Shown here: positions 1-64,000 of the stretch, piece by piece
Position numbering within the stretch: position 1 is the first letter of the stretch
How the letters are laid out: each line of letters opens with the position of its first letter
NCBI GenBank assembly: GCA_902363515.1
Contig: CABJAN010000017.1
Coordinates: 1 to 64,000, forward strand
DNA from: Bacillota bacterium
Lineage (GTDB): Bacteria > Bacillota > Clostridia > Lachnospirales > Lachnospiraceae
DNA length: 64,000 nucleotides
Reading direction: 5' to 3'
Notes under the pieces: model-generated
Database searches by the model: none
Told to the model about the DNA's origin: nothing
The model's input: the letters and a program-made list of their open reading frames with translations, nothing else
Translations under genes and position numbers: made by a program

Positions 1-39
1 ATGAACGGTATAAATATGCGCGAAACAGAATGATATCAT

Positions 40-249
40 CTAGCGGTACTTCGTACCGTTAAAAATGGAATAGCCGTTCCGCAGTAGCGGAACTGGCATT
101 CCGTTTGAGCGTAATTTGCAATTATTTTTTGACGGATATTTTGAATAATATAGCTGATATAGGTCAATAAAGTGTCCAAAAGAGAGTACCTCTACAATTT
201 CCCAGAGAGCATAGTTGTCATCTTCGTCTAAACGTTTTTGAATTAAAAT
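40..249 (-). pseudogene. Abi_2-like (AbiD/AbiF) abortive-infection protein remnant
   Basis: Reading the minus strand from 249 to a TAG at 42-40 gives about 69 codons containing LWEIVEVLSFGHFIDLYQLY and then YYSKYPSKNN and PVPLLRNG. The W-x-(I/V)-E-x-L-S-F-G block followed by an LRN motif is what I remember of the middle and C-terminal part of Abi_2 family proteins, which normally end LRN-AAAHNNC. Here the LRN is followed by unrelated residues and a stop, an in-frame TAA (252-250) precedes the stretch, and two tight hairpins lie inside the frame. I read it as a decayed gene fragment; the family call rests on motif memory only. Confidence 0.35.
42..102. repeat. Two adjacent palindromic hairpins
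   Basis: Positions 42-60 form an 8-bp stem (agcggtac/gtaccgtt, one G-T pair) with a 3-nt loop. Positions 67-102 form a second stem: gttccgc (76-82) pairs with gcggaac (87-93) around loop agta and extends through gcc/ggc and ggaat/attcc with single-base bulges. They resemble REP-like or small palindromic elements inside a decayed gene. Neither is followed by a T-run, so they are not obvious terminators. No second copy of either sequence was noticed in the window. Confidence 0.55.
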
Positions 250-315
250 TTAAATATTTTCAATTGCTTTTATAGAAGGTATTGAAGTCTTTACATTGAA
301 AAGTCTCATATTCAT

Positions 316-1749
316 TTACGCCAAAACATAAATATACCGCTGTTCATAGTCTTTCATACCCTGCAGATACATACCCTGCTGCATTAAATGTTCTGCCTGA
401 TTCAGAAACTCTTCTGAAATGATTTCCCCAGGCGCTAAAAGCGGGATTCCGGGGGGATACAAGTAAGCATACTCCGCAGAAACTCTGCCGCAGCTTTCTT
501 TTAGAGGGATAGCTTCCGAAGACCCCTCTACTGCCTGCCAGATAGCACATTTCTGTTGATTTTGTGCTGCAAATTCGGTATTGGTAAACTTATGCATAGG
601 TGTCTTTGCCTTTTTTGCATAAAAATTTTCGTCTATTTCCAGCAGCGCGTTTACCAGCCTGTCAAATCCTTCCTGGCTGTCCATAACACTTGTGAGCGCC
701 AACACATATTGTTCTGCTTCCATTTCCATTTCCAGATGATATTTTGTTCTCAGAATTTCGTGAAGTTGTGGACCATTGACAGGCGCATCTACTGTTGAGA
801 TGACAAATTTGGATAAATCCATATCAAAAATGTTCCCTTGTTTTTTGAAATCTCTATCTGTCAAATGCAGAGTTTTCATAGCAGATAACTGCTTTCTTGC
901 TTTTTTCATACGCAGAGAAAAAAGTTCAAATTGTTCTGCGCCCTGTTCTTCTAAGAAGCGCAGGCAATAGGAAATTCCTCCCATTAAAAGATAGGAAGGA
1001 CTGCTGGTTTCGTAAATACCAAGAAATTCTTCCAGTTTTTCAGTGGAGACTCTGTTGCCTTTTTGGTGAAGCAGAGCAGTTTGTGTCATAGCTGGTAATG
1101 TTTTATGTAAACTATGTATAACTACGTCAGCACCCAGTTCAAGGGCTGATATCGGAAAAGCCTGGTGGAAAGCAAAATGGGCGCCGTGTGCTTCGTCTAC
1201 AATCAGTGGTATTTCATAGCGGTGTACAATTTCAGCAATCCTGGCTATATCTGATACAATCCCGTCATAGCTTGGAGAGGTGATTACAACAGCTTCTATG
1301 TCTTGATGTTCCAGGAGGGATTTTTCAACATTTTCCGGCGAGATACCGCCGTTTAATCCACAAAAAGATTCATACGATGGGTATAAATATACAGTTTCCA
1401 GGCCACGCAGGTAGGCGGCATGATATATTGCTTTATGGCAGTTCCTTGCCATGAGAAGTTTTCCGCCTCTGGAGGTACAGGCAGAAACTGCTGCCAGGAT
1501 ACCTGCTGTACTGCCATTTATTAAGAACCAGGTTTTATCTGCATGATATAAAGAAGCAGCTTTTTCCTGATTGTCTTTTATAATTCCTTCTGCATGGTGC
1601 AGATTGTCAAAATCCGTTATCTCCGTAATATCCACTTCGTAGGGATTCCTAAGATACGGAGAATGAACCTGGCGTTTGTGCCCTGGCATGTGAAACGGAT
1701 AAAAATCAGTCTGGCTGTATTCATATAAAGATTGGTCAAGGTAATTCAT
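316..1749 (-). CDS. Orn/Lys/Arg decarboxylase family PLP enzyme (YaaO-like)
   Basis: A 477-residue fold-type I PLP enzyme of the short Orn/Lys/Arg decarboxylase group (Bacillus SpeA/YaaO type), which decarboxylates a basic amino acid to a polyamine precursor in the cytoplasm. Visible motifs are FHMPGHKR near the N-terminus, the substrate-entry NGSTAGILAA block, VDEAHGAHF (cofactor aspartate) and the Schiff-base lysine in HSLHKTLPAMTQ. The frame is open further upstream to 1854, but the ATG at 1749 has a GGAG site about 9 nt upstream and begins the conserved N-terminus, so I place the start there. Substrate (Arg, Lys or Orn) cannot be read. It sits beside gmk-holB-ricT-trmN6-rsmI, as in the Bacillus yaa cluster, but on the opposite strand. 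Confidence 0.9.
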   Translation of the reverse strand: MNYLDQSLYEYSQTDFYPFHMPGHKRQVHSPYLRNPYEVDITEITDFDNLHHAEGIIKDNQEKAASLYHADKTWFLINGSTAGILAAVSACTSRGGKLLMARNCHKAIYHAAYLRGLETVYLYPSYESFCGLNGGISPENVEKSLLEHQDIEAVVITSPSYDGIVSDIARIAEIVHRYEIPLIVDEAHGAHFAFHQAFPISALELGADVVIHSLHKTLPAMTQTALLHQKGNRVSTEKLEEFLGIYETSSPSYLLMGGISYCLRFLEEQGAEQFELFSLRMKKARKQLSAMKTLHLTDRDFKKQGNIFDMDLSKFVISTVDAPVNGPQLHEILRTKYHLEMEMEAEQYVLALTSVMDSQEGFDRLVNALLEIDENFYAKKAKTPMHKFTNTEFAAQNQQKCAIWQAVEGSSEAIPLKESCGRVSAEYAYLYPPGIPLLAPGEIISEEFLNQAEHLMQQGMYLQGMKDYEQRYIYVLA

Positions 1750-1775
1750 AAGTCTGTCTCCATTAAAATATTCGT

Positions 1776-1852
1776 GGCTTGCCGGTATAATCTGCCACAC
1801 TAGTGGCAGCAAGCCAATGGAAACATTGGCTTGGATTGCATGTAATGCAATC
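1776..1852 (-). promoter_or_regulatory. Structured 5' leader of the decarboxylase gene
   Basis: Three consecutive perfect stems lie just upstream of the decarboxylase start. They are gattgcat/atgcaatc at 1834-1852, a 10-bp stem caagccaatg/cattggcttg at 1810-1833 with a GNRA-like loop on the plus strand, and ctgccac/gtggcag at 1792-1809. A further ggcttg at 1776-1781 can pair with caagcc (1810-1815), which competes with the 10-bp stem. Mutually exclusive pairing is typical of a leader that switches. There is no clear terminator T-run and no riboswitch class that I recognise. Confidence 0.45.
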
Positions 1853-2074
1853 ATTATACCACAAAATAGAAATAATATCTGTGTGGATTTTTTACTTTCT
1901 TTATCCCATAAAGTGTGATAAAATAAAGAAAAAGCATTATTTTCTATTTATTCTATTAGCTCTGCTAATCTATTTTCAATTCTTTTTCGGAAAATTCTTG
2001 CTTTTACCCATGTCTATTGCAGGAGTTTTCGGAAAACAGAAATCTCCTGTACCTAATTAAAAAAGGAGGTTTCT
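1853..2074. other. Intergenic region between divergent decarboxylase and Rpn-like genes
   Basis: This A+T-rich region holds no gene that I can support. On the plus strand an extended -10 (TG-A-TAAAAT, -10 at 1919-1924) has no good -35 partner and could serve the Rpn-like gene. A hairpin with stem caggag/ctcctg (2020-2049) lies directly ahead of the AAAGGAGG ribosome site at about 2062-2069. Confidence 0.4.
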
Positions 2075-2959
2075 ATGAAAGAAGAGCCAAAACAGGGGAG
2101 TGAGGCTTCTTTGCCTGAATCCTCTCCGATTCAGTGGCATCCGGCTTTTTACGCTGGAATTCAAATTGAGTTTGGCAAAGAGGCTAAGTATCTTACCTTT
2201 GAATCCGAACATCTGCTGGGCTCAAAACCTATGCAGATTGATGTTATCGTGAAAAAAGAGGAAAACAGAACACTAAAGAAAAATATTGGCAGAATATTCC
2301 GCAGATACAACATTATTGAGTACAAAGGCCCTGGGGATTATCTGAGTATTGATGATTTTTATAAGGTATATGGCTATGCCTGTTTTTATAAATCTGATAC
2401 CAGAAGTGCAGACAGTATAAAAATTCAGGATTTGACTATTACTCTGGCAAGCCAGGGGTATCCGGGCAAACTTATTAATCATTTGCGGCAGAAACGTGGC
2501 TACGAAGTACGGTGTATAGAACCTGGTATCTATCAGGTAAGAGGTGATATAATTCCTATACAGATTCTTGTGACCAGGCGGATGTCTCCGGAAAAAAATC
2601 TGTGGCTGCGGAATCTCACTGACCATATACAGAGTACAGAAGAAGCAAAAAAACTGTTGGAAGAATATAAGAAACATAAAACAGATAAACTTTACGAATC
2701 CATAGTGAACATTATTATGCATGCAAATAAGGATTTATTTAAGGAGATGGATATTATGTGTGAAGCATTGATGGAATTAATGAAAGACGAACTGGAAGAA
2801 AGGGAACGTCTTGGGGAAGCAAGAGGTGAGCGGCAAGGAGAAGACCGGGTGAATCAACTGATAGAAAAGCTGATAAGTCTTAACCGCATGGATGATATTG
2901 TTAGATCTGTATCAGACAGGTTATATCAAAAACAGCTTTTTGCGGAATTTCACCTTTAA
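2075..2959 (+). CDS. Rpn/PD-(D/E)XK nuclease-family protein
   Basis: A 294-residue protein resembling the Rpn (recombination-promoting nuclease)/PD-(D/E)XK transposase-like family that is present in many copies in Lachnospiraceae. The nuclease signature is visible as MQIDVIV (D56) followed by IIEYKGPGDYLS (E82, K84). An acidic and arginine-rich helical tail follows (residues about 225-275, ELEERERLGEARGER), typical of these proteins. The start has a strong AAAGGAGG site. It interrupts the otherwise conserved link between the decarboxylase and the gmk-holB block, which suggests insertion. Whether it cuts DNA is unknown. Confidence 0.75.
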   Translation: MKEEPKQGSEASLPESSPIQWHPAFYAGIQIEFGKEAKYLTFESEHLLGSKPMQIDVIVKKEENRTLKKNIGRIFRRYNIIEYKGPGDYLSIDDFYKVYGYACFYKSDTRSADSIKIQDLTITLASQGYPGKLINHLRQKRGYEVRCIEPGIYQVRGDIIPIQILVTRRMSPEKNLWLRNLTDHIQSTEEAKKLLEEYKKHKTDKLYESIVNIIMHANKDLFKEMDIMCEALMELMKDELEERERLGEARGERQGEDRVNQLIEKLISLNRMDDIVRSVSDRLYQKQLFAEFHL

Positions 2960-3045
2960 TGTACCTGCGAGTTTTCTTTTCATTCCATTGCACAACCTTT
3001 ATCCCCATGATATGATTGCTGTAGACAGAAAGAGAGGTCATTAAA

Positions 3046-3633
3046 ATGGGAAAGATTTTTTATATCATGGGAAAAAGTTCCTCCGGAAAGGATACCATTT
3101 ACAGCAGAATTATGCAGGATGAAGAACTGCATTTGAATAAGATTATTCTTTATACCACCAGACCTATGAGAGAAGGGGAAGAATCAGGGAGAGAGTATCA
3201 TTTTGTAGATGAGAAGGTTTTTCAGAAATTCCGGGAGCAGGGGAGAATTATTGAGTCCAGGACGTACCACACCGTATATGGTCCCTGGATTTATTTTACA
3301 GCAGATGACGGGCAGATTAATTTAGAAGAGGATGATTATCTGGGAATCGGAACTCTGGAATCTTATGAAGGCATGAAAAAATATTATGGAGAAGAAAAGC
3401 TATGCCCGCTGTACATTGAAGTAGAAGACGGGGAGCGCCTGAAACGGGCAATCCGAAGAGAAGAGCAGCAGCAGATTCCGAAATATGAAGAAATGTGCAG
3501 ACGCTTTCTGGCTGATGCAGAGGATTTTTCAGAAGAAAAACTGGAAGATGCCGGTATTTGGAAACGATTCGACAATAAGGAGCTGGGGAATTGTATAAAA
3601 GAAATTAAAAACTGTATACAAAAGTTGCAGTAG
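3046..3633 (+). CDS. gmk: Guanylate kinase-like protein
   Basis: A 195-residue P-loop kinase of the guanylate kinase family, which phosphorylates GMP to GDP. The N-terminal Walker A is GKSSSGKDT (residues 9-17), and the GMP-binding signature TTRPMREGEESGREYHF follows at about residues 42-58. The length fits a complete enzyme, and a GAGAGG site precedes the ATG. In Bacillus a thymidylate kinase (tmk) occupies this place before holB; here a guanylate kinase-like gene does, so it may be a second paralogue with an altered role. It lies 53 nt upstream of holB. Confidence 0.88.
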   Translation: MGKIFYIMGKSSSGKDTIYSRIMQDEELHLNKIILYTTRPMREGEESGREYHFVDEKVFQKFREQGRIIESRTYHTVYGPWIYFTADDGQINLEEDDYLGIGTLESYEGMKKYYGEEKLCPLYIEVEDGERLKRAIRREEQQQIPKYEEMCRRFLADAEDFSEEKLEDAGIWKRFDNKELGNCIKEIKNCIQKLQ

Positions 3634-3686
3634 ACGGAAAAGATATGCTATAATTGCCTATATCATTGGAAAAGAGGTGAGTTGCA

Positions 3687-4676
3687 ATGCAGGAAGTAAA
3701 GAACGTATTAGGACATGAAGAGATTTTAAAGCATTTACAAAATGCAGCAGCCATGGAACAGGTTTCTCATTCTTATATTTTTGCAGGAGAGAAGGGAAGT
3801 GGAAAGAAACTTCTGGCAAAACTTTTTGCCATGACATTGCAATGTGAAAAACACGGAAAGGAACCATGTTTGCATTGTAGTTCCTGTAAAAAAGCTATGA
3901 ACCGAAATCATCCGGATATTATATATATCAGTCATGAAAAACCGGCCTCCATAGGAATCGAAGATATCAGAGAACAACTGATTGGAGATGTGGCTATTAA
4001 GCCATATACAGGGCCATATAAGATTTACATTGTAGATGAAGCAGAGAAAATGACGGTTCAGGCTCAGAATGCTCTTTTGAAAACCATTGAAGAACCGCCG
4101 GCTTATGCGGTAATTCTGCTTTTGGTAAGCAATGAGGGAGCGTTGCTTCCTACCATTTCTTCCAGGTGTGTGACTCTGAACTTTAAGCCAGTGCGGGATG
4201 AAGTGATTAAGAAATATTTGATGGAAGAACTTCATGTGCCGGATTACCAGGCAGAGGTCAGCGTTGCCTTTGCACAGGGTAATGTAGGGAAGGCGAAACA
4301 GATTGCCACTGCAGAAGATTTTTCAGATATGATGGAGGCAGCTTTCCGTATTTTGAAAAAGGGAAAGGATATGGAAGTCTACGAAATGGTAGATGCCATT
4401 AAATTACTTTCCGAACAGAAGCATACGGTCTACGAATATCTGGATTTGTTCCTGGTATGGTTCCGGGACGTTCTGATGTTCAAAGCTACTCATGAGATGG
4501 ATGGACTGGTATTCCGCCAGGAGTATAATGCCATTAAAAACAGGGCAGACAGCAGTTCTTATGAAGGTCTTGAGAATATTATCAAAGCCATTGAGACTGC
4601 CAAGGCGCGTTTGCAGGCAAACGTGAATTTTGATTTAACTATGGAACTTTTGTTCCTGACAATCAGGGAGAACTAA
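3687..4676 (+). CDS. holB: DNA polymerase III subunit delta'
   Basis: A 329-residue clamp-loader subunit of the replicative polymerase. A P-loop-like GEKGSGKK lies at 34-41, a zinc-binding set Cys53/61/64/67 follows, then VDEAEKM (116-122) and the sensor motif SSRC (158-161). The C-terminal part is the helical collar domain. Delta' is normally a poor or inactive ATPase, although the P-loop here looks well kept. The stop codon is one base from the ricT start, so the two are translationally close and surely co-transcribed. Confidence 0.93.
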   Translation: MQEVKNVLGHEEILKHLQNAAAMEQVSHSYIFAGEKGSGKKLLAKLFAMTLQCEKHGKEPCLHCSSCKKAMNRNHPDIIYISHEKPASIGIEDIREQLIGDVAIKPYTGPYKIYIVDEAEKMTVQAQNALLKTIEEPPAYAVILLLVSNEGALLPTISSRCVTLNFKPVRDEVIKKYLMEELHVPDYQAEVSVAFAQGNVGKAKQIATAEDFSDMMEAAFRILKKGKDMEVYEMVDAIKLLSEQKHTVYEYLDLFLVWFRDVLMFKATHEMDGLVFRQEYNAIKNRADSSSYEGLENIIKAIETAKARLQANVNFDLTMELLFLTIREN

Positions 4677-4677
4677 G

Positions 4678-5562
4678 ATGACAAGAGTAATTGGAGTTAG
4701 ATTTCGCAATGTTGGGAAAATCTATTACTTTTCACCAAAGAATCTGGAGATACATGCAGGAGACCATGTGATTGTAGAAACTGCCAGAGGGGTTGAGTAT
4801 GGAAATGTTGTGCTTCCCCCAAGAGATGTGGAAGATGAAAAGGTGATTCAGCCCTTGAAGGAGGTTATCCGCATTGCAAATCCTCAGGATGATAAAAAAG
4901 AAGAGATAAACCGGAAGAAGGAAAAAGAGGCTTTCCAGGTATGCCTGAAGAAAATCAGAGAGCATGGCCTGGAAATGAAGCTGATTGATGTGGAATACAC
5001 GTTTGATAATAACAAAATTCTGTTTTATTTCACTGCGGATGGAAGAATTGACTTCCGGGAATTAGTAAAAGATTTAGCCGCAATTTTTAAAACCAGAATT
5101 GAACTCAGACAAATCGGAGTAAGAGATGAAACCAAGATTTTAGGCGGAATCGGTATTTGTGGAAGACCCCTTTGCTGCCATACGTATCTGTCCGAATTTG
5201 TTCCTGTGTCCATTAAGATGGCAAAGGAACAGAATCTGTCCTTGAATCCTACTAAGATTTCCGGCGTCTGCGGCAGACTGATGTGCTGTCTGAAAAATGA
5301 GGAAGAGACTTATGAAGAACTGAACCGGAAGCTTCCAAATACAGGAGACAGAGTGACCACGCCGGAGGGATTAAAAGGCGAGGTGCAGAGTGTAAATGTA
5401 TTGAGACAGTTGGTAAAAGTCATTGTAGATGTAGAGGATGAAAAGGAAATCCGGGAATATCAGGCATCAGAACTGAAATTTAAAACAAGGCAGAAAAAGG
5501 AAAAACTAAAGCTGACAGAAGAAGAACTGAAAGCATTGAAAGAACTGGAAAAAGATAAATAG
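4678..5562 (+). CDS. ricT: PSP1-domain protein RicT/YaaT
   Basis: A 294-residue PSP1 domain protein. In Bacillus, RicT (YaaT) works with RicA and RicF as an Fe-S-containing complex that aids RNase Y mRNA processing and affects sporulation and biofilm formation. The conserved cysteines are visible: GICGRPLCC (Cys161, 166, 167) and GVCGRLMCC (Cys198, 203, 204). A lysine/glutamate-rich tail closes the protein. The start follows holB immediately, with GGGAG at the end of holB acting as the ribosome site. Confidence 0.93.
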   Translation: MTRVIGVRFRNVGKIYYFSPKNLEIHAGDHVIVETARGVEYGNVVLPPRDVEDEKVIQPLKEVIRIANPQDDKKEEINRKKEKEAFQVCLKKIREHGLEMKLIDVEYTFDNNKILFYFTADGRIDFRELVKDLAAIFKTRIELRQIGVRDETKILGGIGICGRPLCCHTYLSEFVPVSIKMAKEQNLSLNPTKISGVCGRLMCCLKNEEETYEELNRKLPNTGDRVTTPEGLKGEVQSVNVLRQLVKVIVDVEDEKEIREYQASELKFKTRQKKEKLKLTEEELKALKELEKDK

Positions 5563-5574
5563 AGAGGATAGATC

Positions 5575-6327
5575 ATGGACAGAGAAGATTTGATTCTGGA
5601 ACATGAAAGGCTGGATGATCTTCAAAACGGATATATGCTGATACAGAATCCGAAACAGTTTTGTTTTGGCTTAGACGCAGTGCTGCTCTCCTGGTTTGCA
5701 AATGTAAAACCGGAAGAAAAGGTACTGGATATGGGGACGGGTACAGGAATCGTCCCCATTTTATTAAAGGCAAGATATCCCCAGGGAAAGTATACCGGTC
5801 TTGAAATACAGGAAGAAAGTGCAGATGTAGCCAGAAGAAGTGTGGCGTATAATCATCTGGAACAGGACATTGTGATTACTACGGGAGATATTAAGGAGGC
5901 CGCAGCCATTTATGGAGGGTCTTTTTTTGATGTGGTTACTACGAACCCGCCTTATATGGTGGGAAGCCATGGGCTGACGGGAAATAATCAGGCAAAAATC
6001 ATTGCCAGACATGAGACACTATGCACTCTGGAAGATGTGGTTTCCCAGGCGGCAAAGGTGCTGAAGCCAAGGGGACGTTTTTATATGGTGCACAGGCCTT
6101 TTCGGCTTGCAGAAATTTTGTCAGTAATGGTGCAGCATAAGATTGAGCCAAAAAGAATGCAGTTGGTGCATCCCTATGTGGATAAAGAGCCCAATATGGT
6201 CTTAATCGAAGGGCTGCGTGGGGGAAACTCCAGAATGACAGTGGAAAAACCTTTGATTGTGTATGAAAAACCAGGAGTTTATACAAAGGAAGTGTTGGAT
6301 ATTTACGGACAGGAGACCAAGAAATGA
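5575..6327 (+). CDS. trmN6: tRNA1(Val) (adenine37-N6)-methyltransferase
   Basis: A 250-residue class I SAM-dependent methyltransferase of the TrmN6/YfiC/YabB family that methylates A37 in tRNA. The SAM loop is DMGTGTGIVP (52-61) and the adenine-N6 catalytic motif is NPPY (124-127). It follows ricT by 12 nt with an AGAGGA site, and its last codons overlap the rsmI start in an ATGA arrangement. This order (ricT, yabB, rsmI) matches the Bacillus cluster, which supports the assignment over other N6-methyltransferases. Confidence 0.9.
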   Translation: MDREDLILEHERLDDLQNGYMLIQNPKQFCFGLDAVLLSWFANVKPEEKVLDMGTGTGIVPILLKARYPQGKYTGLEIQEESADVARRSVAYNHLEQDIVITTGDIKEAAAIYGGSFFDVVTTNPPYMVGSHGLTGNNQAKIIARHETLCTLEDVVSQAAKVLKPRGRFYMVHRPFRLAEILSVMVQHKIEPKRMQLVHPYVDKEPNMVLIEGLRGGNSRMTVEKPLIVYEKPGVYTKEVLDIYGQETKK

Positions 6328-7166
6328 GTGGAATGTTATATCTTTGCGCAACACCTATTGGAAATCTGGAGGATATTACCTGCAGGGTGCTGCGGATTTT
6401 AAAGGAAGTGGACTTGATTGCAGCAGAGGATACCAGAAACAGTATTAAACTGCTAAATCATTTTGAAATCAAGACGCCCATGACCAGCTATCATGAGTAT
6501 AATAAGTTTGATAAAGGCCGCTATCTGGTGGAGCAGATGCTGGAGGGAAAAAATATTGCGCTGATTACAGATGCCGGAACGCCTGGGATTTCAGATCCTG
6601 GGGAAGAGTTAGTTGCCATGTGTTATGAGACCGGAATTCAGGTGACTTCACTTCCGGGGGCGGCGGCCTGTATTACGGCCTTGACTTTATCAGGACTTCC
6701 TACCAGACGGTTTGCTTTTGAGGCTTTTCTGCCCTCTGATAAAAAAGAGCGGGCAGTGGTTTTGGAGGAACTGAAACAGGAAACGAGAACCATTATTCTT
6801 TATGAAGCGCCTCACAGGCTGGTGAAGACCTTGGAGGAACTTTTGGAAAAGCTGGGAGACAGGAAGATTTCCCTATGCAGGGAATTAACAAAGAAACATG
6901 AAACCGTATTCAGAGGGAGTCTTTTGGAGGCTTTTTCCTGGTACAAAGAAAATCCACCAAAAGGCGAGTGTGTTATGGTACTGGCCGGGCGATCCAGGGA
7001 AGAGATAGAGCAGGAGGCCAGGCAGAAGTGGGAGGATATGCCGCTGGAAGAACATATGGAATATTATATGAGCCAGGGCATTGACAAGAAGGAGGCCATG
7101 AAGCTGGTAGCGAAGGACAGAGGCATCAGTAAAAGGGATGTATATCAGGCATTGTTAAAGAACTAA
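6324..7166 (+). CDS. rsmI: 16S rRNA (cytidine1402-2'-O)-methyltransferase
   Basis: A 280-residue tetrapyrrole-methylase-fold enzyme that 2'-O-methylates C1402 in the ribosomal decoding centre. Diagnostic motifs are LCATPIGNLEDIT at the N-terminus, AEDTRNS (34-40), ITDAGTPGISDPG and PGAAACITAL. The C-terminus carries the usual helical domain ending ISKRDVYQALLK. Its ATG overlaps the trmN6 stop by four bases, implying translational coupling. Confidence 0.95.
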   Translation: MSGMLYLCATPIGNLEDITCRVLRILKEVDLIAAEDTRNSIKLLNHFEIKTPMTSYHEYNKFDKGRYLVEQMLEGKNIALITDAGTPGISDPGEELVAMCYETGIQVTSLPGAAACITALTLSGLPTRRFAFEAFLPSDKKERAVVLEELKQETRTIILYEAPHRLVKTLEELLEKLGDRKISLCRELTKKHETVFRGSLLEAFSWYKENPPKGECVMVLAGRSREEIEQEARQKWEDMPLEEHMEYYMSQGIDKKEAMKLVAKDRGISKRDVYQALLKN

Positions 7167-7187
7167 AGCCACAGAACGGAGAAGGTT

Positions 7188-8330
7188 ATGGATGAAAAGG
7201 AATACAGAAGAAGAGAGCGAATAAGAGAACAGCGGAAACAGGAGAGGATACGCAGGGTAAGGAGACAGAGAATTATATGGGGCGTGAATCTGGGACTGCT
7301 TCTGGCGCTGGGGTTGGCATTTACAGTACGGGGAATCCAGTCAAATGCAGCACAGGAGAGGGAAAAACAGGCAAAAAAGAAACAGGAGGAGAAAAAAGCA
7401 AAAGAGCCGGAAGTAATCAGTCTTACCATTAGCGCTGCAGGGGATTGTACACTGGGTACAGACGAATATTTCTATTATCCAACAAGTCTTCCTGCCAAGT
7501 TTGAAAAAGAAGGCGCGGCTTTTTTCTTTGAAAAGGTAAAGCCTGTTTTCGAAGCAGATGACCTGACTATTGTAAATATGGAAGGAACGCTTACAGAAGA
7601 AACAGATAGAAAACCGAATGAACAGTTTTGTTTTAAAGGTGACAAAGAGTTAGTCAATATTCTTACAGAGGGTTCGGTGGAAGCAGCTAATCTGGCAAAT
7701 AATCATACCATAGACTATGGAGAGAAAAGCTACACAGATACCATAGAAGTGCTGGAGGAAGAAGGAATTTCAGCTTTTGGAAATGAGACAACATCCATTG
7801 TAGATGTAAAAGGCATTCAAGTGGGGCTTTTGGGAACCTATGAACTGGACCGACATATGGATTGTGAAGAAGAGATGATTCAGAATATTGAAAACCTCAA
7901 GGAAGAAGGCGCGCAGATGATCATTGCCAGCTTCCACTGGGGCATTGAAAGGGCGAATATCCCCAATGAAACTCAGGTTGCACTGGCACATTCTGCTATT
8001 GATCATGGTGCAGACCTGGTGCTTGGACATCATCCACATGTACTCCAGGGTATCGAAGAATATAAAGGAAAAAATATTGTGTACAGTCTTGCTAATTTCT
8101 GCTTCGGAGGAAATTCAGGACCAAAAGATATGGACACTATGATTTTCCAGCAGACGTTTACCTTTACAGACGGAAAACTACAGGAGGATAATGTGACAAA
8201 CGTAATTCCCTGTAAGGTTTCTTCCGTGTATGAGACAGGTGTGAACAATTATCAGCCTATGCCCGTGGAAGGAGAAACAGGAGATGCGATTCTGGAAAGA
8301 ATCCGGCAGTATACAGATGCATTGGAATAA
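7188..8330 (+). CDS. CapA-family (PGA_cap) membrane-anchored metallophosphoesterase-like protein
   Basis: A 380-residue protein with a very basic N-terminal cytoplasmic stretch, one transmembrane segment (about 29-48), a charged linker and then an extracellular CapA/PGA_cap domain. Family motifs are visible: SAAGDCTLG, VNMEGTLTE, ANNHTIDYG, SFHWGIE and LGHHPHVLQG. These histidine/aspartate/asparagine residues match the calcineurin-like metal site. CapA itself takes part in poly-gamma-glutamate capsule export, but most solitary homologues have no known substrate, and no capBC genes are near. It begins 21 nt after rsmI with a GGAG site and may be the last gene of that operon. Confidence 0.82.
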   Translation: MDEKEYRRRERIREQRKQERIRRVRRQRIIWGVNLGLLLALGLAFTVRGIQSNAAQEREKQAKKKQEEKKAKEPEVISLTISAAGDCTLGTDEYFYYPTSLPAKFEKEGAAFFFEKVKPVFEADDLTIVNMEGTLTEETDRKPNEQFCFKGDKELVNILTEGSVEAANLANNHTIDYGEKSYTDTIEVLEEEGISAFGNETTSIVDVKGIQVGLLGTYELDRHMDCEEEMIQNIENLKEEGAQMIIASFHWGIERANIPNETQVALAHSAIDHGADLVLGHHPHVLQGIEEYKGKNIVYSLANFCFGGNSGPKDMDTMIFQQTFTFTDGKLQEDNVTNVIPCKVSSVYETGVNNYQPMPVEGETGDAILERIRQYTDALE

Positions 8331-8421
8331 TTCATTCAGGATTTAATATTTTCAACCGAAAAAGCATAAATAGCAGATAGCCTGCATAAATTAGAGCAAA
8401 GTAATATATGTGGGTGAAAAT

Positions 8422-9009
8422 ATGCTGAATTTTCTCTGGGGAGCTATGCTTCTGATTGGAATTGTATATGGCGCGGCCACAGGCCGCATGAATGAAGTGA
8501 CAGATGCTGCCCTTTCTTCTGCGAAAGAGGCAGTATCTCTTTGTATTACCATGGCTGGAATCGTGGCTATGTGGGTGGGGATTATGGAAATCGCAAAAAG
8601 CTCCGGGCTGGTGGAACGTCTGACCAGAAAAATGAGACCTCTTCTGGGATTTTTGTTTCCGGATGTACCGGGAGAACATCGGGCCATGGAATTTATCTCT
8701 GCAAATATGATTGCCAATTTCCTGGGACTTGGTTGGGCTGCCACACCCTTTGGGCTGAAAGCCATGGAAGAACTGGCAAAACTGGAGAAACAAAGAAAGT
8801 CTGTATCCCCGGGAACTGCCAGCAATGCCATGTGTACATTTCTGATTTTAAATATTTCATCACTTCAGTTGATCCCTGTGAACATTATTGCCTATAGAAG
8901 CCAGTATGGAAGCGTGAACCCCACAGCTATTGTAGGGCCGGGGATTGTGGCTACTGCGGTGAGTACTGTGGTGGCGGTGATATTTTGCAAGGTGATGGAG
9001 AGAAAATAA
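8422..9009 (+). CDS. spmA: Spore maturation protein A
   Basis: A 195-residue membrane protein with the nucleoside-recognition (Gate) domain of SpmA, which with SpmB influences spore core dehydration and heat resistance in Bacillus. Typical blocks are AVSLCITMAGIVAMWVGIME, FISANMIANFLGLGWAATP and NAMCTFLILNISSLQLIP. I chose the ATG at 8422, which has a GGGTGA site 5 nt upstream, over a GTG at 8410. spmB, usually the next gene, is not present. The stop codon abuts the stop of the convergent regulator with no intervening base. Confidence 0.9.
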   Translation: MLNFLWGAMLLIGIVYGAATGRMNEVTDAALSSAKEAVSLCITMAGIVAMWVGIMEIAKSSGLVERLTRKMRPLLGFLFPDVPGEHRAMEFISANMIANFLGLGWAATPFGLKAMEELAKLEKQRKSVSPGTASNAMCTFLILNISSLQLIPVNIIAYRSQYGSVNPTAIVGPGIVATAVSTVVAVIFCKVMERK

Positions 9010-10182
9010 TTACTCCATATCCCGTATAGACAACGCTACATAATAAGGAAACAAATCCTCCGCGGTTTTCAAAGGTGAATGCAGGATGCTCCTGAGCTTT
9101 TGCACCTGATAATTTACAGTATTCCTGTGGAGGTACAAATCGGCTGCAGTTTTCTCAAGACTGCGGTCATTTTTTATATACGATCTCAAAAGCTCTACAT
9201 AGTGATGTTTTTTCTCATCCTGCTCTTCCAGGGGGCCTAATAGTTCGTTGGCATAGGAATGGAGAATATCTTTATCCTGTACGGAGAAGAGAATCTTAAA
9301 AAATCCCATGTCTTCAAAGCGAATAAAAGGTTCCTTCCGATACAGAGCCATTCTTACAGCAGTGGCAGCCCGGTCAAAGCTCTTATGAATATTAGAAATT
9401 CCCTTTACCCGGATTCCAACGCCCATATGGATTGCCTGGGCTTTGGCTGCGTCCTGGTAAGTTTCCAGAATAATATCCCGGATTTCCGGCAGAAGCTCTG
9501 AGTCCATATTGTACAGAACCATGAGCTCAAAATGGTCATGGCTGATAAGGCCGAATTTTACATGGCGAAGCCCCCGGCTGGTTTTAAAGCGCCGAACCCG
9601 GTTTAAGAGAATATCCTCCATTTCGCTGGCATTTTTCAAATCGTCCTGTTCGCTGTTGACGCAAATCATAACCACTGTGAAATATCCATCCAGATTATAA
9701 TATTGTTCTAAGACCTTTCGATATTCTGCCTCATTCCCTCTGCGGAAAATAGCATCTGCAATGGCCTTGTCATGAAGAGCGCTTTCGTGTTGCTTTTGGA
9801 TAATGCGGATGCAGAAACGCTGAACCATTTCTGTCATACTGATTTCCCAGGGCATGGTAAACAGGGGGAAGTCCACCTGGTTACAGTAGTCAATTACTTC
9901 CTGGGGAATGGTGTGAACATATTTTCCTACATTAATAATAAGCCCTGCAGTTTGTCTGGCAGCCAGACTGCGCACCAGGGTCATCAGCCAGTCCGGGTCC
10001 TGGGAGGCTTTATAGCCGGCTGTCACGGAAAGCTCGGAACCATGAAAATAGGGAATAATATATTCATCTTCCAGCATATAGACCCAGGTAACTTTGTTGC
10101 GGATGCTGCTTTGTCCAGCGCACAAAGACAATTTAAAGGGATTTTCGTTTTCTGTATAAAGATTTTTTAAAGTTGCAGACAT
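9010..10182 (-). CDS. PucR/CdaR-family transcriptional regulator
   Basis: A 390-residue regulator. The N-terminal part (to about residue 110) looks like the PucR ligand-binding region, the middle like the GGDEF-like CdaR domain, and the C-terminus is a PucR-type helix-turn-helix with SLEKTAADLYLHRNTVNYQV. The frame continues upstream to 10236, but the ATG at 10182 has an AAGGAG site 10 nt away. It is divergent from the 62-residue gene and the opp operon, so regulation of one or both is plausible. The effector is unknown. Confidence 0.85.
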   Translation of the reverse strand: MSATLKNLYTENENPFKLSLCAGQSSIRNKVTWVYMLEDEYIIPYFHGSELSVTAGYKASQDPDWLMTLVRSLAARQTAGLIINVGKYVHTIPQEVIDYCNQVDFPLFTMPWEISMTEMVQRFCIRIIQKQHESALHDKAIADAIFRRGNEAEYRKVLEQYYNLDGYFTVVMICVNSEQDDLKNASEMEDILLNRVRRFKTSRGLRHVKFGLISHDHFELMVLYNMDSELLPEIRDIILETYQDAAKAQAIHMGVGIRVKGISNIHKSFDRAATAVRMALYRKEPFIRFEDMGFFKILFSVQDKDILHSYANELLGPLEEQDEKKHHYVELLRSYIKNDRSLEKTAADLYLHRNTVNYQVQKLRSILHSPLKTAEDLFPYYVALSIRDME

Positions 10183-10258
10183 AATAATAAGACTCCTTGC
10201 ATATGGATTTTGTGCTGATAATACAAATATTAACATAAAAATTTAGACTTTGCTACCA

Positions 10259-10286
10259 TTTACAGGAAATAAATATGTATTATAAT
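10259..10286 (+). promoter_or_regulatory. Sigma-A-type promoter for the 62-residue gene
   Basis: TTTACA (10259-10264) and TATAAT (10281-10286) are separated by 16 bp, about 105 bp ahead of the small gene's ATG. It lies in the intergenic region shared with the divergent PucR-type regulator, so the regulator could act here. Confidence 0.6.
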
Positions 10287-10390
10287 AATAGATATAGAAA
10301 ACGAAGAGATGAAATTAAGAAGATACAGATGTTTATTTATGATTAACAAATGTCTTTGATACAAGGACAAAAACAAAGGGGGTTTTTATT

Positions 10391-10579
10391 ATGACAACAT
10401 TAACATTAGGAAGAGCAATGGATGCAGAGGATTTCTTATTTGTAGCATTAAATGACAGTTCTTATGCAGATTGGAGAGCAAGCCGCAGCGCAGAAGACTT
10501 TATGGCTCAGATGCATGTGGAGAAAGCAGACCATGAAACCATTGGCGGAAGAATCAAAAAATTCTTTAGCAGAAGATAA
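10391..10579 (+). CDS. Small 62-residue protein of unknown function
   Basis: Not a recognised family. The reading frame has a good AAAGGGGG site 9-10 nt before its ATG and its own promoter-like sequence, so I believe it is translated. The first 45 residues are acidic and soluble-looking (DAEDFLFVALNDSSYADW). The end is strongly basic, IGGRIKKFFSRR. The Gly-Gly before a nine-residue cationic tail recalls a double-glycine processing site, but the leader does not clearly match that class. It lies between a PucR regulator and a peptide importer. It could equally be a small DNA- or membrane-binding protein. Confidence 0.65.
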   Translation: MTTLTLGRAMDAEDFLFVALNDSSYADWRASRSAEDFMAQMHVEKADHETIGGRIKKFFSRR

Positions 10580-10703
10580 TAGAAAAAAGAAGAAAAAAGT
10601 TGCTTTATTAAGAAAATAAGAAAAATATAGATAAATATTATGTCGAATAAAAGCATAATATATTTTTGCGATACCCGAAACTTGAACAAAATGGGGAAAA
10701 TAC

Positions 10704-10732
10704 TTGACATCATTTGTTCAGGATAGTAAAAT
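10704..10732 (+). promoter_or_regulatory. Sigma-A-type promoter of the opp operon
   Basis: A consensus TTGACA (10704-10709) and TAAAAT (10727-10732) with a 17-bp spacer, about 75 bp ahead of oppA. Transcription would start near 10739, only about 10 nt before the terminator-like hairpin at 10748. Confidence 0.75.
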
Positions 10733-10747
10733 TATGTTAATGTAAAG

Positions 10748-10780
10748 AAGCCAGTTTACAGGATACTGGCTTTTTTATTT
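10748..10780 (+). terminator. Terminator-like hairpin at the 5' end of the opp mRNA
   Basis: Stem aagccagt/actggctt (10748-10755 with 10765-10772), 9-nt loop and then ttttttattt. It has all the marks of a Rho-independent terminator. It may end transcripts of the upstream small gene. Because it lies right after the opp promoter it would also form at the very 5' end of the opp mRNA, where it could stabilise the transcript. Confidence 0.75.
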
Positions 10781-10805
10781 TAGCAAAATAAGGAGGGCTC
10801 ATAAT

Positions 10806-12755
10806 ATGAAGAAAAGAGCAAAATGGCTTGCTGTTGCATTGTCTTTAGCACTTACTTTATCCACAACTGCTTGCGGTGGCGGTAAAGACGGCGGAAGCAA
10901 AGACGATGGCGGCAAAGGTGGAGATTCTGCATCTGCAGAAGAAATCAAAGACCTGGTTACTTGGGAGACAGGTAACAGAGAGATGGAAAACGTATTCATC
11001 CTGGGTACTGAGATGGCAAATGACCTGAATGTTTTATGTAACACCAATGAAGGTCTTCTGGAAACAGACGCCAAAGGAAAGCTTGTTCCTGGTCTTGCTG
11101 AGAAGTGGGGAACAGAAGATGGCGGTCTTACCTGGAAGTTTGAATTAAGAGAAGGCGTGAAATGGGTTGACCAGCAGGGTAATGAAAAAGCAGAATGTAC
11201 TGCACAGGACTTCATTACCGGTCTTGAGTGGGTTATGAACTACCACAAAAATGCTGCAATGAACACTTCCATGCCAACAGCTTTAATCAAAGGCGCTGGC
11301 GATTATTATGAGTACACCAAAGGTCTTTCAGAAGAGGAAGCAATGAACATCGATAACACCAAATTCCTGGAAATGGTAGGAATCGAAGCTCCGGATGATT
11401 ATACTCTGATTTATCACTGTACACAGAATGCACCATACTTTGATACTGTAGCTGTATCTGCCTGCCTGTATCCTCTGGCACAGGGCTTTGTAGACGAAGT
11501 AGGTGTTGAAAATGTAAAATCCACTGGTATTGAAGGACTGTGGTATAACGGACCTTACACTCTTACAGAGTACATCCAGGGAAATACAAAAACTCTGACA
11601 CAGAACCCATTATACTGGGATAAAGACTGCAAGCTTTTTGATACCGTTACTATTCGTATTGTAGATGATGTAACTGTTGGATATTCTCTGTATGAAGCAG
11701 GCGAAATCGACCACATTGACCTGGGCGAAGCAAACCTGAGAACAATCTACGAAGATGAGAGCAATCCGTTCCATGATCAGTTAGTAGAAAAAACACCAAA
11801 GAAATTTTCTTATCAGATGCACTTCAACTATGCTAAGAATAATGAAGACGGAACACCAGATGATAACTGGAATAAAGCTGTAGCAAACGAAGCATTCCGT
11901 CAGGCTATTTACTACGGATTAGACTTCACAACTTACATGGCAAGAACAAACTTCATTTATCCAATGCACTGCGAAAACAATGCATACACCATGAAAGGTC
12001 TTCTGTACTTCTCTGATGGAACAGACTATGTAACAAAAGTAGAAGAAGGTCTTGGACTTCCGGAATCTGACGGTGAAACACCAAGAAGATTAAATGCAGA
12101 CAAAGCAGCAGAGTACAAAGCTCAGGCAATGGAAGAACTGAAAGCTCAGGGTGTAACCTTCCCGGTAGAAATGGATTATTACATTTTGGCTGGTTCTCAG
12201 TCTGCACAGGATACAGCAACTGTATTAAAACAGGCAGTTTCTGAATGCCTTGGTGATGATTTTGTTAAGTTAAATATCGGTACTTTTGTATCCAGTACAA
12301 CAAAAGAAGTTGTTGAGCCAAGATTACAGTCCTTTATTATTAACGGATGGGGCGCTGACTACGGTGATCCACAGAACTACTTAGGACAGGAAACATATGG
12401 CGAAGACACTGCTTATTATTCACAGAACTACTCACATATTAATGAAGTAAAAGATGAAAAACTCATTGCAACTTACAAAGAGTTTACAGATCTGGTAAAT
12501 AAAGCTAATTCTATTTCTGACGATATGGATAAGAGATATCAGGCATATGTAGATGCAGAGGTATTCATGTTGCAGCATGCTCTGTCTGTTCCTGTTGTTT
12601 ATGATGTTTCATGGCAGCTTACAAAAGTTAATGATTATACAAGATCTAACGCTATGTTCGGTATCCAGAACTACATGTACAAAAACTGGGATACATCTGT
12701 AGAAGCCTATACTACAGAACAGTATGAGAAATTCGCAGAGGATTTCAATAAATAA
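10806..12755 (+). CDS. oppA: Oligopeptide ABC transporter substrate-binding lipoprotein
   Basis: A 649-residue family 5 solute-binding protein that captures peptides outside the cell for the OppBCDF importer. It has a lipoprotein signal ending STTAC (lipid-modified Cys23), a Gly/Lys/Asp-rich linker and SBP_bac_5 blocks such as LVPGLAEKWGTEDGGLTWKF and FRQAIYYGLDF. A GGAGG site precedes the ATG. It shares one base with oppB. The encoded protein is somewhat longer than the usual 540-600 residues. Peptides are the default ligand, but family 5 also includes metallophore and dipeptide binders. Confidence 0.93.
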   Translation: MKKRAKWLAVALSLALTLSTTACGGGKDGGSKDDGGKGGDSASAEEIKDLVTWETGNREMENVFILGTEMANDLNVLCNTNEGLLETDAKGKLVPGLAEKWGTEDGGLTWKFELREGVKWVDQQGNEKAECTAQDFITGLEWVMNYHKNAAMNTSMPTALIKGAGDYYEYTKGLSEEEAMNIDNTKFLEMVGIEAPDDYTLIYHCTQNAPYFDTVAVSACLYPLAQGFVDEVGVENVKSTGIEGLWYNGPYTLTEYIQGNTKTLTQNPLYWDKDCKLFDTVTIRIVDDVTVGYSLYEAGEIDHIDLGEANLRTIYEDESNPFHDQLVEKTPKKFSYQMHFNYAKNNEDGTPDDNWNKAVANEAFRQAIYYGLDFTTYMARTNFIYPMHCENNAYTMKGLLYFSDGTDYVTKVEEGLGLPESDGETPRRLNADKAAEYKAQAMEELKAQGVTFPVEMDYYILAGSQSAQDTATVLKQAVSECLGDDFVKLNIGTFVSSTTKEVVEPRLQSFIINGWGADYGDPQNYLGQETYGEDTAYYSQNYSHINEVKDEKLIATYKEFTDLVNKANSISDDMDKRYQAYVDAEVFMLQHALSVPVVYDVSWQLTKVNDYTRSNAMFGIQNYMYKNWDTSVEAYTTEQYEKFAEDFNK

Positions 12756-13705
12756 TGTTTAAATATACAATCAAGCGACTGTTACAATCTCTTGTAACAG
12801 TCCTGGTTGTTGTAACTATCGTGTTTCTGTTAATGAGAATGCTGCCAACGGATTATTTCTTTACAGAAGACCAGTTGATACATCTTACGGAAGAACAGAA
12901 ACAGGAGCAGTTGCAGGCAGCCGGCTTATTAGATCCGGTTCCGGAACAGCTCGTCCGCTATTATGGGCAGGTTCTTCGTTTTGACTTTGGTGAGTCAAGA
13001 AGAATTCAGAGCGGCGTAGATGTTACAAAGGTTATCGGTTCTAAATTTACAGTATCCATGAAACTGGGATGTACCGCATTGATCATTGCTCTTTTTGTGG
13101 GTGTTTTCATTGGTATTATCCAGACTTTGAATAAGGACAGATTACTGGATCATGTAGGAACAGCATATACCGTTTTTGTAAATGCTGTGCCAAGTTTGGT
13201 TTCCTACTCATTGGTATTGGTATTTGGCTCTAAGGTGCTTGGACTACCCCCGTTGTATTCTACAAGAAATCCCGGAGAGTCTTCGATTCTGCCAATTGTG
13301 TGTCTGGCTCTGGCTTCTATTGCCAGCTATGCATTGTGGACCAGACGTTATATGGTAGATGAGCTGAACAAGGATTATATTAGACTGGCTCGTGTAAAAG
13401 GTATGTCTTCCGGTTCTATCATGGTGAAACACGTATTTAAAAATGCATTTGTACCGCTGGTACAGCAGATTCCGGCATCTTTCCTTTATACCATTGGTGG
13501 TTCTCTGCTGGTTGAGAGATTCTTCTCTGTTCCTGGTATGGGACCTCTTCTGACTGATTCTATCATCCGCTACGATGTAAATGTTGTTCAGACACTGGCA
13601 ATCCTGTATGCGACCCTTGGTATCATGGGCGTATTCTTAGGAGATATTTTAATGATGTTGGTTGACCCAAGAATCAAACTTACTGGAAGAGGAGGTACAC
13701 GATAA
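12755..13705 (+). CDS. oppB: Oligopeptide ABC transporter permease
   Basis: A 316-residue inner-membrane permease with an N-terminal transmembrane helix (about 9-29), an external loop and the BPD_transp_1 core. The EAA loop that contacts the ATPases reads DYIRLARVKGMSSGSIMVKH. The start overlaps the oppA stop by one base, and its stop in turn overlaps the oppC start by one base, so the subunits are translationally coupled. Confidence 0.94.
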   Translation: MFKYTIKRLLQSLVTVLVVVTIVFLLMRMLPTDYFFTEDQLIHLTEEQKQEQLQAAGLLDPVPEQLVRYYGQVLRFDFGESRRIQSGVDVTKVIGSKFTVSMKLGCTALIIALFVGVFIGIIQTLNKDRLLDHVGTAYTVFVNAVPSLVSYSLVLVFGSKVLGLPPLYSTRNPGESSILPIVCLALASIASYALWTRRYMVDELNKDYIRLARVKGMSSGSIMVKHVFKNAFVPLVQQIPASFLYTIGGSLLVERFFSVPGMGPLLTDSIIRYDVNVVQTLAILYATLGIMGVFLGDILMMLVDPRIKLTGRGGTR

Positions 13706-14631
13706 TGGATAACAAGAAGAATAAAGATGATCTGTTCCGTTTTGTGGAATACTCTCCAGAAGCTGCAGAACGTACAGGCTATTCTGATTATTCTTATTGG
13801 AAGTCTGTATTCCAGAACTTTTTTAAGAAAAAGTCCGCGGTGATTATGTCCTGTGTATTCTTTGCACTGGTTATTTTCTCTTTTGTAGCCCTGTGGATTG
13901 GAAAATATGATTTTGCAACGTTAAAGGCAGACAGCGCTCTTGCTTTCACGGAGCCAAACAGTGAATACTGGTTTGGTACAGATAACCTGGGACGTGACTA
14001 CTGGTGTCAGGTATGGTATGCAGCACAGACCTCTATTAAACTGGCTTTGATTGTTGCATTAGGCGAATGTGTGGTAGGTGTTGTGATTGGATGTCTCTGG
14101 GGCTATGTGCGTCAGTTAGACCGCTTCCTTACAGAGGTTTACAATGTGATTAACAACGTACCTATGATTATTTACATGACACTGATTTCTCTGTTAATTG
14201 GTCAGAGCTTTACCGTTATGGCAATTTCTTTGATTTGCTTCGGATGGCTGACCATGGCAAAGAATGTACGAAATCTGGTAATGATGTATCGTGACAGGGA
14301 ATACAACCTGGCTTCCAGATGTCTGGGAACCCCGGTTTGGAGAGTTCTTACAAAGAATATCCTTCCTTATCTCATTAGTATCATTATTTTAAGACTTGCA
14401 CTTTCCATTCCTGCGACCATTGCACTGGAGTCTACATTGTCCTATCTTGGTCTTGGACTGGGAATTGATAATCCGTCACTTGGTATTTTGTTAAGAAATG
14501 CCAGAAACTACTTTTTGGATCGTCCGTATCTGCTGATTTTTCCGGCAGTGATTGTTTCTTTAATTACCATTACTTTCTATCTGGTTGGTAATGCGTTCTC
14601 AGATGCGGCAGATCCTAGAAATCACGTATAG
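13705..14631 (+). CDS. oppC: Oligopeptide ABC transporter permease
   Basis: A 308-residue partner permease of OppB. The N-terminal OppC_N segment (about 36-62) is followed by the characteristic HFGTDxLGRD-type motif, here YWFGTDNLGRDYW, and an EAA loop near NLASRCLGTPVWRVLTKN. The C-terminus has the STLSYLGLGL block typical of this family. Confidence 0.94.
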   Translation: MDNKKNKDDLFRFVEYSPEAAERTGYSDYSYWKSVFQNFFKKKSAVIMSCVFFALVIFSFVALWIGKYDFATLKADSALAFTEPNSEYWFGTDNLGRDYWCQVWYAAQTSIKLALIVALGECVVGVVIGCLWGYVRQLDRFLTEVYNVINNVPMIIYMTLISLLIGQSFTVMAISLICFGWLTMAKNVRNLVMMYRDREYNLASRCLGTPVWRVLTKNILPYLISIIILRLALSIPATIALESTLSYLGLGLGIDNPSLGILLRNARNYFLDRPYLLIFPAVIVSLITITFYLVGNAFSDAADPRNHV

Positions 14632-14647
14632 GAATGGAGGACCAGTA

Positions 14648-15688
14648 ATGGCGAAAGAACCAATATTATCTGCTAGAGACGTGGAAATCCAGTTCAGCTT
14701 ACGTGGAAAGCTGCTTACAGCTATCCGTAAATGTTCTCTGGATCTCTACGAAGGGGAAACCCTTGCAATCGTAGGCGAATCCGGTTCTGGAAAGTCTGTT
14801 TTTACAAAGTCTTTCCTGGGTATGCTGGATGCAAACGGAAAAATTACAAATGGTTCCATTATGTATCACGGAACCGATATTTCAAAATATACAAAAGAAA
14901 AAGAGTGGAGAACTATCCGTGGTAAGAAAATTGCCATGGTTATGCAGGACCCTATGACGTCCTTGAATCCACTGAAAAAAGTTGGAAAACAGATTCAGGA
15001 AAGTATTGAACTGAATCAGGGAATCAAAGGCGCTGAGGCCAAAAAGCTGGCTATGGAGATGCTGACAAAGGTTGGTATTCCTGATCCGGAGCGCCGTTAT
15101 AATCAGTATCCGCACGAGTTTTCCGGTGGAATGAGACAGCGTGTAGTAATTGCCATTGCAGTTGCATGTCATCCGGAGATTTTAATCTGTGATGAGCCTA
15201 CAACAGCGCTTGACGTTACCATTCAGGCACAGATTCTGAACCTGATTCGTGAACTGCAGCATGAACTGAAAATGACAGTTGTTTACATTACCCATGACCT
15301 TGGGGTTGTGGCAAATGTAGCTGACCGTGTAGCGGTTATGTATGCAGGACAGATTGTGGAATACGGACTGGTAAATGAGATTTTCTATGATGCATGGCAT
15401 CCATATACCTGGGCGCTTTTGTCATCTCTTCCGCAGTTAGGGGTAAAGGGAGAGCCGCTTCCTACAATCGAAGGAACACCGCCGAACTTATTTAATACTA
15501 TTAAAGGTGATGCGTTTGCACCACGTAATAAACAGGCGCTTGCAATTGATTTTGAGGAGGAACCACCATTCTTTAAAATCACAGAGACCCATCAGGCAAA
15601 GACCTGGTATTTAGATCCAAGAGCACCGAAAATCGAACAGCCAAAGGCAATTAAAATGCTGCGGCAAAAAATGCAGAAGAGAGGGTAA
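14648..15688 (+). CDS. oppD: Oligopeptide ABC transporter ATP-binding protein
   Basis: A 346-residue ATPase of the importer. Walker A is GESGSGKS (43-50), the Q-loop is MVMQDPMTSLNP, the signature is FSGGMRQR (158-165) and Walker B is LICDEP (179-184). The C-terminal oligo_HPY domain is present (PYTWALLSSLPQLG). The frame runs upstream into oppC, but the ATG at 14648 has GGAGG 7 nt before it and gives the standard N-terminus. Confidence 0.94.
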   Translation: MAKEPILSARDVEIQFSLRGKLLTAIRKCSLDLYEGETLAIVGESGSGKSVFTKSFLGMLDANGKITNGSIMYHGTDISKYTKEKEWRTIRGKKIAMVMQDPMTSLNPLKKVGKQIQESIELNQGIKGAEAKKLAMEMLTKVGIPDPERRYNQYPHEFSGGMRQRVVIAIAVACHPEILICDEPTTALDVTIQAQILNLIRELQHELKMTVVYITHDLGVVANVADRVAVMYAGQIVEYGLVNEIFYDAWHPYTWALLSSLPQLGVKGEPLPTIEGTPPNLFNTIKGDAFAPRNKQALAIDFEEEPPFFKITETHQAKTWYLDPRAPKIEQPKAIKMLRQKMQKRG

Positions 15689-15694
15689 TTTAAT

Positions 15695-16624
15695 ATGGCA
15701 GAAAGAGAAAAGTTAATAGAAATTAAAGATCTGCAGATTACCTTCGGCAGTGGTAAGAAGAAATTTGTGGCAGTTGACCATGTAAATTTTGATATTTACA
15801 AAGGAGAGACTTTCTCCCTGGTTGGCGAATCTGGTTCCGGTAAAACAACTATCGGACGTGCCATTACCAGAATTAACCCTGTATCTGCAGGAGAGATTTT
15901 GTTTAAGGGACAGAGAATCACCGGAAAGATTTCCAAAGAGCTGGACCTTGAAGTAATTAAAAAATGTCAGATGATTTTCCAGGATCCAATGGCATCTCTG
16001 AATGAGCGTGCAAAAGTTGACTATATTATCTCTGAAGGTTTGATTAACCATCATCTTTACAAAGATGAGAAGGACAGATATGAGAAGGTACAGGCAGCTC
16101 TTCATGAAGTAGGATTGCTTCCTGAGTTTGCTTCCCGTTTCCCTCACGAATTCTCTGGTGGACAGAGACAGCGTATCGGTATTGCCCGTGCGCTGATTAT
16201 GCAGCCGGAGTTCATTGTAGCGGACGAACCGATTTCCGCACTGGATGTTTCCATTCGTGCCCAGGTATTGAATCTGCTTAATGAATTGAAGAAGACAAAA
16301 GGTTTAACCTATCTCTTCATTGCCCATGATTTATCTGTAGTAAGATTTATTTCAGACCGTATTGCAGTTATTCATAAGGGTAGAATCGTAGAGCTGGCAG
16401 AAGCGGAAGAGTTGTTTATCCATCCTCTGCATCCATATACAAAGGCGCTGCTTTCCGCAGTACCGATTCCGGATCCGGAGCAGGAAAAGAATAAAAAACT
16501 TCTGGTATATGATCCTTCTATTCATGATTACAGCACAGACAAACCTGTGTGGGAAGAAATCCTTCCGGGACACTTTGTATATGGTAATCAGAAAGAATTG
16601 GAAGAATACCGTAAAGAGATTTAA
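15695..16624 (+). CDS. oppF: Oligopeptide ABC transporter ATP-binding protein
   Basis: A 309-residue second ATPase subunit. Walker A is GESGSGKT (44-51), the Q-loop is [16 protein letters not shown], the signature is FSGGQRQR (153-160) and the C-terminus has the oligo_HPY motif [16 protein letters not shown]. It starts 6 nt after oppD. The set oppABCDF is complete, so the importer should be functional. Confidence 0.94.
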
Positions 16625-16637
16625 TTTTGATTTTTTG

Positions 16638-16679
16638 AATAGTCAGCCCCGGTTGGGTTTCCAACCGCGGCTGGCTATT
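16638..16679 (+). terminator. Long hairpin after oppF with weak T-tract
   Basis: A 19-bp stem (aatag, cagcc, cggttgg and their complements, one mismatch and one G-T pair) with loop gttt. Only ttcttg follows, so it is a poor intrinsic terminator. It may act as a partial terminator or an mRNA 3'-end stabiliser that allows some read-through to the small membrane gene 20 bp downstream. Confidence 0.6.
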
Positions 16680-16699
16680 CTTGACTGAAAGGAATAGAA

Positions 16700-17122
16700 A
16701 TGATTAAGAAAATCCGTGCTGTATTTGAAAAATATATGATTCGACCTATGTTATACCAGTGCGCTACAAAGATTTCTATTGCGCTTGTGCTGTGCTTGCT
16801 TTGGGATAAGTTTATTAATCGGGAACAGTATTATTCTTTAGTAGAATTTGCTTTCTTTGTGGCGGGTATCTTTTTCCTGGCGCTGGCATGGTTCCAATAC
16901 CTGAGATTAGATGGTCCCCGTTTTCACCATCTTTTGGAGGAAAAAAAGGAAAAAAAGAAAAAGAAACAACATTTCACCAAAGACATTGTAGACTTTGCAG
17001 ATGAAAAAATTATTTCTTTTAGTGAGCTGTCCGATGAGGAACGGGTTGTGTGCAGATTTCTAGGGGACTTACTCTGTGCAGCATTGTTTTTGATTCCTGC
17101 AGGGATAGCGTTAGTTTTGTAA
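16700..17122 (+). CDS. Small membrane protein of unknown function
   Basis: A 140-residue protein with three likely transmembrane segments: about 20-35, 48-65 and 123-140. A run of lysines and glutamates (EEKKEKKKKK) and an amphipathic cytoplasmic region lie between the second and third. No family recognised. It follows the opp operon after a leaky-looking hairpin and has an AAAGGAA site. Similar small membrane genes trail many Lachnospiraceae operons, but I cannot assign a role. Confidence 0.7.
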   Translation: MIKKIRAVFEKYMIRPMLYQCATKISIALVLCLLWDKFINREQYYSLVEFAFFVAGIFFLALAWFQYLRLDGPRFHHLLEEKKEKKKKKQHFTKDIVDFADEKIISFSELSDEERVVCRFLGDLLCAALFLIPAGIALVL

Positions 17123-17127
17123 AAAAG

Positions 17128-17272
17128 AAACTGCTGTATTCATATATATCGCGAATATTTATACATTTCCAGCTCAGCTTGCGTTCACTTTGAGCCTGTA
17201 GTCTCAAAGCGTACTCAGCAAATTCGCTGGAACTGTATAAATATTCCTGATAGCTGTAGAATGCGGCAGTTT
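17128..17272. repeat. 145-nt extended nested hairpin between convergent genes
   Basis: The basal stem is aaactgctgtattc (17128-17141) with gaatgcggcagttt (17259-17272), 14 pairs counting G-T. The next is aatatttatac (17154-17164) with gtataaatatt (17235-17245), 11 perfect pairs. Then ttccagc (17167-17173) pairs with gctggaa (17226-17232), and the tip is ctttgag (17188-17194) with ctcaaag (17203-17209). The plus-strand base runs into ttttttt and the minus-strand base into a T-rich stretch, so it can end transcription both ways, but its size and nesting exceed a normal terminator. Confidence 0.65.
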
Positions 17273-17335
17273 TTTTGCAGTGTTCCTTTGAATATATCTA
17301 TATTCCTGATAGTTACTGGATGTTACAGCTCTTTT

Positions 17336-19249
17336 TTATATAGTGTCGATGAGGTTACAGCCACTGATGATTCGGTTCCAGAGGTTTTCTCTTAGGGGGA
17401 GTTCCTGGGGATGAGGATAGGTTGCCTCTGCTTCCCAGTAGGGCAGGCGTTCTTGTTCCAGTTCTTCTAAGTGGGAAAGACTGCCCTGAAGGTAGGCGTT
17501 AATTCTTCGCTGGCAGCCTTTTAGGCGTGTGGCAATGCCGCCCAGTTTGATGTCTAAGAGTTCATATCCAAAAGGTTTCGCATCTTTCATCCACAGTTCT
17601 TCTCTCACCATGTGCATAGTCTGGAGATTTTCCAGAAGTCTGGGGATAACTTTCTCTGAAATTTCTTCCATGGTGGATAAGTCTTTGGAATCGTAGGCTT
17701 TCTTTAAGCGGATTCCCAGGTTGGCTTTGTCTGCCAGTACCAGAGCCAGTGCGTGGTAAAATTCAAAAAGTGAATGATATTTTTCCACAGTTGGCAATGC
17801 CTCTTCCAGTTTTTTTGCAAGATTGCCGTAATAGGATTGTGTGTCTACACCTTGTAGGTGGTAATCAAACATACCTAGCATAACATCCTGATATAGCAGA
17901 TATTTGGATGGGTTATCTGTAGCCAGATTGTTGCCTTTTCCCTGGAATAAGGAGTCAAACTCATCTAACAGCATAAAGCTGTCCAGGGATGCGTCTGTAC
18001 AGTCGGCAAAGAAACGGGCAAAGTCAGGCAGGGACAGCTCCTTGTGGAAGCACAGGCAGGCAAAAGCCATGAGTCCCGGATAAATGGCTTCCAGTGGGGT
18101 TTCTGCACCATTGTCCATCCAGCCTGTGGTGAATACTTCCTGAATGCCCTGGTTCTGACAGGCCAGAAGACCTTTGGCGGTACAGGTGATGGCTTTTTTG
18201 TAGTTTGGCGCAATACCATTCCAGTTCCACACACCGGCGGCAAATACAGTGCGGTTGGACAATTCTTTATGTACCCGCAGCATATTTTCATATACCGTTT
18301 GATTCCAGTTATAATAATCCCAATACACCAGTCCTAAATCCGGGTCCGGTTTTTTCCAGGAAGAAGTATCTGTTTCTTCATTTACTGCATAATAGCCCTT
18401 TTTTGTATTAGAGGTAATGTACATGTCGCTCCACATCATAGGCTTCCAGCCTAATTCCCGGCAGATTTCCAGCACTTTTGCGCTGTGTTCCTGAATAAGC
18501 TGTGAGCTGTCGCAGTATCCGTTTTCTTTCAGATAGTTTCCCAGACCCAGGAAAACAGCTTCGTCCATACCAATGTGAATATTACGGGTTTGGAAGCAGT
18601 CTTTTAAGGATGTGAGAATCTGGCGGATGAAATCGTATACCTGAGGACTGCCTACCTTCAGAATATCTGCGCTGTCTTTTAAAGGTTCAGCTTGAGGCCA
18701 TTTCAGATAGTTGCGAAGGTGTGCCAGAGTTTGAATACAGGGCACCAGTTCAATGCCGAAATTATGGGCATAGGCATCCAGTTCCCGGAGTTCTTCTTTT
18801 GTATAGCGTCCCCGGTAAGCGCCGAAATAAGGGAGACCGGGAACTTCGTAGGTGTCTTCTGTATAGAGAAGCAACTGGTTCATACCAGCCCTTGCCAGCA
18901 TATGAATGAGCCTTTTTACCGCCGGGACAGAAGCCGCAGCATTTCTGGAACAGTCCAGCATAAAACCGTTTTTGGTAAAGTTTGGCGTTTCTTCTACATG
19001 AAAATCTTCCTCCAGATGGTGCAGAACCATATTGAAGGCTTTGAAGAAATGAGCTGGCTCCCGGCAGGTAATAGTGCAGGAATTGCCTTCTTTTACACAG
19101 GACAGGTTTTTCTGGTCACTGACAAAGTGTACAGCAATTTCAAGCTGCGGGGCAGTGTCCAGGGAATAGTCCTGCAGGAAAAGGTTGGCTGCCTGTCGGA
19201 TATCGTCCAGGTTCAAAGTGTCAGAGTCTGTAGTGTAAGTAAGTAACAT
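17336..19249 (-). CDS. Family 20 glycoside hydrolase (beta-N-acetylhexosaminidase)
   Basis: A 637-residue cytoplasmic enzyme (no signal peptide) that removes terminal beta-linked GlcNAc or GalNAc. A small N-terminal alpha/beta domain is followed by the barrel with GFMLDCSRNA near residue 96 and the catalytic pair in HIGMDEA (Asp229-Glu230), as required for substrate-assisted catalysis. The C-terminal 200 residues are helical. Together with the neighbouring transporters it suggests handling of imported amino-sugar oligosaccharides or cell-wall fragments. It is 22 nt upstream of, and probably co-transcribed after, the MATE gene. Confidence 0.87.
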   Translation of the reverse strand: MLLTYTTDSDTLNLDDIRQAANLFLQDYSLDTAPQLEIAVHFVSDQKNLSCVKEGNSCTITCREPAHFFKAFNMVLHHLEEDFHVEETPNFTKNGFMLDCSRNAAASVPAVKRLIHMLARAGMNQLLLYTEDTYEVPGLPYFGAYRGRYTKEELRELDAYAHNFGIELVPCIQTLAHLRNYLKWPQAEPLKDSADILKVGSPQVYDFIRQILTSLKDCFQTRNIHIGMDEAVFLGLGNYLKENGYCDSSQLIQEHSAKVLEICRELGWKPMMWSDMYITSNTKKGYYAVNEETDTSSWKKPDPDLGLVYWDYYNWNQTVYENMLRVHKELSNRTVFAAGVWNWNGIAPNYKKAITCTAKGLLACQNQGIQEVFTTGWMDNGAETPLEAIYPGLMAFACLCFHKELSLPDFARFFADCTDASLDSFMLLDEFDSLFQGKGNNLATDNPSKYLLYQDVMLGMFDYHLQGVDTQSYYGNLAKKLEEALPTVEKYHSLFEFYHALALVLADKANLGIRLKKAYDSKDLSTMEEISEKVIPRLLENLQTMHMVREELWMKDAKPFGYELLDIKLGGIATRLKGCQRRINAYLQGSLSHLEELEQERLPYWEAEATYPHPQELPLRENLWNRIISGCNLIDTI

Positions 19250-19271
19250 AAGGATACCTCCTAGATAAAAT

Positions 19272-20633
19272 TTACTCCTGGTGGGTTCTGAAGAATTTTT
19301 TCTGCTCTTTGTAATAGTACAGAAGGAACAGAATGGTGGTAAGACCCCAGGAAATTGGATAACATAGTAAAATGCTGGAAACGCCCGGCCAGTGAGGCAC
19401 TACCAGGAAAATCCAGAGAATACGCAAAACGCACACGCCGCAGCAGGTCATAATCATGGGAACCAGAACATTTCCCATTCCTCTTAGGGTGCTGGAAAGA
19501 ATCTCAATGAAGATAAACAGCACATAAGAGGGTACAATTAAGCGAATGATTTTCAGACCGATTTCAATAACCTCCGGGTCTGTGGTGAAAAGCTGCAGCA
19601 GATATTTTCCCCCTAGGAGCAGTACCGCAGTTACCAGAAGGGTAGCTATGAAATCAAGGAGCAGACAGGTGGCAACGCTTTGCTTCATACGTTTATACTT
19701 TCCGGCTCCGTAATTCTGTCCGATAAAGGTGGTAATGGCTACGCTGAAAGCGCCGGAAATCATCCAATATATAGCGTCAATTTTGCCAAAGGCAGTATAG
19801 GCAGCCATGGTGCTGGTGCCCAGACTGTTAAGCGCAGACTGGACAATCATGTTGGAAGCATTGTACATCACAGACTGAAGCCCGGCGGGGAATCCAATGG
19901 TAACAATGGAAATCAGCAGGAACTTATGGAACCGAATCTGTGGAATTTCCAGACGGTAAAGATCCTTAGATTTCATTAATGCCCGGATAACCAGAACCGC
20001 GCTGACTGCTTGGGAAACTACAGTGGCAATGGCAGCGCCTGCCACGCCAAGATTCATTCCAACAACCAGAATTACATCCAGGAAAATGTTCAGGAAGCAG
20101 CATACAATTAAGAAATACAAAGGTCTGGTGGAATCACCTACCGCCCGCAAAATCGCAGAGCCTACGTTGTAAATAAAGACAAAAATAATACCTGCAAAGT
20201 AAATACGCAGATAAATAATGGAATCCTCTATGACATCTGCCGGTGTTTTCAAAAGCTCCATCATAAAGGGAGCAAGAAGGATGCCTGCTATGCTGATAAT
20301 GATTCCTCCGGCAACAGACAGGGCAGCCGCAGTGTGCAAAGTGTCATTTAATTCCTTCTCTTTTTTTGCTCCGTAATAACGGGCAATAATGACCGTAGCG
20401 CCGGACGCAAGACCAACGAAGAAGTTTACCAGCAGGTTTACCATCTGTCCGGTAGAACCGCCTACCGCGGCCAGAGCTCTGGTTCCCACAAAACGTCCTA
20501 CTACTACAGCGTCTGCAGTGTTATAAAGCTGCTGAAACAGTGTTCCCAGCATAATAGGAAAAAAGAAAAATAAAAGTTGTTTCCAGATTACACCCTCTGT
20601 AATTTGATTTACAGATGTGTCCTTGTTTTTCAA
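19272..20633 (-). CDS. MATE family efflux transporter
   Basis: A 453-residue membrane exporter with twelve predicted helices and the two-fold MatE repeat, for example PIMLGTLFQQLYNTADAVVV near the N-terminus and the related GFPAGLQSVMYNASNMIVQS in the second half. MATE proteins use Na+ or H+ gradients to export cationic drugs or metabolites. The start codon is TTG at 20633, supported by GGAGGG about 6 nt upstream. The natural substrate is unknown. Confidence 0.9.
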   Translation of the reverse strand: MKNKDTSVNQITEGVIWKQLLFFFFPIMLGTLFQQLYNTADAVVVGRFVGTRALAAVGGSTGQMVNLLVNFFVGLASGATVIIARYYGAKKEKELNDTLHTAAALSVAGGIIISIAGILLAPFMMELLKTPADVIEDSIIYLRIYFAGIIFVFIYNVGSAILRAVGDSTRPLYFLIVCCFLNIFLDVILVVGMNLGVAGAAIATVVSQAVSAVLVIRALMKSKDLYRLEIPQIRFHKFLLISIVTIGFPAGLQSVMYNASNMIVQSALNSLGTSTMAAYTAFGKIDAIYWMISGAFSVAITTFIGQNYGAGKYKRMKQSVATCLLLDFIATLLVTAVLLLGGKYLLQLFTTDPEVIEIGLKIIRLIVPSYVLFIFIEILSSTLRGMGNVLVPMIMTCCGVCVLRILWIFLVVPHWPGVSSILLCYPISWGLTTILFLLYYYKEQKKFFRTHQE

Positions 20634-20796
20634 TGAAATCCCTCCTCAGTTTGTAGAATCTGTCTATCTTCATATATAGCACAGACTTTTGAAAATGTCG
20701 ATAATATTTTACTATTTTTTGGTGTCTCATATGGTATTCTGGAAATAGCAAAATGGGGCATTATATAATGGAAAAATAGAATAGGAGGAAGGTATT

Positions 20797-21582
20797 ATGA
20801 AGATGCGGATTCGCAGAGCAGACCCGGCAGGGAATATCACGATTTTTGTCATGGATCAGGCAGAAAGAAAGGATTATGCAGCTATTTCCAGGCAGCTTTT
20901 GGTGCGGGAGGATTTAGGTGCAGAACAGGTGGGATTTGTAGAGAAAAATGCAGATGGAACCACTCATATGCAGATGATGGGCGGGGAATTCTGTGGGAAT
21001 GCCACCAGAAGTTTTGGTTATCTTATGAGCATGTTGTCTGAGGAGAAGCCAGAAGAAATAACCGTAGATGTCAGCGGCAGCGCAGAGCTTTTAAAGGCAG
21101 AGGTGGATTTGGACAAGGGCACCAGCAGAACCCAGATGCCTCTGCCACAGGATATTGTGACCCTGCCGCCCATTCAGGGGGAGCAATATAAAATGGTAGT
21201 GTTTGAAGGTGTGTGCCACATTATTGTGGAAGATGCGCCAAAAAGCCAGGAATTTGTCAATGAGGTGATTGCAGAGGCTGAGAAAATCCTGGATTGTGAC
21301 GCTTATGGTGTTATGTTCCTGGAAGGGGAGAAGATGACGCCGGTGGTTTATGTGAGGGAAACAGGCTCCATGGTATGGGAAAGCAGTTGTGGAAGCGGCA
21401 GTATGGGGGCTGCTGTTTATCTTTCCAGAGAAAAAGACAATGGAACATATGTCTATGAGCTTCACCAGCCGGGAGGCATGATAGAAGCTACCGTAGAGAA
21501 AAAAGGCGGAAAGACCGTTCAGTGCAAAATGGGCGGTCCGGTTGAGATTTCAGAGGAGATGACAGTAGAAATTACATGGTAA
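20797..21582 (+). CDS. DapF-superfamily amino-acid racemase (CntK-like)
   Basis: A 261-residue cofactor-independent racemase/epimerase. Both catalytic cysteines of the two-base mechanism are present: GGEFCGNATRS (Cys66) and ESSCGSGSMGA (Cys198). The GGEFCGNA pattern looks more like the staphylopine histidine racemase CntK group than true diaminopimelate epimerase, which has xMCGNGxR. No nicotianamine synthase-like or opine dehydrogenase genes are nearby, so a metallophore pathway is not supported. It overlaps the following peptidase gene by 7 nt. The substrate is unknown. Confidence 0.75.
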   Translation: MKMRIRRADPAGNITIFVMDQAERKDYAAISRQLLVREDLGAEQVGFVEKNADGTTHMQMMGGEFCGNATRSFGYLMSMLSEEKPEEITVDVSGSAELLKAEVDLDKGTSRTQMPLPQDIVTLPPIQGEQYKMVVFEGVCHIIVEDAPKSQEFVNEVIAEAEKILDCDAYGVMFLEGEKMTPVVYVRETGSMVWESSCGSGSMGAAVYLSREKDNGTYVYELHQPGGMIEATVEKKGGKTVQCKMGGPVEISEEMTVEITW

Positions 21583-22265
21583 AATTAAAACATACTTATA
21601 TACAAGTACGAAAAAATGGAAAACCATCCTATGGAGGGAATCAGGCATGGGGTCAGGACGCCGCTATGAAAAAGTATGGCTGTGGTGTCATTGCCGGAGC
21701 AGATTTGCTTTTGTATCTTAGTTTACATAAAAAAGCCTGCTTTGGGACAGGGAAATTTCCGAAAAAGACAGATACAGGAAGTATAGAAGAACAAGCGTAT
21801 GAGGAATTTGTGCAGCATATGAGGCGCAGATATTTTCCAGTGATTCCCGGCCTTGGAATGCCCTGGTGGATGCTGATTCTTGGACTTAACCGGTATTTCT
21901 GGAAAAACCGTATACCTCTCCTGGCATCTTTTGGAGTACGTGACAGAAACTTCATCAAAAGAATTCGGGCAATGATGGCACACGATATCCCAGTTATACT
22001 GGCAATAGGCCCTAACTTCCCTCTTCCCTTAAAACGCCATAAGCTGGCTTTTTATGAAAAAAGGGGAGAAAAGTACCAGGAAGTCTGTAGGACAGCAGCG
22101 CACTTTGTCACCATCACCGGGATTTCAGGTGAATGGCTGGAGATTTCCTCCTGGGGCAGACCATACTATATCTGCCTCCAGGAGTACCGGGAATATGTGC
22201 GAAAGCACAGTTGCCCTTTGGTGAGTAATATTATTTACATAAGAAAAAGACGGGTTACAAGGTGA
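21576..22265 (+). CDS. C39-like (papain-fold) cysteine peptidase domain protein
   Basis: A 229-residue protein without a signal peptide. It shows the C39-like pattern KYGCGVIAGADLLLYL (nucleophile Cys36), TAAHFVTITGI (His176) and EISSWGRPYYI (191-198, the usual third-site region). Residues about 93-110 are hydrophobic and tryptophan-rich. The ATG lies inside the last codons of the racemase gene, so the two are coupled. It may be a peptidase, an amidase or an inactive relative. The 3' end overlaps the convergent VWA gene by 11 nt. Confidence 0.65.
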   Translation: MVKLKHTYIQVRKNGKPSYGGNQAWGQDAAMKKYGCGVIAGADLLLYLSLHKKACFGTGKFPKKTDTGSIEEQAYEEFVQHMRRRYFPVIPGLGMPWWMLILGLNRYFWKNRIPLLASFGVRDRNFIKRIRAMMAHDIPVILAIGPNFPLPLKRHKLAFYEKRGEKYQEVCRTAAHFVTITGISGEWLEISSWGRPYYICLQEYREYVRKHSCPLVSNIIYIRKRRVTR

Positions 22266-24015
22266 TTTGTTTTCGCAGATATCTGCCTACTACATTGGCA
22301 AAATTGGAGATATCCCGGATATAGGCAAAGTCTTTGCCAAAGATGCGTTTTTCTGCCTGTAAATCCTCTTCCTCTCCGGCAAAAACTCCCAGAACGGAGA
22401 TTTTCCGGTTTCTGAGTTTGCGGATTTCGGTGGCAGTGTCTTTCACTGCATATTCCAGGCAGTAAGGCTCTTTTTTCTTAGGTGCCTCTGTCTTTTTCCG
22501 GTATTTCACAGCATCCTGCCCTGCGATAATATCATTTGGTTTTCCGTCACTTAATACAATGAGAATCTTATTTTCTTCCGGACGGGCATCCAGGCTGTGT
22601 GCGGCTGCCCGCACAGCCAGTCCGTCCCGGTTGTTGGCAGAACCGTAAAATTCAAAAATCCGTTCATTCACTTCTCTGCCGTCTTCATAATCCCGAAATT
22701 CATTTAAGACCGTATAAGCGCCAAAAGTACAGAAACTTACAACCCGGTGGGGGATCTGTACAATGCTCAGTGCTTCGCTAATTATATAAGCCTGGAGGGC
22801 GACAAATCCCTGGCGGCTTTGCTGGGAACCGCTGGCATCAATTAACACTTCTACTACAAAATCAGTCTGGTCACCCAGAACTTCCCGCTGGAAGAGCCGG
22901 CGGTTTTCTGTGCGGTTGAGATTCCACAGTTTGTTTGGACAGATTTGTCCGTACTCACTGCTGCAGATTTCCCGTTCTGTTCTGGTAAGGAGAGCCCGGC
23001 GAAGGGTATTTGCCAGAACCTGGATATTCTGTCTTGTTACCAGTTGGTTACTTTTGAGAAGCCGCAGGTTTTCTTCTTTGATATTTTTTACATAAGCGGT
23101 TTTTGCATTTTTTTCTGACTGGCTATGAAGAAGCCCTTTGGTAAGATGGAGGCGGCAGTTCTTGTGAATGCCAGTGCAAAGCTGGGAATTAAGGGCAGAC
23201 TGCTCCTGACGGGTAAGGCAGGATTTTCCGTAATTTCGTTCCATATATTCAGCCATGCGGTTCACGGAATCCTGATCCAGCACAATAACGCTGGATTTTG
23301 GACGTTTCATTTTGCCATTGTCCTGGGCGTCCACATGTCCGCTGAAAATATTCACAGGATGATTCTGGGCGTCCTGGGAATCCTCAAGGCCGGATTTCTT
23401 GTCTGTATACTCTTTTTTATTTTCGTCGTAATTCTTTACATGTCGGGACAATCCTTTAAACTGTCTGGCAAAGCCCTTTGCATAAGCCATATGATAAATT
23501 TTTTCCAGACACAGGCAGATATCCATGGTGGAAGAAGTGTTTTCCAGAGAAACAATCTTTTCCAGAATTTCTTGAATCCGGGGAGGCGCAGGCTGTTTGT
23601 ACACCACATACTCCAGATAGCAGCCTTCAATATATTCCCAGTCCGTGTGGGACAGGCGGAAGGCATCTTTTTCCAGAGTGTCCAGGAAAGCTTTTTTACG
23701 GATATTCAAAATTCCTTTGCGTTCTTTGGACGCCTTTTTCCATATGGCGCTGTCAATACAGAGCTTTCCAAGGCACTGTAGGACAGAAGGCTCCAGCCCC
23801 TGATACACCTTTTTGGTGAAAAAGCGGTTAAAAGCTTTGGAATCAAAATATTTCTCAAAACATCCTTTTTCAATAGCGTGATAAAAAGCAATATAAGGAG
23901 ATTTTTCAAAAAGGCGTTCGTCCAGTTCTTCCGGAGAAATTTCCAGGTCATAGTTCCCGCTTACGGTCCATATGAGATTTTCCAGTCTGGTTTGTACATC
24001 CAGAGAATGTTCCAT
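22255..24015 (-). CDS. VWA-domain protein, partner of a MoxR-type AAA+ ATPase
   Basis: A 586-residue protein with a long helical N-terminal region and a C-terminal von Willebrand A domain. The metal-ion site is visible as DASGS (393-397), with later threonine/aspartate positions in VLSDGKPNDI. The layout resembles NorD/CobT/CbbO-type partners of MoxR ATPases, which together remodel or load metal into a target protein. The AAA+ gene is directly upstream in the same operon (18 nt gap). No client protein is evident next to the pair. Confidence 0.82.
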   Translation of the reverse strand: MEHSLDVQTRLENLIWTVSGNYDLEISPEELDERLFEKSPYIAFYHAIEKGCFEKYFDSKAFNRFFTKKVYQGLEPSVLQCLGKLCIDSAIWKKASKERKGILNIRKKAFLDTLEKDAFRLSHTDWEYIEGCYLEYVVYKQPAPPRIQEILEKIVSLENTSSTMDICLCLEKIYHMAYAKGFARQFKGLSRHVKNYDENKKEYTDKKSGLEDSQDAQNHPVNIFSGHVDAQDNGKMKRPKSSVIVLDQDSVNRMAEYMERNYGKSCLTRQEQSALNSQLCTGIHKNCRLHLTKGLLHSQSEKNAKTAYVKNIKEENLRLLKSNQLVTRQNIQVLANTLRRALLTRTEREICSSEYGQICPNKLWNLNRTENRRLFQREVLGDQTDFVVEVLIDASGSQQSRQGFVALQAYIISEALSIVQIPHRVVSFCTFGAYTVLNEFRDYEDGREVNERIFEFYGSANNRDGLAVRAAAHSLDARPEENKILIVLSDGKPNDIIAGQDAVKYRKKTEAPKKKEPYCLEYAVKDTATEIRKLRNRKISVLGVFAGEEEDLQAEKRIFGKDFAYIRDISNFANVVGRYLRKQITL

Positions 24016-24033
24016 ATGCTCAGGCCCCCTTTA

Positions 24034-24933
24034 TTACTGGTTTTGGAATACATCACTGCTGGTCCAGTCATCCGGAATTCTGGTCATCACAATATCCCGA
24101 ATCAACTCCCGCTCAAAGCTGTCAAAGCATTTATTGGTAATTCCCATATCAATGGCGTCAGCAGGGTAAAGTCCACCAAACATCAGGCGTACAGCGCCAA
24201 TCAATCCGCGCAAATCCACAGCTTTTGTGGAAATTTCCCCGTTTTTGGCTTTTAACTGCAAATCCAGGAATAAACCGGAAAACTGTTCCAGGGCATCTGG
24301 ATGGATGGTGGGGAAAATACTGGTGAGAATCTGTTCCAGTCGCTCTTTGGTAAGGGACGGCATATTAATAACCATGAAGCGGGATACCAGGGCTTCATTT
24401 AATTCTTTGGTTCCTGCATAGCCATAGTTCATAGTTGCAATAAACCGGGTGGCAGGGTGAAGCTGAATCCGGTCATAACCGGGAACGTCCATAATGCGGC
24501 GGTAGTCCAGGGTAGCGTGAAGCACGGAAACCGCGTCATTTTTTGCCATATTGATTTCATCCAGAATACCAAAGCCTCCGTACTGGGCACACTGATAAAT
24601 AGGACCCTTGCGAAGCTGAACTTCATTATTCTTAAAAGTATCTGTGCCGATGAGGCTGCTGCTGTCAGTGTTTACGTGGAAAGAAATATTGTAAATGGGT
24701 CTGCCAAAAATCCATGCCAGATTTTCAGCCAGCACATTTTTGCCGGTGGCTTTGTCTCCACAGAGAAGCAGATTTTCTCCTTCTAACAGTGCAGTGACTG
24801 CTTTTTCCAGAATATCCGTACCATAAAAGGGCATGGACGGTTTTGTAAGCCTGGAGGCTGCTTCCTTCTCAGTTGGATACATGGACTTAAAGGTATCAAT
24901 ACGTGCCTGTAAGGCAGGATTTAATTTCATCAT
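24034..24933 (-). CDS. MoxR-family AAA+ ATPase
   Basis: A 299-residue AAA+ ATPase of the MoxR/NorQ/CbbQ group. Walker A is GDKATGKN (59-66) and Walker B is GILDEIN (122-128), followed by FIATMNYGYAGTKELNEAL and the arginine finger region VSRF. The frame is open upstream to 25110, but a pair of ATG codons at 24933 and 24930, 5 nt after AAGAGG, marks the start. It works with the downstream VWA protein. The gene is divergent from adenosine deaminase. Confidence 0.87.
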   Translation of the reverse strand: MMKLNPALQARIDTFKSMYPTEKEAASRLTKPSMPFYGTDILEKAVTALLEGENLLLCGDKATGKNVLAENLAWIFGRPIYNISFHVNTDSSSLIGTDTFKNNEVQLRKGPIYQCAQYGGFGILDEINMAKNDAVSVLHATLDYRRIMDVPGYDRIQLHPATRFIATMNYGYAGTKELNEALVSRFMVINMPSLTKERLEQILTSIFPTIHPDALEQFSGLFLDLQLKAKNGEISTKAVDLRGLIGAVRLMFGGLYPADAIDMGITNKCFDSFERELIRDIVMTRIPDDWTSSDVFQNQ

Positions 24934-25089
24934 AAGAACCTCTTTTCTTGGGTGCTGGATTTTCGTGATTCTATTGGTTAGTATAACGCAAAAAGAGGGA
25001 AAAACATAGGGATTTTTCGTTAGTTTCATGATAAAATGAGCTTTAGTAAGTAAGAATAGGATTTGAGATATGAGAAAGGAGCATGGTAT

Positions 25090-26016
25090 ATGTATGATTT
25101 GCATTGTCATTTAGATGGTTCCCTGTCTGAGGAATGTATCAGGAGTCTGGCAGAGGAAGCGGGAATTTCCCTGGAAGGGCTGGACTTGTCGAGAGAACTT
25201 CGGGCAGATGCAGACTGTAAAAGTCTGGCTGAATACTTGACAAAGTTTGATTTGCCGCTGAAATGTCTGGTTTCAGAGGAGGGTTTTGCCAGGGCGGTTC
25301 TGGATGTGATGAAAACTGCGGCAGCAGAGCAGGTGACTTACCTGGAAATTCGTTTTGCTCCTATGCTTTCAGTGACAGAAAACTTATCTGCAAGAGAGAT
25401 TATAGAAGGCGCCCTAAAAGGACTTTCCATGGGAAAGAAGCAGTATGGAATGGACGGAAATCTGATTCTTTGCGGCATGCGGCACATGCCTGTGGAGGTG
25501 AATACCAGGCTGGTGGAAACTGCGGCAGAGTATTATGGCTATGGAGTCTGCGCTGTGGATTTGGCAGGGGATGAAGCTGCCTTTCCGGTAAGGAAACAGG
25601 CAGGCATGTTTAAGCGGGCAAAAGAGCTGAGTATTCCTTTTACCATTCATGCAGGGGAATGTGGAAGCGCCCAGAGTATCTGGGATGCCATAGAACTTGG
25701 AGCTTCCAGAATCGGACATGGAATCGCTGCGGCAAAGGATGAAACCCTGATGCGATACTGCGCGGAACATGAGATTCCTTTTGAAATGTGTCCGGTGAGC
25801 AATCTTCAGACAAAAGCAGTGAAATCCATGGAGGAATATCCTTTTCTCAAATTCCTGGAAGCGGGAATACCGGTGACCATTAATACAGACAATAGAACGG
25901 TAAGCAATACCAGTCTGACAAGGGAACTGGAGCTTTTGCAGGGGTATTATGAAATGGGAGACAAGGTGATAGAGAAATTAATGGACAATGCCCGGAGGGC
26001 GGCGTTCACTGGTTGA
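25090..26016 (+). CDS. add: Adenosine deaminase family protein
   Basis: A 308-residue metal-dependent deaminase that converts adenosine to inosine. The zinc-binding HxH is at the very start (DLHCHLDGSLS, His5 and His7). The catalytic block FTIHAGECGSAQSIWDAIELG and the later RIGHGIA, EMCPVSN and INTDNRTVSNT motifs follow. I use the ATG at 25090, about 8 nt after AAAGGAG. The protein is a little short for the family (330-350) but contains every recognised motif. Adenine or 6-aminodeoxyfutalosine deaminase activity cannot be excluded. Confidence 0.85.
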   Translation: MYDLHCHLDGSLSEECIRSLAEEAGISLEGLDLSRELRADADCKSLAEYLTKFDLPLKCLVSEEGFARAVLDVMKTAAAEQVTYLEIRFAPMLSVTENLSAREIIEGALKGLSMGKKQYGMDGNLILCGMRHMPVEVNTRLVETAAEYYGYGVCAVDLAGDEAAFPVRKQAGMFKRAKELSIPFTIHAGECGSAQSIWDAIELGASRIGHGIAAAKDETLMRYCAEHEIPFEMCPVSNLQTKAVKSMEEYPFLKFLEAGIPVTINTDNRTVSNTSLTRELELLQGYYEMGDKVIEKLMDNARRAAFTG

Positions 26017-26040
26017 CATGAAAATGGCTTTCGTGATAAA

Positions 26041-26099
26041 CTAATCGTACAATTACTAATTGTTTAATAAGTAATTGTACGATTAGTAATTATACAATT
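26041..26099. promoter_or_regulatory. 17-bp perfect inverted repeat and tandem 15-bp repeat
   Basis: ctaatcgtacaattact (26041-26057) is the exact inverse of 26070-26086, separated by 12 nt. The right arm agtaattgtacgatt (26070-26084) is followed without a gap by agtaattatacaatt (26085-26099), identical at 13 of 15 positions. So three copies of one unit occur, one inverted and two direct, 35 bp ahead of the ATPase/DUF234 start. This looks like a multi-site operator. The T-poor flanks argue against a terminator. Confidence 0.7.
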
Positions 26100-26133
26100 C
26101 CTGAAATGAGAAAGTATACCAGGGGGAATGGAT

Positions 26134-27528
26134 ATGTTTGTTGGAAGAGACAGGGAATTAAAGAAACTGGAAACCTTATATGAGCGGGGAGAATTTGAAT
26201 TTGTTGTTTTTTATGGCAGGAGACGAGTAGGAAAAACAACTTTAATGAATGAGTTTTTAAAGGACAAAAAGTCTGCTTATTATATGGCTGTAGAAGGAAC
26301 AAAGGCTGAAAATTTGGCGGGATTATCCAAATCATTGCTTTCCATAAAGGGAGAGGGAGGGGCTTTATCTTCTTTTCCCGATTTTGAAGTCATGCTGGAA
26401 TATATTGACCAGTTAGCCAGAAGCGGGGAAAGGCTTGTGCTTGCGATTGATGAATTTCCTTATCTGGCGGCGTCTTATCCGGCTATTTCTTCTATGCTTC
26501 AAAGCCACATTGACCATTGCTGGAAAGACAGCCACCTATTCCTAATTCTGTGCGGCTCTTCTATGAGTTTTATGGAGGAACAGGTGCTGGGGTATAAAAG
26601 TCCTTTATATGGCAGGAGAACAGCGCAGTTTAAGCTTCATCCCTTTACTTTTTTTGAGGCTAAGGAAATGCTTCCCTCCTATACTAATGAGGAACAGGCA
26701 GTTCTTTATGGTGCTACAGGCGGGATTCCGGAATATCTTTCCAGAATCAGACAAGAGAAAACCGTAGATGAAAATATTATTGATTTATTTTTTGATGAAA
26801 GCGGGCGTTTGTTTGACGAACCCTCTAATTTGCTGAAACAGGAGTTAAGAGAGCCTGCTACTTATCATTCTATTATTTCAGCCATTGCAGGAGGAGCCAG
26901 CAGGCTCAATGAAATTGCTACGAAGACAGGGCTGGAAACCAGCGGATGCAGCAGTCAGCTTTCTTCCCTGATAAAGCTGGAGATTGTGGAGAAAGAGGTT
27001 CCTGTTACAGAAACCTCAGGAGGAAGAAAGACTTTATATAAGTTAAATGATAGCATGTTTTTGTTTTGGTATCGGTTTGTAAGACCTAATTTAAGCAGTA
27101 TCATGCGGGGAAACGGAGAGATGGTTTATGAAAAAATGGTAAAACCTCAGATAAGTGATTTTATGGGGCATATTTTTGAAGAAATATGCCAGCAATATTT
27201 GTTTTTACCACAGGTTTATACAGTACTTCCTTTTCCCATTGGAAACCTGGGGCGCTGGTGGGGAAATAATCCCAGAAAAAAATGTCAGGAAGAGATTGAC
27301 CTGATGTCCGTCTGTGAGAACCAGGTTTTCTTGGGTGAATGTAAATGGAAAAACAGTCTGGTTGGAATGGATGTGCTTCGCACCTTACAGGAGAGAGGAA
27401 GCCTGTTTCCTTATACAGAGAAAGTATTTTGGATATTTTCCAAAAGCGGATTTACCCAGGAAGCCATAGAATATGCCCATAGAACCAGCAGCATAAAACT
27501 GATTACGTTTGCTGAAATGAACAGTTGA
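26134..27528 (+). CDS. AAA ATPase with C-terminal DUF234 nuclease-like domain
   Basis: A 464-residue protein of the archaeal-type ATPase family. Walker A is GRRRVGKTT (28-36) and Walker B is LAIDEF. A winged-helix segment follows at about 240-300, and a DUF234 region with EIDLMSVCENQVFLGECKW has the D...ExK pattern of a PD-(D/E)XK nuclease fold. Such genes are common in gut Firmicutes and archaea and their role is unknown; defence or mobile-element functions have been proposed. I prefer the ATG at 26134 (AGGGGG 7 nt upstream) over 26128. Confidence 0.82.
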   Translation: MFVGRDRELKKLETLYERGEFEFVVFYGRRRVGKTTLMNEFLKDKKSAYYMAVEGTKAENLAGLSKSLLSIKGEGGALSSFPDFEVMLEYIDQLARSGERLVLAIDEFPYLAASYPAISSMLQSHIDHCWKDSHLFLILCGSSMSFMEEQVLGYKSPLYGRRTAQFKLHPFTFFEAKEMLPSYTNEEQAVLYGATGGIPEYLSRIRQEKTVDENIIDLFFDESGRLFDEPSNLLKQELREPATYHSIISAIAGGASRLNEIATKTGLETSGCSSQLSSLIKLEIVEKEVPVTETSGGRKTLYKLNDSMFLFWYRFVRPNLSSIMRGNGEMVYEKMVKPQISDFMGHIFEEICQQYLFLPQVYTVLPFPIGNLGRWWGNNPRKKCQEEIDLMSVCENQVFLGECKWKNSLVGMDVLRTLQERGSLFPYTEKVFWIFSKSGFTQEAIEYAHRTSSIKLITFAEMNS

Positions 27529-27553
27529 TTTTTTATATACCGATTGGTATAAT
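27525..27553 (+). promoter_or_regulatory. Promoter with TetR-type operator
   Basis: TTGATT (27525-27530) and TATAAT (27548-27553) are spaced by 17 bp. The palindrome atacc-gatt-ggtat (27537-27550) fills the spacer and enters the -10, the normal place for an autorepressing TetR/AcrR dimer. The -35 overlaps the stop codon of the ATPase gene. Confidence 0.75.
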
Positions 27554-27594
27554 AACCGTAGGAAAGTCAGTGACACAGGACACGGAGAAGGGCG

Positions 27595-28185
27595 GTGAAG
27601 CTCATGGATAACAGGGAACTGCTCCTGAATACAGCGCTGGAACTATTTCATGCCAAGGGCTATGATGCAGTTGGCGTACAGGAGATTGTAGAGAAGGCGG
27701 GCGTTACCAAACCTACGCTTTACTATTATTTTGGCAGTAAGCTGGGGCTTTTAAAAAGCCTTTTAGAGAGCCGCTACAGCATTCTGGAAGAGAAAATCAC
27801 AGAAGCGTCCAGAACACCCGGAAACCTTCCGGCGGTTTTGTACCAGGTTGCCAGAGTGTTTTTTGATTTTGCGGCTGCCCATGAGAAGTTTTATTTGTTT
27901 ATGCTGGCATTGTTTTATTCGGGAAGGGAAAATGAAGCCTTTCAGGCAGTATCGCCTTTGATTGAAAGGTATTATCAGTTAATCGTGGGAATCTTTGAGC
28001 GTTTCTCAGGAGAACTGGGAAATATGCGGGGCAGACAGAGGTTGTTTGCAGTGGGATTTACAGGAGTTTTGAATCACCACATTATGATGGTAAGCTATGG
28101 TTTGTCTGAAAGTGATAAATTTGAGATTTCCAATGAGACGACTTATGAAATTGTCCGTCAGTTTTTATATGGAATTTATACATAA
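27595..28185 (+). CDS. TetR/AcrR family transcriptional regulator
   Basis: A 196-residue regulator with the N-terminal TetR helix-turn-helix (ALELFHAKGYDAVGVQEIVE, then GVTKPTLYYYFGSK) and a helical ligand domain. The start is probably the GTG at 27595 (GGAG 7 nt upstream); an ATG nine bases later is an alternative. It lies 17 nt ahead of the GH13 gene, and the palindromic operator is in its own promoter, so it likely represses itself and perhaps the glycan genes downstream. The ligand is unknown. Confidence 0.88.
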   Translation: MKLMDNRELLLNTALELFHAKGYDAVGVQEIVEKAGVTKPTLYYYFGSKLGLLKSLLESRYSILEEKITEASRTPGNLPAVLYQVARVFFDFAAAHEKFYLFMLALFYSGRENEAFQAVSPLIERYYQLIVGIFERFSGELGNMRGRQRLFAVGFTGVLNHHIMMVSYGLSESDKFEISNETTYEIVRQFLYGIYT

Positions 28186-28202
28186 TCAGGAGGTTTTTGG
28201 GT

Positions 28203-29564
28203 ATGGCAACATGGTATGAAGAGGCAGTGTTTTATCATATGTATCCCATTGGTATGACCGGGGCGCCGCGGCAAAACACAGAGGAGGGAATTGTCCACAG
28301 GTTTGAACAGTTGGATAAGTGGCTGCCTCATATTGCAGAAATTGGCTGCACAGCAATTTATATAGGCCCGTTATTTGAATCTACTACCCATGGCTATGAT
28401 ACCAGGGATTATAAAGTGGTGGATCGTCGTTTAGGGGATAATGACGATTTTGTCCGATTTGTGAAAAAGGCTCATGAACTGGGAATTAAGGTAGTAGTAG
28501 ATGGTGTGTTTAATCACACGGGAAGAGAGTTTTTTGCTTTTCAGGATATTCAGAGAAACCGGGAGCATTCCCAGTATTGCAGCTGGTATAAAGGAATTAA
28601 TTTCGGATGGGATAATCCTTACCATGACGGGTTTGGCTATGAGGCATGGAGAAACTGTTTTGAACTGGTAAATCTGAATCTCTGGGAGCCGGCGGTGAGA
28701 GAGTATCTGCTGGGTGTCATTGATTTCTGGATTGACACCTTTGATATTGATGGAATCCGCTTAGACTGTGCAGACTGTCTGGAGTTCTCCTTTATGGAGG
28801 AAATGCGCAGACGCACGTCAGCGAAAAAGGCAGATTTCTGGCTCATGGGAGAGGTCATTCATGGTGACTACAGCCGTTATATCCAGGATGGACAGAGGAT
28901 GCTTCACAGTGTTACCAATTATGAACTGCACAAGGGGCTGTATTCAGGCCACAATGACCACAATTATTTTGAAATTGCTCATACCATTCGCAGGGAATTT
29001 GATGAGAATGGTGGGATTTATAGGGGAATGAAGCTTTATTCCTTTGTAGACAATCATGATGTGGACCGGATTATCAGCAAGATTAGGAACAAGGAGCATA
29101 TCTACCCGATTTATACTTTGTTATATACACTTCCTGGTATTCCGTCTCTTTATTATGGTTCGGAATGGGGAATAGAGGGGCAGAAGCAGGGAGGAAATGA
29201 TGACCCTTTAAGACCTGCTGTAAACCTTGAAGAAGTCTTAAAAGAGCAGCAGGATTGTAGAATTCTAAAATGGGTAACCTGGCTTGGAAACATGCACAGG
29301 GAATACAAAGAATGTCTGGCTTATGGAAGATACCGGGAATTGCTGCTGACCAACAGACAGTATGCTTTTGCCCGATTTACAGAGGAAGAATGTCTTGTCA
29401 TAGCTGTGAATAATGATGAGCAGGAGGTTTCTGTGAGCATTCCGGTACCGCGACAGGATATGAATTATGTAAACTTGAAGACAAAGGAAGAATATACGAC
29501 CGAGAATGGAAGAATCCAGATAACATTACAGGCAGCAGGCAGCGCTGTTTTGGTTTCAAAGTAA
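28203..29564 (+). CDS. GH13 alpha-amylase family enzyme
   Basis: A 453-residue cytoplasmic GH13 enzyme acting on alpha-glucans. The four conserved regions are visible: DGVFNHTG, GIRLDCADCLEF (nucleophile Asp), MGEVIHG (acid/base Glu) and FVDNHDVDR. The size and the short C-terminal beta domain fit a neopullulanase, cyclomaltodextrinase-like or related intracellular amylase. AGGAGG stands 9 nt before the ATG at 28203. With glgB directly downstream it suggests glycogen or maltodextrin turnover. Confidence 0.85.
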   Translation: MATWYEEAVFYHMYPIGMTGAPRQNTEEGIVHRFEQLDKWLPHIAEIGCTAIYIGPLFESTTHGYDTRDYKVVDRRLGDNDDFVRFVKKAHELGIKVVVDGVFNHTGREFFAFQDIQRNREHSQYCSWYKGINFGWDNPYHDGFGYEAWRNCFELVNLNLWEPAVREYLLGVIDFWIDTFDIDGIRLDCADCLEFSFMEEMRRRTSAKKADFWLMGEVIHGDYSRYIQDGQRMLHSVTNYELHKGLYSGHNDHNYFEIAHTIRREFDENGGIYRGMKLYSFVDNHDVDRIISKIRNKEHIYPIYTLLYTLPGIPSLYYGSEWGIEGQKQGGNDDPLRPAVNLEEVLKEQQDCRILKWVTWLGNMHREYKECLAYGRYRELLLTNRQYAFARFTEEECLVIAVNNDEQEVSVSIPVPRQDMNYVNLKTKEEYTTENGRIQITLQAAGSAVLVSK

Positions 29565-29589
29565 AAAGTTAGAAAAAGGGGAATGTCTT

Positions 29590-31497
29590 ATGGGAACGAA
29601 TATGAAGGTAACAGAGCTGGATCGCTATTTATTTGGCCAGGGAACACATTATGAAATTTATAAGCTGTTTGGGGCACATCCGGGCACTCAGAGAAAAAAA
29701 GAAGGTGTGTTTTTTGCTGTATGGGCGCCAAGAGCAAAGCGCGTGTCTGTTGTAGGTGATTTTAATGGCTGGAATCCAGAGGCTGATGAAATGAAATGCG
29801 ACAATGATATGGGAATTTATCAGTTGTTTATCCCAGGGGTAAAGAATGGGGACTTGTACAAATACTGTATTACCACTTATGATGACCGTCTGCTGTATAA
29901 GGCAGACCCATACGGAAATTATGCGGAAATGCGCCCGGGGAATGCGTCCAGAGTTACGGATCTGGCGAAGCCATTTAAGTGGGGGGATGCAGCCTGGCTG
30001 AAAAAACGTCTGGAGTTTGATCCTGGAAAGGATGCCATGTCTATTTATGAGGTGCATCCAGGCTCCTGGAAGAGACATCCTTCCCATGGAGAGGATGACC
30101 CGGGATTCTACAATTACAGGGAACTGGCTCATGCTCTGGCAGGATATGTGAAAGAGATGGGCTATACTCATGTAGAACTTATGGGGATTGCAGAGCATCC
30201 CTTTGACGGTTCCTGGGGATATCAGGTAAGCGGTTATTATGCGCCGACCTCCCGCTATGGAACGTCGGAGGATTTTCGGTATTTTGTGAATTATATGCAC
30301 AAAAATAAAATCGGTGTCATACTGGACTGGGTACCGGCACATTTTCCAAAGGATGCCCATGGTCTGGCTGACTTTGACGGAACGCCTACTTATGAATACG
30401 CAGACCCCAGAAAAGGTGAGCATCCTGACTGGGGAACCAAGGTATTTGACTATGGCAAAAATGAAGTAAAAAATTTCCTCATTGCCAATGCGTTGTTCTG
30501 GATTGAAGAATTCCATATAGATGGTCTTCGTGTGGATGCAGTTGCGTCCATGCTGTATCTGGATTATGGAAGAGAAGCAGGGCAGTGGGTGCCAAACAAA
30601 TACGGAGAGAACAAAAATCTGGAAGCTATTGAATTTTTCAAACACTTAAATTCTGTGGTTCTGGGAAAATATAAAGGTACGGTTATGATTGCAGAAGAAT
30701 CTACAGCATGGCCTAAAGTAACCGGAAAACCGGAAGATGGAGGATTAGGCTTTAGTCTCAAATGGAACATGGGATGGATGCATGATTTTCTGGAATATAT
30801 GAAGCTGGATCCTTATTTCAGACAGTATAATCACTATAAAATGACCTTTTCCACTACCTATGCTTACAGTGAGAACTATGTGCTGGTGCTGTCTCATGAT
30901 GAGGTGGTGCATCTGAAATGCTCTATGATTAATAAGATGCCTGGGCTTGGACAGGATAAATTTGAAAATTTAAAGGCGGGATATTCTTACATGATAGGAC
31001 ATCCCGGAAAGAAATTGTTGTTTATGGGACAGGACTTCGGCCAGTATCAGGAATGGAGTGAGGCAAGGGAACTGGATTGGTTCCTGCTTGGAGAGGAATG
31101 CCACCGGAATCTTCAGAATTATGTAAAAGAACTTCTGAAGATGTATAAGAAATATCCGGCACTGTATGCCAATGACCAGAATCCCCAGGGTCTGGAATGG
31201 ATTAATGCAGATGATGCTGCCAGAAGCATTTACAGCTTTGTAAGATGGTCTCCAACCGGCAGAAATAACCTGCTGTTTGTGATTAACTATACTCCCGTGG
31301 CAAGGGATGATTACAGAGTAGGAGTACCTAAGAAAAAACAATACAAATTAATTCTGAACAGTAAAGAGCCGGAGTTTGGCGGAGATGTACATAAAGAGCA
31401 ACTGGTATATAAAGCTGCAAAAAAAGAATGTGATGGACGCCCATTCTCTTTTGCATACCCACTTCCGGCTTATGGAGTGGCAGTATTCCAGTTCTAG
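29590..31497 (+). CDS. glgB: 1,4-alpha-glucan branching enzyme
   Basis: A 635-residue branching enzyme that creates alpha-1,6 branches in glycogen. An N-terminal CBM48 (FAVWAPRAKRVSVVGDFNGW) precedes the GH13 barrel. Key motifs are VELMGIAEHPFDGSWGYQ, DGLRVDAVASML (nucleophile), MIAEESTAWP (acid/base) and LVLSHDEVVH. It follows the GH13 gene by 25 nt with an AAAAGGGG site, so both should be on one transcript. Confidence 0.95.
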   Translation: MGTNMKVTELDRYLFGQGTHYEIYKLFGAHPGTQRKKEGVFFAVWAPRAKRVSVVGDFNGWNPEADEMKCDNDMGIYQLFIPGVKNGDLYKYCITTYDDRLLYKADPYGNYAEMRPGNASRVTDLAKPFKWGDAAWLKKRLEFDPGKDAMSIYEVHPGSWKRHPSHGEDDPGFYNYRELAHALAGYVKEMGYTHVELMGIAEHPFDGSWGYQVSGYYAPTSRYGTSEDFRYFVNYMHKNKIGVILDWVPAHFPKDAHGLADFDGTPTYEYADPRKGEHPDWGTKVFDYGKNEVKNFLIANALFWIEEFHIDGLRVDAVASMLYLDYGREAGQWVPNKYGENKNLEAIEFFKHLNSVVLGKYKGTVMIAEESTAWPKVTGKPEDGGLGFSLKWNMGWMHDFLEYMKLDPYFRQYNHYKMTFSTTYAYSENYVLVLSHDEVVHLKCSMINKMPGLGQDKFENLKAGYSYMIGHPGKKLLFMGQDFGQYQEWSEARELDWFLLGEECHRNLQNYVKELLKMYKKYPALYANDQNPQGLEWINADDAARSIYSFVRWSPTGRNNLLFVINYTPVARDDYRVGVPKKKQYKLILNSKEPEFGGDVHKEQLVYKAAKKECDGRPFSFAYPLPAYGVAVFQF

Positions 31498-31527
31498 GAA
31501 ATTAAGAAAATCAAGATAAGCAGAGTC

Positions 31528-31583
31528 AGGCTGCTGTGTGAAGTAAATGTTGAGATAAACTTCATGCGGCAGCCTTTATGTGT
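31528..31583 (+). terminator. Terminator after glgB, with overlapping downstream -10
   Basis: A 17-bp stem (31528-31544 with 31559-31575, three G-T pairs) around a 14-nt loop, followed by tttatgtgtt. An extended -10 (TG-T-TATAAT, TATAAT at 31584-31589) follows at once and probably drives the dipeptidase gene. Confidence 0.75.
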
Positions 31584-31631
31584 TATAATACAGTAAGATT
31601 TTACTATATGGATAAACAGGGGGATATTCTC

Positions 31632-32624
31632 ATGAAATTTTATGATTTGCACTGTGATACTATCAGCGTTATTTATGAGCTTAGAAAACAGGGGAAACAG
31701 GCAGAGCTGAGTAAAAACAGCCTGCACCTGGATTTGGAAAAATTGCAAAGAGGGGGATATGGGCTGCAGACCTTTGCTCTTTTTGTGGACAAAGGGGAAG
31801 CGGAAGACTGCTGTCTGGAAGCTAAAAGTATGGTACAGCTTTTTAAAGAGGAGCTGAAAAAGAACCAGGATGTAATTTCTCAGGTTTTTACCTTTGGGGA
31901 TATTGAAGAAAATGAGAGAAGGGGAAAGCTGTCTGCGCTGCTTTCTCTGGAAGAAGGCTCTATTTTTGAGAAAAGCCCGGAGGATTTGAAGTGGTTTTAT
32001 GACCAGGGAGCCAGAATTGCTACCTTTACCTGGAATTATGAAAACAGCCTGGGTTATCCCAATGATTTTGGAGACCCAACGAAGGAACGTCCATGGAGTA
32101 CAGGGAATCCCAGAGGGTTGAAACAAAGGGGGCTGGAATTTCTGGAACAAATGGAAAGTCTGCACATGATTCCAGATGTTTCCCACCTTTCAGACGGAGG
32201 CTTCTGGGATGTAGCCAGGTATGCAAAACGTCCCTTTCTGGCTACTCATTCCAATGCAAGAGGTGCAGCACCGGATGCAGCCAGGAATCTGACGGATGAT
32301 ATGATTCGCGTCCTGGCAGAAAAAGGCGGTATCATGGGACTGAATTTCTGCGTGTCTTTTGTACGGGAAGTATGGAATCCGGGAGAACAGGGAGCTGCTA
32401 TGGAAGAATTGATTCGGCAGATGAAGTATATTGTGAACATAGGTGGTGAGGAATGCCTGGGGCTTGGATCGGATTTTGACGGAATCGGTGAGATGCCGCA
32501 GATGGGAAATGGTGCAGGAATGCCGGATTTGGCAGAGGCAATGGAACAGGCAAAGATGCCGTATGATTTGATAGAGAAAATCTGCTGGAAAAACGTGAAG
32601 CGGTTTTTGAAAGAGAATTTATAA
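31632..32624 (+). CDS. Membrane dipeptidase (M19, renal dipeptidase family)
   Basis: A 330-residue zinc dipeptidase of family M19, which cleaves dipeptides, often with a C-terminal D-residue. Metal ligands are in FYDLHCDTI, the SLEEGSIF block, THSNARG and LGLGSDFDGI. The start is the ATG at 31632, with GGGGGATA upstream. There is no signal peptide, so it is cytoplasmic despite the family name. It could process dipeptides brought in by a peptide importer. Confidence 0.9.
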   Translation: MKFYDLHCDTISVIYELRKQGKQAELSKNSLHLDLEKLQRGGYGLQTFALFVDKGEAEDCCLEAKSMVQLFKEELKKNQDVISQVFTFGDIEENERRGKLSALLSLEEGSIFEKSPEDLKWFYDQGARIATFTWNYENSLGYPNDFGDPTKERPWSTGNPRGLKQRGLEFLEQMESLHMIPDVSHLSDGGFWDVARYAKRPFLATHSNARGAAPDAARNLTDDMIRVLAEKGGIMGLNFCVSFVREVWNPGEQGAAMEELIRQMKYIVNIGGEECLGLGSDFDGIGEMPQMGNGAGMPDLAEAMEQAKMPYDLIEKICWKNVKRFLKENL

Positions 32625-32640
32625 ATGAAGGAGCTAAAAA

Positions 32641-33561
32641 ATGGGTACTCAAAATACAAACCATTCATTTGTACATAATTCTATGAAAGGAATGATGCTT
32701 GTTATCCTGGGCGCCTCCTTGTGGGGCGTCATGGGGATTTTTGTCCGGGGACTTTCGGCTTCGGGGTATAGCAGCTATGATATTGCCTTTTTGCGATGCC
32801 TGCTGGCGGGAATTGGATTTTTTCTCTTTAAAGCAATTACACAGCCCAGAGTGTTGAAAATTAATTTAAAAGGCCTGTGTATTTGTTTCTTGTATGGTAT
32901 TTTGGCATATGCTATGGGATTTGTCTGCTATGGAATTGCAGTAGAACGAATTCCTGTAGCAGTTGCTACAGTACTGATGTTTATGAGCCCTGTCTGGGTG
33001 GCTGTTTTGGGAGTTCTTGTATTTAAAGAAAAATTAGAGAAACAGACCGTGCTGGTGATTCTTATTTGCATTCTGGGAGCAGCCATGGTGGCTGATGTAT
33101 TTGGAAGCGCCGGCGGCAGTATGGATATCATCGGGATTCTGGCGGGAATTGTCAATGGATTTGGTGTTGCCCTGCAGATTATGATTCCCAGATATTTTGT
33201 GAAAAAATATGAGCGTGACACCATGCTGGTCTATGGATTTCTGGGAGCAGCAGTAGGACTTGCCTTTTTAACAGATTTTAAAACCATTGGAACAAGTCTG
33301 CAAGGTGCAGAGGCGGTTTCTGTGATTGTCAGTGTTCTCTGCCTTGGGCTTTTATGTACTATGGTTGCCAATGTTTCTGTTGTAAAGGCAACAGCCTATA
33401 TTAACACCACGACCTGTAGTATTTTATCTTCGCTTGAAGTTGTAGTGGGAGCTGTAGTGGGAATTTTGATTTTTCATGAATCTATGTCTGTTTTCCAGGT
33501 GATTGGAGCTGTCATTGTGGTATGTGCATCCCTGGGGCCTGCTTTGTTTCAGAAAAAGTAA
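32641..33561 (+). CDS. EamA-family (DMT) transporter
   Basis: A 306-residue drug/metabolite-transporter superfamily protein with two EamA repeats of five helices each. The first begins GASLWGVMGIFVRGLS and the second covers IIGILAGIVNGFG to the C-terminus. Members export amino acids, nucleosides or other metabolites; the substrate is not predictable. It lies 16 nt after the dipeptidase with an AAGGAG site, so release of dipeptide-derived products is one possibility. Confidence 0.88.
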   Translation: MGTQNTNHSFVHNSMKGMMLVILGASLWGVMGIFVRGLSASGYSSYDIAFLRCLLAGIGFFLFKAITQPRVLKINLKGLCICFLYGILAYAMGFVCYGIAVERIPVAVATVLMFMSPVWVAVLGVLVFKEKLEKQTVLVILICILGAAMVADVFGSAGGSMDIIGILAGIVNGFGVALQIMIPRYFVKKYERDTMLVYGFLGAAVGLAFLTDFKTIGTSLQGAEAVSVIVSVLCLGLLCTMVANVSVVKATAYINTTTCSILSSLEVVVGAVVGILIFHESMSVFQVIGAVIVVCASLGPALFQKK

Positions 33562-33567
33562 AAATAT

Positions 33568-33618
33568 TAAGAGTATTGATAGCTTTCCGATATAGTTGGA
33601 ATGGCATCAATACTCTTA
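33568..33618. terminator. Bidirectional terminator between convergent genes
   Basis: A 13-bp perfect stem (taagagtattgat at 33568-33580 with its inverse at 33606-33618), with a second short ttcc/ggaa pairing in the loop. T-rich sequence on both sides fits shared use by the EamA gene (plus) and the aldolase gene (minus). Confidence 0.8.
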
Positions 33619-33625
33619 TATTGTT

Positions 33626-34666
33626 TTACTGATATTTAATTGCCAATGCCTGGAAGTCTTTTGAAAAGTCTTTTACAGCTTCTTCGCTGGTGGCCCAGGA
33701 GGTACAGAAGCGCAGGCAGGTGTGGTCTTTGTCCGGATTGCACTGAAATGTTGTCTGGCAGATTTCATTTACTTCCCTGGCTAATTCATTAGGAAAGATA
33801 GGGAAAATCTGATTGGTAGGAGCATCGCACAGCAAGGGGATGTTCATTTTCTGAAATACCTCTTTTAAAGGCTGCATCAGTCGGATGCTTCTGCCGCCTA
33901 ATTCCAGATACAGATTATTTTTAAATAATTCTTCAAATTGTATGCCAAGCATCCATCCCTTGGCTAAAATAGCGCCTCTTTGCTTCATGTTGAAACGGAA
34001 GTGGTCTTTAAAGGTATCATTGACCAGAACCAGGGCTTCGCCAAACATGGCGCCGGTTTTGGTTCCGCCGATATAAAAGGCATCACAGAGCTTTGGCAAA
34101 TCAGGGAAAGTCAGATGGGTGATATCCCCGGCAGCTAAAGCAGCAGCAAGCCGCGCGCCATCCATATAGAGGTACAGGTCATGGCGTTTGCAAAAAGCAT
34201 ACAGCTCTTCTAATTCTTCTTTTGTATAAACCGTTCCGATTTCTGTTGGATTGGAAATATAAACAAGTCTTGGTTCTACCCAATGTTCATTTTCATGCAA
34301 ATCTAAAACCGGGCGGATTAAATCAGGAGACAACTTGCCATCCCGGGTGATAACCGGAAAAACTTTATGGCCGGTAGCTTCAATAGAGCCGGTTTCATGG
34401 GTGTTAATGTGTCCTGTTTCAGCACTGATAACAGCTTCATAAGGTCTTAAAACATGGGAGAGAAAGGTAAGATTTGTTAAAGTTCCCCCGGCAATAAAGT
34501 GGATATCCACACTATAATCTTCCAGCACCTCTTGTATCAAATCCCGGGCTGCCTGAGAATGTTCATCCAATCCATAAGAATTGTTCTGATGATAATTAAT
34601 GGTTTCAAGGGCACGAAGAATATTCGGGTGTGCGCCTTCACTGTAATCATTGAGAAAATTATACAT
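33626..34666 (-). CDS. ltaE: Low-specificity L-threonine aldolase-like PLP enzyme
   Basis: A 346-residue fold-type I PLP enzyme of the beta-eliminating lyase family, which cleaves threonine or allo-threonine to glycine and acetaldehyde. Recognisable are NDYSEGAHPNILRAL, the HINTHETG block, DGARLAAAL (cofactor Asp) and the Schiff-base lysine in YIGGTKTGAMFG. The frame extends to 34720, but the ATG at 34666 with AGAGAGG 8 nt upstream gives the normal start. Related activities such as tyrosine phenol-lyase are unlikely at this size. Confidence 0.88.
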   Translation of the reverse strand: MYNFLNDYSEGAHPNILRALETINYHQNNSYGLDEHSQAARDLIQEVLEDYSVDIHFIAGGTLTNLTFLSHVLRPYEAVISAETGHINTHETGSIEATGHKVFPVITRDGKLSPDLIRPVLDLHENEHWVEPRLVYISNPTEIGTVYTKEELEELYAFCKRHDLYLYMDGARLAAALAAGDITHLTFPDLPKLCDAFYIGGTKTGAMFGEALVLVNDTFKDHFRFNMKQRGAILAKGWMLGIQFEELFKNNLYLELGGRSIRLMQPLKEVFQKMNIPLLCDAPTNQIFPIFPNELAREVNEICQTTFQCNPDKDHTCLRFCTSWATSEEAVKDFSKDFQALAIKYQ

Positions 34667-34694
34667 GATACAAACCTCTCTTCCTGTGTGAAGT

Positions 34695-34715
34695 ACCGGG
34701 AAAGTCCCGGTTTTT
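34695..34715. terminator. Short perfect hairpin upstream of ltaE
   Basis: accggga (34695-34701) pairs with tcccggt (34705-34711) around loop aag, with five T residues on the plus strand. No plus-strand gene precedes it. On the minus strand it falls in the ltaE 5' leader, between any promoter and the ribosome site. It may block antisense transcription or structure the leader. Confidence 0.5.
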
Positions 34716-34907
34716 GACAACTATGGATTTATTCTAACACAGAATACTGGTTCTGCACAGAGGGAAAAATCAGGTTAGTGTTGAGGTTTTGGGGAATTAT
34801 AGATATAATTACAGATATATAGCAAAGGCAAACATACAGTTTATGCACAAAATAAAGTATCCATTCATACATAAATAATAGAAAACATCAGGGGAAGGAA
34901 AACAAGT

Positions 34908-35744
34908 ATGGAATTTTATAAATATCACAGTCTGGGAAATGACTATCTGGTATATGACTGCAGAAAGAATGAAGAAGAATTAGAGCCGGAGAAGATTATA
35001 AGAATCTGTGCGCGGAAATTTGGAATTGGAGCAGATGGTATTGTAGCAGGCCCTTACATGCAGGGCGGCCAGATGCACGTAAAGGTTTACAATGCGGATG
35101 GTTCGGAGGCAGAGCAGGGAGGAAATGCCATCCGTATTTTTGCTCATTATTTAAAGAGCACAGGAGAGGTGAAGCGGGAGAGTTTTTCTCTTTTTACCAA
35201 AAGCGGTGAGGTGGAAATCAGGTTTTTGAACCGGGAAGGAACCAGGATTCAAATGACTATGGGACAGCTTTCCTTTAGCAGTAAAAAATTGGGGCTTTCA
35301 GGACCGGACAGAGAAGCTATCCATGAGTATTTTAATTTTGGCGGTGAGGAATATGACTGTACCTGTGTGTCCACGGGAAATCCCCACTGTGTTATTATAA
35401 CAGAGGACATTTCCAGGGCTAAAGTATGCGGAATCGGAAAATATTCAGAGGGTGCAGATTATTTTCCGGACAGAACCAATACCATCATTGTGAAGGTGCT
35501 GGACAAAAATAATATTCAGATTGAAATCTTTGAGCGGGGTGTGGGATATACTCTTTCTTCGGCAACCTGTAGTTGTGCAGCAGCCGGGGCGGCTTTTCGC
35601 CAGGGATTGATTGACTCAGACGTGATGGTGCATATGCCGGGAGGAAAGCTGTGGACCCAGATTGATGAGAACTGGAATGTGAAAATGATAGGAAGTGTGA
35701 AGAGAATCTGTAAGATAGAACTGTTTGAGGACTTTTTTCACTAG
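34908..35744 (+). CDS. DapF-fold protein lacking both catalytic cysteines
   Basis: A 278-residue diaminopimelate epimerase homologue: it begins YKYHSLGNDYLVYDC and keeps FGIGADGI, NADGSEAE and STGNPHCV. The first active-site motif, normally CGNG, reads GGNA (Gly71 in place of Cys), and the second, normally LACGTGACA, reads LSSATCSCA (Ser218 in place of Cys, GTG loop altered). The standard two-cysteine racemisation is therefore not possible. The nearby Cys221 and Cys223 might serve another chemistry. It is an intact gene, not a pseudogene. It lies only 21 nt upstream of the YesM-type kinase gene. Confidence 0.82.
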   Translation: MEFYKYHSLGNDYLVYDCRKNEEELEPEKIIRICARKFGIGADGIVAGPYMQGGQMHVKVYNADGSEAEQGGNAIRIFAHYLKSTGEVKRESFSLFTKSGEVEIRFLNREGTRIQMTMGQLSFSSKKLGLSGPDREAIHEYFNFGGEEYDCTCVSTGNPHCVIITEDISRAKVCGIGKYSEGADYFPDRTNTIIVKVLDKNNIQIEIFERGVGYTLSSATCSCAAAGAAFRQGLIDSDVMVHMPGGKLWTQIDENWNVKMIGSVKRICKIELFEDFFH

Positions 35745-35765
35745 AAGAGAGGGGCGGCTTCTCAT

Positions 35766-37460
35766 ATGAAAAAAATTATCAGAACGATGCACTTAAATAA
35801 GATGTTATCACTTATGCTTTTATGTTTATTAGTTATACAAAGTGTGGTTGTATGGGAATTTGGATCTTTTGGTACTATGATGCTTCGGCAACAAGAGGAG
35901 GAGTCTGTAGATTATATTTTAAAAACTTACCGTACAAATTTAAATAAAGCGTTAAATAAGATAGAGAGTGATTTGCAGGACATTCTTTCAAATCAAGTTA
36001 CATTGCAAATGTTAAAAAACCGTTCTGACTTGCGGCGTTGGAGGGCTAGTTATAATTTGACTTCTCTTTTAGATGAAAAGCGAGTTACAACTCAGGATGT
36101 AGACGGATATGTGATTTCAGATACAGCATATAATACGTTTCTTATGGCAAGAAATAAAAATATTGCATATTCAGATTTGGATGATATTGAATCTTTTTTT
36201 AAGCAGATTGACAGGGGGGAAATTATTAGTTCTGGATGGACAGCGGCAGAGATTAATAAAAAGGGTTATTTGCTTAAATACTATAATTACGGAGAAATCT
36301 TAATCGGGGCAATCGTTTCCCAAGAAAAAGTACAGCAAATTTTATCTTATGGACAGGATACTGATACAGGGATTGAATTTTTTGTAACCAATAATGAAAA
36401 AGAAATTATTTGTTCATCAAATCCTACCTGGCAATACGGACAGAAAATAGAGGAAAATGGAAATTCTGTGTTACGAGAGCAGAAAATTTTGGACGGAGAA
36501 TATTTGGTCATGGGAAGTATCCAGCATGTGGGGCTGGGAGCCCAGACACCGTATTTTTTTATCATTCTGTTTTTTTTAATTTTAGTGGTGGTATTGCTGC
36601 TATTTCTTCGCTTTTTTATGAATAAAGAAGTGATTGGTCCAGTTAAGGTTTTGTCAGATACCTCAGAAAAAATTCAGCAGGGAAATCTTATGGTGAGGCC
36701 TAGCTATGAATGTTGGAATCAGGAAATGTTGGAATTGAAAGAGACATATGCTATGATGTTGAACACGATTATGGATTTAAAGGTGCAACACTATGAAAAA
36801 ATGATTCAAGTAAAGGATTCAGAATTAAAATATATGCATATGCAGCTTAAACCCCACTTTTTTCTGAATGCTTTATCTACGATTAACAGTATGGCATATC
36901 AAAACAAGAATGAAGAAATTCATGATTTTATTCAGGTGTTTTCAGAGAATATACGTTATATGTTTAGAGCAGGGCTACGCACAGTCCCGCTGAAAGAGGA
37001 AATTGCACATGTGGAGAAATATCTGGATATGCAAAAGCTTCTTTATGCCAATAGTTTTTATGCATATTATGAGATGCCTGAGCAGCTTGAGGAATATCCG
37101 ATACCGCAGATGTTGCTGCATACCTTTGTGGAAAATATCTTTAAGCATGTAATTGATATTAATTCTTTTACTACGATTTTTATTGTGTGTTCTTTGGAAG
37201 AACATAATCAGGAAAGCATGCTAAAAATCGAAGTACAGAATACAGGAAAATGTTTCGAGGAGGAAACATTACGCAGAATTAATGGTACAGGAGAAGATGG
37301 AAATAGTAGTGGAGGAATTGGTTTAATGCACACAAAAGAAATTCTATCTATTCTGTATGGACAAAATTCTCTTATTTGGTTGGAAAATGAAGAGCCCGAA
37401 GGGGCAAAGGTGACAGTTTGGATACCAGAAAAAGTAGAACGTGATTTTCATAAGAGCTAG
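35766..37460 (+). CDS. YesM-type sensor histidine kinase
   Basis: A 564-residue membrane kinase. Transmembrane helices at about 13-33 and 262-285 flank an extracellular sensor region (Cache-like). HAMP follows, then the His_kinase region MQLKPHFFLNALSTIN (His364) and a HATPase domain with FVENIFKHVID and GGIGLMHTKEIL. It pairs with the response regulator 12 nt downstream. Such pairs usually control a neighbouring sugar-type ABC importer, here the one starting at 39189. Codons are much richer in A and T than in the preceding genes. Confidence 0.9.
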   Translation: MKKIIRTMHLNKMLSLMLLCLLVIQSVVVWEFGSFGTMMLRQQEEESVDYILKTYRTNLNKALNKIESDLQDILSNQVTLQMLKNRSDLRRWRASYNLTSLLDEKRVTTQDVDGYVISDTAYNTFLMARNKNIAYSDLDDIESFFKQIDRGEIISSGWTAAEINKKGYLLKYYNYGEILIGAIVSQEKVQQILSYGQDTDTGIEFFVTNNEKEIICSSNPTWQYGQKIEENGNSVLREQKILDGEYLVMGSIQHVGLGAQTPYFFIILFFLILVVVLLLFLRFFMNKEVIGPVKVLSDTSEKIQQGNLMVRPSYECWNQEMLELKETYAMMLNTIMDLKVQHYEKMIQVKDSELKYMHMQLKPHFFLNALSTINSMAYQNKNEEIHDFIQVFSENIRYMFRAGLRTVPLKEEIAHVEKYLDMQKLLYANSFYAYYEMPEQLEEYPIPQMLLHTFVENIFKHVIDINSFTTIFIVCSLEEHNQESMLKIEVQNTGKCFEEETLRRINGTGEDGNSSGGIGLMHTKEILSILYGQNSLIWLENEEPEGAKVTVWIPEKVERDFHKS

Positions 37461-37472
37461 GAGAAGAGATGT

Positions 37473-39047
37473 ATGAATTTACTGATTGTAGATGATGAGG
37501 TTGTGACTACAGAAGTTTTGAAAGAACAAATTGACAGAAAGAAAATTCCTATCCGACAGATTTTTGTGGCGTATAATGCAGCTATGGCAAGAGAATGTCT
37601 GGAACATCAGAAGATAGACATTGTTCTCTGTGATATTGAGATGCCAAAAGAAAGTGGACTTGAATTATTGGAATGGATTCGCAAAAGGAATAAAGAGATA
37701 GAATTTTTGTTTCTTACTAGTCATGAAAAATTTGAATATGCATTTGGGGCGGTGAAAAACGGAGCGGCAAATTATTTGTTGAAACCTTTAGATATGCCTA
37801 CAATCAATCATGCACTCTATGTTGTAACAGAAAAAATATGTAAGAAAAGGCAGATGAGTTTGGCAGAAGAATATTGGAGTCATGGAAAGAGGAAAGTAGA
37901 AGCAGATTTTTGGAGATCTGTTTTGCGGGGGGACTTGGGAAATGAGGAAAAGGAAATCCAAATGGAAATTGAGCGGTACGGTCTTGGATTGGAAAAAGAA
38001 AAGAGGTATACCCTTGTTTTAATTCGTGTGCGCAAAGAAGCAGTATTTGCAGAGATACAAAATACGTCTTTGAATCAGTTTATCTTAGATAATATTTTAG
38101 CAGAAACATTTACCAGAAATTTAAAGATGGAAAATGTAATTCATTGGGAAGATAATGGAGAGTATTATATCTGCGCCGTATCCGATATGGAAGGAAATGA
38201 GGTAAAAAGAAGGGGAGAAGAAGTCTGTTCTTTGCTGAACCAGTTTTATGCGAATCCTATTTATGTTGGATATATTTCAGATGAGGGGACTATAGTAGAA
38301 TTGGGAAATATTTGCAGGGGAATTCTAGCCTATGATAGAAAACATATGCATGATGAAGGGAAATTGCTGATTTTTGCGGAAATTACAGGAGAACAGCATA
38401 CACTGGAGAATGTATTGGATGCGAAATTTATTTTTTCTTGTTTAGAGAAAGGAGAGCGTGTAAAACTTTTAGAATACCTTCAGAAAATGGTAGCAGAAGT
38501 AAAACGAAGAGATACAAGTCTCGCTAATATTCAATATTTTCAGATGGACTTTTTACAGATAATTGGAGTATATCTTCATAAGCAAGGTATGGATTTGGAG
38601 ATTTTATTTGAAGACAGCAATTATGTGGATATTCAAAAGGAATCCCTTACTTCAGAATTATCTATGATTCGCTGGAATGCATATGTGGTAAATAAAATTT
38701 TTGACAGTATTAAAAGCAGAGAAAAAAGTGATAATATGGTGGAAATATTGGTGGACTATATTCGCCAGCATTATGAAGAAAATATAACCCGAAATACTTT
38801 GGCAGAAATGGTACATTTTTCACCGGAATATGTGGGAAAAACATTTAAAAAACAAACAGGAAGCAGTATTAATGATTATGTAAATCAACTTAGGATTGAA
38901 GAAGCTAAGAGATTGCTAAAAGGAACGGATAATAAAGTGATTGATATAGCTTTAATGGTAGGGTTTGAAAATATGCCTTATTTTTCTTCTGTATTTAAAA
39001 AATATACAGGATGTTCTCCGGCAGAATATAAAAAAATTTATGGATAA
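37473..39047 (+). CDS. YesN-type response regulator (REC + AraC HTH)
   Basis: A 524-residue regulator. The receiver domain has the phospho-acceptor in IVLCDIEMPKESGLELL (Asp54), a long linker region spans about 130-410, and the AraC DNA-binding domain ends the protein (NTLAEMVHFSPEYVGKTFKK, then MVGFENMPYFSSVFKKYTG). It likely activates the operon that starts beyond the terminator at 39086. The gene is A+T-rich like its neighbours. Confidence 0.92.
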   Translation: MNLLIVDDEVVTTEVLKEQIDRKKIPIRQIFVAYNAAMARECLEHQKIDIVLCDIEMPKESGLELLEWIRKRNKEIEFLFLTSHEKFEYAFGAVKNGAANYLLKPLDMPTINHALYVVTEKICKKRQMSLAEEYWSHGKRKVEADFWRSVLRGDLGNEEKEIQMEIERYGLGLEKEKRYTLVLIRVRKEAVFAEIQNTSLNQFILDNILAETFTRNLKMENVIHWEDNGEYYICAVSDMEGNEVKRRGEEVCSLLNQFYANPIYVGYISDEGTIVELGNICRGILAYDRKHMHDEGKLLIFAEITGEQHTLENVLDAKFIFSCLEKGERVKLLEYLQKMVAEVKRRDTSLANIQYFQMDFLQIIGVYLHKQGMDLEILFEDSNYVDIQKESLTSELSMIRWNAYVVNKIFDSIKSREKSDNMVEILVDYIRQHYEENITRNTLAEMVHFSPEYVGKTFKKQTGSSINDYVNQLRIEEAKRLLKGTDNKVIDIALMVGFENMPYFSSVFKKYTGCSPAEYKKIYG

Positions 39048-39085
39048 AATTTTTTATATTGTGATAAGTGAATAATTAATATCTT

Positions 39086-39133
39086 AAAAATGAAAGTTTT
39101 TATACTTTTTTGTATAAGAATTTTCATTTTTTT
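39086..39133 (+). terminator. Terminator after the response regulator
   Basis: aaaaatgaaa (39086-39095) pairs with tttcattttt (39122-39131), with an inner tatac/gtata pairing, followed by further T residues. It separates the regulatory genes from the binding-protein operon, which therefore needs its own promoter in 39134-39180. A TATAGT-like -10 is seen near 39141. Confidence 0.7.
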
Positions 39134-39188
39134 AATGCTATAGTTATTGTATCAAACAAAGAGAAGTAATAAAAAAGGAGGAAGGCGT

Positions 39189-40715
39189 ATGATGAAAAAA
39201 ATGTTGGCGGCATTTCTGGCAGTTACCATGGCAGGAACGATGTTAGCAGGATGTGGCACTGAGGAAAAGACCGGCAAAAGTTCAGAAAAGAAGGAAACAG
39301 AAGAAGGGGTTGACGAAATTGTCTTTGCCTATATGACACAGAATAATATCCCTGAAGCAAAAGAGTTACAGAGAATTGAGGATTTGATTAATGACTATAC
39401 GGTTGAAAAAATCAATACGAAGGTAGATTTAGCTATTTTTTCAAATGCTGATTATGTAAATCAAGTGAATTTAATGTTAGCATCAGGTGAAAAATTAGAT
39501 GTTTTCCAGGCATATAATACATCTCATTTGAAATATATTCAAGATGGAACGGCCTTGGATATTACGGAATATCTGGATAATGAGTTGAAAGAAACCTGTG
39601 AGACTATATATGACGGATTTTTAAAACCTACAACCGTAGAAGGGAAAACCTATGGTGTTCTTAATATGGGTTCCAATTATGTACCAGGAGGTTTTACTTA
39701 CAGAGAGGATATTGTGGAAGAACTTGATATTGATATGAGTGCTGTGACAAAACCTGAAGATTTAACAGCAGTTTTTGAAAAAGTAAAAGAAGCATATCCA
39801 GATATGGTTATTATTGATCCGAATAGAGCAAATGCATTATTTGAAACTTATTTGGGCAAAATCGCATGTTTTGACCCATTGGGCGATAATATCGCTAACA
39901 CAGTGTCCGGTGTGGCATATCAGGATGATTCAACAGTGGTTAGCATTTATGAGACACCAGAGTTCCATGAACTCTGCGACCTTACTAGAAGCTGGTATGA
40001 AGCAGGGTATTATGCCAGTGATGCAGCAACCACAACAGCGACGACTGCAGAGCTCCTTATGTCAGGGAATTGTTTTGGAACTTTCTGTGGTTTAGGAAAT
40101 CCTAAGATTGCAGAACAATATACTACAAATTATGGACATCCTTTTGATAATGTACAGATTAGCGATTCCATGATTTGGGCAGGTAATAATAATGCATGGA
40201 TGGTGAATTCTGGAAGCGAAGCACCGTCTGCAGCGTGTAAGTTTTTAAATTTACTGTATACGGATGAATATGTTGATAATCTCTTAGTTTATGGTGAAGA
40301 AGGAGTTGACTATGTGCTGAATGAAGACGGTTGTGCAGTAGCCCCTGAAGGATACACAGATTTGAATAGTGTAGCATATACTAATAATATGAATTATTAT
40401 TTCTGGGGAAATAAATGGCTTACTTATCCTGTTGTAGGTGGTTTGACAGGAGAAGAAAAAGAAAAAAATATGGAACAAAACTATACAGGAGAACATTCCA
40501 AGTATTATGGATTTCTTTATGATTACAGCGCAGAACAAGCTGAGTATACAGCGTGTCTGAATATTGTTGAGGAATATAAGAAGGCTCTCTGGGTAGGAGC
40601 AGTGGATGTGGAAGAAACTCTGGATGAAATGACAAAGCGTTTAGAAGCTGCTGGTATGAATAAACTTATAGAAAGCAAACAGGAACAATTGGACAAATGG
40701 CTGTCTGAACAATAA
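39189..40715 (+). CDS. ABC transporter substrate-binding lipoprotein (LplA-like)
   Basis: A 508-residue extracellular solute-binding lipoprotein. The signal ends MLAGC (Cys22), followed by a Lys/Glu/Ser linker and a family 1 type fold (LNDYTVEK-, ANADYVNQV-like blocks, MLASGEKLDVFQAYN). The frame opens at 39147, but the ATG at 39189 follows AAAGGAGG and starts the signal peptide. It should feed the two permeases downstream. No ATPase gene is in the operon, so a shared MsmK/UgpC-type ATPase is expected. LplA relatives bind complex sugars; here the ligand may be atypical. Confidence 0.9.
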   Translation: MMKKMLAAFLAVTMAGTMLAGCGTEEKTGKSSEKKETEEGVDEIVFAYMTQNNIPEAKELQRIEDLINDYTVEKINTKVDLAIFSNADYVNQVNLMLASGEKLDVFQAYNTSHLKYIQDGTALDITEYLDNELKETCETIYDGFLKPTTVEGKTYGVLNMGSNYVPGGFTYREDIVEELDIDMSAVTKPEDLTAVFEKVKEAYPDMVIIDPNRANALFETYLGKIACFDPLGDNIANTVSGVAYQDDSTVVSIYETPEFHELCDLTRSWYEAGYYASDAATTTATTAELLMSGNCFGTFCGLGNPKIAEQYTTNYGHPFDNVQISDSMIWAGNNNAWMVNSGSEAPSAACKFLNLLYTDEYVDNLLVYGEEGVDYVLNEDGCAVAPEGYTDLNSVAYTNNMNYYFWGNKWLTYPVVGGLTGEEKEKNMEQNYTGEHSKYYGFLYDYSAEQAEYTACLNIVEEYKKALWVGAVDVEETLDEMTKRLEAAGMNKLIESKQEQLDKWLSEQ

Positions 40716-40721
40716 TAAAGA

Positions 40722-40756
40722 CAAAGGCTGCCGCATTTTGAATGCCGCAGCCTTTG
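40722..40756 (+). terminator. Strong hairpin between binding protein and permease genes
   Basis: A 10-bp stem (caaaggctgc/gcagcctttg) continues after a C-C mismatch into gcatt/aatgc with loop ttg. No T-run follows. Such hairpins commonly protect the 3' end of the binding-protein message so that it is made in excess over the permeases; partial termination is also possible. Confidence 0.7.
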
Positions 40757-40783
40757 ACAATCTTAAAAGAAAAGGAGACAGAC

Positions 40784-41707
40784 ATGACAAAAAGTAGAAA
40801 GAAAAAATTAAATAAAAATACGCTATCCCTTTTTCTCATTGCCCTTCCAGGAATAACGTATTTGGTTATCAATAATTATATACCGATTATGGGGATTTTT
40901 ATAGCGTTTAAGAATTTTAGTTATGCGAAAGGAATTTGGGGCAGCCCTTGGTGTGGTTTAGATAATTTTAAATTTTTATTTATTACAGATGATGCGTGGG
41001 TTATTACCCGAAATACTTTATTATACAACTTGGCATTTATTGTTATTGGGACAATTATTTCCATAGCATTTGCGATTTTGCTTCATGAATTAGGAGAACG
41101 AATCAGAGGAAAATTTTTTCAATCGGTTTTGTTGTTTCCGCATTTGCTTTCCTGGGTGGTAACGGCGTATTTAGTATATGCACTTTTGGGAACTAATAAT
41201 GGGTTTATTAACAATACAGTTTTGAATGGACTTGGAAAAGAAGGAATTGACTGGTATACCGCTAAAAATATGTGGCCGCTAATTCTGTTACTTGTATACT
41301 TATGGAAAAATGCAGGATATAACGCTATTGTTTATATGGCAGGAATTGCAGGAATTGATAAAGAAATTTATGAAGCTGCTAAAATTGATGGGGCGAGTAA
41401 AATGAAACAAATTACATCTATTACATTACCAATGTTAAAACCTACCGTTATTATTATGACACTTATGTCTATTGGTCGTATTTTTTATTCTGATTTCGGA
41501 TTGTTCTACCAAGTGCCTATGAATGCGGGAACTCTGATTTCCACAACTCAAACCATTGATACGTATGTATATAGAGGACTTATGGAACAGGGAAACATAG
41601 CCATGTCATCAGCGGCAGGAGTGTATCAATCGCTTGTAGGTTTTGCTCTTGTTATGATTGCAAATTATATTGTGCGGAAGAAAGATCCAGAAAATGCATT
41701 GTTTTAG
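40784..41707 (+). CDS. Carbohydrate-type ABC permease (LplB-like)
   Basis: A 307-residue membrane permease with six helices and a BPD_transp_1 core. The EAA loop reads EIYEAAKIDGASKMKQIT. The N-terminus (YIPIMGIFIAFKNFSYAKGI) is typical of LplB/YtcP-type systems. The ATG at 40784 follows AAAGGAGA. It forms a heterodimer with the next gene product. Confidence 0.92.
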   Translation: MTKSRKKKLNKNTLSLFLIALPGITYLVINNYIPIMGIFIAFKNFSYAKGIWGSPWCGLDNFKFLFITDDAWVITRNTLLYNLAFIVIGTIISIAFAILLHELGERIRGKFFQSVLLFPHLLSWVVTAYLVYALLGTNNGFINNTVLNGLGKEGIDWYTAKNMWPLILLLVYLWKNAGYNAIVYMAGIAGIDKEIYEAAKIDGASKMKQITSITLPMLKPTVIIMTLMSIGRIFYSDFGLFYQVPMNAGTLISTTQTIDTYVYRGLMEQGNIAMSSAAGVYQSLVGFALVMIANYIVRKKDPENALF

Positions 41708-41718
41708 GAGGTTGCATT

Positions 41719-42615
41719 ATGAATATATCTATCAGTGATGAAAAAAGATTCCGAACCATTGCCACCATAATTCTTCTGACAATTAGTTTAGTGGCGTTAT
41801 TTCCTATGCTGCTTCTTGTAGTGGCATCATTTACAGATGAAAATGAATTGATTACCAGAGGATATCAGATTTTGCCTAATAAATTTAGCCTGGAAGCCTA
41901 TACTTATATGGTAAAGCAGGCACCTACCATTGTAAGGGCTTATCTGGTAACTATTGGAACGACTGTTATTGGGACAACTTTAAGTGTGATTCTTACAACC
42001 TCCATAGCATATCCTATGGCACGTCGCACTTTTCCGTTTAAAAATGCATTGTCATTTTTTGTGTATTTTACCATGTTGTTTAATGGAGGGTTAGTGCCAC
42101 AGTATATTATGTGGACTACGATTTTTCACATTAAAGATACCTATGCGGCATTAATCTTCCCTAATTTGTTAATGACTGCATTTAATGTATTTCTGGTGCG
42201 GAATTATTACAGTAATAGTTTGCCTGAGGCGTTATATGAAGCAGCACAATTAGACGGAGCCTCAGAAATTGGTATTTTTGCTAAAGTTGTTTTTCCATTG
42301 TCCAAGCCAGTTATTGCTACAATTGCATTGTTTACAGGGCTTTCTTATTGGAATAGCTGGACAAATGCGTTGTACTATGTCCAAGATCCTAAGTATTTTG
42401 GAATCCAGAATTTGCTTATGCGTATTATGAAAAATATAGAATATTTGCGAACTGGTGCAGCGGAAATGGCAGCAGAAGGACAAGCAGTATCACTTCCGGG
42501 AAATTCTATTCGTATGGCGTTGGCGTTTATTGGAATTTTGCCGATTCTGATTATTTATCCTATGCTACAGAAATATTTTATCAAAGGTGTTGTTGTGGGA
42601 GCTGTAAAAGGGTAA
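41719..42615 (+). CDS. Carbohydrate-type ABC permease (LplC-like)
   Basis: A 298-residue partner permease with six helices. The EAA loop is EALYEAAQLDGASEIGIFAK, and the C-terminal MLQKYFIKGVVVGAVKG ending is typical of LplC/YtcP-type subunits. It follows the first permease by 11 nt with an AGGAGG site. Confidence 0.92.
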   Translation: MNISISDEKRFRTIATIILLTISLVALFPMLLLVVASFTDENELITRGYQILPNKFSLEAYTYMVKQAPTIVRAYLVTIGTTVIGTTLSVILTTSIAYPMARRTFPFKNALSFFVYFTMLFNGGLVPQYIMWTTIFHIKDTYAALIFPNLLMTAFNVFLVRNYYSNSLPEALYEAAQLDGASEIGIFAKVVFPLSKPVIATIALFTGLSYWNSWTNALYYVQDPKYFGIQNLLMRIMKNIEYLRTGAAEMAAEGQAVSLPGNSIRMALAFIGILPILIIYPMLQKYFIKGVVVGAVKG

Positions 42616-42634
42616 GAGATTAGGAGGAATAGAG

Positions 42635-43417
42635 ATGGCAGCTTTTGTACATTGTAATTTCCGGTCAAATATTTTATGTATGTCTGTAGATGTTTCTGTT
42701 TTGCTTCCTGATAATGAGAGGAGCAGATTGTTTCTGGAAAACAAACAGGAACCAGTGAAATATAAAACGTTATATTTACTTCATGGGTTTACAGGGGATT
42801 ATATGAGCTATCTGCGAACTTCAAATATCGAAAGATATGCAGACGAGTATCAGATTATGGTGGTTATGCCAAGTATTTATAATAGTGCATATACAGACAT
42901 GAAATATGGTTTGGATTATTTTACATATCTTTCAAAGGAATTGATGCATTTTATTGAATTAACATTTCCTGCTTCTCAAAAAAGAGAAGAACGATTTGTG
43001 GCAGGAATGTCTATGGGAGGCTATGGTGCTTATAAATTTGGGCTTTCCTGTCCGGAAAAATTTTGTGCTATTGGCGGAGTAGCAGGGTCTTATCATGCAG
43101 AATACAGATATCAGGGAAAGGTATCCACAGTATCTACATTATGTGAGGGTCTTTATGGAGATCCACCACAGATTGTACCAGAGGTTCATGATGTTTTTAC
43201 TTTATTGAAACAATTGAAAGAAGAAGGAAAAGAAATACCAAGACTCTATACCTGCTGCGGAACAGAGGACCGTAGATACCAGGATTCTGTAGATTTAAAA
43301 GAATTTGCAGAGAAATTGGAAATTCCTATGGTTTTTGAACAGGGGCCAGGAAAACATGATATGATATTCTTTGATGAATATATTCAAAGAATATTAAAAT
43401 GGATGTTGTGTCCATAG
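42635..43417 (+). CDS. Alpha/beta-hydrolase esterase (EstA/FrmB-like)
   Basis: A 260-residue esterase of the esterase-D/tributyrin-esterase family. The oxyanion block LYLLHGFTGD, the nucleophile elbow GMSMGGYGAY and the catalytic histidine in GPGKHDMIFFDEY are visible. It has no signal peptide, so it acts on imported substrates. Related enzymes cleave short acyl, acetyl or feruloyl esters. Its position after the permeases and before citrate lyase suggests it opens an ester in the imported compound. Confidence 0.85.
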   Translation: MAAFVHCNFRSNILCMSVDVSVLLPDNERSRLFLENKQEPVKYKTLYLLHGFTGDYMSYLRTSNIERYADEYQIMVVMPSIYNSAYTDMKYGLDYFTYLSKELMHFIELTFPASQKREERFVAGMSMGGYGAYKFGLSCPEKFCAIGGVAGSYHAEYRYQGKVSTVSTLCEGLYGDPPQIVPEVHDVFTLLKQLKEEGKEIPRLYTCCGTEDRRYQDSVDLKEFAEKLEIPMVFEQGPGKHDMIFFDEYIQRILKWMLCP

Positions 43418-43430
43418 GAGGTATAGGCAT

Positions 43431-44357
43431 ATGAGGCTGGAGAAAATTTTTAATGAGTTTATTGAGTATAGTGAAAAGGAAAAACTGTATATCGAAGGTA
43501 TTGCCATAGCAGATGAGGTGCAGGTGCTAATGGAACATCATTTTACACCTGATTTACCGAGAAATATATATTCCCACACAAAAAGTTATATGGCAACAGC
43601 AGCTGGTATTGCTATTGAAGAAGGTAAGCTTTCTTTAGATAATCGGTTGGCAGATTTTTTTCCGGAGTATTTACCCAAACAGGCAGATTCTCGTTTGTCT
43701 GAGATAACTTTGAGAAATCTTCTCACTATGTCAAGTGGTTTTCATAAGCCTTATTTAATGGGAAAAGATAGAAGAGAAGGCATAGGAATGCCAGATTATA
43801 TGGAATATATGATGTCACGTCCTATTGTTTGTGAGCCTGGAAGCAGATTCTTGTATTCTACAGCAGATAGTATTCTTGCTGGCAGGATGATTGAAAAAGC
43901 TGTGGGAATGAGATTGGGAGTGTATCTGTATGAGAGACTTTTTCGTAAATTAAACCAGGGATGGCCGCAATGGGAAAATGACCCTCAAGGGCACCCGATA
44001 GGCGGCGGTGGTATGCATATGACCCTTACAGATATGATGAAATTAGGTCAGCTATATTTAGCAGATGGAATCTGGAAAGGGGAACAGTTAATATCGCACA
44101 ACTGGATACAAGAGGCAACAAAAAAGCAAATTGATACAGAAGGTGAACAGGATATCTGGAAGTGCGGATATGGATATCAATTTTGGATGTCTCCTTATCC
44201 AAAGGCGTACCGTGCAGATGGAGCTTATGGACAGATTACAACCGTTTTGCCAGAACAGAATCTGGTTGTAGCTGTCCAATGCCCAGAATACGGAGACTTT
44301 GAAAAAGTGAAACGAGCGCTTCACACAAAAATATTTTTGCCTATTATAAAGGATTAA
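43431..44357 (+). CDS. Beta-lactamase-fold serine hydrolase
   Basis: A 308-residue class C beta-lactamase/esterase-family protein. The SxxK motif is SHTK in NIYSHTKSYMATAAGIA, the second-motif tyrosine is in FLYSTADS, and a GGGGMHMTLTDM block follows. The C-terminal part contains AYGQITTVLPEQNLVVAV. It has no signal sequence, so it is cytoplasmic; esterase, amidase or peptidase activity is more likely than antibiotic resistance. It is the second hydrolase of the citrate lyase operon. Confidence 0.83.
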   Translation: MRLEKIFNEFIEYSEKEKLYIEGIAIADEVQVLMEHHFTPDLPRNIYSHTKSYMATAAGIAIEEGKLSLDNRLADFFPEYLPKQADSRLSEITLRNLLTMSSGFHKPYLMGKDRREGIGMPDYMEYMMSRPIVCEPGSRFLYSTADSILAGRMIEKAVGMRLGVYLYERLFRKLNQGWPQWENDPQGHPIGGGGMHMTLTDMMKLGQLYLADGIWKGEQLISHNWIQEATKKQIDTEGEQDIWKCGYGYQFWMSPYPKAYRADGAYGQITTVLPEQNLVVAVQCPEYGDFEKVKRALHTKIFLPIIKD

Positions 44358-44377
44358 AAAAGATAAGAAGGTAATGT

Positions 44378-44677
44378 ATGAAGATATTAAAACCAGCAGT
44401 AGCAGGAACTTTAGAATCTAGTGACTGTCAGGTGACAGTAGAACCAGGCGGAGGGAAGATTGAGCTTCAAATTAAAAGTTCTGTCTTTCACCAATATGGC
44501 AAACAAATCCGCAATACAATTATGGAAACATTAGAAAAGTTAGACGTAAAAGATATAAAAATTGGGATTGTTGATAGAGGGGCCTTGGATTGTACGATTC
44601 GTGCCAGAGTAGAAGGAGCTGTGTACCGTTCTGTAGGAAAAACAGAGCAGCTTCCATGGGGAGGTGCAATTCAGTGA
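44378..44677 (+). CDS. citD: Citrate lyase acyl carrier protein (gamma subunit)
   Basis: A 99-residue acyl carrier protein of citrate lyase. The attachment serine for the phosphoribosyl-dephospho-CoA arm lies in AGTLESSDCQVTV (Ser14 expected). The conserved centre IRNTIMETLEKLDV and the end DRGALDCTIRARVE are present. The citX and citG genes that build the cofactor are not in the window. Its stop overlaps the GTG start of citE. Confidence 0.94.
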   Translation: MKILKPAVAGTLESSDCQVTVEPGGGKIELQIKSSVFHQYGKQIRNTIMETLEKLDVKDIKIGIVDRGALDCTIRARVEGAVYRSVGKTEQLPWGGAIQ

Positions 44678-45576
44678 TTCAAGCAGATAAGATGAGACTT
44701 CGCAGAACTATGATGTTTTTAAATGTTCAGAAGCCAGGACTTTTAAAAGATCCATATATTTACAGACCAGACTCTCTTATATTAGATTTGGAAGATGCAG
44801 TAGCGGAAAGTCAAAAAGATGTTGCCAGATTTTCATTGTTTCACGCATTAAGAACCATTGATTACAGAGGTTGTGAACGCATTGTCAGGATTAACGGATT
44901 AGATACGCCTTATTGGAAAGAGGATATTCGCTGTGCAGTAGCAGGAGGATGTGATGGGATTCGCATTCCAAAGACAGAGTGTGCACAGGATATTCATATT
45001 GTAGAGAGAGAAGTTAAGAAAGCAGAAGAAGAGTTTGGAAGACCAGAGGGAAACGTGCTGCTTATGGCAGCTATTGAGTCTGCCAAAGGAGTGATGCGGG
45101 CACTGGAAATATGTGAGGCATCAGAGCGTTTATTTGGCGTGGCCCTTTCTGGTGGTGATTATACGAAAGATTTGCAGACTCACATTACAGGCACAGGAAT
45201 CGAATTGATGGGAGCCAGACAAAATCTAGTGATAGCCGCAAGAGCAGCAAAAGTACAATGTTTTGACACAGTTTATACTGATCTGGAGAACATGGAAGGA
45301 TTTCGACAGGATGTGATGAATATCCACCTTATGGGATTTGATGGAAAGTCCATTATTAATCCCAGACAGATTTCTATGGTTCATGAAATTTTTACACCTT
45401 CACAAAAAGATATTCTTTTTGCAGAAAAGGTGGTAAGAGAAATTGAGGATAAAAAATCCAGGGGAATCGGTGTTTTTGTTGTAGATGGGAAAATGATAGA
45501 TATTGCTTTCTATGATGGAGCAAAACGTACGATTGCATTGGCTAAAGCCTCTGGCGTATATAAGGGGGAGTTGTAA
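44674..45576 (+). CDS. citE: Citrate lyase beta subunit (citryl-CoA lyase)
   Basis: A 300-residue HpcH/HpaI aldolase-family subunit that cleaves the citryl-thioester to oxaloacetate and acetyl-carrier. It shows LRRTMMFLNVQKPGLL, SLILDLEDAVAESQKD, VRINGLDTPYW and IRIPKTE. The GTG at 44674 overlaps the citD stop and has GGGAGG 8 nt upstream. A longer open frame starts at 44590 but lies inside citD. Confidence 0.94.
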   Translation: MIQADKMRLRRTMMFLNVQKPGLLKDPYIYRPDSLILDLEDAVAESQKDVARFSLFHALRTIDYRGCERIVRINGLDTPYWKEDIRCAVAGGCDGIRIPKTECAQDIHIVEREVKKAEEEFGRPEGNVLLMAAIESAKGVMRALEICEASERLFGVALSGGDYTKDLQTHITGTGIELMGARQNLVIAARAAKVQCFDTVYTDLENMEGFRQDVMNIHLMGFDGKSIINPRQISMVHEIFTPSQKDILFAEKVVREIEDKKSRGIGVFVVDGKMIDIAFYDGAKRTIALAKASGVYKGEL

Positions 45577-45577
45577 C

Positions 45578-47131
45578 GTGCAAAATGCAGTGGGAAGAGA
45601 AATACCAGAAGATATTTTACAGCTTACGGGAAAAGAGGTTTTTCATGGAAATCAGTATTTTGATGGTTATGAATTTCAAAAAGCAGGTGCAAAAATTCAG
45701 AGTGTAAGTCATTCAGGTGGCAGTAAATTGGTGAAGAATCTGCGCGAAGCAATAAAAAAGTGTGGAATTAAAGATGGTATGACAATAAGTTTTCATCACC
45801 ATTTTAGAGATGGCGATTATGTAGTGAATATGGTGATGGAAGAAATCCATAGTATGGGAATAAAAAATATTACAATCTGTGCAAGTTCTCTTGGCAAGGC
45901 ACAGGATGGTTTGGTAAAATATATTGAAGATGGAACCATAACCAACATTCAATCCTCAGGAGTCCGTGGAGAAATCGGACGGGCTATTTCCAAAGGAAAG
46001 TTACAAGGATTAGCAATTATGCGTTCCCATGGCGGAAGGGTAAGAGCTATCGAGACGGGGGAAACACATATTGATATTGCGTTTATTGGTGCGCCTACTT
46101 GTGATGATTATGGAAACTGTAGAGGGATTGGAGGAAAATCAGACTGTGGAGTGCTGTCTTATGCTATGGTAGACGCGGACTATGCAGATAAAGTAGTGGC
46201 TATTACAGATTGTCTGGTGCCTTTTCCTAACTTCCCGGCACATATATCTATGACAAAGGTAGATTATGTAGTAGTAGCGGAGGCTATTGGAAACCCAGAA
46301 AAAATTGCTACTGGAGCAGCGAAACCCACAAAGGATATGAGAAAGCTTATGATGGCAGATTACTGTACAGAATTTGTTGTTCATACACCATATTTTAAAA
46401 ATGGATTTTCTTATCAAACAGGCGTAGGAGGCGCCTCCATTGCATCTACAATTTCATTGTCAAAAATCATGAAAGAAAAAGGAATAAGAATGAGATTTGG
46501 CGTGGGAGGACTTACAAAGCCAATGTGTGATCTTTTGTTAAACAATCAAGTGGATGTTTTATTAGACACACAGGATTTTGATTTAGACGCTGTGGAGTCT
46601 GTAAAGGATGAACGCCATTTTACCATTAGTGCAGGAGAATATGCTAATCCGTTTAATAAAGGTGCAGTAGTAAATAAATTGGATTTTGTAATATTGGCAG
46701 CTTTGGAAGTGGATGTAAACTTTAATTGCAATGTGGTGGTTGGATCAGATGGGATTATTACAGGAGCCCAGGGAGGGCATCCGGATACCGCTGCAGGGGC
46801 AAAATGTACAATCGTAATTACCCCCTTGTTGCAAGGGCGTATTCCGGCTATCCGGACAGAAGTAACCACTGTAACAACACCAGGAGAATCCATAGATGTA
46901 GTAATTACGGATTATGGAATTGCTATTAATCCACGCAGGAAGGATTTGCAGGCTTGTATGGAACAAGTTGAACTACCATTTACCACAATTGAGGAGCTTC
47001 GAGATGTAGCTTATAAGATTGCAGGTATACCAGAACCAGTGGAATTTGAGGATAGGATTGTAGGAATTATCGAAAGTAGAGATGGAACGATTATGGATGT
47101 GGTTCGTCAAATTAAAACAGGAGAAGAATAA
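45578..47131 (+). CDS. citF: Citrate lyase alpha subunit (citrate-ACP transferase)
   Basis: A 517-residue CoA-transferase-type subunit that loads citrate onto the carrier and releases acetate. Motifs include VSHSGGSKLVKNLREAIKKC, MTISFHHHFRDGDYVVN, AFIGAPTCDDYGNCRG and TTVTTPGESIDVVITDYGIA. The GTG at 45578 follows GGGGGAG by 7 nt. It is the last clearly A+T-rich gene of the island. citC (the activating ligase) is missing here and must be elsewhere for a working enzyme. Confidence 0.94.
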   Translation: MQNAVGREIPEDILQLTGKEVFHGNQYFDGYEFQKAGAKIQSVSHSGGSKLVKNLREAIKKCGIKDGMTISFHHHFRDGDYVVNMVMEEIHSMGIKNITICASSLGKAQDGLVKYIEDGTITNIQSSGVRGEIGRAISKGKLQGLAIMRSHGGRVRAIETGETHIDIAFIGAPTCDDYGNCRGIGGKSDCGVLSYAMVDADYADKVVAITDCLVPFPNFPAHISMTKVDYVVVAEAIGNPEKIATGAAKPTKDMRKLMMADYCTEFVVHTPYFKNGFSYQTGVGGASIASTISLSKIMKEKGIRMRFGVGGLTKPMCDLLLNNQVDVLLDTQDFDLDAVESVKDERHFTISAGEYANPFNKGAVVNKLDFVILAALEVDVNFNCNVVVGSDGIITGAQGGHPDTAAGAKCTIVITPLLQGRIPAIRTEVTTVTTPGESIDVVITDYGIAINPRRKDLQACMEQVELPFTTIEELRDVAYKIAGIPEPVEFEDRIVGIIESRDGTIMDVVRQIKTGEE

Positions 47132-47136
47132 AACAA

Positions 47137-48084
47137 ATGGAAAATCTTATACTATCCTTTAATGTAATCGCCCCATTATTTTTTCTCATGGTCATTGGTT
47201 ATATACTGGTACATGGGACAAAACTGGCGGATAAAGAACTGTGCAGCAAGGCAAATGCTTTAGTGTTTAAGGTGTTTTTGTCCTGTATGCTGTTTAAAAA
47301 CATTTATCAAAGTGATATTAAGACCCAGATGAAAGGAGAACTCTGCCTGTTTGCTGCAGGCAGTCTCCTTGTGCTGTTTTTGCTTTTGTGCTTTATTGTC
47401 CCAAGGATTGTAAAGCAGGAAAATCAGCAGGGAGTTGTTATCCAGGGGATTTTCCGCAGTAATTATGTGATTTTTGGCGTTGCTGTTGTAGAGAGTATGT
47501 ATGGGTCGGAAAATACCGTAACAGCCGCGATTTTAAGCGCTATTTTAGTACCAATGTACAACCTGCTGGCAGTCATCGCGCTGTCTGTGTTTGGAGAAAA
47601 ACGGGAGCATGACTGGAAAAAAGTCATTGGGAATATTGTGAAGAATCCATTGATTCTTGCGTCTGTTCTTGGGATTCTTTTCTCCTGTGCCGGTATCCGG
47701 CTTCCACAGGCGGTGGAAACAACGGTTAGCGATTTGGCAAAACTGGCAACGCCTATTGCCTTTCTGATACTTGGCGGGGATTTTGATTTTTCAAAGGTAA
47801 AAGGGAACTTAAAAACAGCGGGCTGGGTCATTTTTGTAAAAATGATTGCGCTGCCTGCGGTAATGATTCCCATTATTATCAGTATGGGGTATCGTAATGC
47901 AGAACTTTTGTCGGCTTTGCTGGCTTATCAGACACCGGTAGCAGTGTCCAGTTATATTATGGCTCAGCAGGCAGGGGCAGACGAACAGCTTGCGGGACAA
48001 CTTGTGGTGTTTAGCTCCGCTGCATCAGTAGTTACGCTGTTTGTTACCATCTTTCTCCTGAGACAGCTTGGCTATCTTTTATAA
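47137..48084 (+). CDS. AEC-family transporter
   Basis: A 315-residue auxin-efflux-carrier family membrane protein with about ten helices. It starts NVIAPLFFLMVIGYILVHGT and has LGGDFDFSKVKGNLK and YQTPVAVSSYIMAQQAGAD. Firmicute AEC carriers such as MleP move malate or other organic acids, so export or uptake of a citrate-pathway acid is plausible. It starts 5 nt after citF but its codons look like those of the host rather than the A+T-rich island. Its 3' end overlaps the convergent Spo0A-C gene by 41 nt. Confidence 0.87.
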   Translation: MENLILSFNVIAPLFFLMVIGYILVHGTKLADKELCSKANALVFKVFLSCMLFKNIYQSDIKTQMKGELCLFAAGSLLVLFLLLCFIVPRIVKQENQQGVVIQGIFRSNYVIFGVAVVESMYGSENTVTAAILSAILVPMYNLLAVIALSVFGEKREHDWKKVIGNIVKNPLILASVLGILFSCAGIRLPQAVETTVSDLAKLATPIAFLILGGDFDFSKVKGNLKTAGWVIFVKMIALPAVMIPIIISMGYRNAELLSALLAYQTPVAVSSYIMAQQAGADEQLAGQLVVFSSAASVVTLFVTIFLLRQLGYLL

Positions 48085-48529
48085 ATTGCAGGAAGTGAGC
48101 GCTCATTTCAGCAGAAACTTTCTCAAGAGCCTCCTGATATAGCTGTTCTCTATAAATACAGTGTTCAAAGTCACATTTGGCTTCTGGAATTGCCGAAAAT
48201 GTTTTGTGATTTTCGCCCTGCTTCATTCTCAGAAAGAGGGTTCTTAAAAGATTAGAATTTTGGGTGTTGACTACATCCAGATAATATTCTACGCTTTCCC
48301 GGTTTCCCTTGGAAATAGCGGTTTCAAAAGCATGACGGATAGCCCGGTCCACACTGGAAGGTTTTGTGTTACGTTTTTTAGCAATGGCAGCATATAAAGA
48401 ACAGATTTTGCCAGAGCTGTAGTAGGCATCTGTATCGAATAAATCCATGGCATCATGAATATAAGTAAAGCCCTTTACATTGGCTGGTATTCCTATTTCT
48501 AACAGTACGTCTACGATTTCGCTTCTCAT
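48044..48529 (-). CDS. Orphan Spo0A C-terminal domain protein
   Basis: A 161-residue protein whose first 100 residues match the Spo0A DNA-binding domain: IVDVLLEIGIPANVKGFTYI, YAAIAKKRNTKPSSVDRAIR and HAFETA. There is no receiver domain. The last 60 residues are helical and unrelated. It may bind 0A-box-like sites without phosphorylation control. It is divergent from an XRE regulator with a shared 166-bp control region. Confidence 0.8.
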   Translation of the reverse strand: MRSEIVDVLLEIGIPANVKGFTYIHDAMDLFDTDAYYSSGKICSLYAAIAKKRNTKPSSVDRAIRHAFETAISKGNRESVEYYLDVVNTQNSNLLRTLFLRMKQGENHKTFSAIPEAKCDFEHCIYREQLYQEALEKVSAEMSAHFLQFIKDSQAVSGERW

Positions 48530-48599
48530 TTGTTTTTTGTATCCTTTCTTTCTTGTACGTGTGTCACGTTACAACAATTATATGTCATTTTGCAACATA

Positions 48600-48644
48600 T
48601 GTCAATGAGGAAATGTTGACACCGTGACTATAATGGAGTATAAT
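48600..48644 (+). promoter_or_regulatory. Promoter with inverted repeat for the XRE regulator
   Basis: A consensus TTGACA (48616-48621) and TATAAT (48639-48644) have a 17-bp spacer. TGTCAA (48600-48605) and TTGACA form an inverted repeat with a 10-bp gap covering the -35. Further TGTCA/TGACA copies occur at about 48562, 48583 and 48656. This fits operator sites for the XRE protein controlling both divergent genes. Confidence 0.7.
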
Positions 48645-48695
48645 AGGTAGGTATTGTGACATTAAAATGAGAGTGCTAAAAGGGGAATGACCATA

Positions 48696-49091
48696 TTGAG
48701 AGACAGAATTAAAACCATCCGGAAGAATGCCGGAATGACACAACAGCAGTTTGCAGAAAAACTTGGTGTTTCCAGAAATACGATTGCAACCTATGAGACA
48801 AGTGTAAGGGTTCCGATTGATGCGATTATTATTTCTATGTGCAGGGAATTTGGAGTCCGGGAGGAGTGGCTTCGTACAGGAAAAGGCGCCATGTACCGGG
48901 AAACCACGCCGGATTTAGAATTATCGAAGTGGTTTGGACAAATATTAAAAGAAGAAGATACCTCTTTCAGAAAGAGATTTTTTCTGGCGCTTATCAGTTT
49001 AAAAGAAGAGGAATGGCGCTCTTTGGAACATCTTACAGGAATTCTGTTTTCTAAGTCTGATAACAAGTCTGAAAACAGGGAAAACTCTTGA
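48696..49091 (+). CDS. XRE-family helix-turn-helix regulator
   Basis: A 131-residue regulator beginning MRDRIKTIRKNAGMTQQQF with the HTH continuing through LGVSRNTIATYE. The C-terminal part is helical and charged. An ATG at 48687 directly abuts AGGGGA with no spacer, so the TTG at 48696 is the better start. It may repress itself and the divergent Spo0A-C gene. Short phage-repressor-like proteins of this type are common outside prophages in Clostridia. Confidence 0.85.
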   Translation: MRDRIKTIRKNAGMTQQQFAEKLGVSRNTIATYETSVRVPIDAIIISMCREFGVREEWLRTGKGAMYRETTPDLELSKWFGQILKEEDTSFRKRFFLALISLKEEEWRSLEHLTGILFSKSDNKSENRENS

Positions 49092-49108
49092 AAATGCGTA
49101 AATTTGGC

Positions 49109-49137
49109 TTGACAAAGGCCTGCTTCTGTGATACGCT
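49109..49137 (+). promoter_or_regulatory. Promoter of the rpmG-secE-nusG-rplKA operon
   Basis: TTGACA (49109-49114), a 17-bp spacer and TACGCT (49132-49137), a -10 variant often seen at strong stable-RNA and ribosomal promoters. It overlaps the terminator hairpin of the XRE gene. A structured leader of about 150 nt follows, with ggcag/ctgcc and gtctt/aagac pairings. Confidence 0.6.
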
Positions 49138-49170
49138 TGAACAGCGACAGTGGAAGTAGGTCTTTTTTTT
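49117..49170 (+). terminator. Terminator after the XRE gene
   Basis: ggcctgcttc (49117-49126) pairs with gaagtaggtc (49153-49162, two G-T pairs), followed by eight T residues (49163-49170). The promoter for the ribosomal operon lies on its left arm. Confidence 0.75.
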
Positions 49171-49299
49171 GTGCCTAATTTGCCGCAGATGCGGTGGACT
49201 TATCACGAAAAGGAGGTCTTTGTCGCAGTAACAAGACGTTGCATAGAGGCAGTTACGTGAAGCTGCCGGCGATAAAAGACACATGGAGGTGGAGAAGTC

Positions 49300-49449
49300 G
49301 TGCGCGTAAGAATCACATTGGCATGTACAGAATGTAAACAGCGTAATTACAACATGACAAAAGAAAAGAAGAATCATCCAGAGCGTTTGGAGACAAAAAA
49401 ATACTGTAAGTTCTGCAGAACTCATACAATGCACAAAGAAACCAAATAA
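49300..49449 (+). CDS. rpmG: 50S ribosomal protein L33
   Basis: A 49-residue L33 of the zinc-binding type. It reads [17 protein letters not shown] with a CxxC pair and ends with a second pair in [11 protein letters not shown]. The start is GTG at 49300 with GGAGGTGGAG upstream. It precedes secE and nusG, as in many Firmicutes. Confidence 0.95.
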
Positions 49450-49470
49450 TTCGGTTTAAGAGGTGAATTT

Positions 49471-49674
49471 ATGGAAGCAGAGAAAAAACAGAAAGCTCCA
49501 AAAAAAAGCTGGACTCAAGGACTTCAGGCTGAATTTAAGAAAATAATCTGGCCTGATAAGCAGACGTTAGTGAAACAGACGATTGCGGTAATCTCTATTA
49601 CAGCAGTGTTAGGTGTGTTCATCGCTGTGATTGACAGCGGAATTTTGCAGCTGCTTAACTTATTAATTAAATAA
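49471..49674 (+). CDS. secE: Preprotein translocase subunit SecE
   Basis: A 67-residue SecE with one C-terminal transmembrane helix. The motif GLQAEFKKIIWPDKQTLVKQ is the amphipathic SecE helix that clamps SecY. It lies 21 nt after rpmG and 17 nt before nusG. Confidence 0.96.
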   Translation: MEAEKKQKAPKKSWTQGLQAEFKKIIWPDKQTLVKQTIAVISITAVLGVFIAVIDSGILQLLNLLIK

Positions 49675-49691
49675 GGACAAGGTGAATTACG

Positions 49692-50213
49692 ATGTCAGAA
49701 GCAAATTGGTATGTTGTTCATACTTATTCAGGGTATGAAAACAAGGTAAAAGCCAACATTGATAAGACTATTGAAAACAGACACCTGGAGGACCAGATCC
49801 TAGAAGTCCGTGTACCTATGCAGGACGTGGTGGAGTTGAAGAACGGCGAGAAAAAGCAGGTTCAGAAGAAGATGTTCCCAGGATACGTTCTGATTCATAT
49901 GGTAATGAATGACGACACATGGTATGTTGTAAGGAATACCCGTGGTGTTACAGGGTTTGTTGGCCCGGGTTCCAAGCCGGTTCCCCTTACGGAACAGGAA
50001 ATCGAAGCACTTGGCATTTCTATGGTAAGAGATGTAGAGATTGACTTCGTGGAAGGCGACAGTGTTGTTGTTACAGGCGGTGTATGGAAAGATACTGTGG
50101 GCGTTGTTCAGAGTATTAATGAAGCAAAACAGATTGTAACAATCAATGTTGAGCTGTTTGGCCGCGAAACGCCAGTAGAAATAAGTTTCGCAGAAGTAAA
50201 GAGTCTTTCTTAA
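49692..50213 (+). CDS. nusG: Transcription termination/antitermination protein NusG
   Basis: A 173-residue NusG with the N-terminal NGN domain (WYVVHTYSGYENKVKANI, then KKMFPGYVLIHMVMND) and a C-terminal KOW domain (GDSVVVTGGVWKDTVGVVQSI). It couples RNA polymerase to ribosomes or Rho. Complete and typical. Confidence 0.97.
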   Translation: MSEANWYVVHTYSGYENKVKANIDKTIENRHLEDQILEVRVPMQDVVELKNGEKKQVQKKMFPGYVLIHMVMNDDTWYVVRNTRGVTGFVGPGSKPVPLTEQEIEALGISMVRDVEIDFVEGDSVVVTGGVWKDTVGVVQSINEAKQIVTINVELFGRETPVEISFAEVKSLS

Positions 50214-50265
50214 AAATTGAGAAAAGACCGGTAACAAGATGAAAGGGTCATAATGTCACATGGCT

Positions 50266-50294
50266 CGTGGGAGGGACATCCCCGCAATTACCAC
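50266..50294 (+). promoter_or_regulatory. L1-type mRNA binding site ahead of rplK
   Basis: A 29-nt element, gtgg...ccac enclosing a ggga/tccc hairpin, lies just before the rplK ribosome site. The same element recurs at 50752-50780 with one difference. Ribosomal protein L1 is known to repress the L11 operon by binding its leader, so this is the natural candidate. Confidence 0.6.
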
Positions 50295-50313
50295 ATAATA
50301 GGAGGTGCCGAAA

Positions 50314-50739
50314 ATGGCAAAGAAAGTAACAGGTTATATTAAATTACAGATTCCTGCTGGAAAGGCAACACCAGCTCCACCGGTTGGTCCTGCTTTAGGT
50401 CAGCACGGAGTAAACATCGTACAGTTTACAAAAGAATTTAATGCAAAAACAGCAGACAAGGGAGATTTAATCATCCCTGTTGTTATTACAGTATATGCGG
50501 ACAGAAGCTTCAGCTTCATCACAAAAACTCCGCCGGCAGCAGTTTTATTAAAGAAAGCTTGCAACATCAAATCTGGTTCAGGCGTTCCAAATAAAAATAA
50601 AGTTGCTACAATTTCCAAAGCTAAAATCCAGGAAATTGCAGAAATGAAAATGCCAGACTTAAATGCAGCATCCTTAGAAGCAGCTATGAGCATGATCGCC
50701 GGAACTGCAAGAAGTATGGGTATTAAAGTAGAAGAGTAA
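50314..50739 (+). CDS. rplK: 50S ribosomal protein L11
   Basis: A 141-residue L11, part of the GTPase-associated centre. It starts [20 protein letters not shown] and contains [19 protein letters not shown] and [12 protein letters not shown]. The ATG at 50314, 9 nt after GGAGG, gives the standard length; a GTG nine bases earlier is too close to the site. Confidence 0.97.
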
Positions 50740-50751
50740 ACTATCAACAAA

Positions 50752-50780
50752 CGTGGGAGGGACATTCCCGCAATTACCAC
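50752..50780 (+). promoter_or_regulatory. Second copy of the L1-type mRNA site, ahead of rplA
   Basis: Identical to 50266-50294 at 28 of 29 positions. It fills most of the 56-nt gap between rplK and rplA and ends just before the AGGAGG of rplA. The duplicate suggests that each cistron has its own translational control. Confidence 0.6.
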
Positions 50781-50795
50781 TAGGAGGTTATTTAT

Positions 50796-51491
50796 ATGAA
50801 ACGCGGAAAAAAATACGCAGAGGCTGCAAAAGCAGTTGACCGTACAACTTTATATGATCCAGCAGAGGCAGTTTCTTTAGTAAAGAAGACAGCCGTAGCT
50901 AAATTTGACGAAACAATCGAAGCTCATATCAGAACAGGCTGTGATGGACGTCATGCAGAACAGCAGATTCGTGGTGCAGTTGTACTGCCACACGGAACAG
51001 GAAAAACTGTTCGTGTTTTAGTATTCGCTAAGAATGCAAAAGCTGACGAAGCTTTAGCAGCAGGTGCAGACTTCGTAGGAGCTGAGGAATTAATTCCAAA
51101 GATTCAGAACGAAGGATGGTTAGACTTTGACGTTGTTGTTGCTACACCAGATATGATGGGTGTTGTTGGACGTCTTGGTCGTGTTCTCGGACCAAAAGGC
51201 TTAATGCCAAACCCAAAAGCTGGTACAGTAACTATGGATGTTACAAAAGCTATCCAGGATATCAAAGCTGGTAAGATTGAATATCGTCTTGATAAAACAA
51301 ACATCATTCACGTGCCAATCGGAAAAGCTTCTTTCACAGAGGAGCAGTTAGCGGACAACTTCCAGACGCTTATGGGAGCTATTAATAAGGCTAGACCAAG
51401 CGCATTAAAAGGTGTGTTCTTAAAGAGCGTATCTCTGGCTTCCACAATGGGACCAAGCGTAAAGGTTAACCCAATGAAAATAGCTCAGTAA
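50796..51491 (+). CDS. rplA: 50S ribosomal protein L1
   Basis: A 231-residue L1, an rRNA-binding protein of the L1 stalk and translational repressor of its own operon. Motifs include [51 protein letters not shown] and [16 protein letters not shown]. Complete. It is followed by a terminator, not by rplJ. Confidence 0.97.
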
Positions 51492-51508
51492 TAGATGAGA
51501 AAGTATAG

Positions 51509-51550
51509 AAGCGGGAACTTCTTTTGAGGTTTCCCGCTTTCTTTGTTTTC
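51509..51550 (+). terminator. Terminator after rplA
   Basis: aagcgggaa (51509-51517) pairs with ttcccgctt (51531-51539) around a 13-nt loop, followed by tctttgtttt. It closes the ribosomal protein operon. Confidence 0.85.
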
Positions 51551-51571
51551 TGAAGGAAAGAGGTAGAAAAC

Positions 51572-52540
51572 ATGCGTATAGGCAGAAAAAGCCCCAAAAA
51601 AGAAAAAAGAGCAATGACGGTTTCTCTTTATGGAAACCTTCTTTTTGTGGTTTTGGAGCTGGTCATGGCAATCGTGACCAGTTCTCAGGCGGTGCTTTTG
51701 GATGCAGTATATGATGGAATTGAATTTTGTATGTTGCTGCCATCGGTTTTTCTGATTCCGCTGTTATACCAGCCCAGCAATGAAAAATATCCATTTGGGC
51801 ATATGCAGCTGGAAACAGTCTTTGTGGTGGTAAAGGGTATTACCATGTCAGCAGTAACCATTGGAATGATTGCCAACAGTATGAATATTTTATTCCATGG
51901 CGGACATAGGGTTGCGTTTGGAGTGGTAGCCTGGTTTGAGTTGACGGGTATGGTCATTAGTATTTTTGTGGCCATTTATTTGAAATGTAAAAACCGGACT
52001 TTGAATTCTCCGATTATAGAGACAGAAATGCAGGGATGGAAGATTGACAGTGTGATTTCTATGGGAATGACATTGGCCTTTTTTCTCCCCATACTGGTTC
52101 CGTTTGAGTGGTTCCAGAAACTGACGCCTTATCTGGACTCTGCACTGGCTATTGTATTATCACTCATTATGCTTCCTGAGCCAATAGGCACTGTGGTATC
52201 AGGCATTCGTGATTTACTATTAATTTCACCGGATGAGGAAACCATACAGGAGATAAAAGAAGTTGTGGAGCCTGAGTTAAGGGAATGCAGATATTCGGAG
52301 TTGTATTTTGAGGTGGTAAAGACTGGGCGTAAACTGTGGATTAGCGCATATATTAAGCTGGAAAAGGATGAACTGTCAGTGCGGAGATTTCAGATGTATC
52401 AGAATCGCTGCATTGCGGCTTTGGCCCAGAAATATACAGATTTTTATTTTGAATTATTACCGGAGATTGATTTTGATGAAGAAGAAATCCGGCAACTTAC
52501 AGAAAAGGTACGAGATACAGAGAAGGGAGTGGTGGAATGA
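51572..52540 (+). CDS. Cation diffusion facilitator family transporter
   Basis: A 322-residue CDF-type divalent metal exporter. Six helices are followed by a cytoplasmic domain. The intramembrane metal site is seen in VLLDAVYDGIEF, and YPFGHMQLE resembles the family's YPFGxxR/H signature. Zn, Mn or Fe are possible cargoes. Its last codons overlap the start of the antiporter gene. Confidence 0.85.
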   Translation: MRIGRKSPKKEKRAMTVSLYGNLLFVVLELVMAIVTSSQAVLLDAVYDGIEFCMLLPSVFLIPLLYQPSNEKYPFGHMQLETVFVVVKGITMSAVTIGMIANSMNILFHGGHRVAFGVVAWFELTGMVISIFVAIYLKCKNRTLNSPIIETEMQGWKIDSVISMGMTLAFFLPILVPFEWFQKLTPYLDSALAIVLSLIMLPEPIGTVVSGIRDLLLISPDEETIQEIKEVVEPELRECRYSELYFEVVKTGRKLWISAYIKLEKDELSVRRFQMYQNRCIAALAQKYTDFYFELLPEIDFDEEEIRQLTEKVRDTEKGVVE

Positions 52541-54126
52541 ATGAGGTTTTGCTGCTAATAGGAGTTGTAATAGTAATCTGTGTTTTGGCCGGACGTGTGA
52601 CATCTAAACTGGCGTTTCCCTCCCTGTTATTTTTTATAGGTCTTGGGATGCTGTTTGGAGTGAATGGCATTGTGCGGATTTCATTTGATGATTATCAAAT
52701 TACGGAAAAAATTTGTTCGGCAAGTCTGATTGTAATTATTTTTTACGGAGGATTTGGAACTAATGTGAAAGAGGCCAGACCGGTGGCAGCTGGGGCAATT
52801 TTACTTTCTACATTAGGAGTTGCTATGACTGCAGGGCTTGTGGGAGTATTTTCGCATTATGTTCTTGGGGTTCCCTGGTTGGAAAGTTTTCTTATTGGTT
52901 CTGTGATTTCCTCAACGGATGCAGCTTCTGTTTTTAATGTCTTGCGTTCTAAAAAGCTGGATTTAAAATATCATACAGCATCTCTGCTGGAATTAGAATC
53001 TGGATCAAATGATCCGGTGTCTTATATGCTCACCTTTCTGTGTATTGCTCTTCTTGCAGGAGAGGATGTTTTTCTCCCGGTAATGTTATTGAAGCAAATC
53101 GGAATTGGACTTTTGTGCGGATTGGTTATGGGAGAAGTGGCAATCAGGATGCTGCATCGTTTCTCCTTTACTATAGATGAGGGGAGAACCATTCTTACAG
53201 TGGCTGTTATGATTTTGAGCTATGCAATTCCGCAGATTTTAGGAGGGAATGGATATCTTGCTGTTTACATTTGTGGTATTCTTATGGGAAATTCACGTTT
53301 TCCAAAAAAGCGTGAGTTGGTACACTTCTTTGATGCTATCACAGGGATTTCGCAGATGATGATTTTCTTTTTGTTGGGACTTTTGGTGACTCCTGTCATG
53401 TTGCCCAGGGTTTTCGTGCCGGCGCTGCTGATTATGCTGTTTATGACATTTTTTGCGAGACCGTTGGCGGTTGTGGTTTCTCTTCTTCCCTTTGGCGCAT
53501 GCTGGAAACAGATTGGTGTGGTTTCCTGGGCAGGGCTTAGAGGGGCGGCTTCTATTGTGTTTGCGATTATGGCGGTTCTTGGAGAGGTTTCTTTATCCTA
53601 TGATTTGTTTAATCTGGTGTTTTGTATTGTTCTTCTTTCCATTACTTTTCAGGGAACTTTGCTACCGGCAGTATCAAGAAAGCTGCATATGCTGGACCAG
53701 AACGCAGATGTACGAAGAACCTTTAATGACTATGCAGAAGAAAGCAGTATTCATTTTGTGAAAACCAAGATAAGAGAAAATCACATTTTTTGCAATCGCT
53801 ATATAAAGGATATTCTGCTTCCGTCAGATATGCTTATTGTAATGGTGCTTAGACAGGAAGAAAAAATAGTGCCAAATGGCAATACGTTATTAAGGTGTGG
53901 TGATTTACTGATTCTTGCGGCGCCTGAATTTTTTGACGGTGATAATCTTATGCTTCATGAAAAGGTTATTTTTAAAGGGGATAAATGGGCTGGGAAATGT
54001 CTGCAGGAGATTCAGATGCCAAAAACAAATCTGGTAGTCTCTATACAGCGTGGGAACAGGACTATGATACCTACAGGGCAAACAGTTATTTGCGAAGATG
54101 ATACTTTAATTATTGCAAAATTTTGA
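52537..54126 (+). CDS. K+/H+ (or Na+/H+) antiporter, CPA1/NhaP2 type
   Basis: A 529-residue membrane antiporter with about twelve helices. The ion-binding region is visible in STDAASVFNVL and LESGSNDPVSYML. A C-terminal TrkA_C-like regulatory domain (about 410-529) has two repeats around LPSDMLIVMVLRQEEKIV and GKCLQEIQMPKTNLVVSI. The start overlaps the CDF gene stop in an ATGA arrangement, so metal and monovalent cation homeostasis genes are coupled. Confidence 0.9.
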   Translation: MNEVLLLIGVVIVICVLAGRVTSKLAFPSLLFFIGLGMLFGVNGIVRISFDDYQITEKICSASLIVIIFYGGFGTNVKEARPVAAGAILLSTLGVAMTAGLVGVFSHYVLGVPWLESFLIGSVISSTDAASVFNVLRSKKLDLKYHTASLLELESGSNDPVSYMLTFLCIALLAGEDVFLPVMLLKQIGIGLLCGLVMGEVAIRMLHRFSFTIDEGRTILTVAVMILSYAIPQILGGNGYLAVYICGILMGNSRFPKKRELVHFFDAITGISQMMIFFLLGLLVTPVMLPRVFVPALLIMLFMTFFARPLAVVVSLLPFGACWKQIGVVSWAGLRGAASIVFAIMAVLGEVSLSYDLFNLVFCIVLLSITFQGTLLPAVSRKLHMLDQNADVRRTFNDYAEESSIHFVKTKIRENHIFCNRYIKDILLPSDMLIVMVLRQEEKIVPNGNTLLRCGDLLILAAPEFFDGDNLMLHEKVIFKGDKWAGKCLQEIQMPKTNLVVSIQRGNRTMIPTGQTVICEDDTLIIAKF

Positions 54127-54148
54127 TAATAAGATATAGATGGGGAAG

Positions 54149-54204
54149 AACTGCCCGAAAATCAGTGTCCAATTATAAGGCCGTTGATTTTCGGGCAGTT
54201 TTGC
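54149..54204 (+). terminator. Strong terminator after the antiporter gene
   Basis: A 16-bp perfect stem (54149-54164 with 54185-54200, sequence aactgcccgaaaatca) with a 20-nt loop, followed by a short T-run. Confidence 0.85.
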
Positions 54205-54457
54205 GCTTGTTTTGAGAATATTTTTTATAAAAGAAAAATATTATATCTAATTTTTAATGGGTAAAAGGGAAAAAGGATTATAAAGTATAATTATATAAAA
54301 GAAAGGAAAAACTTTTGAGATTCCTATAAAACAGGTAAAAATATACAAAAATATAGGTGAAATATTGGAAAAAAGAGCAATATGCATGCAAGACATAATT
54401 GTATATAATAGTTACAAAAAATAATTTATAAAATATGAGGAAAAGAAAGGAAAAATC
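54205..54457 (+). other. A+T-rich intergenic region
   Basis: About 250 bp with no supportable gene. A TATAAT near 54405 with a weak upstream -35 may be the promoter of the parvulin-like and beta-helix genes. Runs of aaaaata and ttaaaag give a very low GC content. No repeat or riboswitch recognised. Confidence 0.4.
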
Positions 54458-55243
54458 GTGTTCAGGAAAAGAAAATATTTGATGGCAATGATTCTGATAT
54501 GCCTTTTTGCACTGGCGGGCATTATTTATTTTGCAAAAACCCAGGAGGAGAAACCACCACTTCTTGTAGACGGAAAGCCTGTAACACGGGAAGAACTGGA
54601 TTTTTATAATGGAGATAAAGAGAGAGCTGTCAGAGGAAAGATAATATGGAACTGGGCAGAAGAGGAAGGCATTGTAGATGAATTTTCTTATGATACTTTT
54701 TTAAAAGCGCTGAAAGCAGAGAACCAGAAGCGGAAAGAACTTGATGAAAAAGGAGAGCCGGTATATGGACCAGTGGAATTTACTCCTATGCAATATTACA
54801 AGAGATTAATTGGGGAATGTGAACAGGAGTTGAAAAACAGAAAAATGGAGGAGATTTCAGAGGAAGAACTGGTTTCTTTTTATGAAAGTCATCAGGAGAA
54901 TTACAGGCAGGTAGATTCTTTTACCGCGGATTATACGGTTTGGCAGGAGGGCAGAATTACCTATCAGGAAACATTGGAACTTAATGATAGTAATGTACGT
55001 GCCATGACAGAAGCGGACGAAGAACTTGCAAATAAACTTTTGCAGTTGGAGGAAGGAGGACAGACAACTTGGAACAGTGACAGCGGAGAAACAAAGCAGC
55101 TCATTTGCACGAAACGGGAGCCGGGTGGATATTTGCCTTATGAAGAGGTTTCCGGAGCAGTGTTAGAGCAGTGTACTGCAGATGAATTTGAGAAGGAATT
55201 AAGTAAAAAAATTGCAGAGTCTGAAGTTCGGGACTTTCGATGA
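54458..55243 (+). CDS. Membrane-anchored degenerate parvulin/SurA-like protein
   Basis: A 261-residue protein with an N-terminal signal anchor (about 7-25) and an extracellular region. LLVDGKPVTREELDFY and the following helices resemble the N-terminal part of SurA/PrsA-type foldases. The end (LICTKREPGGYLPYEEVSGAVLEQC to IAESEV) resembles a parvulin C-terminus, but the parvulin active-site residues are not evident. The start is GTG with AAAGGA upstream. It lies 11 nt ahead of the large surface protein and may help fold it. Confidence 0.6.
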   Translation: MFRKRKYLMAMILICLFALAGIIYFAKTQEEKPPLLVDGKPVTREELDFYNGDKERAVRGKIIWNWAEEEGIVDEFSYDTFLKALKAENQKRKELDEKGEPVYGPVEFTPMQYYKRLIGECEQELKNRKMEEISEEELVSFYESHQENYRQVDSFTADYTVWQEGRITYQETLELNDSNVRAMTEADEELANKLLQLEEGGQTTWNSDSGETKQLICTKREPGGYLPYEEVSGAVLEQCTADEFEKELSKKIAESEVRDFR

Positions 55244-55254
55244 GGAGGAAATGA

Positions 55255-58200
55255 ATGAAACATATAGCAAAAAAGATTTCATGTATTGCATTGACTGCAG
55301 CGCTTCTGGCAGGAGGTATGCCGGTACAGGTACTGGCAGATAGTCCAAAAACGCAGCAGGAGCAGCTGGGAGAGGTGCTGCCACAAGAAGTATTGCCGGA
55401 AGAGATACAGCCGGAGACTCCTGAGCAGGAAGGCACTGGCAGTGTGCTTCCGGATGGGGAATCCCAGATGCAGGAAGAAACGCACAAGCCACAGGAACCA
55501 CCACAAGAAGTGCCGCAGGAACAACCACAGGAACAACCACAGGAACAGACAGAAGAAGCGCCACAGGAACCAGCGGAAGAAGAGACTGCAGAACCGGAAG
55601 AACCGGGACGGCAGGTGCCTCAGGCAGGTACGCGCGTGCTGCTGGAGGATGATTTTCAGGATGCCGGCGGATGGAAGGTAAATAAGCCTGACGCAGTGAA
55701 AATAGGCGGCGGACAGGCGGTGATTAAAGGTGCTGGTCCTAACAATGCCATGATATCCAATGGAATGATTGCAGCGCAGAACTTTTTGATTCAGACAGAT
55801 TTGGTAATCGGATCCGGAAATACAAACTGTAATGCGAAAATTGGATTTAAGGCAGAGGACGGTTTTGAAGGACAAAGATTGCAGCTTCGCTTTGACTTTC
55901 CACATAACAAGGTGTTTCTGGAGAGAGTAACAGGAAATACAGTAAATACTGGGTATGGGGAAGCAGAAGTAACAGTTTCAGAGGGAACACATAAGCTGAC
56001 AGTAGAAGTTCAGGACAATACTATTACAGCATGGCTGGATGAACAGGAAATTATTACAGCTACCCATGATGAAATAGGAAAAATGGAAAAAGGAAAACTG
56101 CTTTTTGCAGGTCAGTATCCGGCACAGGATTTTGCAGTGGCAAACTTACGTGTTACCACCAATGAACAGCCAAGTGGGAAAGAATGTAAGGTTACACTGG
56201 AAACTTACACGGACGGAGTTTTGGATGCAGAGCACAAGGGCGGTACTTTGACTGCAGACAAGCTTTCCGGATATAGCGGAGATTATGTAACCTTAACGCC
56301 AAAGGCAAACCACGGATATGTGTTTGAGAAATACGAAACCAGTACCGACAATTTAGTTCCTATTGAAAACAACAGGTTTCAGTTAAATGAAAAATTTCCG
56401 AATATAACAGTAAGGGCATATTTTAAAACAAGAGTTCCCGGAAAAGATGAATTATTCTTTGAAGATTTTGGCGGGGATTTAGGAACACAGCCAGATGGTA
56501 TCCGCACACAGGATGGAGAACTGGTGGTAGAGGTTGCCGATGGAAGTTCCAGCAATGCCTATAAACCAGAGGTGGACTGGACTAAGATTAGCGGAAATAA
56601 AGGCTATCGTATTTCTGCAGATGCCAGAAGAATGACAGGTGAATCCGGAACCATACAGATTGCTTTTCGTGGTGGAGAGAGCTTTGATTCCCGTTATGTA
56701 GTTGCAATTAATTCACAGGGAAGCGCTATGCTGCGAAAATTGCACAATGGCAAAAATGAAGAATTGAAAAAAAGCGGCTTTCAAATGACAGATAAATTTG
56801 CTCATGTTGTCATTGAAGTAAAAGGCTCAGAAATGAAACTTTTCATAGACAACAAAGAAATGTTCAGCTATACCGATAATGGGAACTGGTCAGAAATGCA
56901 GCCGGCAGTACAATTAATTAATATGACAGCAGGCGCTCCGGCAGCTTTTGATAATCTTCTGGTAGAGCAGATTTGTGAGAAAAAACCAGTTGGGGTTGTT
57001 TCTATATTTGAAGGAAAAGAAGACAAGGAACATAAGACAGGAACAGCTACCAGTGATGTAACAGAGGCAGAGGAAGGGCAAAAAGTGACCCTGACTGCAA
57101 CAGCAAAGGCAGGATACCGCTTAAAAGAGTATCAGATAGAAAATGTTGAAGTAAAAGACGGAACCTTTGTGATGCCGGCAGGAGATTTTGAAAAACTGGT
57201 GGTAAAGGCTGTTTTTGAAACAGATAAGGTAAGAGAGGGAAAAACCTTTTACGTGGATTCTGAAAATGGAGACAATGACGCAGAAGGAACCTCAGAAAAA
57301 ACTGCCTGGAAGACTTTGGATAAAGTGAAAGAGTACGGAACCTTTGTGCCGGGAGATAAAATTCTTTTGAAGCGGGGAAGTGTGTTCACAGGACAGCAGC
57401 TTGCCTTTCAGGGAATGGGAGCAAAAGGAAATCCTATTGAAGTCAGTGCTTATGGAAAAGGAGCGCTTCCAAGACTGGAAGGAAACGGTGAGGTAGAAAA
57501 CGTAGTATCACTTTATAACCAGGAATATGTAGAAATTCGGAATCTGGAGATTACCAACCTGGATACCCAGTACAACACGAAATTTGGGCTGAATGAAAGC
57601 AATAATACAAAAAAAGCCCTGCGGGCAGTTAATGTGTCTATCCGTAACTTTGGAACAGCCTCCGGAATTGCTATTGAAGATTGCTATATCCATGACATTA
57701 ATGGAAACATTAATTTAAAGTGGAATGGCGGTGTATTCTTTGATGTAAAGGCGGACATTCAGAATGGACAGTTGACAGGTGTGCCAAGTAAATATGACAA
57801 CATCAGTATTTCCGGCTGTACTTTTGAACGGGTAGACCGTTCTGCCATTAAGCTGGTAAGCTCCCAGTGGTGTAACCAGTGGGAAAAGAATGATCCGGGC
57901 GTGCCGGTTCACTGGTATCCATCTACCAATGTGGTAGTAGAAGGAAACTATATGGAATATATTGGCGGAGATGGTATTACTGTCCGCGATACAGACGGAG
58001 CTTTGATTGAACACAATCTTGCAAAAGACTGTCGTTTCCAGAATACAGGATATAATGTAGGAATCTGGCCCTTTGAGGCGGCAAATACAGTGCTGCAGTA
58101 CAATGAGGCTTATGAAACCCACGGAACAACAGATGGACAGGGACTTGACTGCGATCATGCCTCTTCCAATTCTGTTATGCAGTATAACTATAGTCATAAC

Positions 58201-59739
58201 AATGAAGGCGGTTTCATGCTGATTATGGGCGGCTATCCACATACAGGAGCAACAGTCCGCTACAATATCAGCCAGAATGACAGGGATAAAACCTTTGAAT
58301 TTGCACAGGGGCTTCCTAAAGGAACTATGATTTATAACAATACCATTTATTCAGACCAGGTTTTAGACAAAGGTGTATTTTTCCTGTCTAATACAGGAGC
58401 CGGTGTAGGCGTAAATGATGGATTTGCATTTAACAATGTGTTTAGCTATCCTCAGGGACAGAAAGCCTATGGCGGTGATGCCAAGGGAGCTGGTTTGGTT
58501 CAGGAACACATGAAAATTTATAACAATGCCTATACAGGAGGTATGAGCGCTTTTGAGGCAGATGCCAAGCCTTTGCAGGCAGATGATTTGGGAATCGCAG
58601 ATTTAGGAAGCGCTCCGGAAGCCCATGAAGGCAAAGATGCTGTAACAGGAAGCTCAGGATTGCTGGACGGTTATAAATTACAGGAAGATTCCGTACTCAT
58701 TGATAAAGGGCTTACTGTAGATGAGGCATGGAAGCATTTTGGCGGAAACAAACTGGTAGATGGCAGAAATCATTCTCCAAGGGAGCTTTTTGAAGAAGCA
58801 AAGGCACAGAACTATGCAAGTATTGACTGCATTATGGGCAATAATTTCCCACAGGTAGCAGGCGTAACCTATGACCAGGACTTCTTCGGAGGAAGCCTTG
58901 CAAAAGGAAAACCGGATATTGGAGCGGCTGAGTATCAGAGCAAGGAGCCAGAAAAACCAGAACCACCGCAGACTGTGCTGTTAGAAGGTATATCCATTCA
59001 GAAAGCACCGGAAAAGACAACCTATACAGAAGGAGAGACTTTCAATCCAAAAGGAATGGAAGTAGAGGCCAAATTCAGTGATGGAACCACAAAGGATGTA
59101 ACCGGAGAAATCAGCTACAGTGAGGAACCGCTAAAAGCAGGTGATAAAGAAATTATTATCAGCTATACATATGAGGGCATTACCAAAGAGGCTGCTCAGG
59201 GGATTACTGTAAAAACAAAGGAAGAGCCGCAGCCGCCAACACCTGAAGAACCTGAAAAGCCACAGCAACCAGAAAATCCGGATGCTTCAGGCTGGGAAAT
59301 AGAAGCTGTAGAAATCGTACCGGAGAAGGCAGAAGTAAAAGCTGGGGAATCAAAACAGTTTACAGTTGAGGTGAAGGGAAAAGGAGAATTTTCCAAAGAA
59401 GTTTCCTGGGAGCTTGTAGGAAAACATCATGAAGATACCTATATAGATGAAAAGGGAACTTTATATGTCAGCAAGGCAGAAACAGCAGGAGAAGTGAAGG
59501 TAAAAGTGGTTTCTAAAGCAGATGCAAAGAAATCCGATGAAGCAGTAGTAAAAATTAAAAAGGCACAGACACAGGTGCCGGGAACAAATGTAAATAATAA
59601 TGGCAACAATACCACAACAGGAAAACCAGCGGGGAACCAGGGTGTCCAGACTGGAGATGAAAGTCATGTGGTGATGCTTCTGGGGCTGCTTGCAGTGTCA
59701 GGAGGAGTGCTGCTGATTTGTAAGAGGAAAAGGCAGTAA
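55255..59739 (+). CDS. Large wall-anchored beta-helix surface protein
   Basis: A 1494-residue surface protein. Signal peptide 1-29, a Pro/Gln/Glu repeat linker to about 125, a LamG-like domain (127-300), an InlB_B-type repeat (305-393), a second LamG-like domain (398-575), a second repeat (580-655), a right-handed parallel beta-helix (662-1225) with polysaccharide-lyase-like turns, two bacterial Ig-like domains (about 1242-1325 and 1348-1435), and a sortase sorting region (VQTGDE near 1462, hydrophobic helix, KRKRQ). The beta-helix could be a glycosidase or lyase acting on host or plant glycans. No catalytic residues could be assigned. Confidence 0.82.
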   Translation: MKHIAKKISCIALTAALLAGGMPVQVLADSPKTQQEQLGEVLPQEVLPEEIQPETPEQEGTGSVLPDGESQMQEETHKPQEPPQEVPQEQPQEQPQEQTEEAPQEPAEEETAEPEEPGRQVPQAGTRVLLEDDFQDAGGWKVNKPDAVKIGGGQAVIKGAGPNNAMISNGMIAAQNFLIQTDLVIGSGNTNCNAKIGFKAEDGFEGQRLQLRFDFPHNKVFLERVTGNTVNTGYGEAEVTVSEGTHKLTVEVQDNTITAWLDEQEIITATHDEIGKMEKGKLLFAGQYPAQDFAVANLRVTTNEQPSGKECKVTLETYTDGVLDAEHKGGTLTADKLSGYSGDYVTLTPKANHGYVFEKYETSTDNLVPIENNRFQLNEKFPNITVRAYFKTRVPGKDELFFEDFGGDLGTQPDGIRTQDGELVVEVADGSSSNAYKPEVDWTKISGNKGYRISADARRMTGESGTIQIAFRGGESFDSRYVVAINSQGSAMLRKLHNGKNEELKKSGFQMTDKFAHVVIEVKGSEMKLFIDNKEMFSYTDNGNWSEMQPAVQLINMTAGAPAAFDNLLVEQICEKKPVGVVSIFEGKEDKEHKTGTATSDVTEAEEGQKVTLTATAKAGYRLKEYQIENVEVKDGTFVMPAGDFEKLVVKAVFETDKVREGKTFYVDSENGDNDAEGTSEKTAWKTLDKVKEYGTFVPGDKILLKRGSVFTGQQLAFQGMGAKGNPIEVSAYGKGALPRLEGNGEVENVVSLYNQEYVEIRNLEITNLDTQYNTKFGLNESNNTKKALRAVNVSIRNFGTASGIAIEDCYIHDINGNINLKWNGGVFFDVKADIQNGQLTGVPSKYDNISISGCTFERVDRSAIKLVSSQWCNQWEKNDPGVPVHWYPSTNVVVEGNYMEYIGGDGITVRDTDGALIEHNLAKDCRFQNTGYNVGIWPFEAANTVLQYNEAYETHGTTDGQGLDCDHASSNSVMQYNYSHNNEGGFMLIMGGYPHTGATVRYNISQNDRDKTFEFAQGLPKGTMIYNNTIYSDQVLDKGVFFLSNTGAGVGVNDGFAFNNVFSYPQGQKAYGGDAKGAGLVQEHMKIYNNAYTGGMSAFEADAKPLQADDLGIADLGSAPEAHEGKDAVTGSSGLLDGYKLQEDSVLIDKGLTVDEAWKHFGGNKLVDGRNHSPRELFEEAKAQNYASIDCIMGNNFPQVAGVTYDQDFFGGSLAKGKPDIGAAEYQSKEPEKPEPPQTVLLEGISIQKAPEKTTYTEGETFNPKGMEVEAKFSDGTTKDVTGEISYSEEPLKAGDKEIIISYTYEGITKEAAQGITVKTKEEPQPPTPEEPEKPQQPENPDASGWEIEAVEIVPEKAEVKAGESKQFTVEVKGKGEFSKEVSWELVGKHHEDTYIDEKGTLYVSKAETAGEVKVKVVSKADAKKSDEAVVKIKKAQTQVPGTNVNNNGNNTTTGKPAGNQGVQTGDESHVVMLLGLLAVSGGVLLICKRKRQ

Positions 59740-59745
59740 GAAAGT

Positions 59746-59776
59746 GGTGCTGGGAGAAATTCTCAGCACCTTTTCC
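59746..59776 (+). terminator. Terminator after the surface protein gene
   Basis: A 10-bp stem (ggtgctggga with tctcagcacc, 59746-59770) with loop gaaat, followed by ttttcc. It lies 10 bp before the end of the convergent response regulator. Confidence 0.8.
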
Positions 59777-59786
59777 TATGAAAGGG

Positions 59787-60557
59787 TCATGAATCATATT
59801 CTAAAGTTTGATTTCGGAATTCGCTAGGCTGAACTCCAGTATAAGATTTAAATGCTCTGCTAAAATAAAATCCGTCTTTGTATCCAACCAGCTCTCCTAT
59901 TTTTTGTATTTCTATTTCCTTATTTTCCTGAAGAAGACGTTTTGCCTCATTCATTCGTAGGCGTATAAGATACTTAGAAGGAGTTTCGCCTGAATACTTT
60001 TTGAAAATCTTTCCCAGATATTCCTGGGTAAATCCGAATTTTTGAGCCAACGCTCCGAAGGAAATATCTTCTGTATAGTGTTCTTTAAGATATTTTTCCA
60101 GAAGCTCACAAATATTTTTTTGATCTAAACGCCCGGAATCAGTGCGCAAAGCATGAAGCTGTCCTGTTTCAGACTGCATAGAAGTCAGGACTTTGGTCAA
60201 GGATTCGGATAATGTTTCCAATGTTACGGGTTTTAATAAATAATCCTTTACTTGAAATTTAATTGCAGACTGAGCATAGGAAAAATCGTCATATCCGCTT
60301 AAAATAATAACCTTAATATGGGGATGGTTTTTATTAAGATATTTTGCTAATTCGAGTCCATCATATTGTGGCATACGGATATCGGTAATCACCAGATTGG
60401 GACAGTTTTTTTCGATTAAGTTCCTGGCATCCAAACCATTAGAAGCTTCTCCCGCAAGAGTAAATGGGAGGTTTAGAGATTCGATCTTTTTTATGAGATT
60501 TTTTCTTATTAAATGTTCATCTTCTACAACAATGTATTTATAATTTTGGGTGTTCAT
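59787..60557 (-). CDS. YesN-type response regulator (REC + AraC HTH)
   Basis: A 256-residue regulator with a receiver domain (VITDIRMPQYDGLEL, Asp59) and an AraC domain (ISFGALAQKFGFTQEYLGKI, then GYKDGFYFSRAFKSYTG). It lacks the long central region of the other YesN protein in the window. The ATG at 60557 overlaps the end of the kinase gene by 20 nt and has AGAGAGGA upstream. It likely activates the divergent binding-protein gene at 62596. Confidence 0.92.
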   Translation of the reverse strand: MNTQNYKYIVVEDEHLIRKNLIKKIESLNLPFTLAGEASNGLDARNLIEKNCPNLVITDIRMPQYDGLELAKYLNKNHPHIKVIILSGYDDFSYAQSAIKFQVKDYLLKPVTLETLSESLTKVLTSMQSETGQLHALRTDSGRLDQKNICELLEKYLKEHYTEDISFGALAQKFGFTQEYLGKIFKKYSGETPSKYLIRLRMNEAKRLLQENKEIEIQKIGELVGYKDGFYFSRAFKSYTGVQPSEFRNQTLEYDS

Positions 60558-62409
60558 GGTAATAATCCTCTCTTGAGTAATAAATAGGTCCACCTACAAT
60601 GAAAATAGTCCGACCTGGATAAGCATTTTCGATTTTAAAGATTGCTTTTTCTCCATAGAGTAATTTTAATCGGAGATATACGTTTTTTAATCCCATACCG
60701 CCAATTTTCATGGATTTTAATTCTTCGTTCATGTCAAGGTTTTCATATAGATTCATCAATTTTTGTTTCTTTTCATTGCTCATGGTTCCTCCATTATCTT
60801 CTATTTCCAGAAGCCATAGTTGATTTTGGGTATAGGAGCGAATGGTTAAAAGCCATGGTGGGCTGGTACAAAAAGCATATTTAAAAGCATTTTCTATAAT
60901 TGGTTGAATTAGAAGTTTAGGAATAAAGAAGGATTCGGTTTCCTGGGAGATAGAAATTTTGTATTCCAATTCATCTCCAAAACGAAACTTCATACACTTC
61001 AAATACTGTTCTGTATAAAAAATTTCCCTTTCTAAAGGCACAATCATTTCCTGACCAGAGGAAATATATCGAAAATAATCGCAGAGAGCACCACAGAGTT
61101 TCACAATATCTTCATTCATATCTTCTTCGGCCATGATACTGATATTTGTGAGGCTGTTATAAAGAAAATGAGGGTTAATCAGCGATTGTGTAGCCTGGAG
61201 TTTTGCCCTGGTTTCTTCTGAACGAGAAAGCAAAACTTCCTGGGAAGTAGCACGGAGTTTTTCGTACATATTTCTTATGGAGTCACATAGGATGGAGAGC
61301 TCTGTAATATTGCTGCTTGCAGAAGTAAGGTTTACTTTTTCTTCGGATAAAACACGATTAATAGTAATCTTTCCGGTTGCTCTTGTAAGTTTTTCAAGAG
61401 GTTTCGTAAGCTTTTGGGAGATATAAAAGCATATTATCATGGTTAATATAATGGAAAATCCACCAATTATGATAACCATGGTACGATAATTGAGCAATGG
61501 AAGATAGACGGATTGCTGAGTCCTTGTTACGATTACGGCCCAATCATATTCATCAAGAGTATTATAGGTAAAGAGAACGGAGTTTCCGTCTTTTGTGGTT
61601 ATAAACTGTCCATTATTGGTGGATAGCTTATTACGATTGATTTCTGCATAATAATTTTCAGAGCTTGACTCTGCATAAGGATAGACCTTTTCGTGTCTGG
61701 AGTTATAGACGGTTACCTTAATGTCTGGATTTGAGTGTTCCATTTGTGAAACAAGAGAGAAAATAGTATCACAATCCTGAACTACTTCTACAATACCTTC
61801 AGGTTTTCCGGCTGTATCTAAAAACATTCGGATTAAAGATATAAACTTATGGTTTTTGCTGCCTTCTTTACTTGGTAAATTTTTGTTGTAAAAAGGCATT
61901 GTGAAATACTTATGACCATTTAAATTCATAACTTCTTTGTACCAATCCATGGCTTCTAAATCTACCTTTGAAGTTCGCATCCAATATCCGGTTTCAACAC
62001 AGGAACCATCCATGGTATAGAGCTTGATCTCGGATGCAGACTGATAGGCGCCAATGATGGCTGTTACAATTTCCTGTATAGAGGTAGCTTTTTCTCTGGA
62101 AGCAACTAATGCATCTGGATTTGTACCTGTTTGACGGTACATACGGGAAAACTCCTTGAAATTACTCTTAATAGCATTAGAATATACAATGCTCATGGAG
62201 ATAGTAGACATATTATCTAGCTGTGTAGTAACGGCATTGGACAGAGAGGTGCACAAATTTTCTGAATCTTTTGTTGCTTCTGCTATGGTATTGTTTTTGT
62301 AATGGGTATAAGTAAAAGTGAAGAAGATTCCCAAAAGAACCAAAATGAATAAGCCATAAATAACGAACAGATACATCTTTTGAGAATACTGTTTTGGCGA
62401 TTTTGCCAT
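60538..62409 (-). CDS. YesM-type sensor histidine kinase
   Basis: A 623-residue membrane kinase. A first helix at about 13-33, an extracellular dCache-like sensor region with NNGQFITTKDGNSVLFTYNT, a second helix near 305, HAMP, then LINPHFLYNSLTNISIM and a HATPase domain with IQPIIENAFKYAF and GGMGLKNVYLRLKLLYG. The ATG at 62409 lies 7 nt after GGAGG; a GTG six bases earlier is too close. It pairs with the overlapping response regulator gene. Confidence 0.92.
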   Translation of the reverse strand: MAKSPKQYSQKMYLFVIYGLFILVLLGIFFTFTYTHYKNNTIAEATKDSENLCTSLSNAVTTQLDNMSTISMSIVYSNAIKSNFKEFSRMYRQTGTNPDALVASREKATSIQEIVTAIIGAYQSASEIKLYTMDGSCVETGYWMRTSKVDLEAMDWYKEVMNLNGHKYFTMPFYNKNLPSKEGSKNHKFISLIRMFLDTAGKPEGIVEVVQDCDTIFSLVSQMEHSNPDIKVTVYNSRHEKVYPYAESSSENYYAEINRNKLSTNNGQFITTKDGNSVLFTYNTLDEYDWAVIVTRTQQSVYLPLLNYRTMVIIIGGFSIILTMIICFYISQKLTKPLEKLTRATGKITINRVLSEEKVNLTSASSNITELSILCDSIRNMYEKLRATSQEVLLSRSEETRAKLQATQSLINPHFLYNSLTNISIMAEEDMNEDIVKLCGALCDYFRYISSGQEMIVPLEREIFYTEQYLKCMKFRFGDELEYKISISQETESFFIPKLLIQPIIENAFKYAFCTSPPWLLTIRSYTQNQLWLLEIEDNGGTMSNEKKQKLMNLYENLDMNEELKSMKIGGMGLKNVYLRLKLLYGEKAIFKIENAYPGRTIFIVGGPIYYSREDYYHEHPKL

Positions 62410-62595
62410 TATCACACCTCCTTTTTGATATATAGATTATAAATGATGGTTCAAAAAAATGCAAATTAGAGTTCATTTTTGTCTATTTTGTGAATATAAG
62501 GTTTGTGGTATTATGTATTTACACCAAAGGAAACTTGTTTTATCGATAAAATATAGACGGAATTTCTAAAAGAACAAACGAATAGGAGTGAAATC

Positions 62596-63918
62596 ATGAA
62601 AAAGAATATAGTGAAAGTGTTAGGATTATCTCTTGCGGCAATTATGGCGGCTGGTTCTTTGGCTGGTTGTGGTTCTGATAGCGGAAAGGAAGAAGGTAAG
62701 GATGGAAAGAAATCGGTTACTCTGACTTTTGGCAGCCACCAGAGTGGTCTTCCTACTACAGGAGTGGTACAGGACTTAGCAAAAGAATTTGAAGAAGAGA
62801 CAGGCATTAAAATCGACTTTCAGGTATCTCCAGATGCTCAGTGGAGAGATTTGATTAAAGTAAAACTGGATTCTGGTGAGGCACCTGATATTATTTGTGC
62901 AGATACACCTATTAATTTAGCATCAAGTTTACACATGGATCAGTATTGTGTGGACTTATCTGATGAGGAATGGGTAGGAAGGATGGAAGAAAGTGCAAAG
63001 TCAGCAGTTAGTGTGGACGACAAGACATATGGCATTACTTTCCCAGGTGCTAAAATGTATTTTTATCTCTATAATAAAGATATTTTTGAAGAGTTAAATC
63101 TGGAAGTACCTACTACATATAATGAATTTAAAGATGTGTGTCAGACAATTTTAGATGCGGGTATCACACCGATCTATGAAGCTACCACAAATGGATGGCA
63201 TCAGGTACTGCCTCTGTTTGAAACAGGCGGATTATGGCTGGCTGATGATCCGGAAATCTATGATAAATTAAATGCTAATGAAATAGATTTAGATGAGATT
63301 CCTCATTTACTTACTATTATTGAACAACTTCAGGAATGCGCAGAAGCAGGATACTTTGGTACAGACTATTTAAGCAATGCATGGGAAAATGCAAAAGAAG
63401 CTATAGCAACAGAGAAATGTGCCATGACTGTGGCAGAACTTGGATTCAGAGGGGAAGTAGAAGCAGATTATCCAGATTTTAAAGCGACAGAGAAGTTAGG
63501 CGCATTTGTTATGCCTTGGGGTGATAATAAAGCGATTGGTGTAAATCCTGCAAGTAATGCTTACTTTATTAACAAGGAAAGCGAACATATAGACGAAGCA
63601 AAGCAGTTTTTTGAGTTTCTTGCAAGACCGGAGAACCTTCAGAAGCGTTTAGAAGGTCAGACTAATTTAAGCGCACTCTGCTGGCCAGAAATTGAAAGCA
63701 AATATTCTGAGGAAGACCAGGCTATGCTGGATTCTCTGGAAAAAGCAAATGTTGTGCAGACATCTGTAAACTACATTGATAGCCAGTGGATGGATATTGG
63801 TAAAGATTTAGAGGCAATGTATACAGGAGCATCTACACCGGAGGATGTATTAAAGACTATTATGGACCGCCGAACAGAACAGGCAGAATTACAGAAGGAT
63901 CCGGGTTGGACAAAGTAA
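62596..63918 (+). CDS. Sugar ABC transporter substrate-binding lipoprotein
   Basis: A 440-residue family 1 extracellular binding protein. The lipoprotein signal ends SLAGC (Cys25), followed by a Lys/Gly/Glu linker and FEEETGIKIDFQVSPDAQWR, TYGITFPGAKMYFYLYNKDI and GFRGEVEADYPDFKATEKL. It most likely binds oligosaccharides. It is divergent from a YesM/YesN pair that probably controls it. Permease genes are expected to the right of the window but are not seen. Confidence 0.9.
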   Translation: MKKNIVKVLGLSLAAIMAAGSLAGCGSDSGKEEGKDGKKSVTLTFGSHQSGLPTTGVVQDLAKEFEEETGIKIDFQVSPDAQWRDLIKVKLDSGEAPDIICADTPINLASSLHMDQYCVDLSDEEWVGRMEESAKSAVSVDDKTYGITFPGAKMYFYLYNKDIFEELNLEVPTTYNEFKDVCQTILDAGITPIYEATTNGWHQVLPLFETGGLWLADDPEIYDKLNANEIDLDEIPHLLTIIEQLQECAEAGYFGTDYLSNAWENAKEAIATEKCAMTVAELGFRGEVEADYPDFKATEKLGAFVMPWGDNKAIGVNPASNAYFINKESEHIDEAKQFFEFLARPENLQKRLEGQTNLSALCWPEIESKYSEEDQAMLDSLEKANVVQTSVNYIDSQWMDIGKDLEAMYTGASTPEDVLKTIMDRRTEQAELQKDPGWTK

Positions 63919-63945
63919 AGATATAATCTGGATAGTGAAGTAGAG

Positions 63946-63985
63946 AGGTGTCCAAGGCAAAATGCTTTTGAGACACCTTCTTTAT
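63946..63985 (+). terminator. Hairpin after the binding-protein gene
   Basis: aggtgtc pairs with gacacct (63946-63978), with an inner aaggc/gcttt pairing, followed by tctttattttg. It can serve as a terminator or as a 3'-end stabiliser of the binding-protein message, as at 40722. Confidence 0.7.
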
Positions 63986-64000
63986 TTTGAGAGAATCGGT

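Follow-up and report, generated by a model that had tools for sequence, protein, structure and literature searches.

A conserved gene block in Lachnospiraceae that places citrate lyase with a sugar-type ABC importer and predicted ester hydrolases, with a possible role in citrate ester breakdown

In published accounts of citrate fermentation, the substrate is free citrate that enters through a dedicated carrier. The present locus raises the question of what is taken up when the citrate lyase genes citDEF instead stand behind a sugar-type ABC importer and two predicted hydrolases. It lies in a 64 kb stretch of DNA from a Lachnospiraceae bacterium, hereafter the window. The original prediction was that citrate arrives bound to a larger ligand and is freed inside the cell. 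From sequence comparison we put the chances at about even that this conserved block serves to import a citrate ester, cleave it in the cytosol and split the citrate.

Gene block and its surroundings

ORFs and family profiles confirmed the predicted gene set, its order and its shared direction: yesM-yesN, a solute-binding protein (SBP) gene, lplB-lplC, a CE1-type esterase gene, a beta-lactamase-fold hydrolase gene, citDEF and an AEC carrier gene, all tightly packed. The beginning of the block needs qualification, as a dapF-like gene precedes yesM by only 21 bp. From that gene to the AEC gene, ten of the eleven junctions measure -4 to 26 bp; the remaining one, between yesN and the SBP gene, is 144 bp. 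The features are as follows.

34908..35744, + strand: dapF-like gene (TIGR00652, 213 bits), first in the block, doubtful as a member of the system
35766..37460, + strand: yesM-type sensor kinase (PF06580, His_kinase; PF02518, HATPase_c), conserved in L001-L005
37473..39047, + strand: yesN-type response regulator with AraC-type HTH (PF00072, PF12833), conserved in L001-L005
39092..39125, + strand: inverted repeat with a T run behind it, putative operator or attenuator for the SBP transcript
39189..40715, + strand: lipoprotein SBP, DUF3502, NgtS-like (PF12010, PF01547), lipobox LAGC read by eye
40742..41707, + strand: lplB-type permease (PF00528, BPD_transp_1), 76-83% in L001-L005
41719..42615, + strand: lplC-type permease (PF00528, BPD_transp_1), 76-88% in L001-L005
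42635..43417, + strand: CE1-type esterase, predicted cytosolic (PF00756), 65-79% in L001-L005
43431..44357, + strand: beta-lactamase-fold serine hydrolase, predicted cytosolic (PF00144), variable block member
44378..44677, + strand: citD, citrate lyase acyl carrier protein (TIGR01608, over the NCBIfam cut-off)
44674..45576, + strand: citE, citrate lyase beta subunit (TIGR01588, full length, under cut-off), GTG start inferred
45578..47131, + strand: citF, citrate lyase alpha subunit (TIGR01584, over cut-off), GTG start inferred from relatives
47137..48084, + strand: AEC-family carrier (PF03547), without match in L001-L005

The start codon of the SBP gene was picked by eye from its ribosome-binding site and the lipobox. 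The 34-bp inverted repeat precedes this gene in all six copies of the block (the window and L001-L005, introduced below), and in the window its RNA fold has a z of -4.9. Promoter and terminator scans gave about the same numbers as shuffled sequences (53 against 52.6, and 10 against 9.9), and nothing in Rfam matched 34700-48600 at the gathering threshold.

In the dapF-like protein the sites aligned to the catalytic cysteines of DapF hold Gly and Ser, and among 120 listed homologs Cys was found at neither site, one row being gapped at each. With the cysteine pair missing we rejected an ordinary diaminopimelate epimerase, and since the gene also has no counterpart in L001-L005 it is kept out of the mechanism proposed below.

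Linkage of importer and citrate lyase

A contig scan of the best 80 of 404 matches yielded at least five copies, namely the loci with a close esterase relative (L001-L005); the number is a lower bound because it derives from these 80 matches. All five keep the core yesMN-SBP-lplBC-esterase in order, and in three, L001-L003, citDEF follows, so that SBP, permeases, esterase and citDEF form one block in three other genomes. L004 and L005 have importer and esterase with no citDEF behind; the contig of L004 stops about 1 kb past the esterase gene, that of L005 does not. Their genomes carry citDEF elsewhere, one copy per genome lying near a 2HCT carrier. Among 397 sampled genomes of the family, the SBP clade and the esterase clade occur in the same two, both beside citDEF.

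Seen from citrate lyase, the linkage is rarer. We counted 53 citF loci (L157-L206 and L001-L003), leaving out seven further places with partial copies or fragments and two matches under the cut-off; L167, L182, L185, L198 and L160 are short, being limited by contig ends (3.7-8.7 kb). Within 8 kb, a CitMHS, 2HCT or TctA carrier was found in 21 loci, an LplBC importer in five (one doubtful), neither in 27 and both in none, the last being not far from chance expectation. Hence citDEF at large does occur mostly without the importer, which had been named as grounds against the prediction. On the importer side this does not hold: besides the three linked copies, CitF is present in all five importer genomes (best 80 of 404 matches) as compared with 46 of 397 in the family, a difference with a probability of 2e-5 if genomes are taken as independent and kinship is ignored. 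L206, where LplBC genes lie near a broken citF in genome G001, was rejected as support, having a different SBP and a sulfatase in between.

The window holds all three subunits, with citD, citE and citF adjacent. CitF scores 668 bits against a cut-off of 501, and CitE matches over its full length at 350 bits, below its cut-off of 443. A tree of citF only (52 rows) placed L002, L003, the window, L185 and L188 in one clade at 99/91. As a tree of citE and citF together (28 chosen rows) did not reproduce this importer-linked clade, we dropped the idea and make no claim of an importer-specific citrate lyase; the citE of the window is 83% identical to that of L181, a CitMHS-bearing cluster.

A tblastn search of the 64 kb using five proteins from relatives (E<=1e-3) detected no citC or citXG, in line with the absence of citC, citX and citG noted originally. 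However, both adjoin the block in L001-L003, that is in all three relatives with linked citDEF, and the absence is therefore a local feature of the window and not diagnostic. Nor did tblastn with one protein each (E<=1e-5) detect a relative of CitMHS, 2HCT, TctA or a chromate transporter in the 64 kb; the AEC carrier belongs to a different family from the first three, so that by this search no carrier-linked citrate-fermentation cluster is recognised in the window.

A separate case is genome G112, in which an LplBC-type importer unrelated to that of the window, two beta-lactamase-fold genes and citDEF form one run. No 2HCT was found in G001, G002, G003 or G112, and G112 has no CitMHS or TctA match either. 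We suggest that this block points the same way as the window.

The best surviving alternative is that the substrate of importer and esterase is a citrate-free acylated oligosaccharide or aryl glycoside. In that case citDEF would be only co-expressed, because the same food also supplies free citrate, and citrate would enter by another carrier. The arrangement in L004 and L005 agrees with this, as do L207, L209 and L211, three of the five inspected loci with SBP relatives at 36-40% (L207-L211), where related importers (SBP 35-39%, LplB 61-65%) accompany CE1-type esterases with no citDEF seen. Another citrate route is also possible in G001-G003, because CitMHS-superfamily genes exist in all three and TctA in G002, on contigs other than that of the block. 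Against it stand the presence of CitF in every importer genome and the recurrence of the same logic in G112 around another importer, and we regard this alternative as unlikely, though deserving of serious attention.

Importer, hydrolases and probable ligand

With an SBP_bac_1-kind lipoprotein and two BPD_transp_1 permeases, the importer is of the oligosaccharide type (CUT1, LplABC-like). NgtS is the best solved relative of the SBP both by sequence (E 2e-28) and by a structural model of moderate quality, and the nearest solved relatives (NgtS, AlgQ2 and others) are oligosaccharide binders. Citrate-containing siderophores, named earlier as a possible ligand, are a poor match for an oligosaccharide-type importer, and we consider them less likely. 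Parishins were also considered as a citrate-ester ligand.

Direct import of free citrate or a metal-citrate complex, with the hydrolases serving another purpose, would agree with the finding that in the window, L001-L003 and L188 citDEF has no CitMHS, 2HCT or TctA gene within 8 kb. We hold this improbable, since SBP and permeases are of oligosaccharide type and a hydrolase accompanies the importer in all six copies and in G112. More improbable still is that two unrelated operons came to adjoin by chance. The block is indeed patchily distributed, being present in 1 of 37 genomes of the genus to which G001 belongs, and the trees do not reject a single linkage event. Three relatives nevertheless share the gene order of the window, at an identity to it of 79-87% for the L1 ribosomal protein and 73-88% for SBP, LplB, LplC, esterase, CitE and CitF, and G112 has its own version.

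Inspected by eye, neither hydrolase starts with a signal peptide. In alignments of rows chosen from 120 listed proteins each, S126, D212 and H241 of the esterase are invariant (30 sequences), as are S48, K51 and Y142 of the beta-lactamase-fold enzyme (26 sequences). The model of the latter (pLDDT 92.5) is nearest to Lsa45, PIB-1 and 6-aminohexanoate-dimer hydrolase. Its clade occurs in 6 of 397 family genomes, beside citDEF in two and without it in four; in G042 a 70% relative of the gene precedes citDEF-X-G-C. With no match in L001-L005, this enzyme lies outside the conserved core. The least probable alternative, to which we give hardly any weight, is that one hydrolase shuts citrate lyase down by deacetylating its acyl carrier protein, acetylated holo-CitD. 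The beta-lactamase-fold gene directly neighbours citD, and such an activity is known biochemically; among the papers listed no sequence for it was found. Against this, linked citDEF is missing from the esterase loci L004 and L005, and four of the six genomes with the beta-lactamase-fold clade have it without citDEF.

Citrate within a larger ligand appears the best reading, because the citDEF-linked block occurs in three genomes, no listed carrier lies within 8 kb and the SBP is nearest to oligosaccharide binders; the ligand would be a sugar-bearing or aromatic molecule esterified with citrate, which is released inside the cell. The original prediction is thus supported in part: conjugate import is favoured, while the argument from citC, citX and citG and the weight placed on the beta-lactamase-fold enzyme find no support in their original form.

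In such a pathway the ligand would be detected by YesM/YesN, whose site of action would be the inverted repeat upstream of the SBP gene. SBP, LplB and LplC, drawing on an ATPase whose gene lies elsewhere, would import a citrate ligand with a sugar or aromatic part, as the relatives of the SBP suggest, and the CE1-type esterase, in the window perhaps helped by the beta-lactamase-fold enzyme, would cut ester bonds in the cytosol. CitDEF, by their family function, would split the freed citrate into acetate and oxaloacetate, after activation by CitC and CitXG, encoded beside the block in three relatives. Further, we speculate that the cell uses what remains of the ligand or exports it, in the window possibly via the AEC protein. 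That this amounts to a dedicated citrate-conjugate scavenging pathway in gut Lachnospiraceae, for citrate esterified to a glycosylated or aromatic carrier and with its logic repeated around the second, unrelated importer in G112, we propose tentatively, at somewhat less than even confidence.

If true, the citrate sources of anaerobes would widen to esterified citrate, and an unrecognised pool of citrate esters would exist in the gut. Citrate esters include plant citrate esters of phenolic glucosides and food emulsifiers. Testable functions would also follow for orphan clades of DUF3502 binding proteins, CE1-type esterases and beta-lactamase-fold hydrolases. In the named isolate Fusicatenibacter saccharivorans, the source of L003, citC and citXG accompany the block, and the idea is therefore directly testable.

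Comparison with known systems

Literature searches found no paper joining citrate lyase, solute-binding, esterase and Lachnospiraceae, or citrate ester, citrate lyase and gut bacteria; among the matches listed, judged by titles and abstract openings, nothing was on point for citrate lyase with YesM, LplB or lipoprotein LipO, or for Fusicatenibacter with citrate.

The N-glycan importer NgtS-NgtP1-NgtP2 of Streptococcus pneumoniae (PMC5215778) has, in the part of the account available, two permeases with no ATPase listed beside them, and two permeases are likewise found here. The SBP of the window is about 22% identical to NgtS. Unlike an NgtS-type importer with its linked endoglycosidase or mannosidase, the block has no glycoside hydrolase among its proteins, and an esterase and citrate lyase instead.

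The esterase shares its family and the conserved S, D and H with tributyrin/CE1-type esterases (PDB 4rgy, 6vh9, 2uz0), but falls in a separate importer-associated clade, relatives outside which are at <=50% identity. With Lsa45, PIB-1, 6-aminohexanoate-dimer hydrolase and family VIII esterases, the beta-lactamase-fold enzyme has the fold, the S-x-x-K and the Tyr motif in common; it differs from these esterases and amidases in its 18-26% identity, shorter length and lack of a signal peptide by eye, and, unlike the Lsa45/PIB-1 kind, adjoins citDEF in the window, G042 and G112.

The closest citrate system is the citrate-fermentation cluster of Clostridium indolis DSM 755, also of the Lachnospiraceae (PMC4149025), which comprises citDEF, citC, citX, citG and a two-component pair; L001-L003 likewise have citDEF with citC and citXG beside the block, and the block too has a two-component pair. 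Whereas that cluster has a CitMHS carrier, the window, with no listed citrate carrier, has an LplABC-type importer, an esterase and a YesM/YesN pair.

Gene content and conservation of the block

The gene set named in the original prediction was recovered by open reading frames and family matches, and a dapF-like gene is to be added to it. The block and the five loci in other genomes that carry a close esterase relative (L001-L005) are:

34908-48084, + strand: block, from the dapF-like gene (start 34908) through the AEC carrier (end 48084)
L001, Parablautia intestinalis: citD directly after the esterase; citC and citXG divergent, upstream of yesM, with citC truncated where the contig stops
L002, MAG titled Oscillospiraceae: LysR-type gene (10859-11824, read by eye) between esterase and citD; citC and citXG convergent, downstream of citF
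L003, Fusicatenibacter saccharivorans: citD directly after the esterase; citC and citXG co-directional, downstream of citF
L004, MAG: contig end about 1 kb past the esterase
L005, MAG: no citDEF match in the 10 kb past the esterase

The families run YesM kinase, YesN regulator, DUF3502 lipoprotein solute-binding protein (SBP), two BPD_transp_1 permeases and PF00756 esterase, followed by PF00144 beta-lactamase-fold hydrolase, CitD, CitE, CitF and AEC. Ten of the 11 gene junctions measure -4 to 26 bp and the yesN-SBP junction 144 bp. CitD and CitF score above their NCBIfam cut-offs. CitE stays below (350 of 443 bits) with a match over its full length; it shares 83% identity with the citE product of L181, a locus that also has a CitMHS gene. 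The dapF-like protein (34908-35744) has Gly and Ser in place of both catalytic cysteines, and the 120 homologs listed for it likewise lack this pair; judged by sequence, it belongs to a widespread cysteine-free DapF-like family. Two perfect matches to TTGACA-17-TATAAT, pointing away from each other and separated by 11 bp, lie at 48577-48644; they are flanked on one side by a fragment of a Spo0A-like gene and on the other by a gene resembling an HTH repressor.

Genome contigs were scanned once with an alignment of 30 esterases. Among the best 80 of 404 loci, five showed 65-79% identity and the other 75 at most 41%. The order yesM-yesN-SBP-lplB-lplC-esterase is kept in all five (at least five copies, among the matches listed), and no match to the beta-lactamase-fold, dapF-like or AEC proteins of the window was seen in L001-L005. 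Identity to the window in L001-L003 is 73-88% for SBP, LplB, LplC, esterase, CitE and CitF, 67-70% for CitD and 37-57% for YesM and YesN; ribosomal protein L1 is 79-87% identical in six of seven genomes, none being found in the genome of L004. The citF tree grouped the window with L002, L003, L185 and L188 (support 99/91), a clade lost in the citE+citF tree of 28 chosen rows, where a single clade of window, L001, L002 and L003 was not rejected (p-AU 0.118). In three loci (L207, L209, L211) related importers (SBP 36-38%, LplB 63-65%) are accompanied by CE1-type esterases and a NIF3-like gene in place of citDEF.

The association was assessed in 397 genomes sampled from the family of F. saccharivorans. 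Two of them, P. intestinalis and F. saccharivorans, carry both the esterase clade (bit scores 516 and 496, against 307 for the next best) and the SBP clade (79% identity, against 40% for the next), in each case adjoining citDEF; neither clade was met in the others. CitF was found in 46 (44 above cut-off) against 5/5 genomes carrying the close esterase, a probability of 2e-5 for independent draws, kinship being ignored and two of the five belonging to the sample. In further samples the SBP clade was met in 1/37 genomes of the P. intestinalis genus, 2/120 sampled from the family of the L002 genome and 1/216 of a class sample, all already known. Its distribution is patchy. A broken second citF, matched in two pieces, lies in the P. 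intestinalis genome (L206, 9010-9903).

Helper genes and citrate carriers

No citC or citXG was found in the 64-kb window. The lack of citC, citX and citG noted in the original prediction thus holds for the window; as the helpers adjoin the block in L001-L003, their absence here is a local feature. Aconitase genes occur near citF in 7/53 loci, and the aconitase-like gene of L001 (13793-15055, after citF) has an open frame lacking about the first 215 profile positions.

A CitMHS, 2HCT or TctA gene lies within 8 kb of citF in 21 of the 53 citF loci, and an LplBC importer in five (L001, L002, L003, L188 and, doubtfully, L206). Both occur together in none and neither in 27; with counts of 21 and 5, zero overlap by itself proves little. 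Seven whole genomes were searched for carriers (G001-G005, which hold L001-L005, plus G042 and G112). 2HCT was present in G004, G005 and G042 and not found in G001, G002, G003 and G112; TctA was present in G002, G004, G005 and G042 and not found in G001, G003 and G112. The broad CitMHS superfamily was not found only in G112, and its genes in G001-G003 lie on contigs other than the block's. In G004 and G005, where importer and citDEF are unlinked, a citDEF copy stands near a conventional carrier, with 2HCT genes about 150 bp after a citF and about 3 kb from one, respectively. In 7/53 loci (L168, L175, L179, L190, L200, L202, L205) genes of the chromate-transporter family lie on the same strand as citF and no more than 8 kb from it; these are possibly citrate-linked carriers.

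Candidate ligand and regulation

The best reading, to which we give an even chance, is that a citrate ester is imported and then hydrolysed inside the cell. The main alternative, an acylated but citrate-free ligand handled by an operon that includes citrate lyase as well, seems rather unlikely. In sequence comparison the best relatives of the SBP with solved structures are NgtS entries (E 2e-28), and its model (pLDDT 74.7, moderate quality) best matches NgtS, AlgQ2 and other oligosaccharide binders in Foldseek. Trp386 of NgtS, which stacks on its sugar (PMC5215778), aligns with Tyr403 of the window SBP (inferred numbering). R212, K408, W329, W405 and W409 are fixed in the six block SBPs and missing from the five related ones, a weak hint of a ligand with rings and perhaps a carboxylate. 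The esterase residues S126, D212 and H241 are kept in 30/30 aligned sequences. The beta-lactamase-fold model (pLDDT 92.5) is nearest to Lsa45, PIB-1, 6-aminohexanoate-dimer hydrolase and other esterases with that fold.

The yesN-SBP gap holds an inverted repeat, GAAAGTTTTT to AAGAAYTTTC plus a T run, common to all six block copies, with 29 of 50 alignment columns invariant. The pattern occurs in 8/229 loci (L001-L005 and three duplicate extractions from G001, G002 and G003), and once in the window against none in 100 shuffles. Fold z values were -4.1 to -5.0 for the four copies folded; by eye, two stem positions, in L003 and L002, differ in both arms, and most copies have an extended -10 resembling TGnTATAnT after the repeat. 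The repeat may act as operator, attenuator or both.

Comparison with other citrate lyase clusters

A second assembly in G112 (L188, L228) carries on one strand a YesN-like regulator, YesM-like kinase, LplB, LplC, SBP without DUF3502, beta-lactamase-fold protein, citD, citE, citF and a second beta-lactamase-fold protein. LplB (29% identity to the window) and LplC (32%) led us to take its importer as non-orthologous; the first beta-lactamase-fold protein is 29% identical, and the second, at 56%, belongs to the window's clade. No match to 2HCT, CitMHS or TctA was seen in the G112 genome sequence as available.

The window's beta-lactamase-fold clade, defined at 450 bits or more, occurs in 6/397 genomes. 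Its neighbour is citDEF in G042 and G112, DUF2961 in both G197 and G052, and dapF in G123; in G382 none of these adjoins, and AEC is matched in part about 1 kb off. G042 has, at a contig start, a 70% relative of the window gene followed by citD-E-F-X-G-C; in G095 citF is followed by DUF2961 and by a protein matching the window's at 39%. DUF2961 genes directly adjoin beta-lactamase-fold relatives at L222 9943-11049, L224 7845-8894 and L185 1178-2278, one also adjoining citF; DUF2961 is reportedly linked to GH172.

No description of the importer-esterase-citDEF arrangement was found in the literature searched. In the cluster published for Clostridium indolis (also Lachnospiraceae), citXDEFGC is accompanied by CitMHS and a two-component pair (PMC4149025). 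Among citrate-fermentation clusters the importer-esterase-citDEF arrangement is a new variant.
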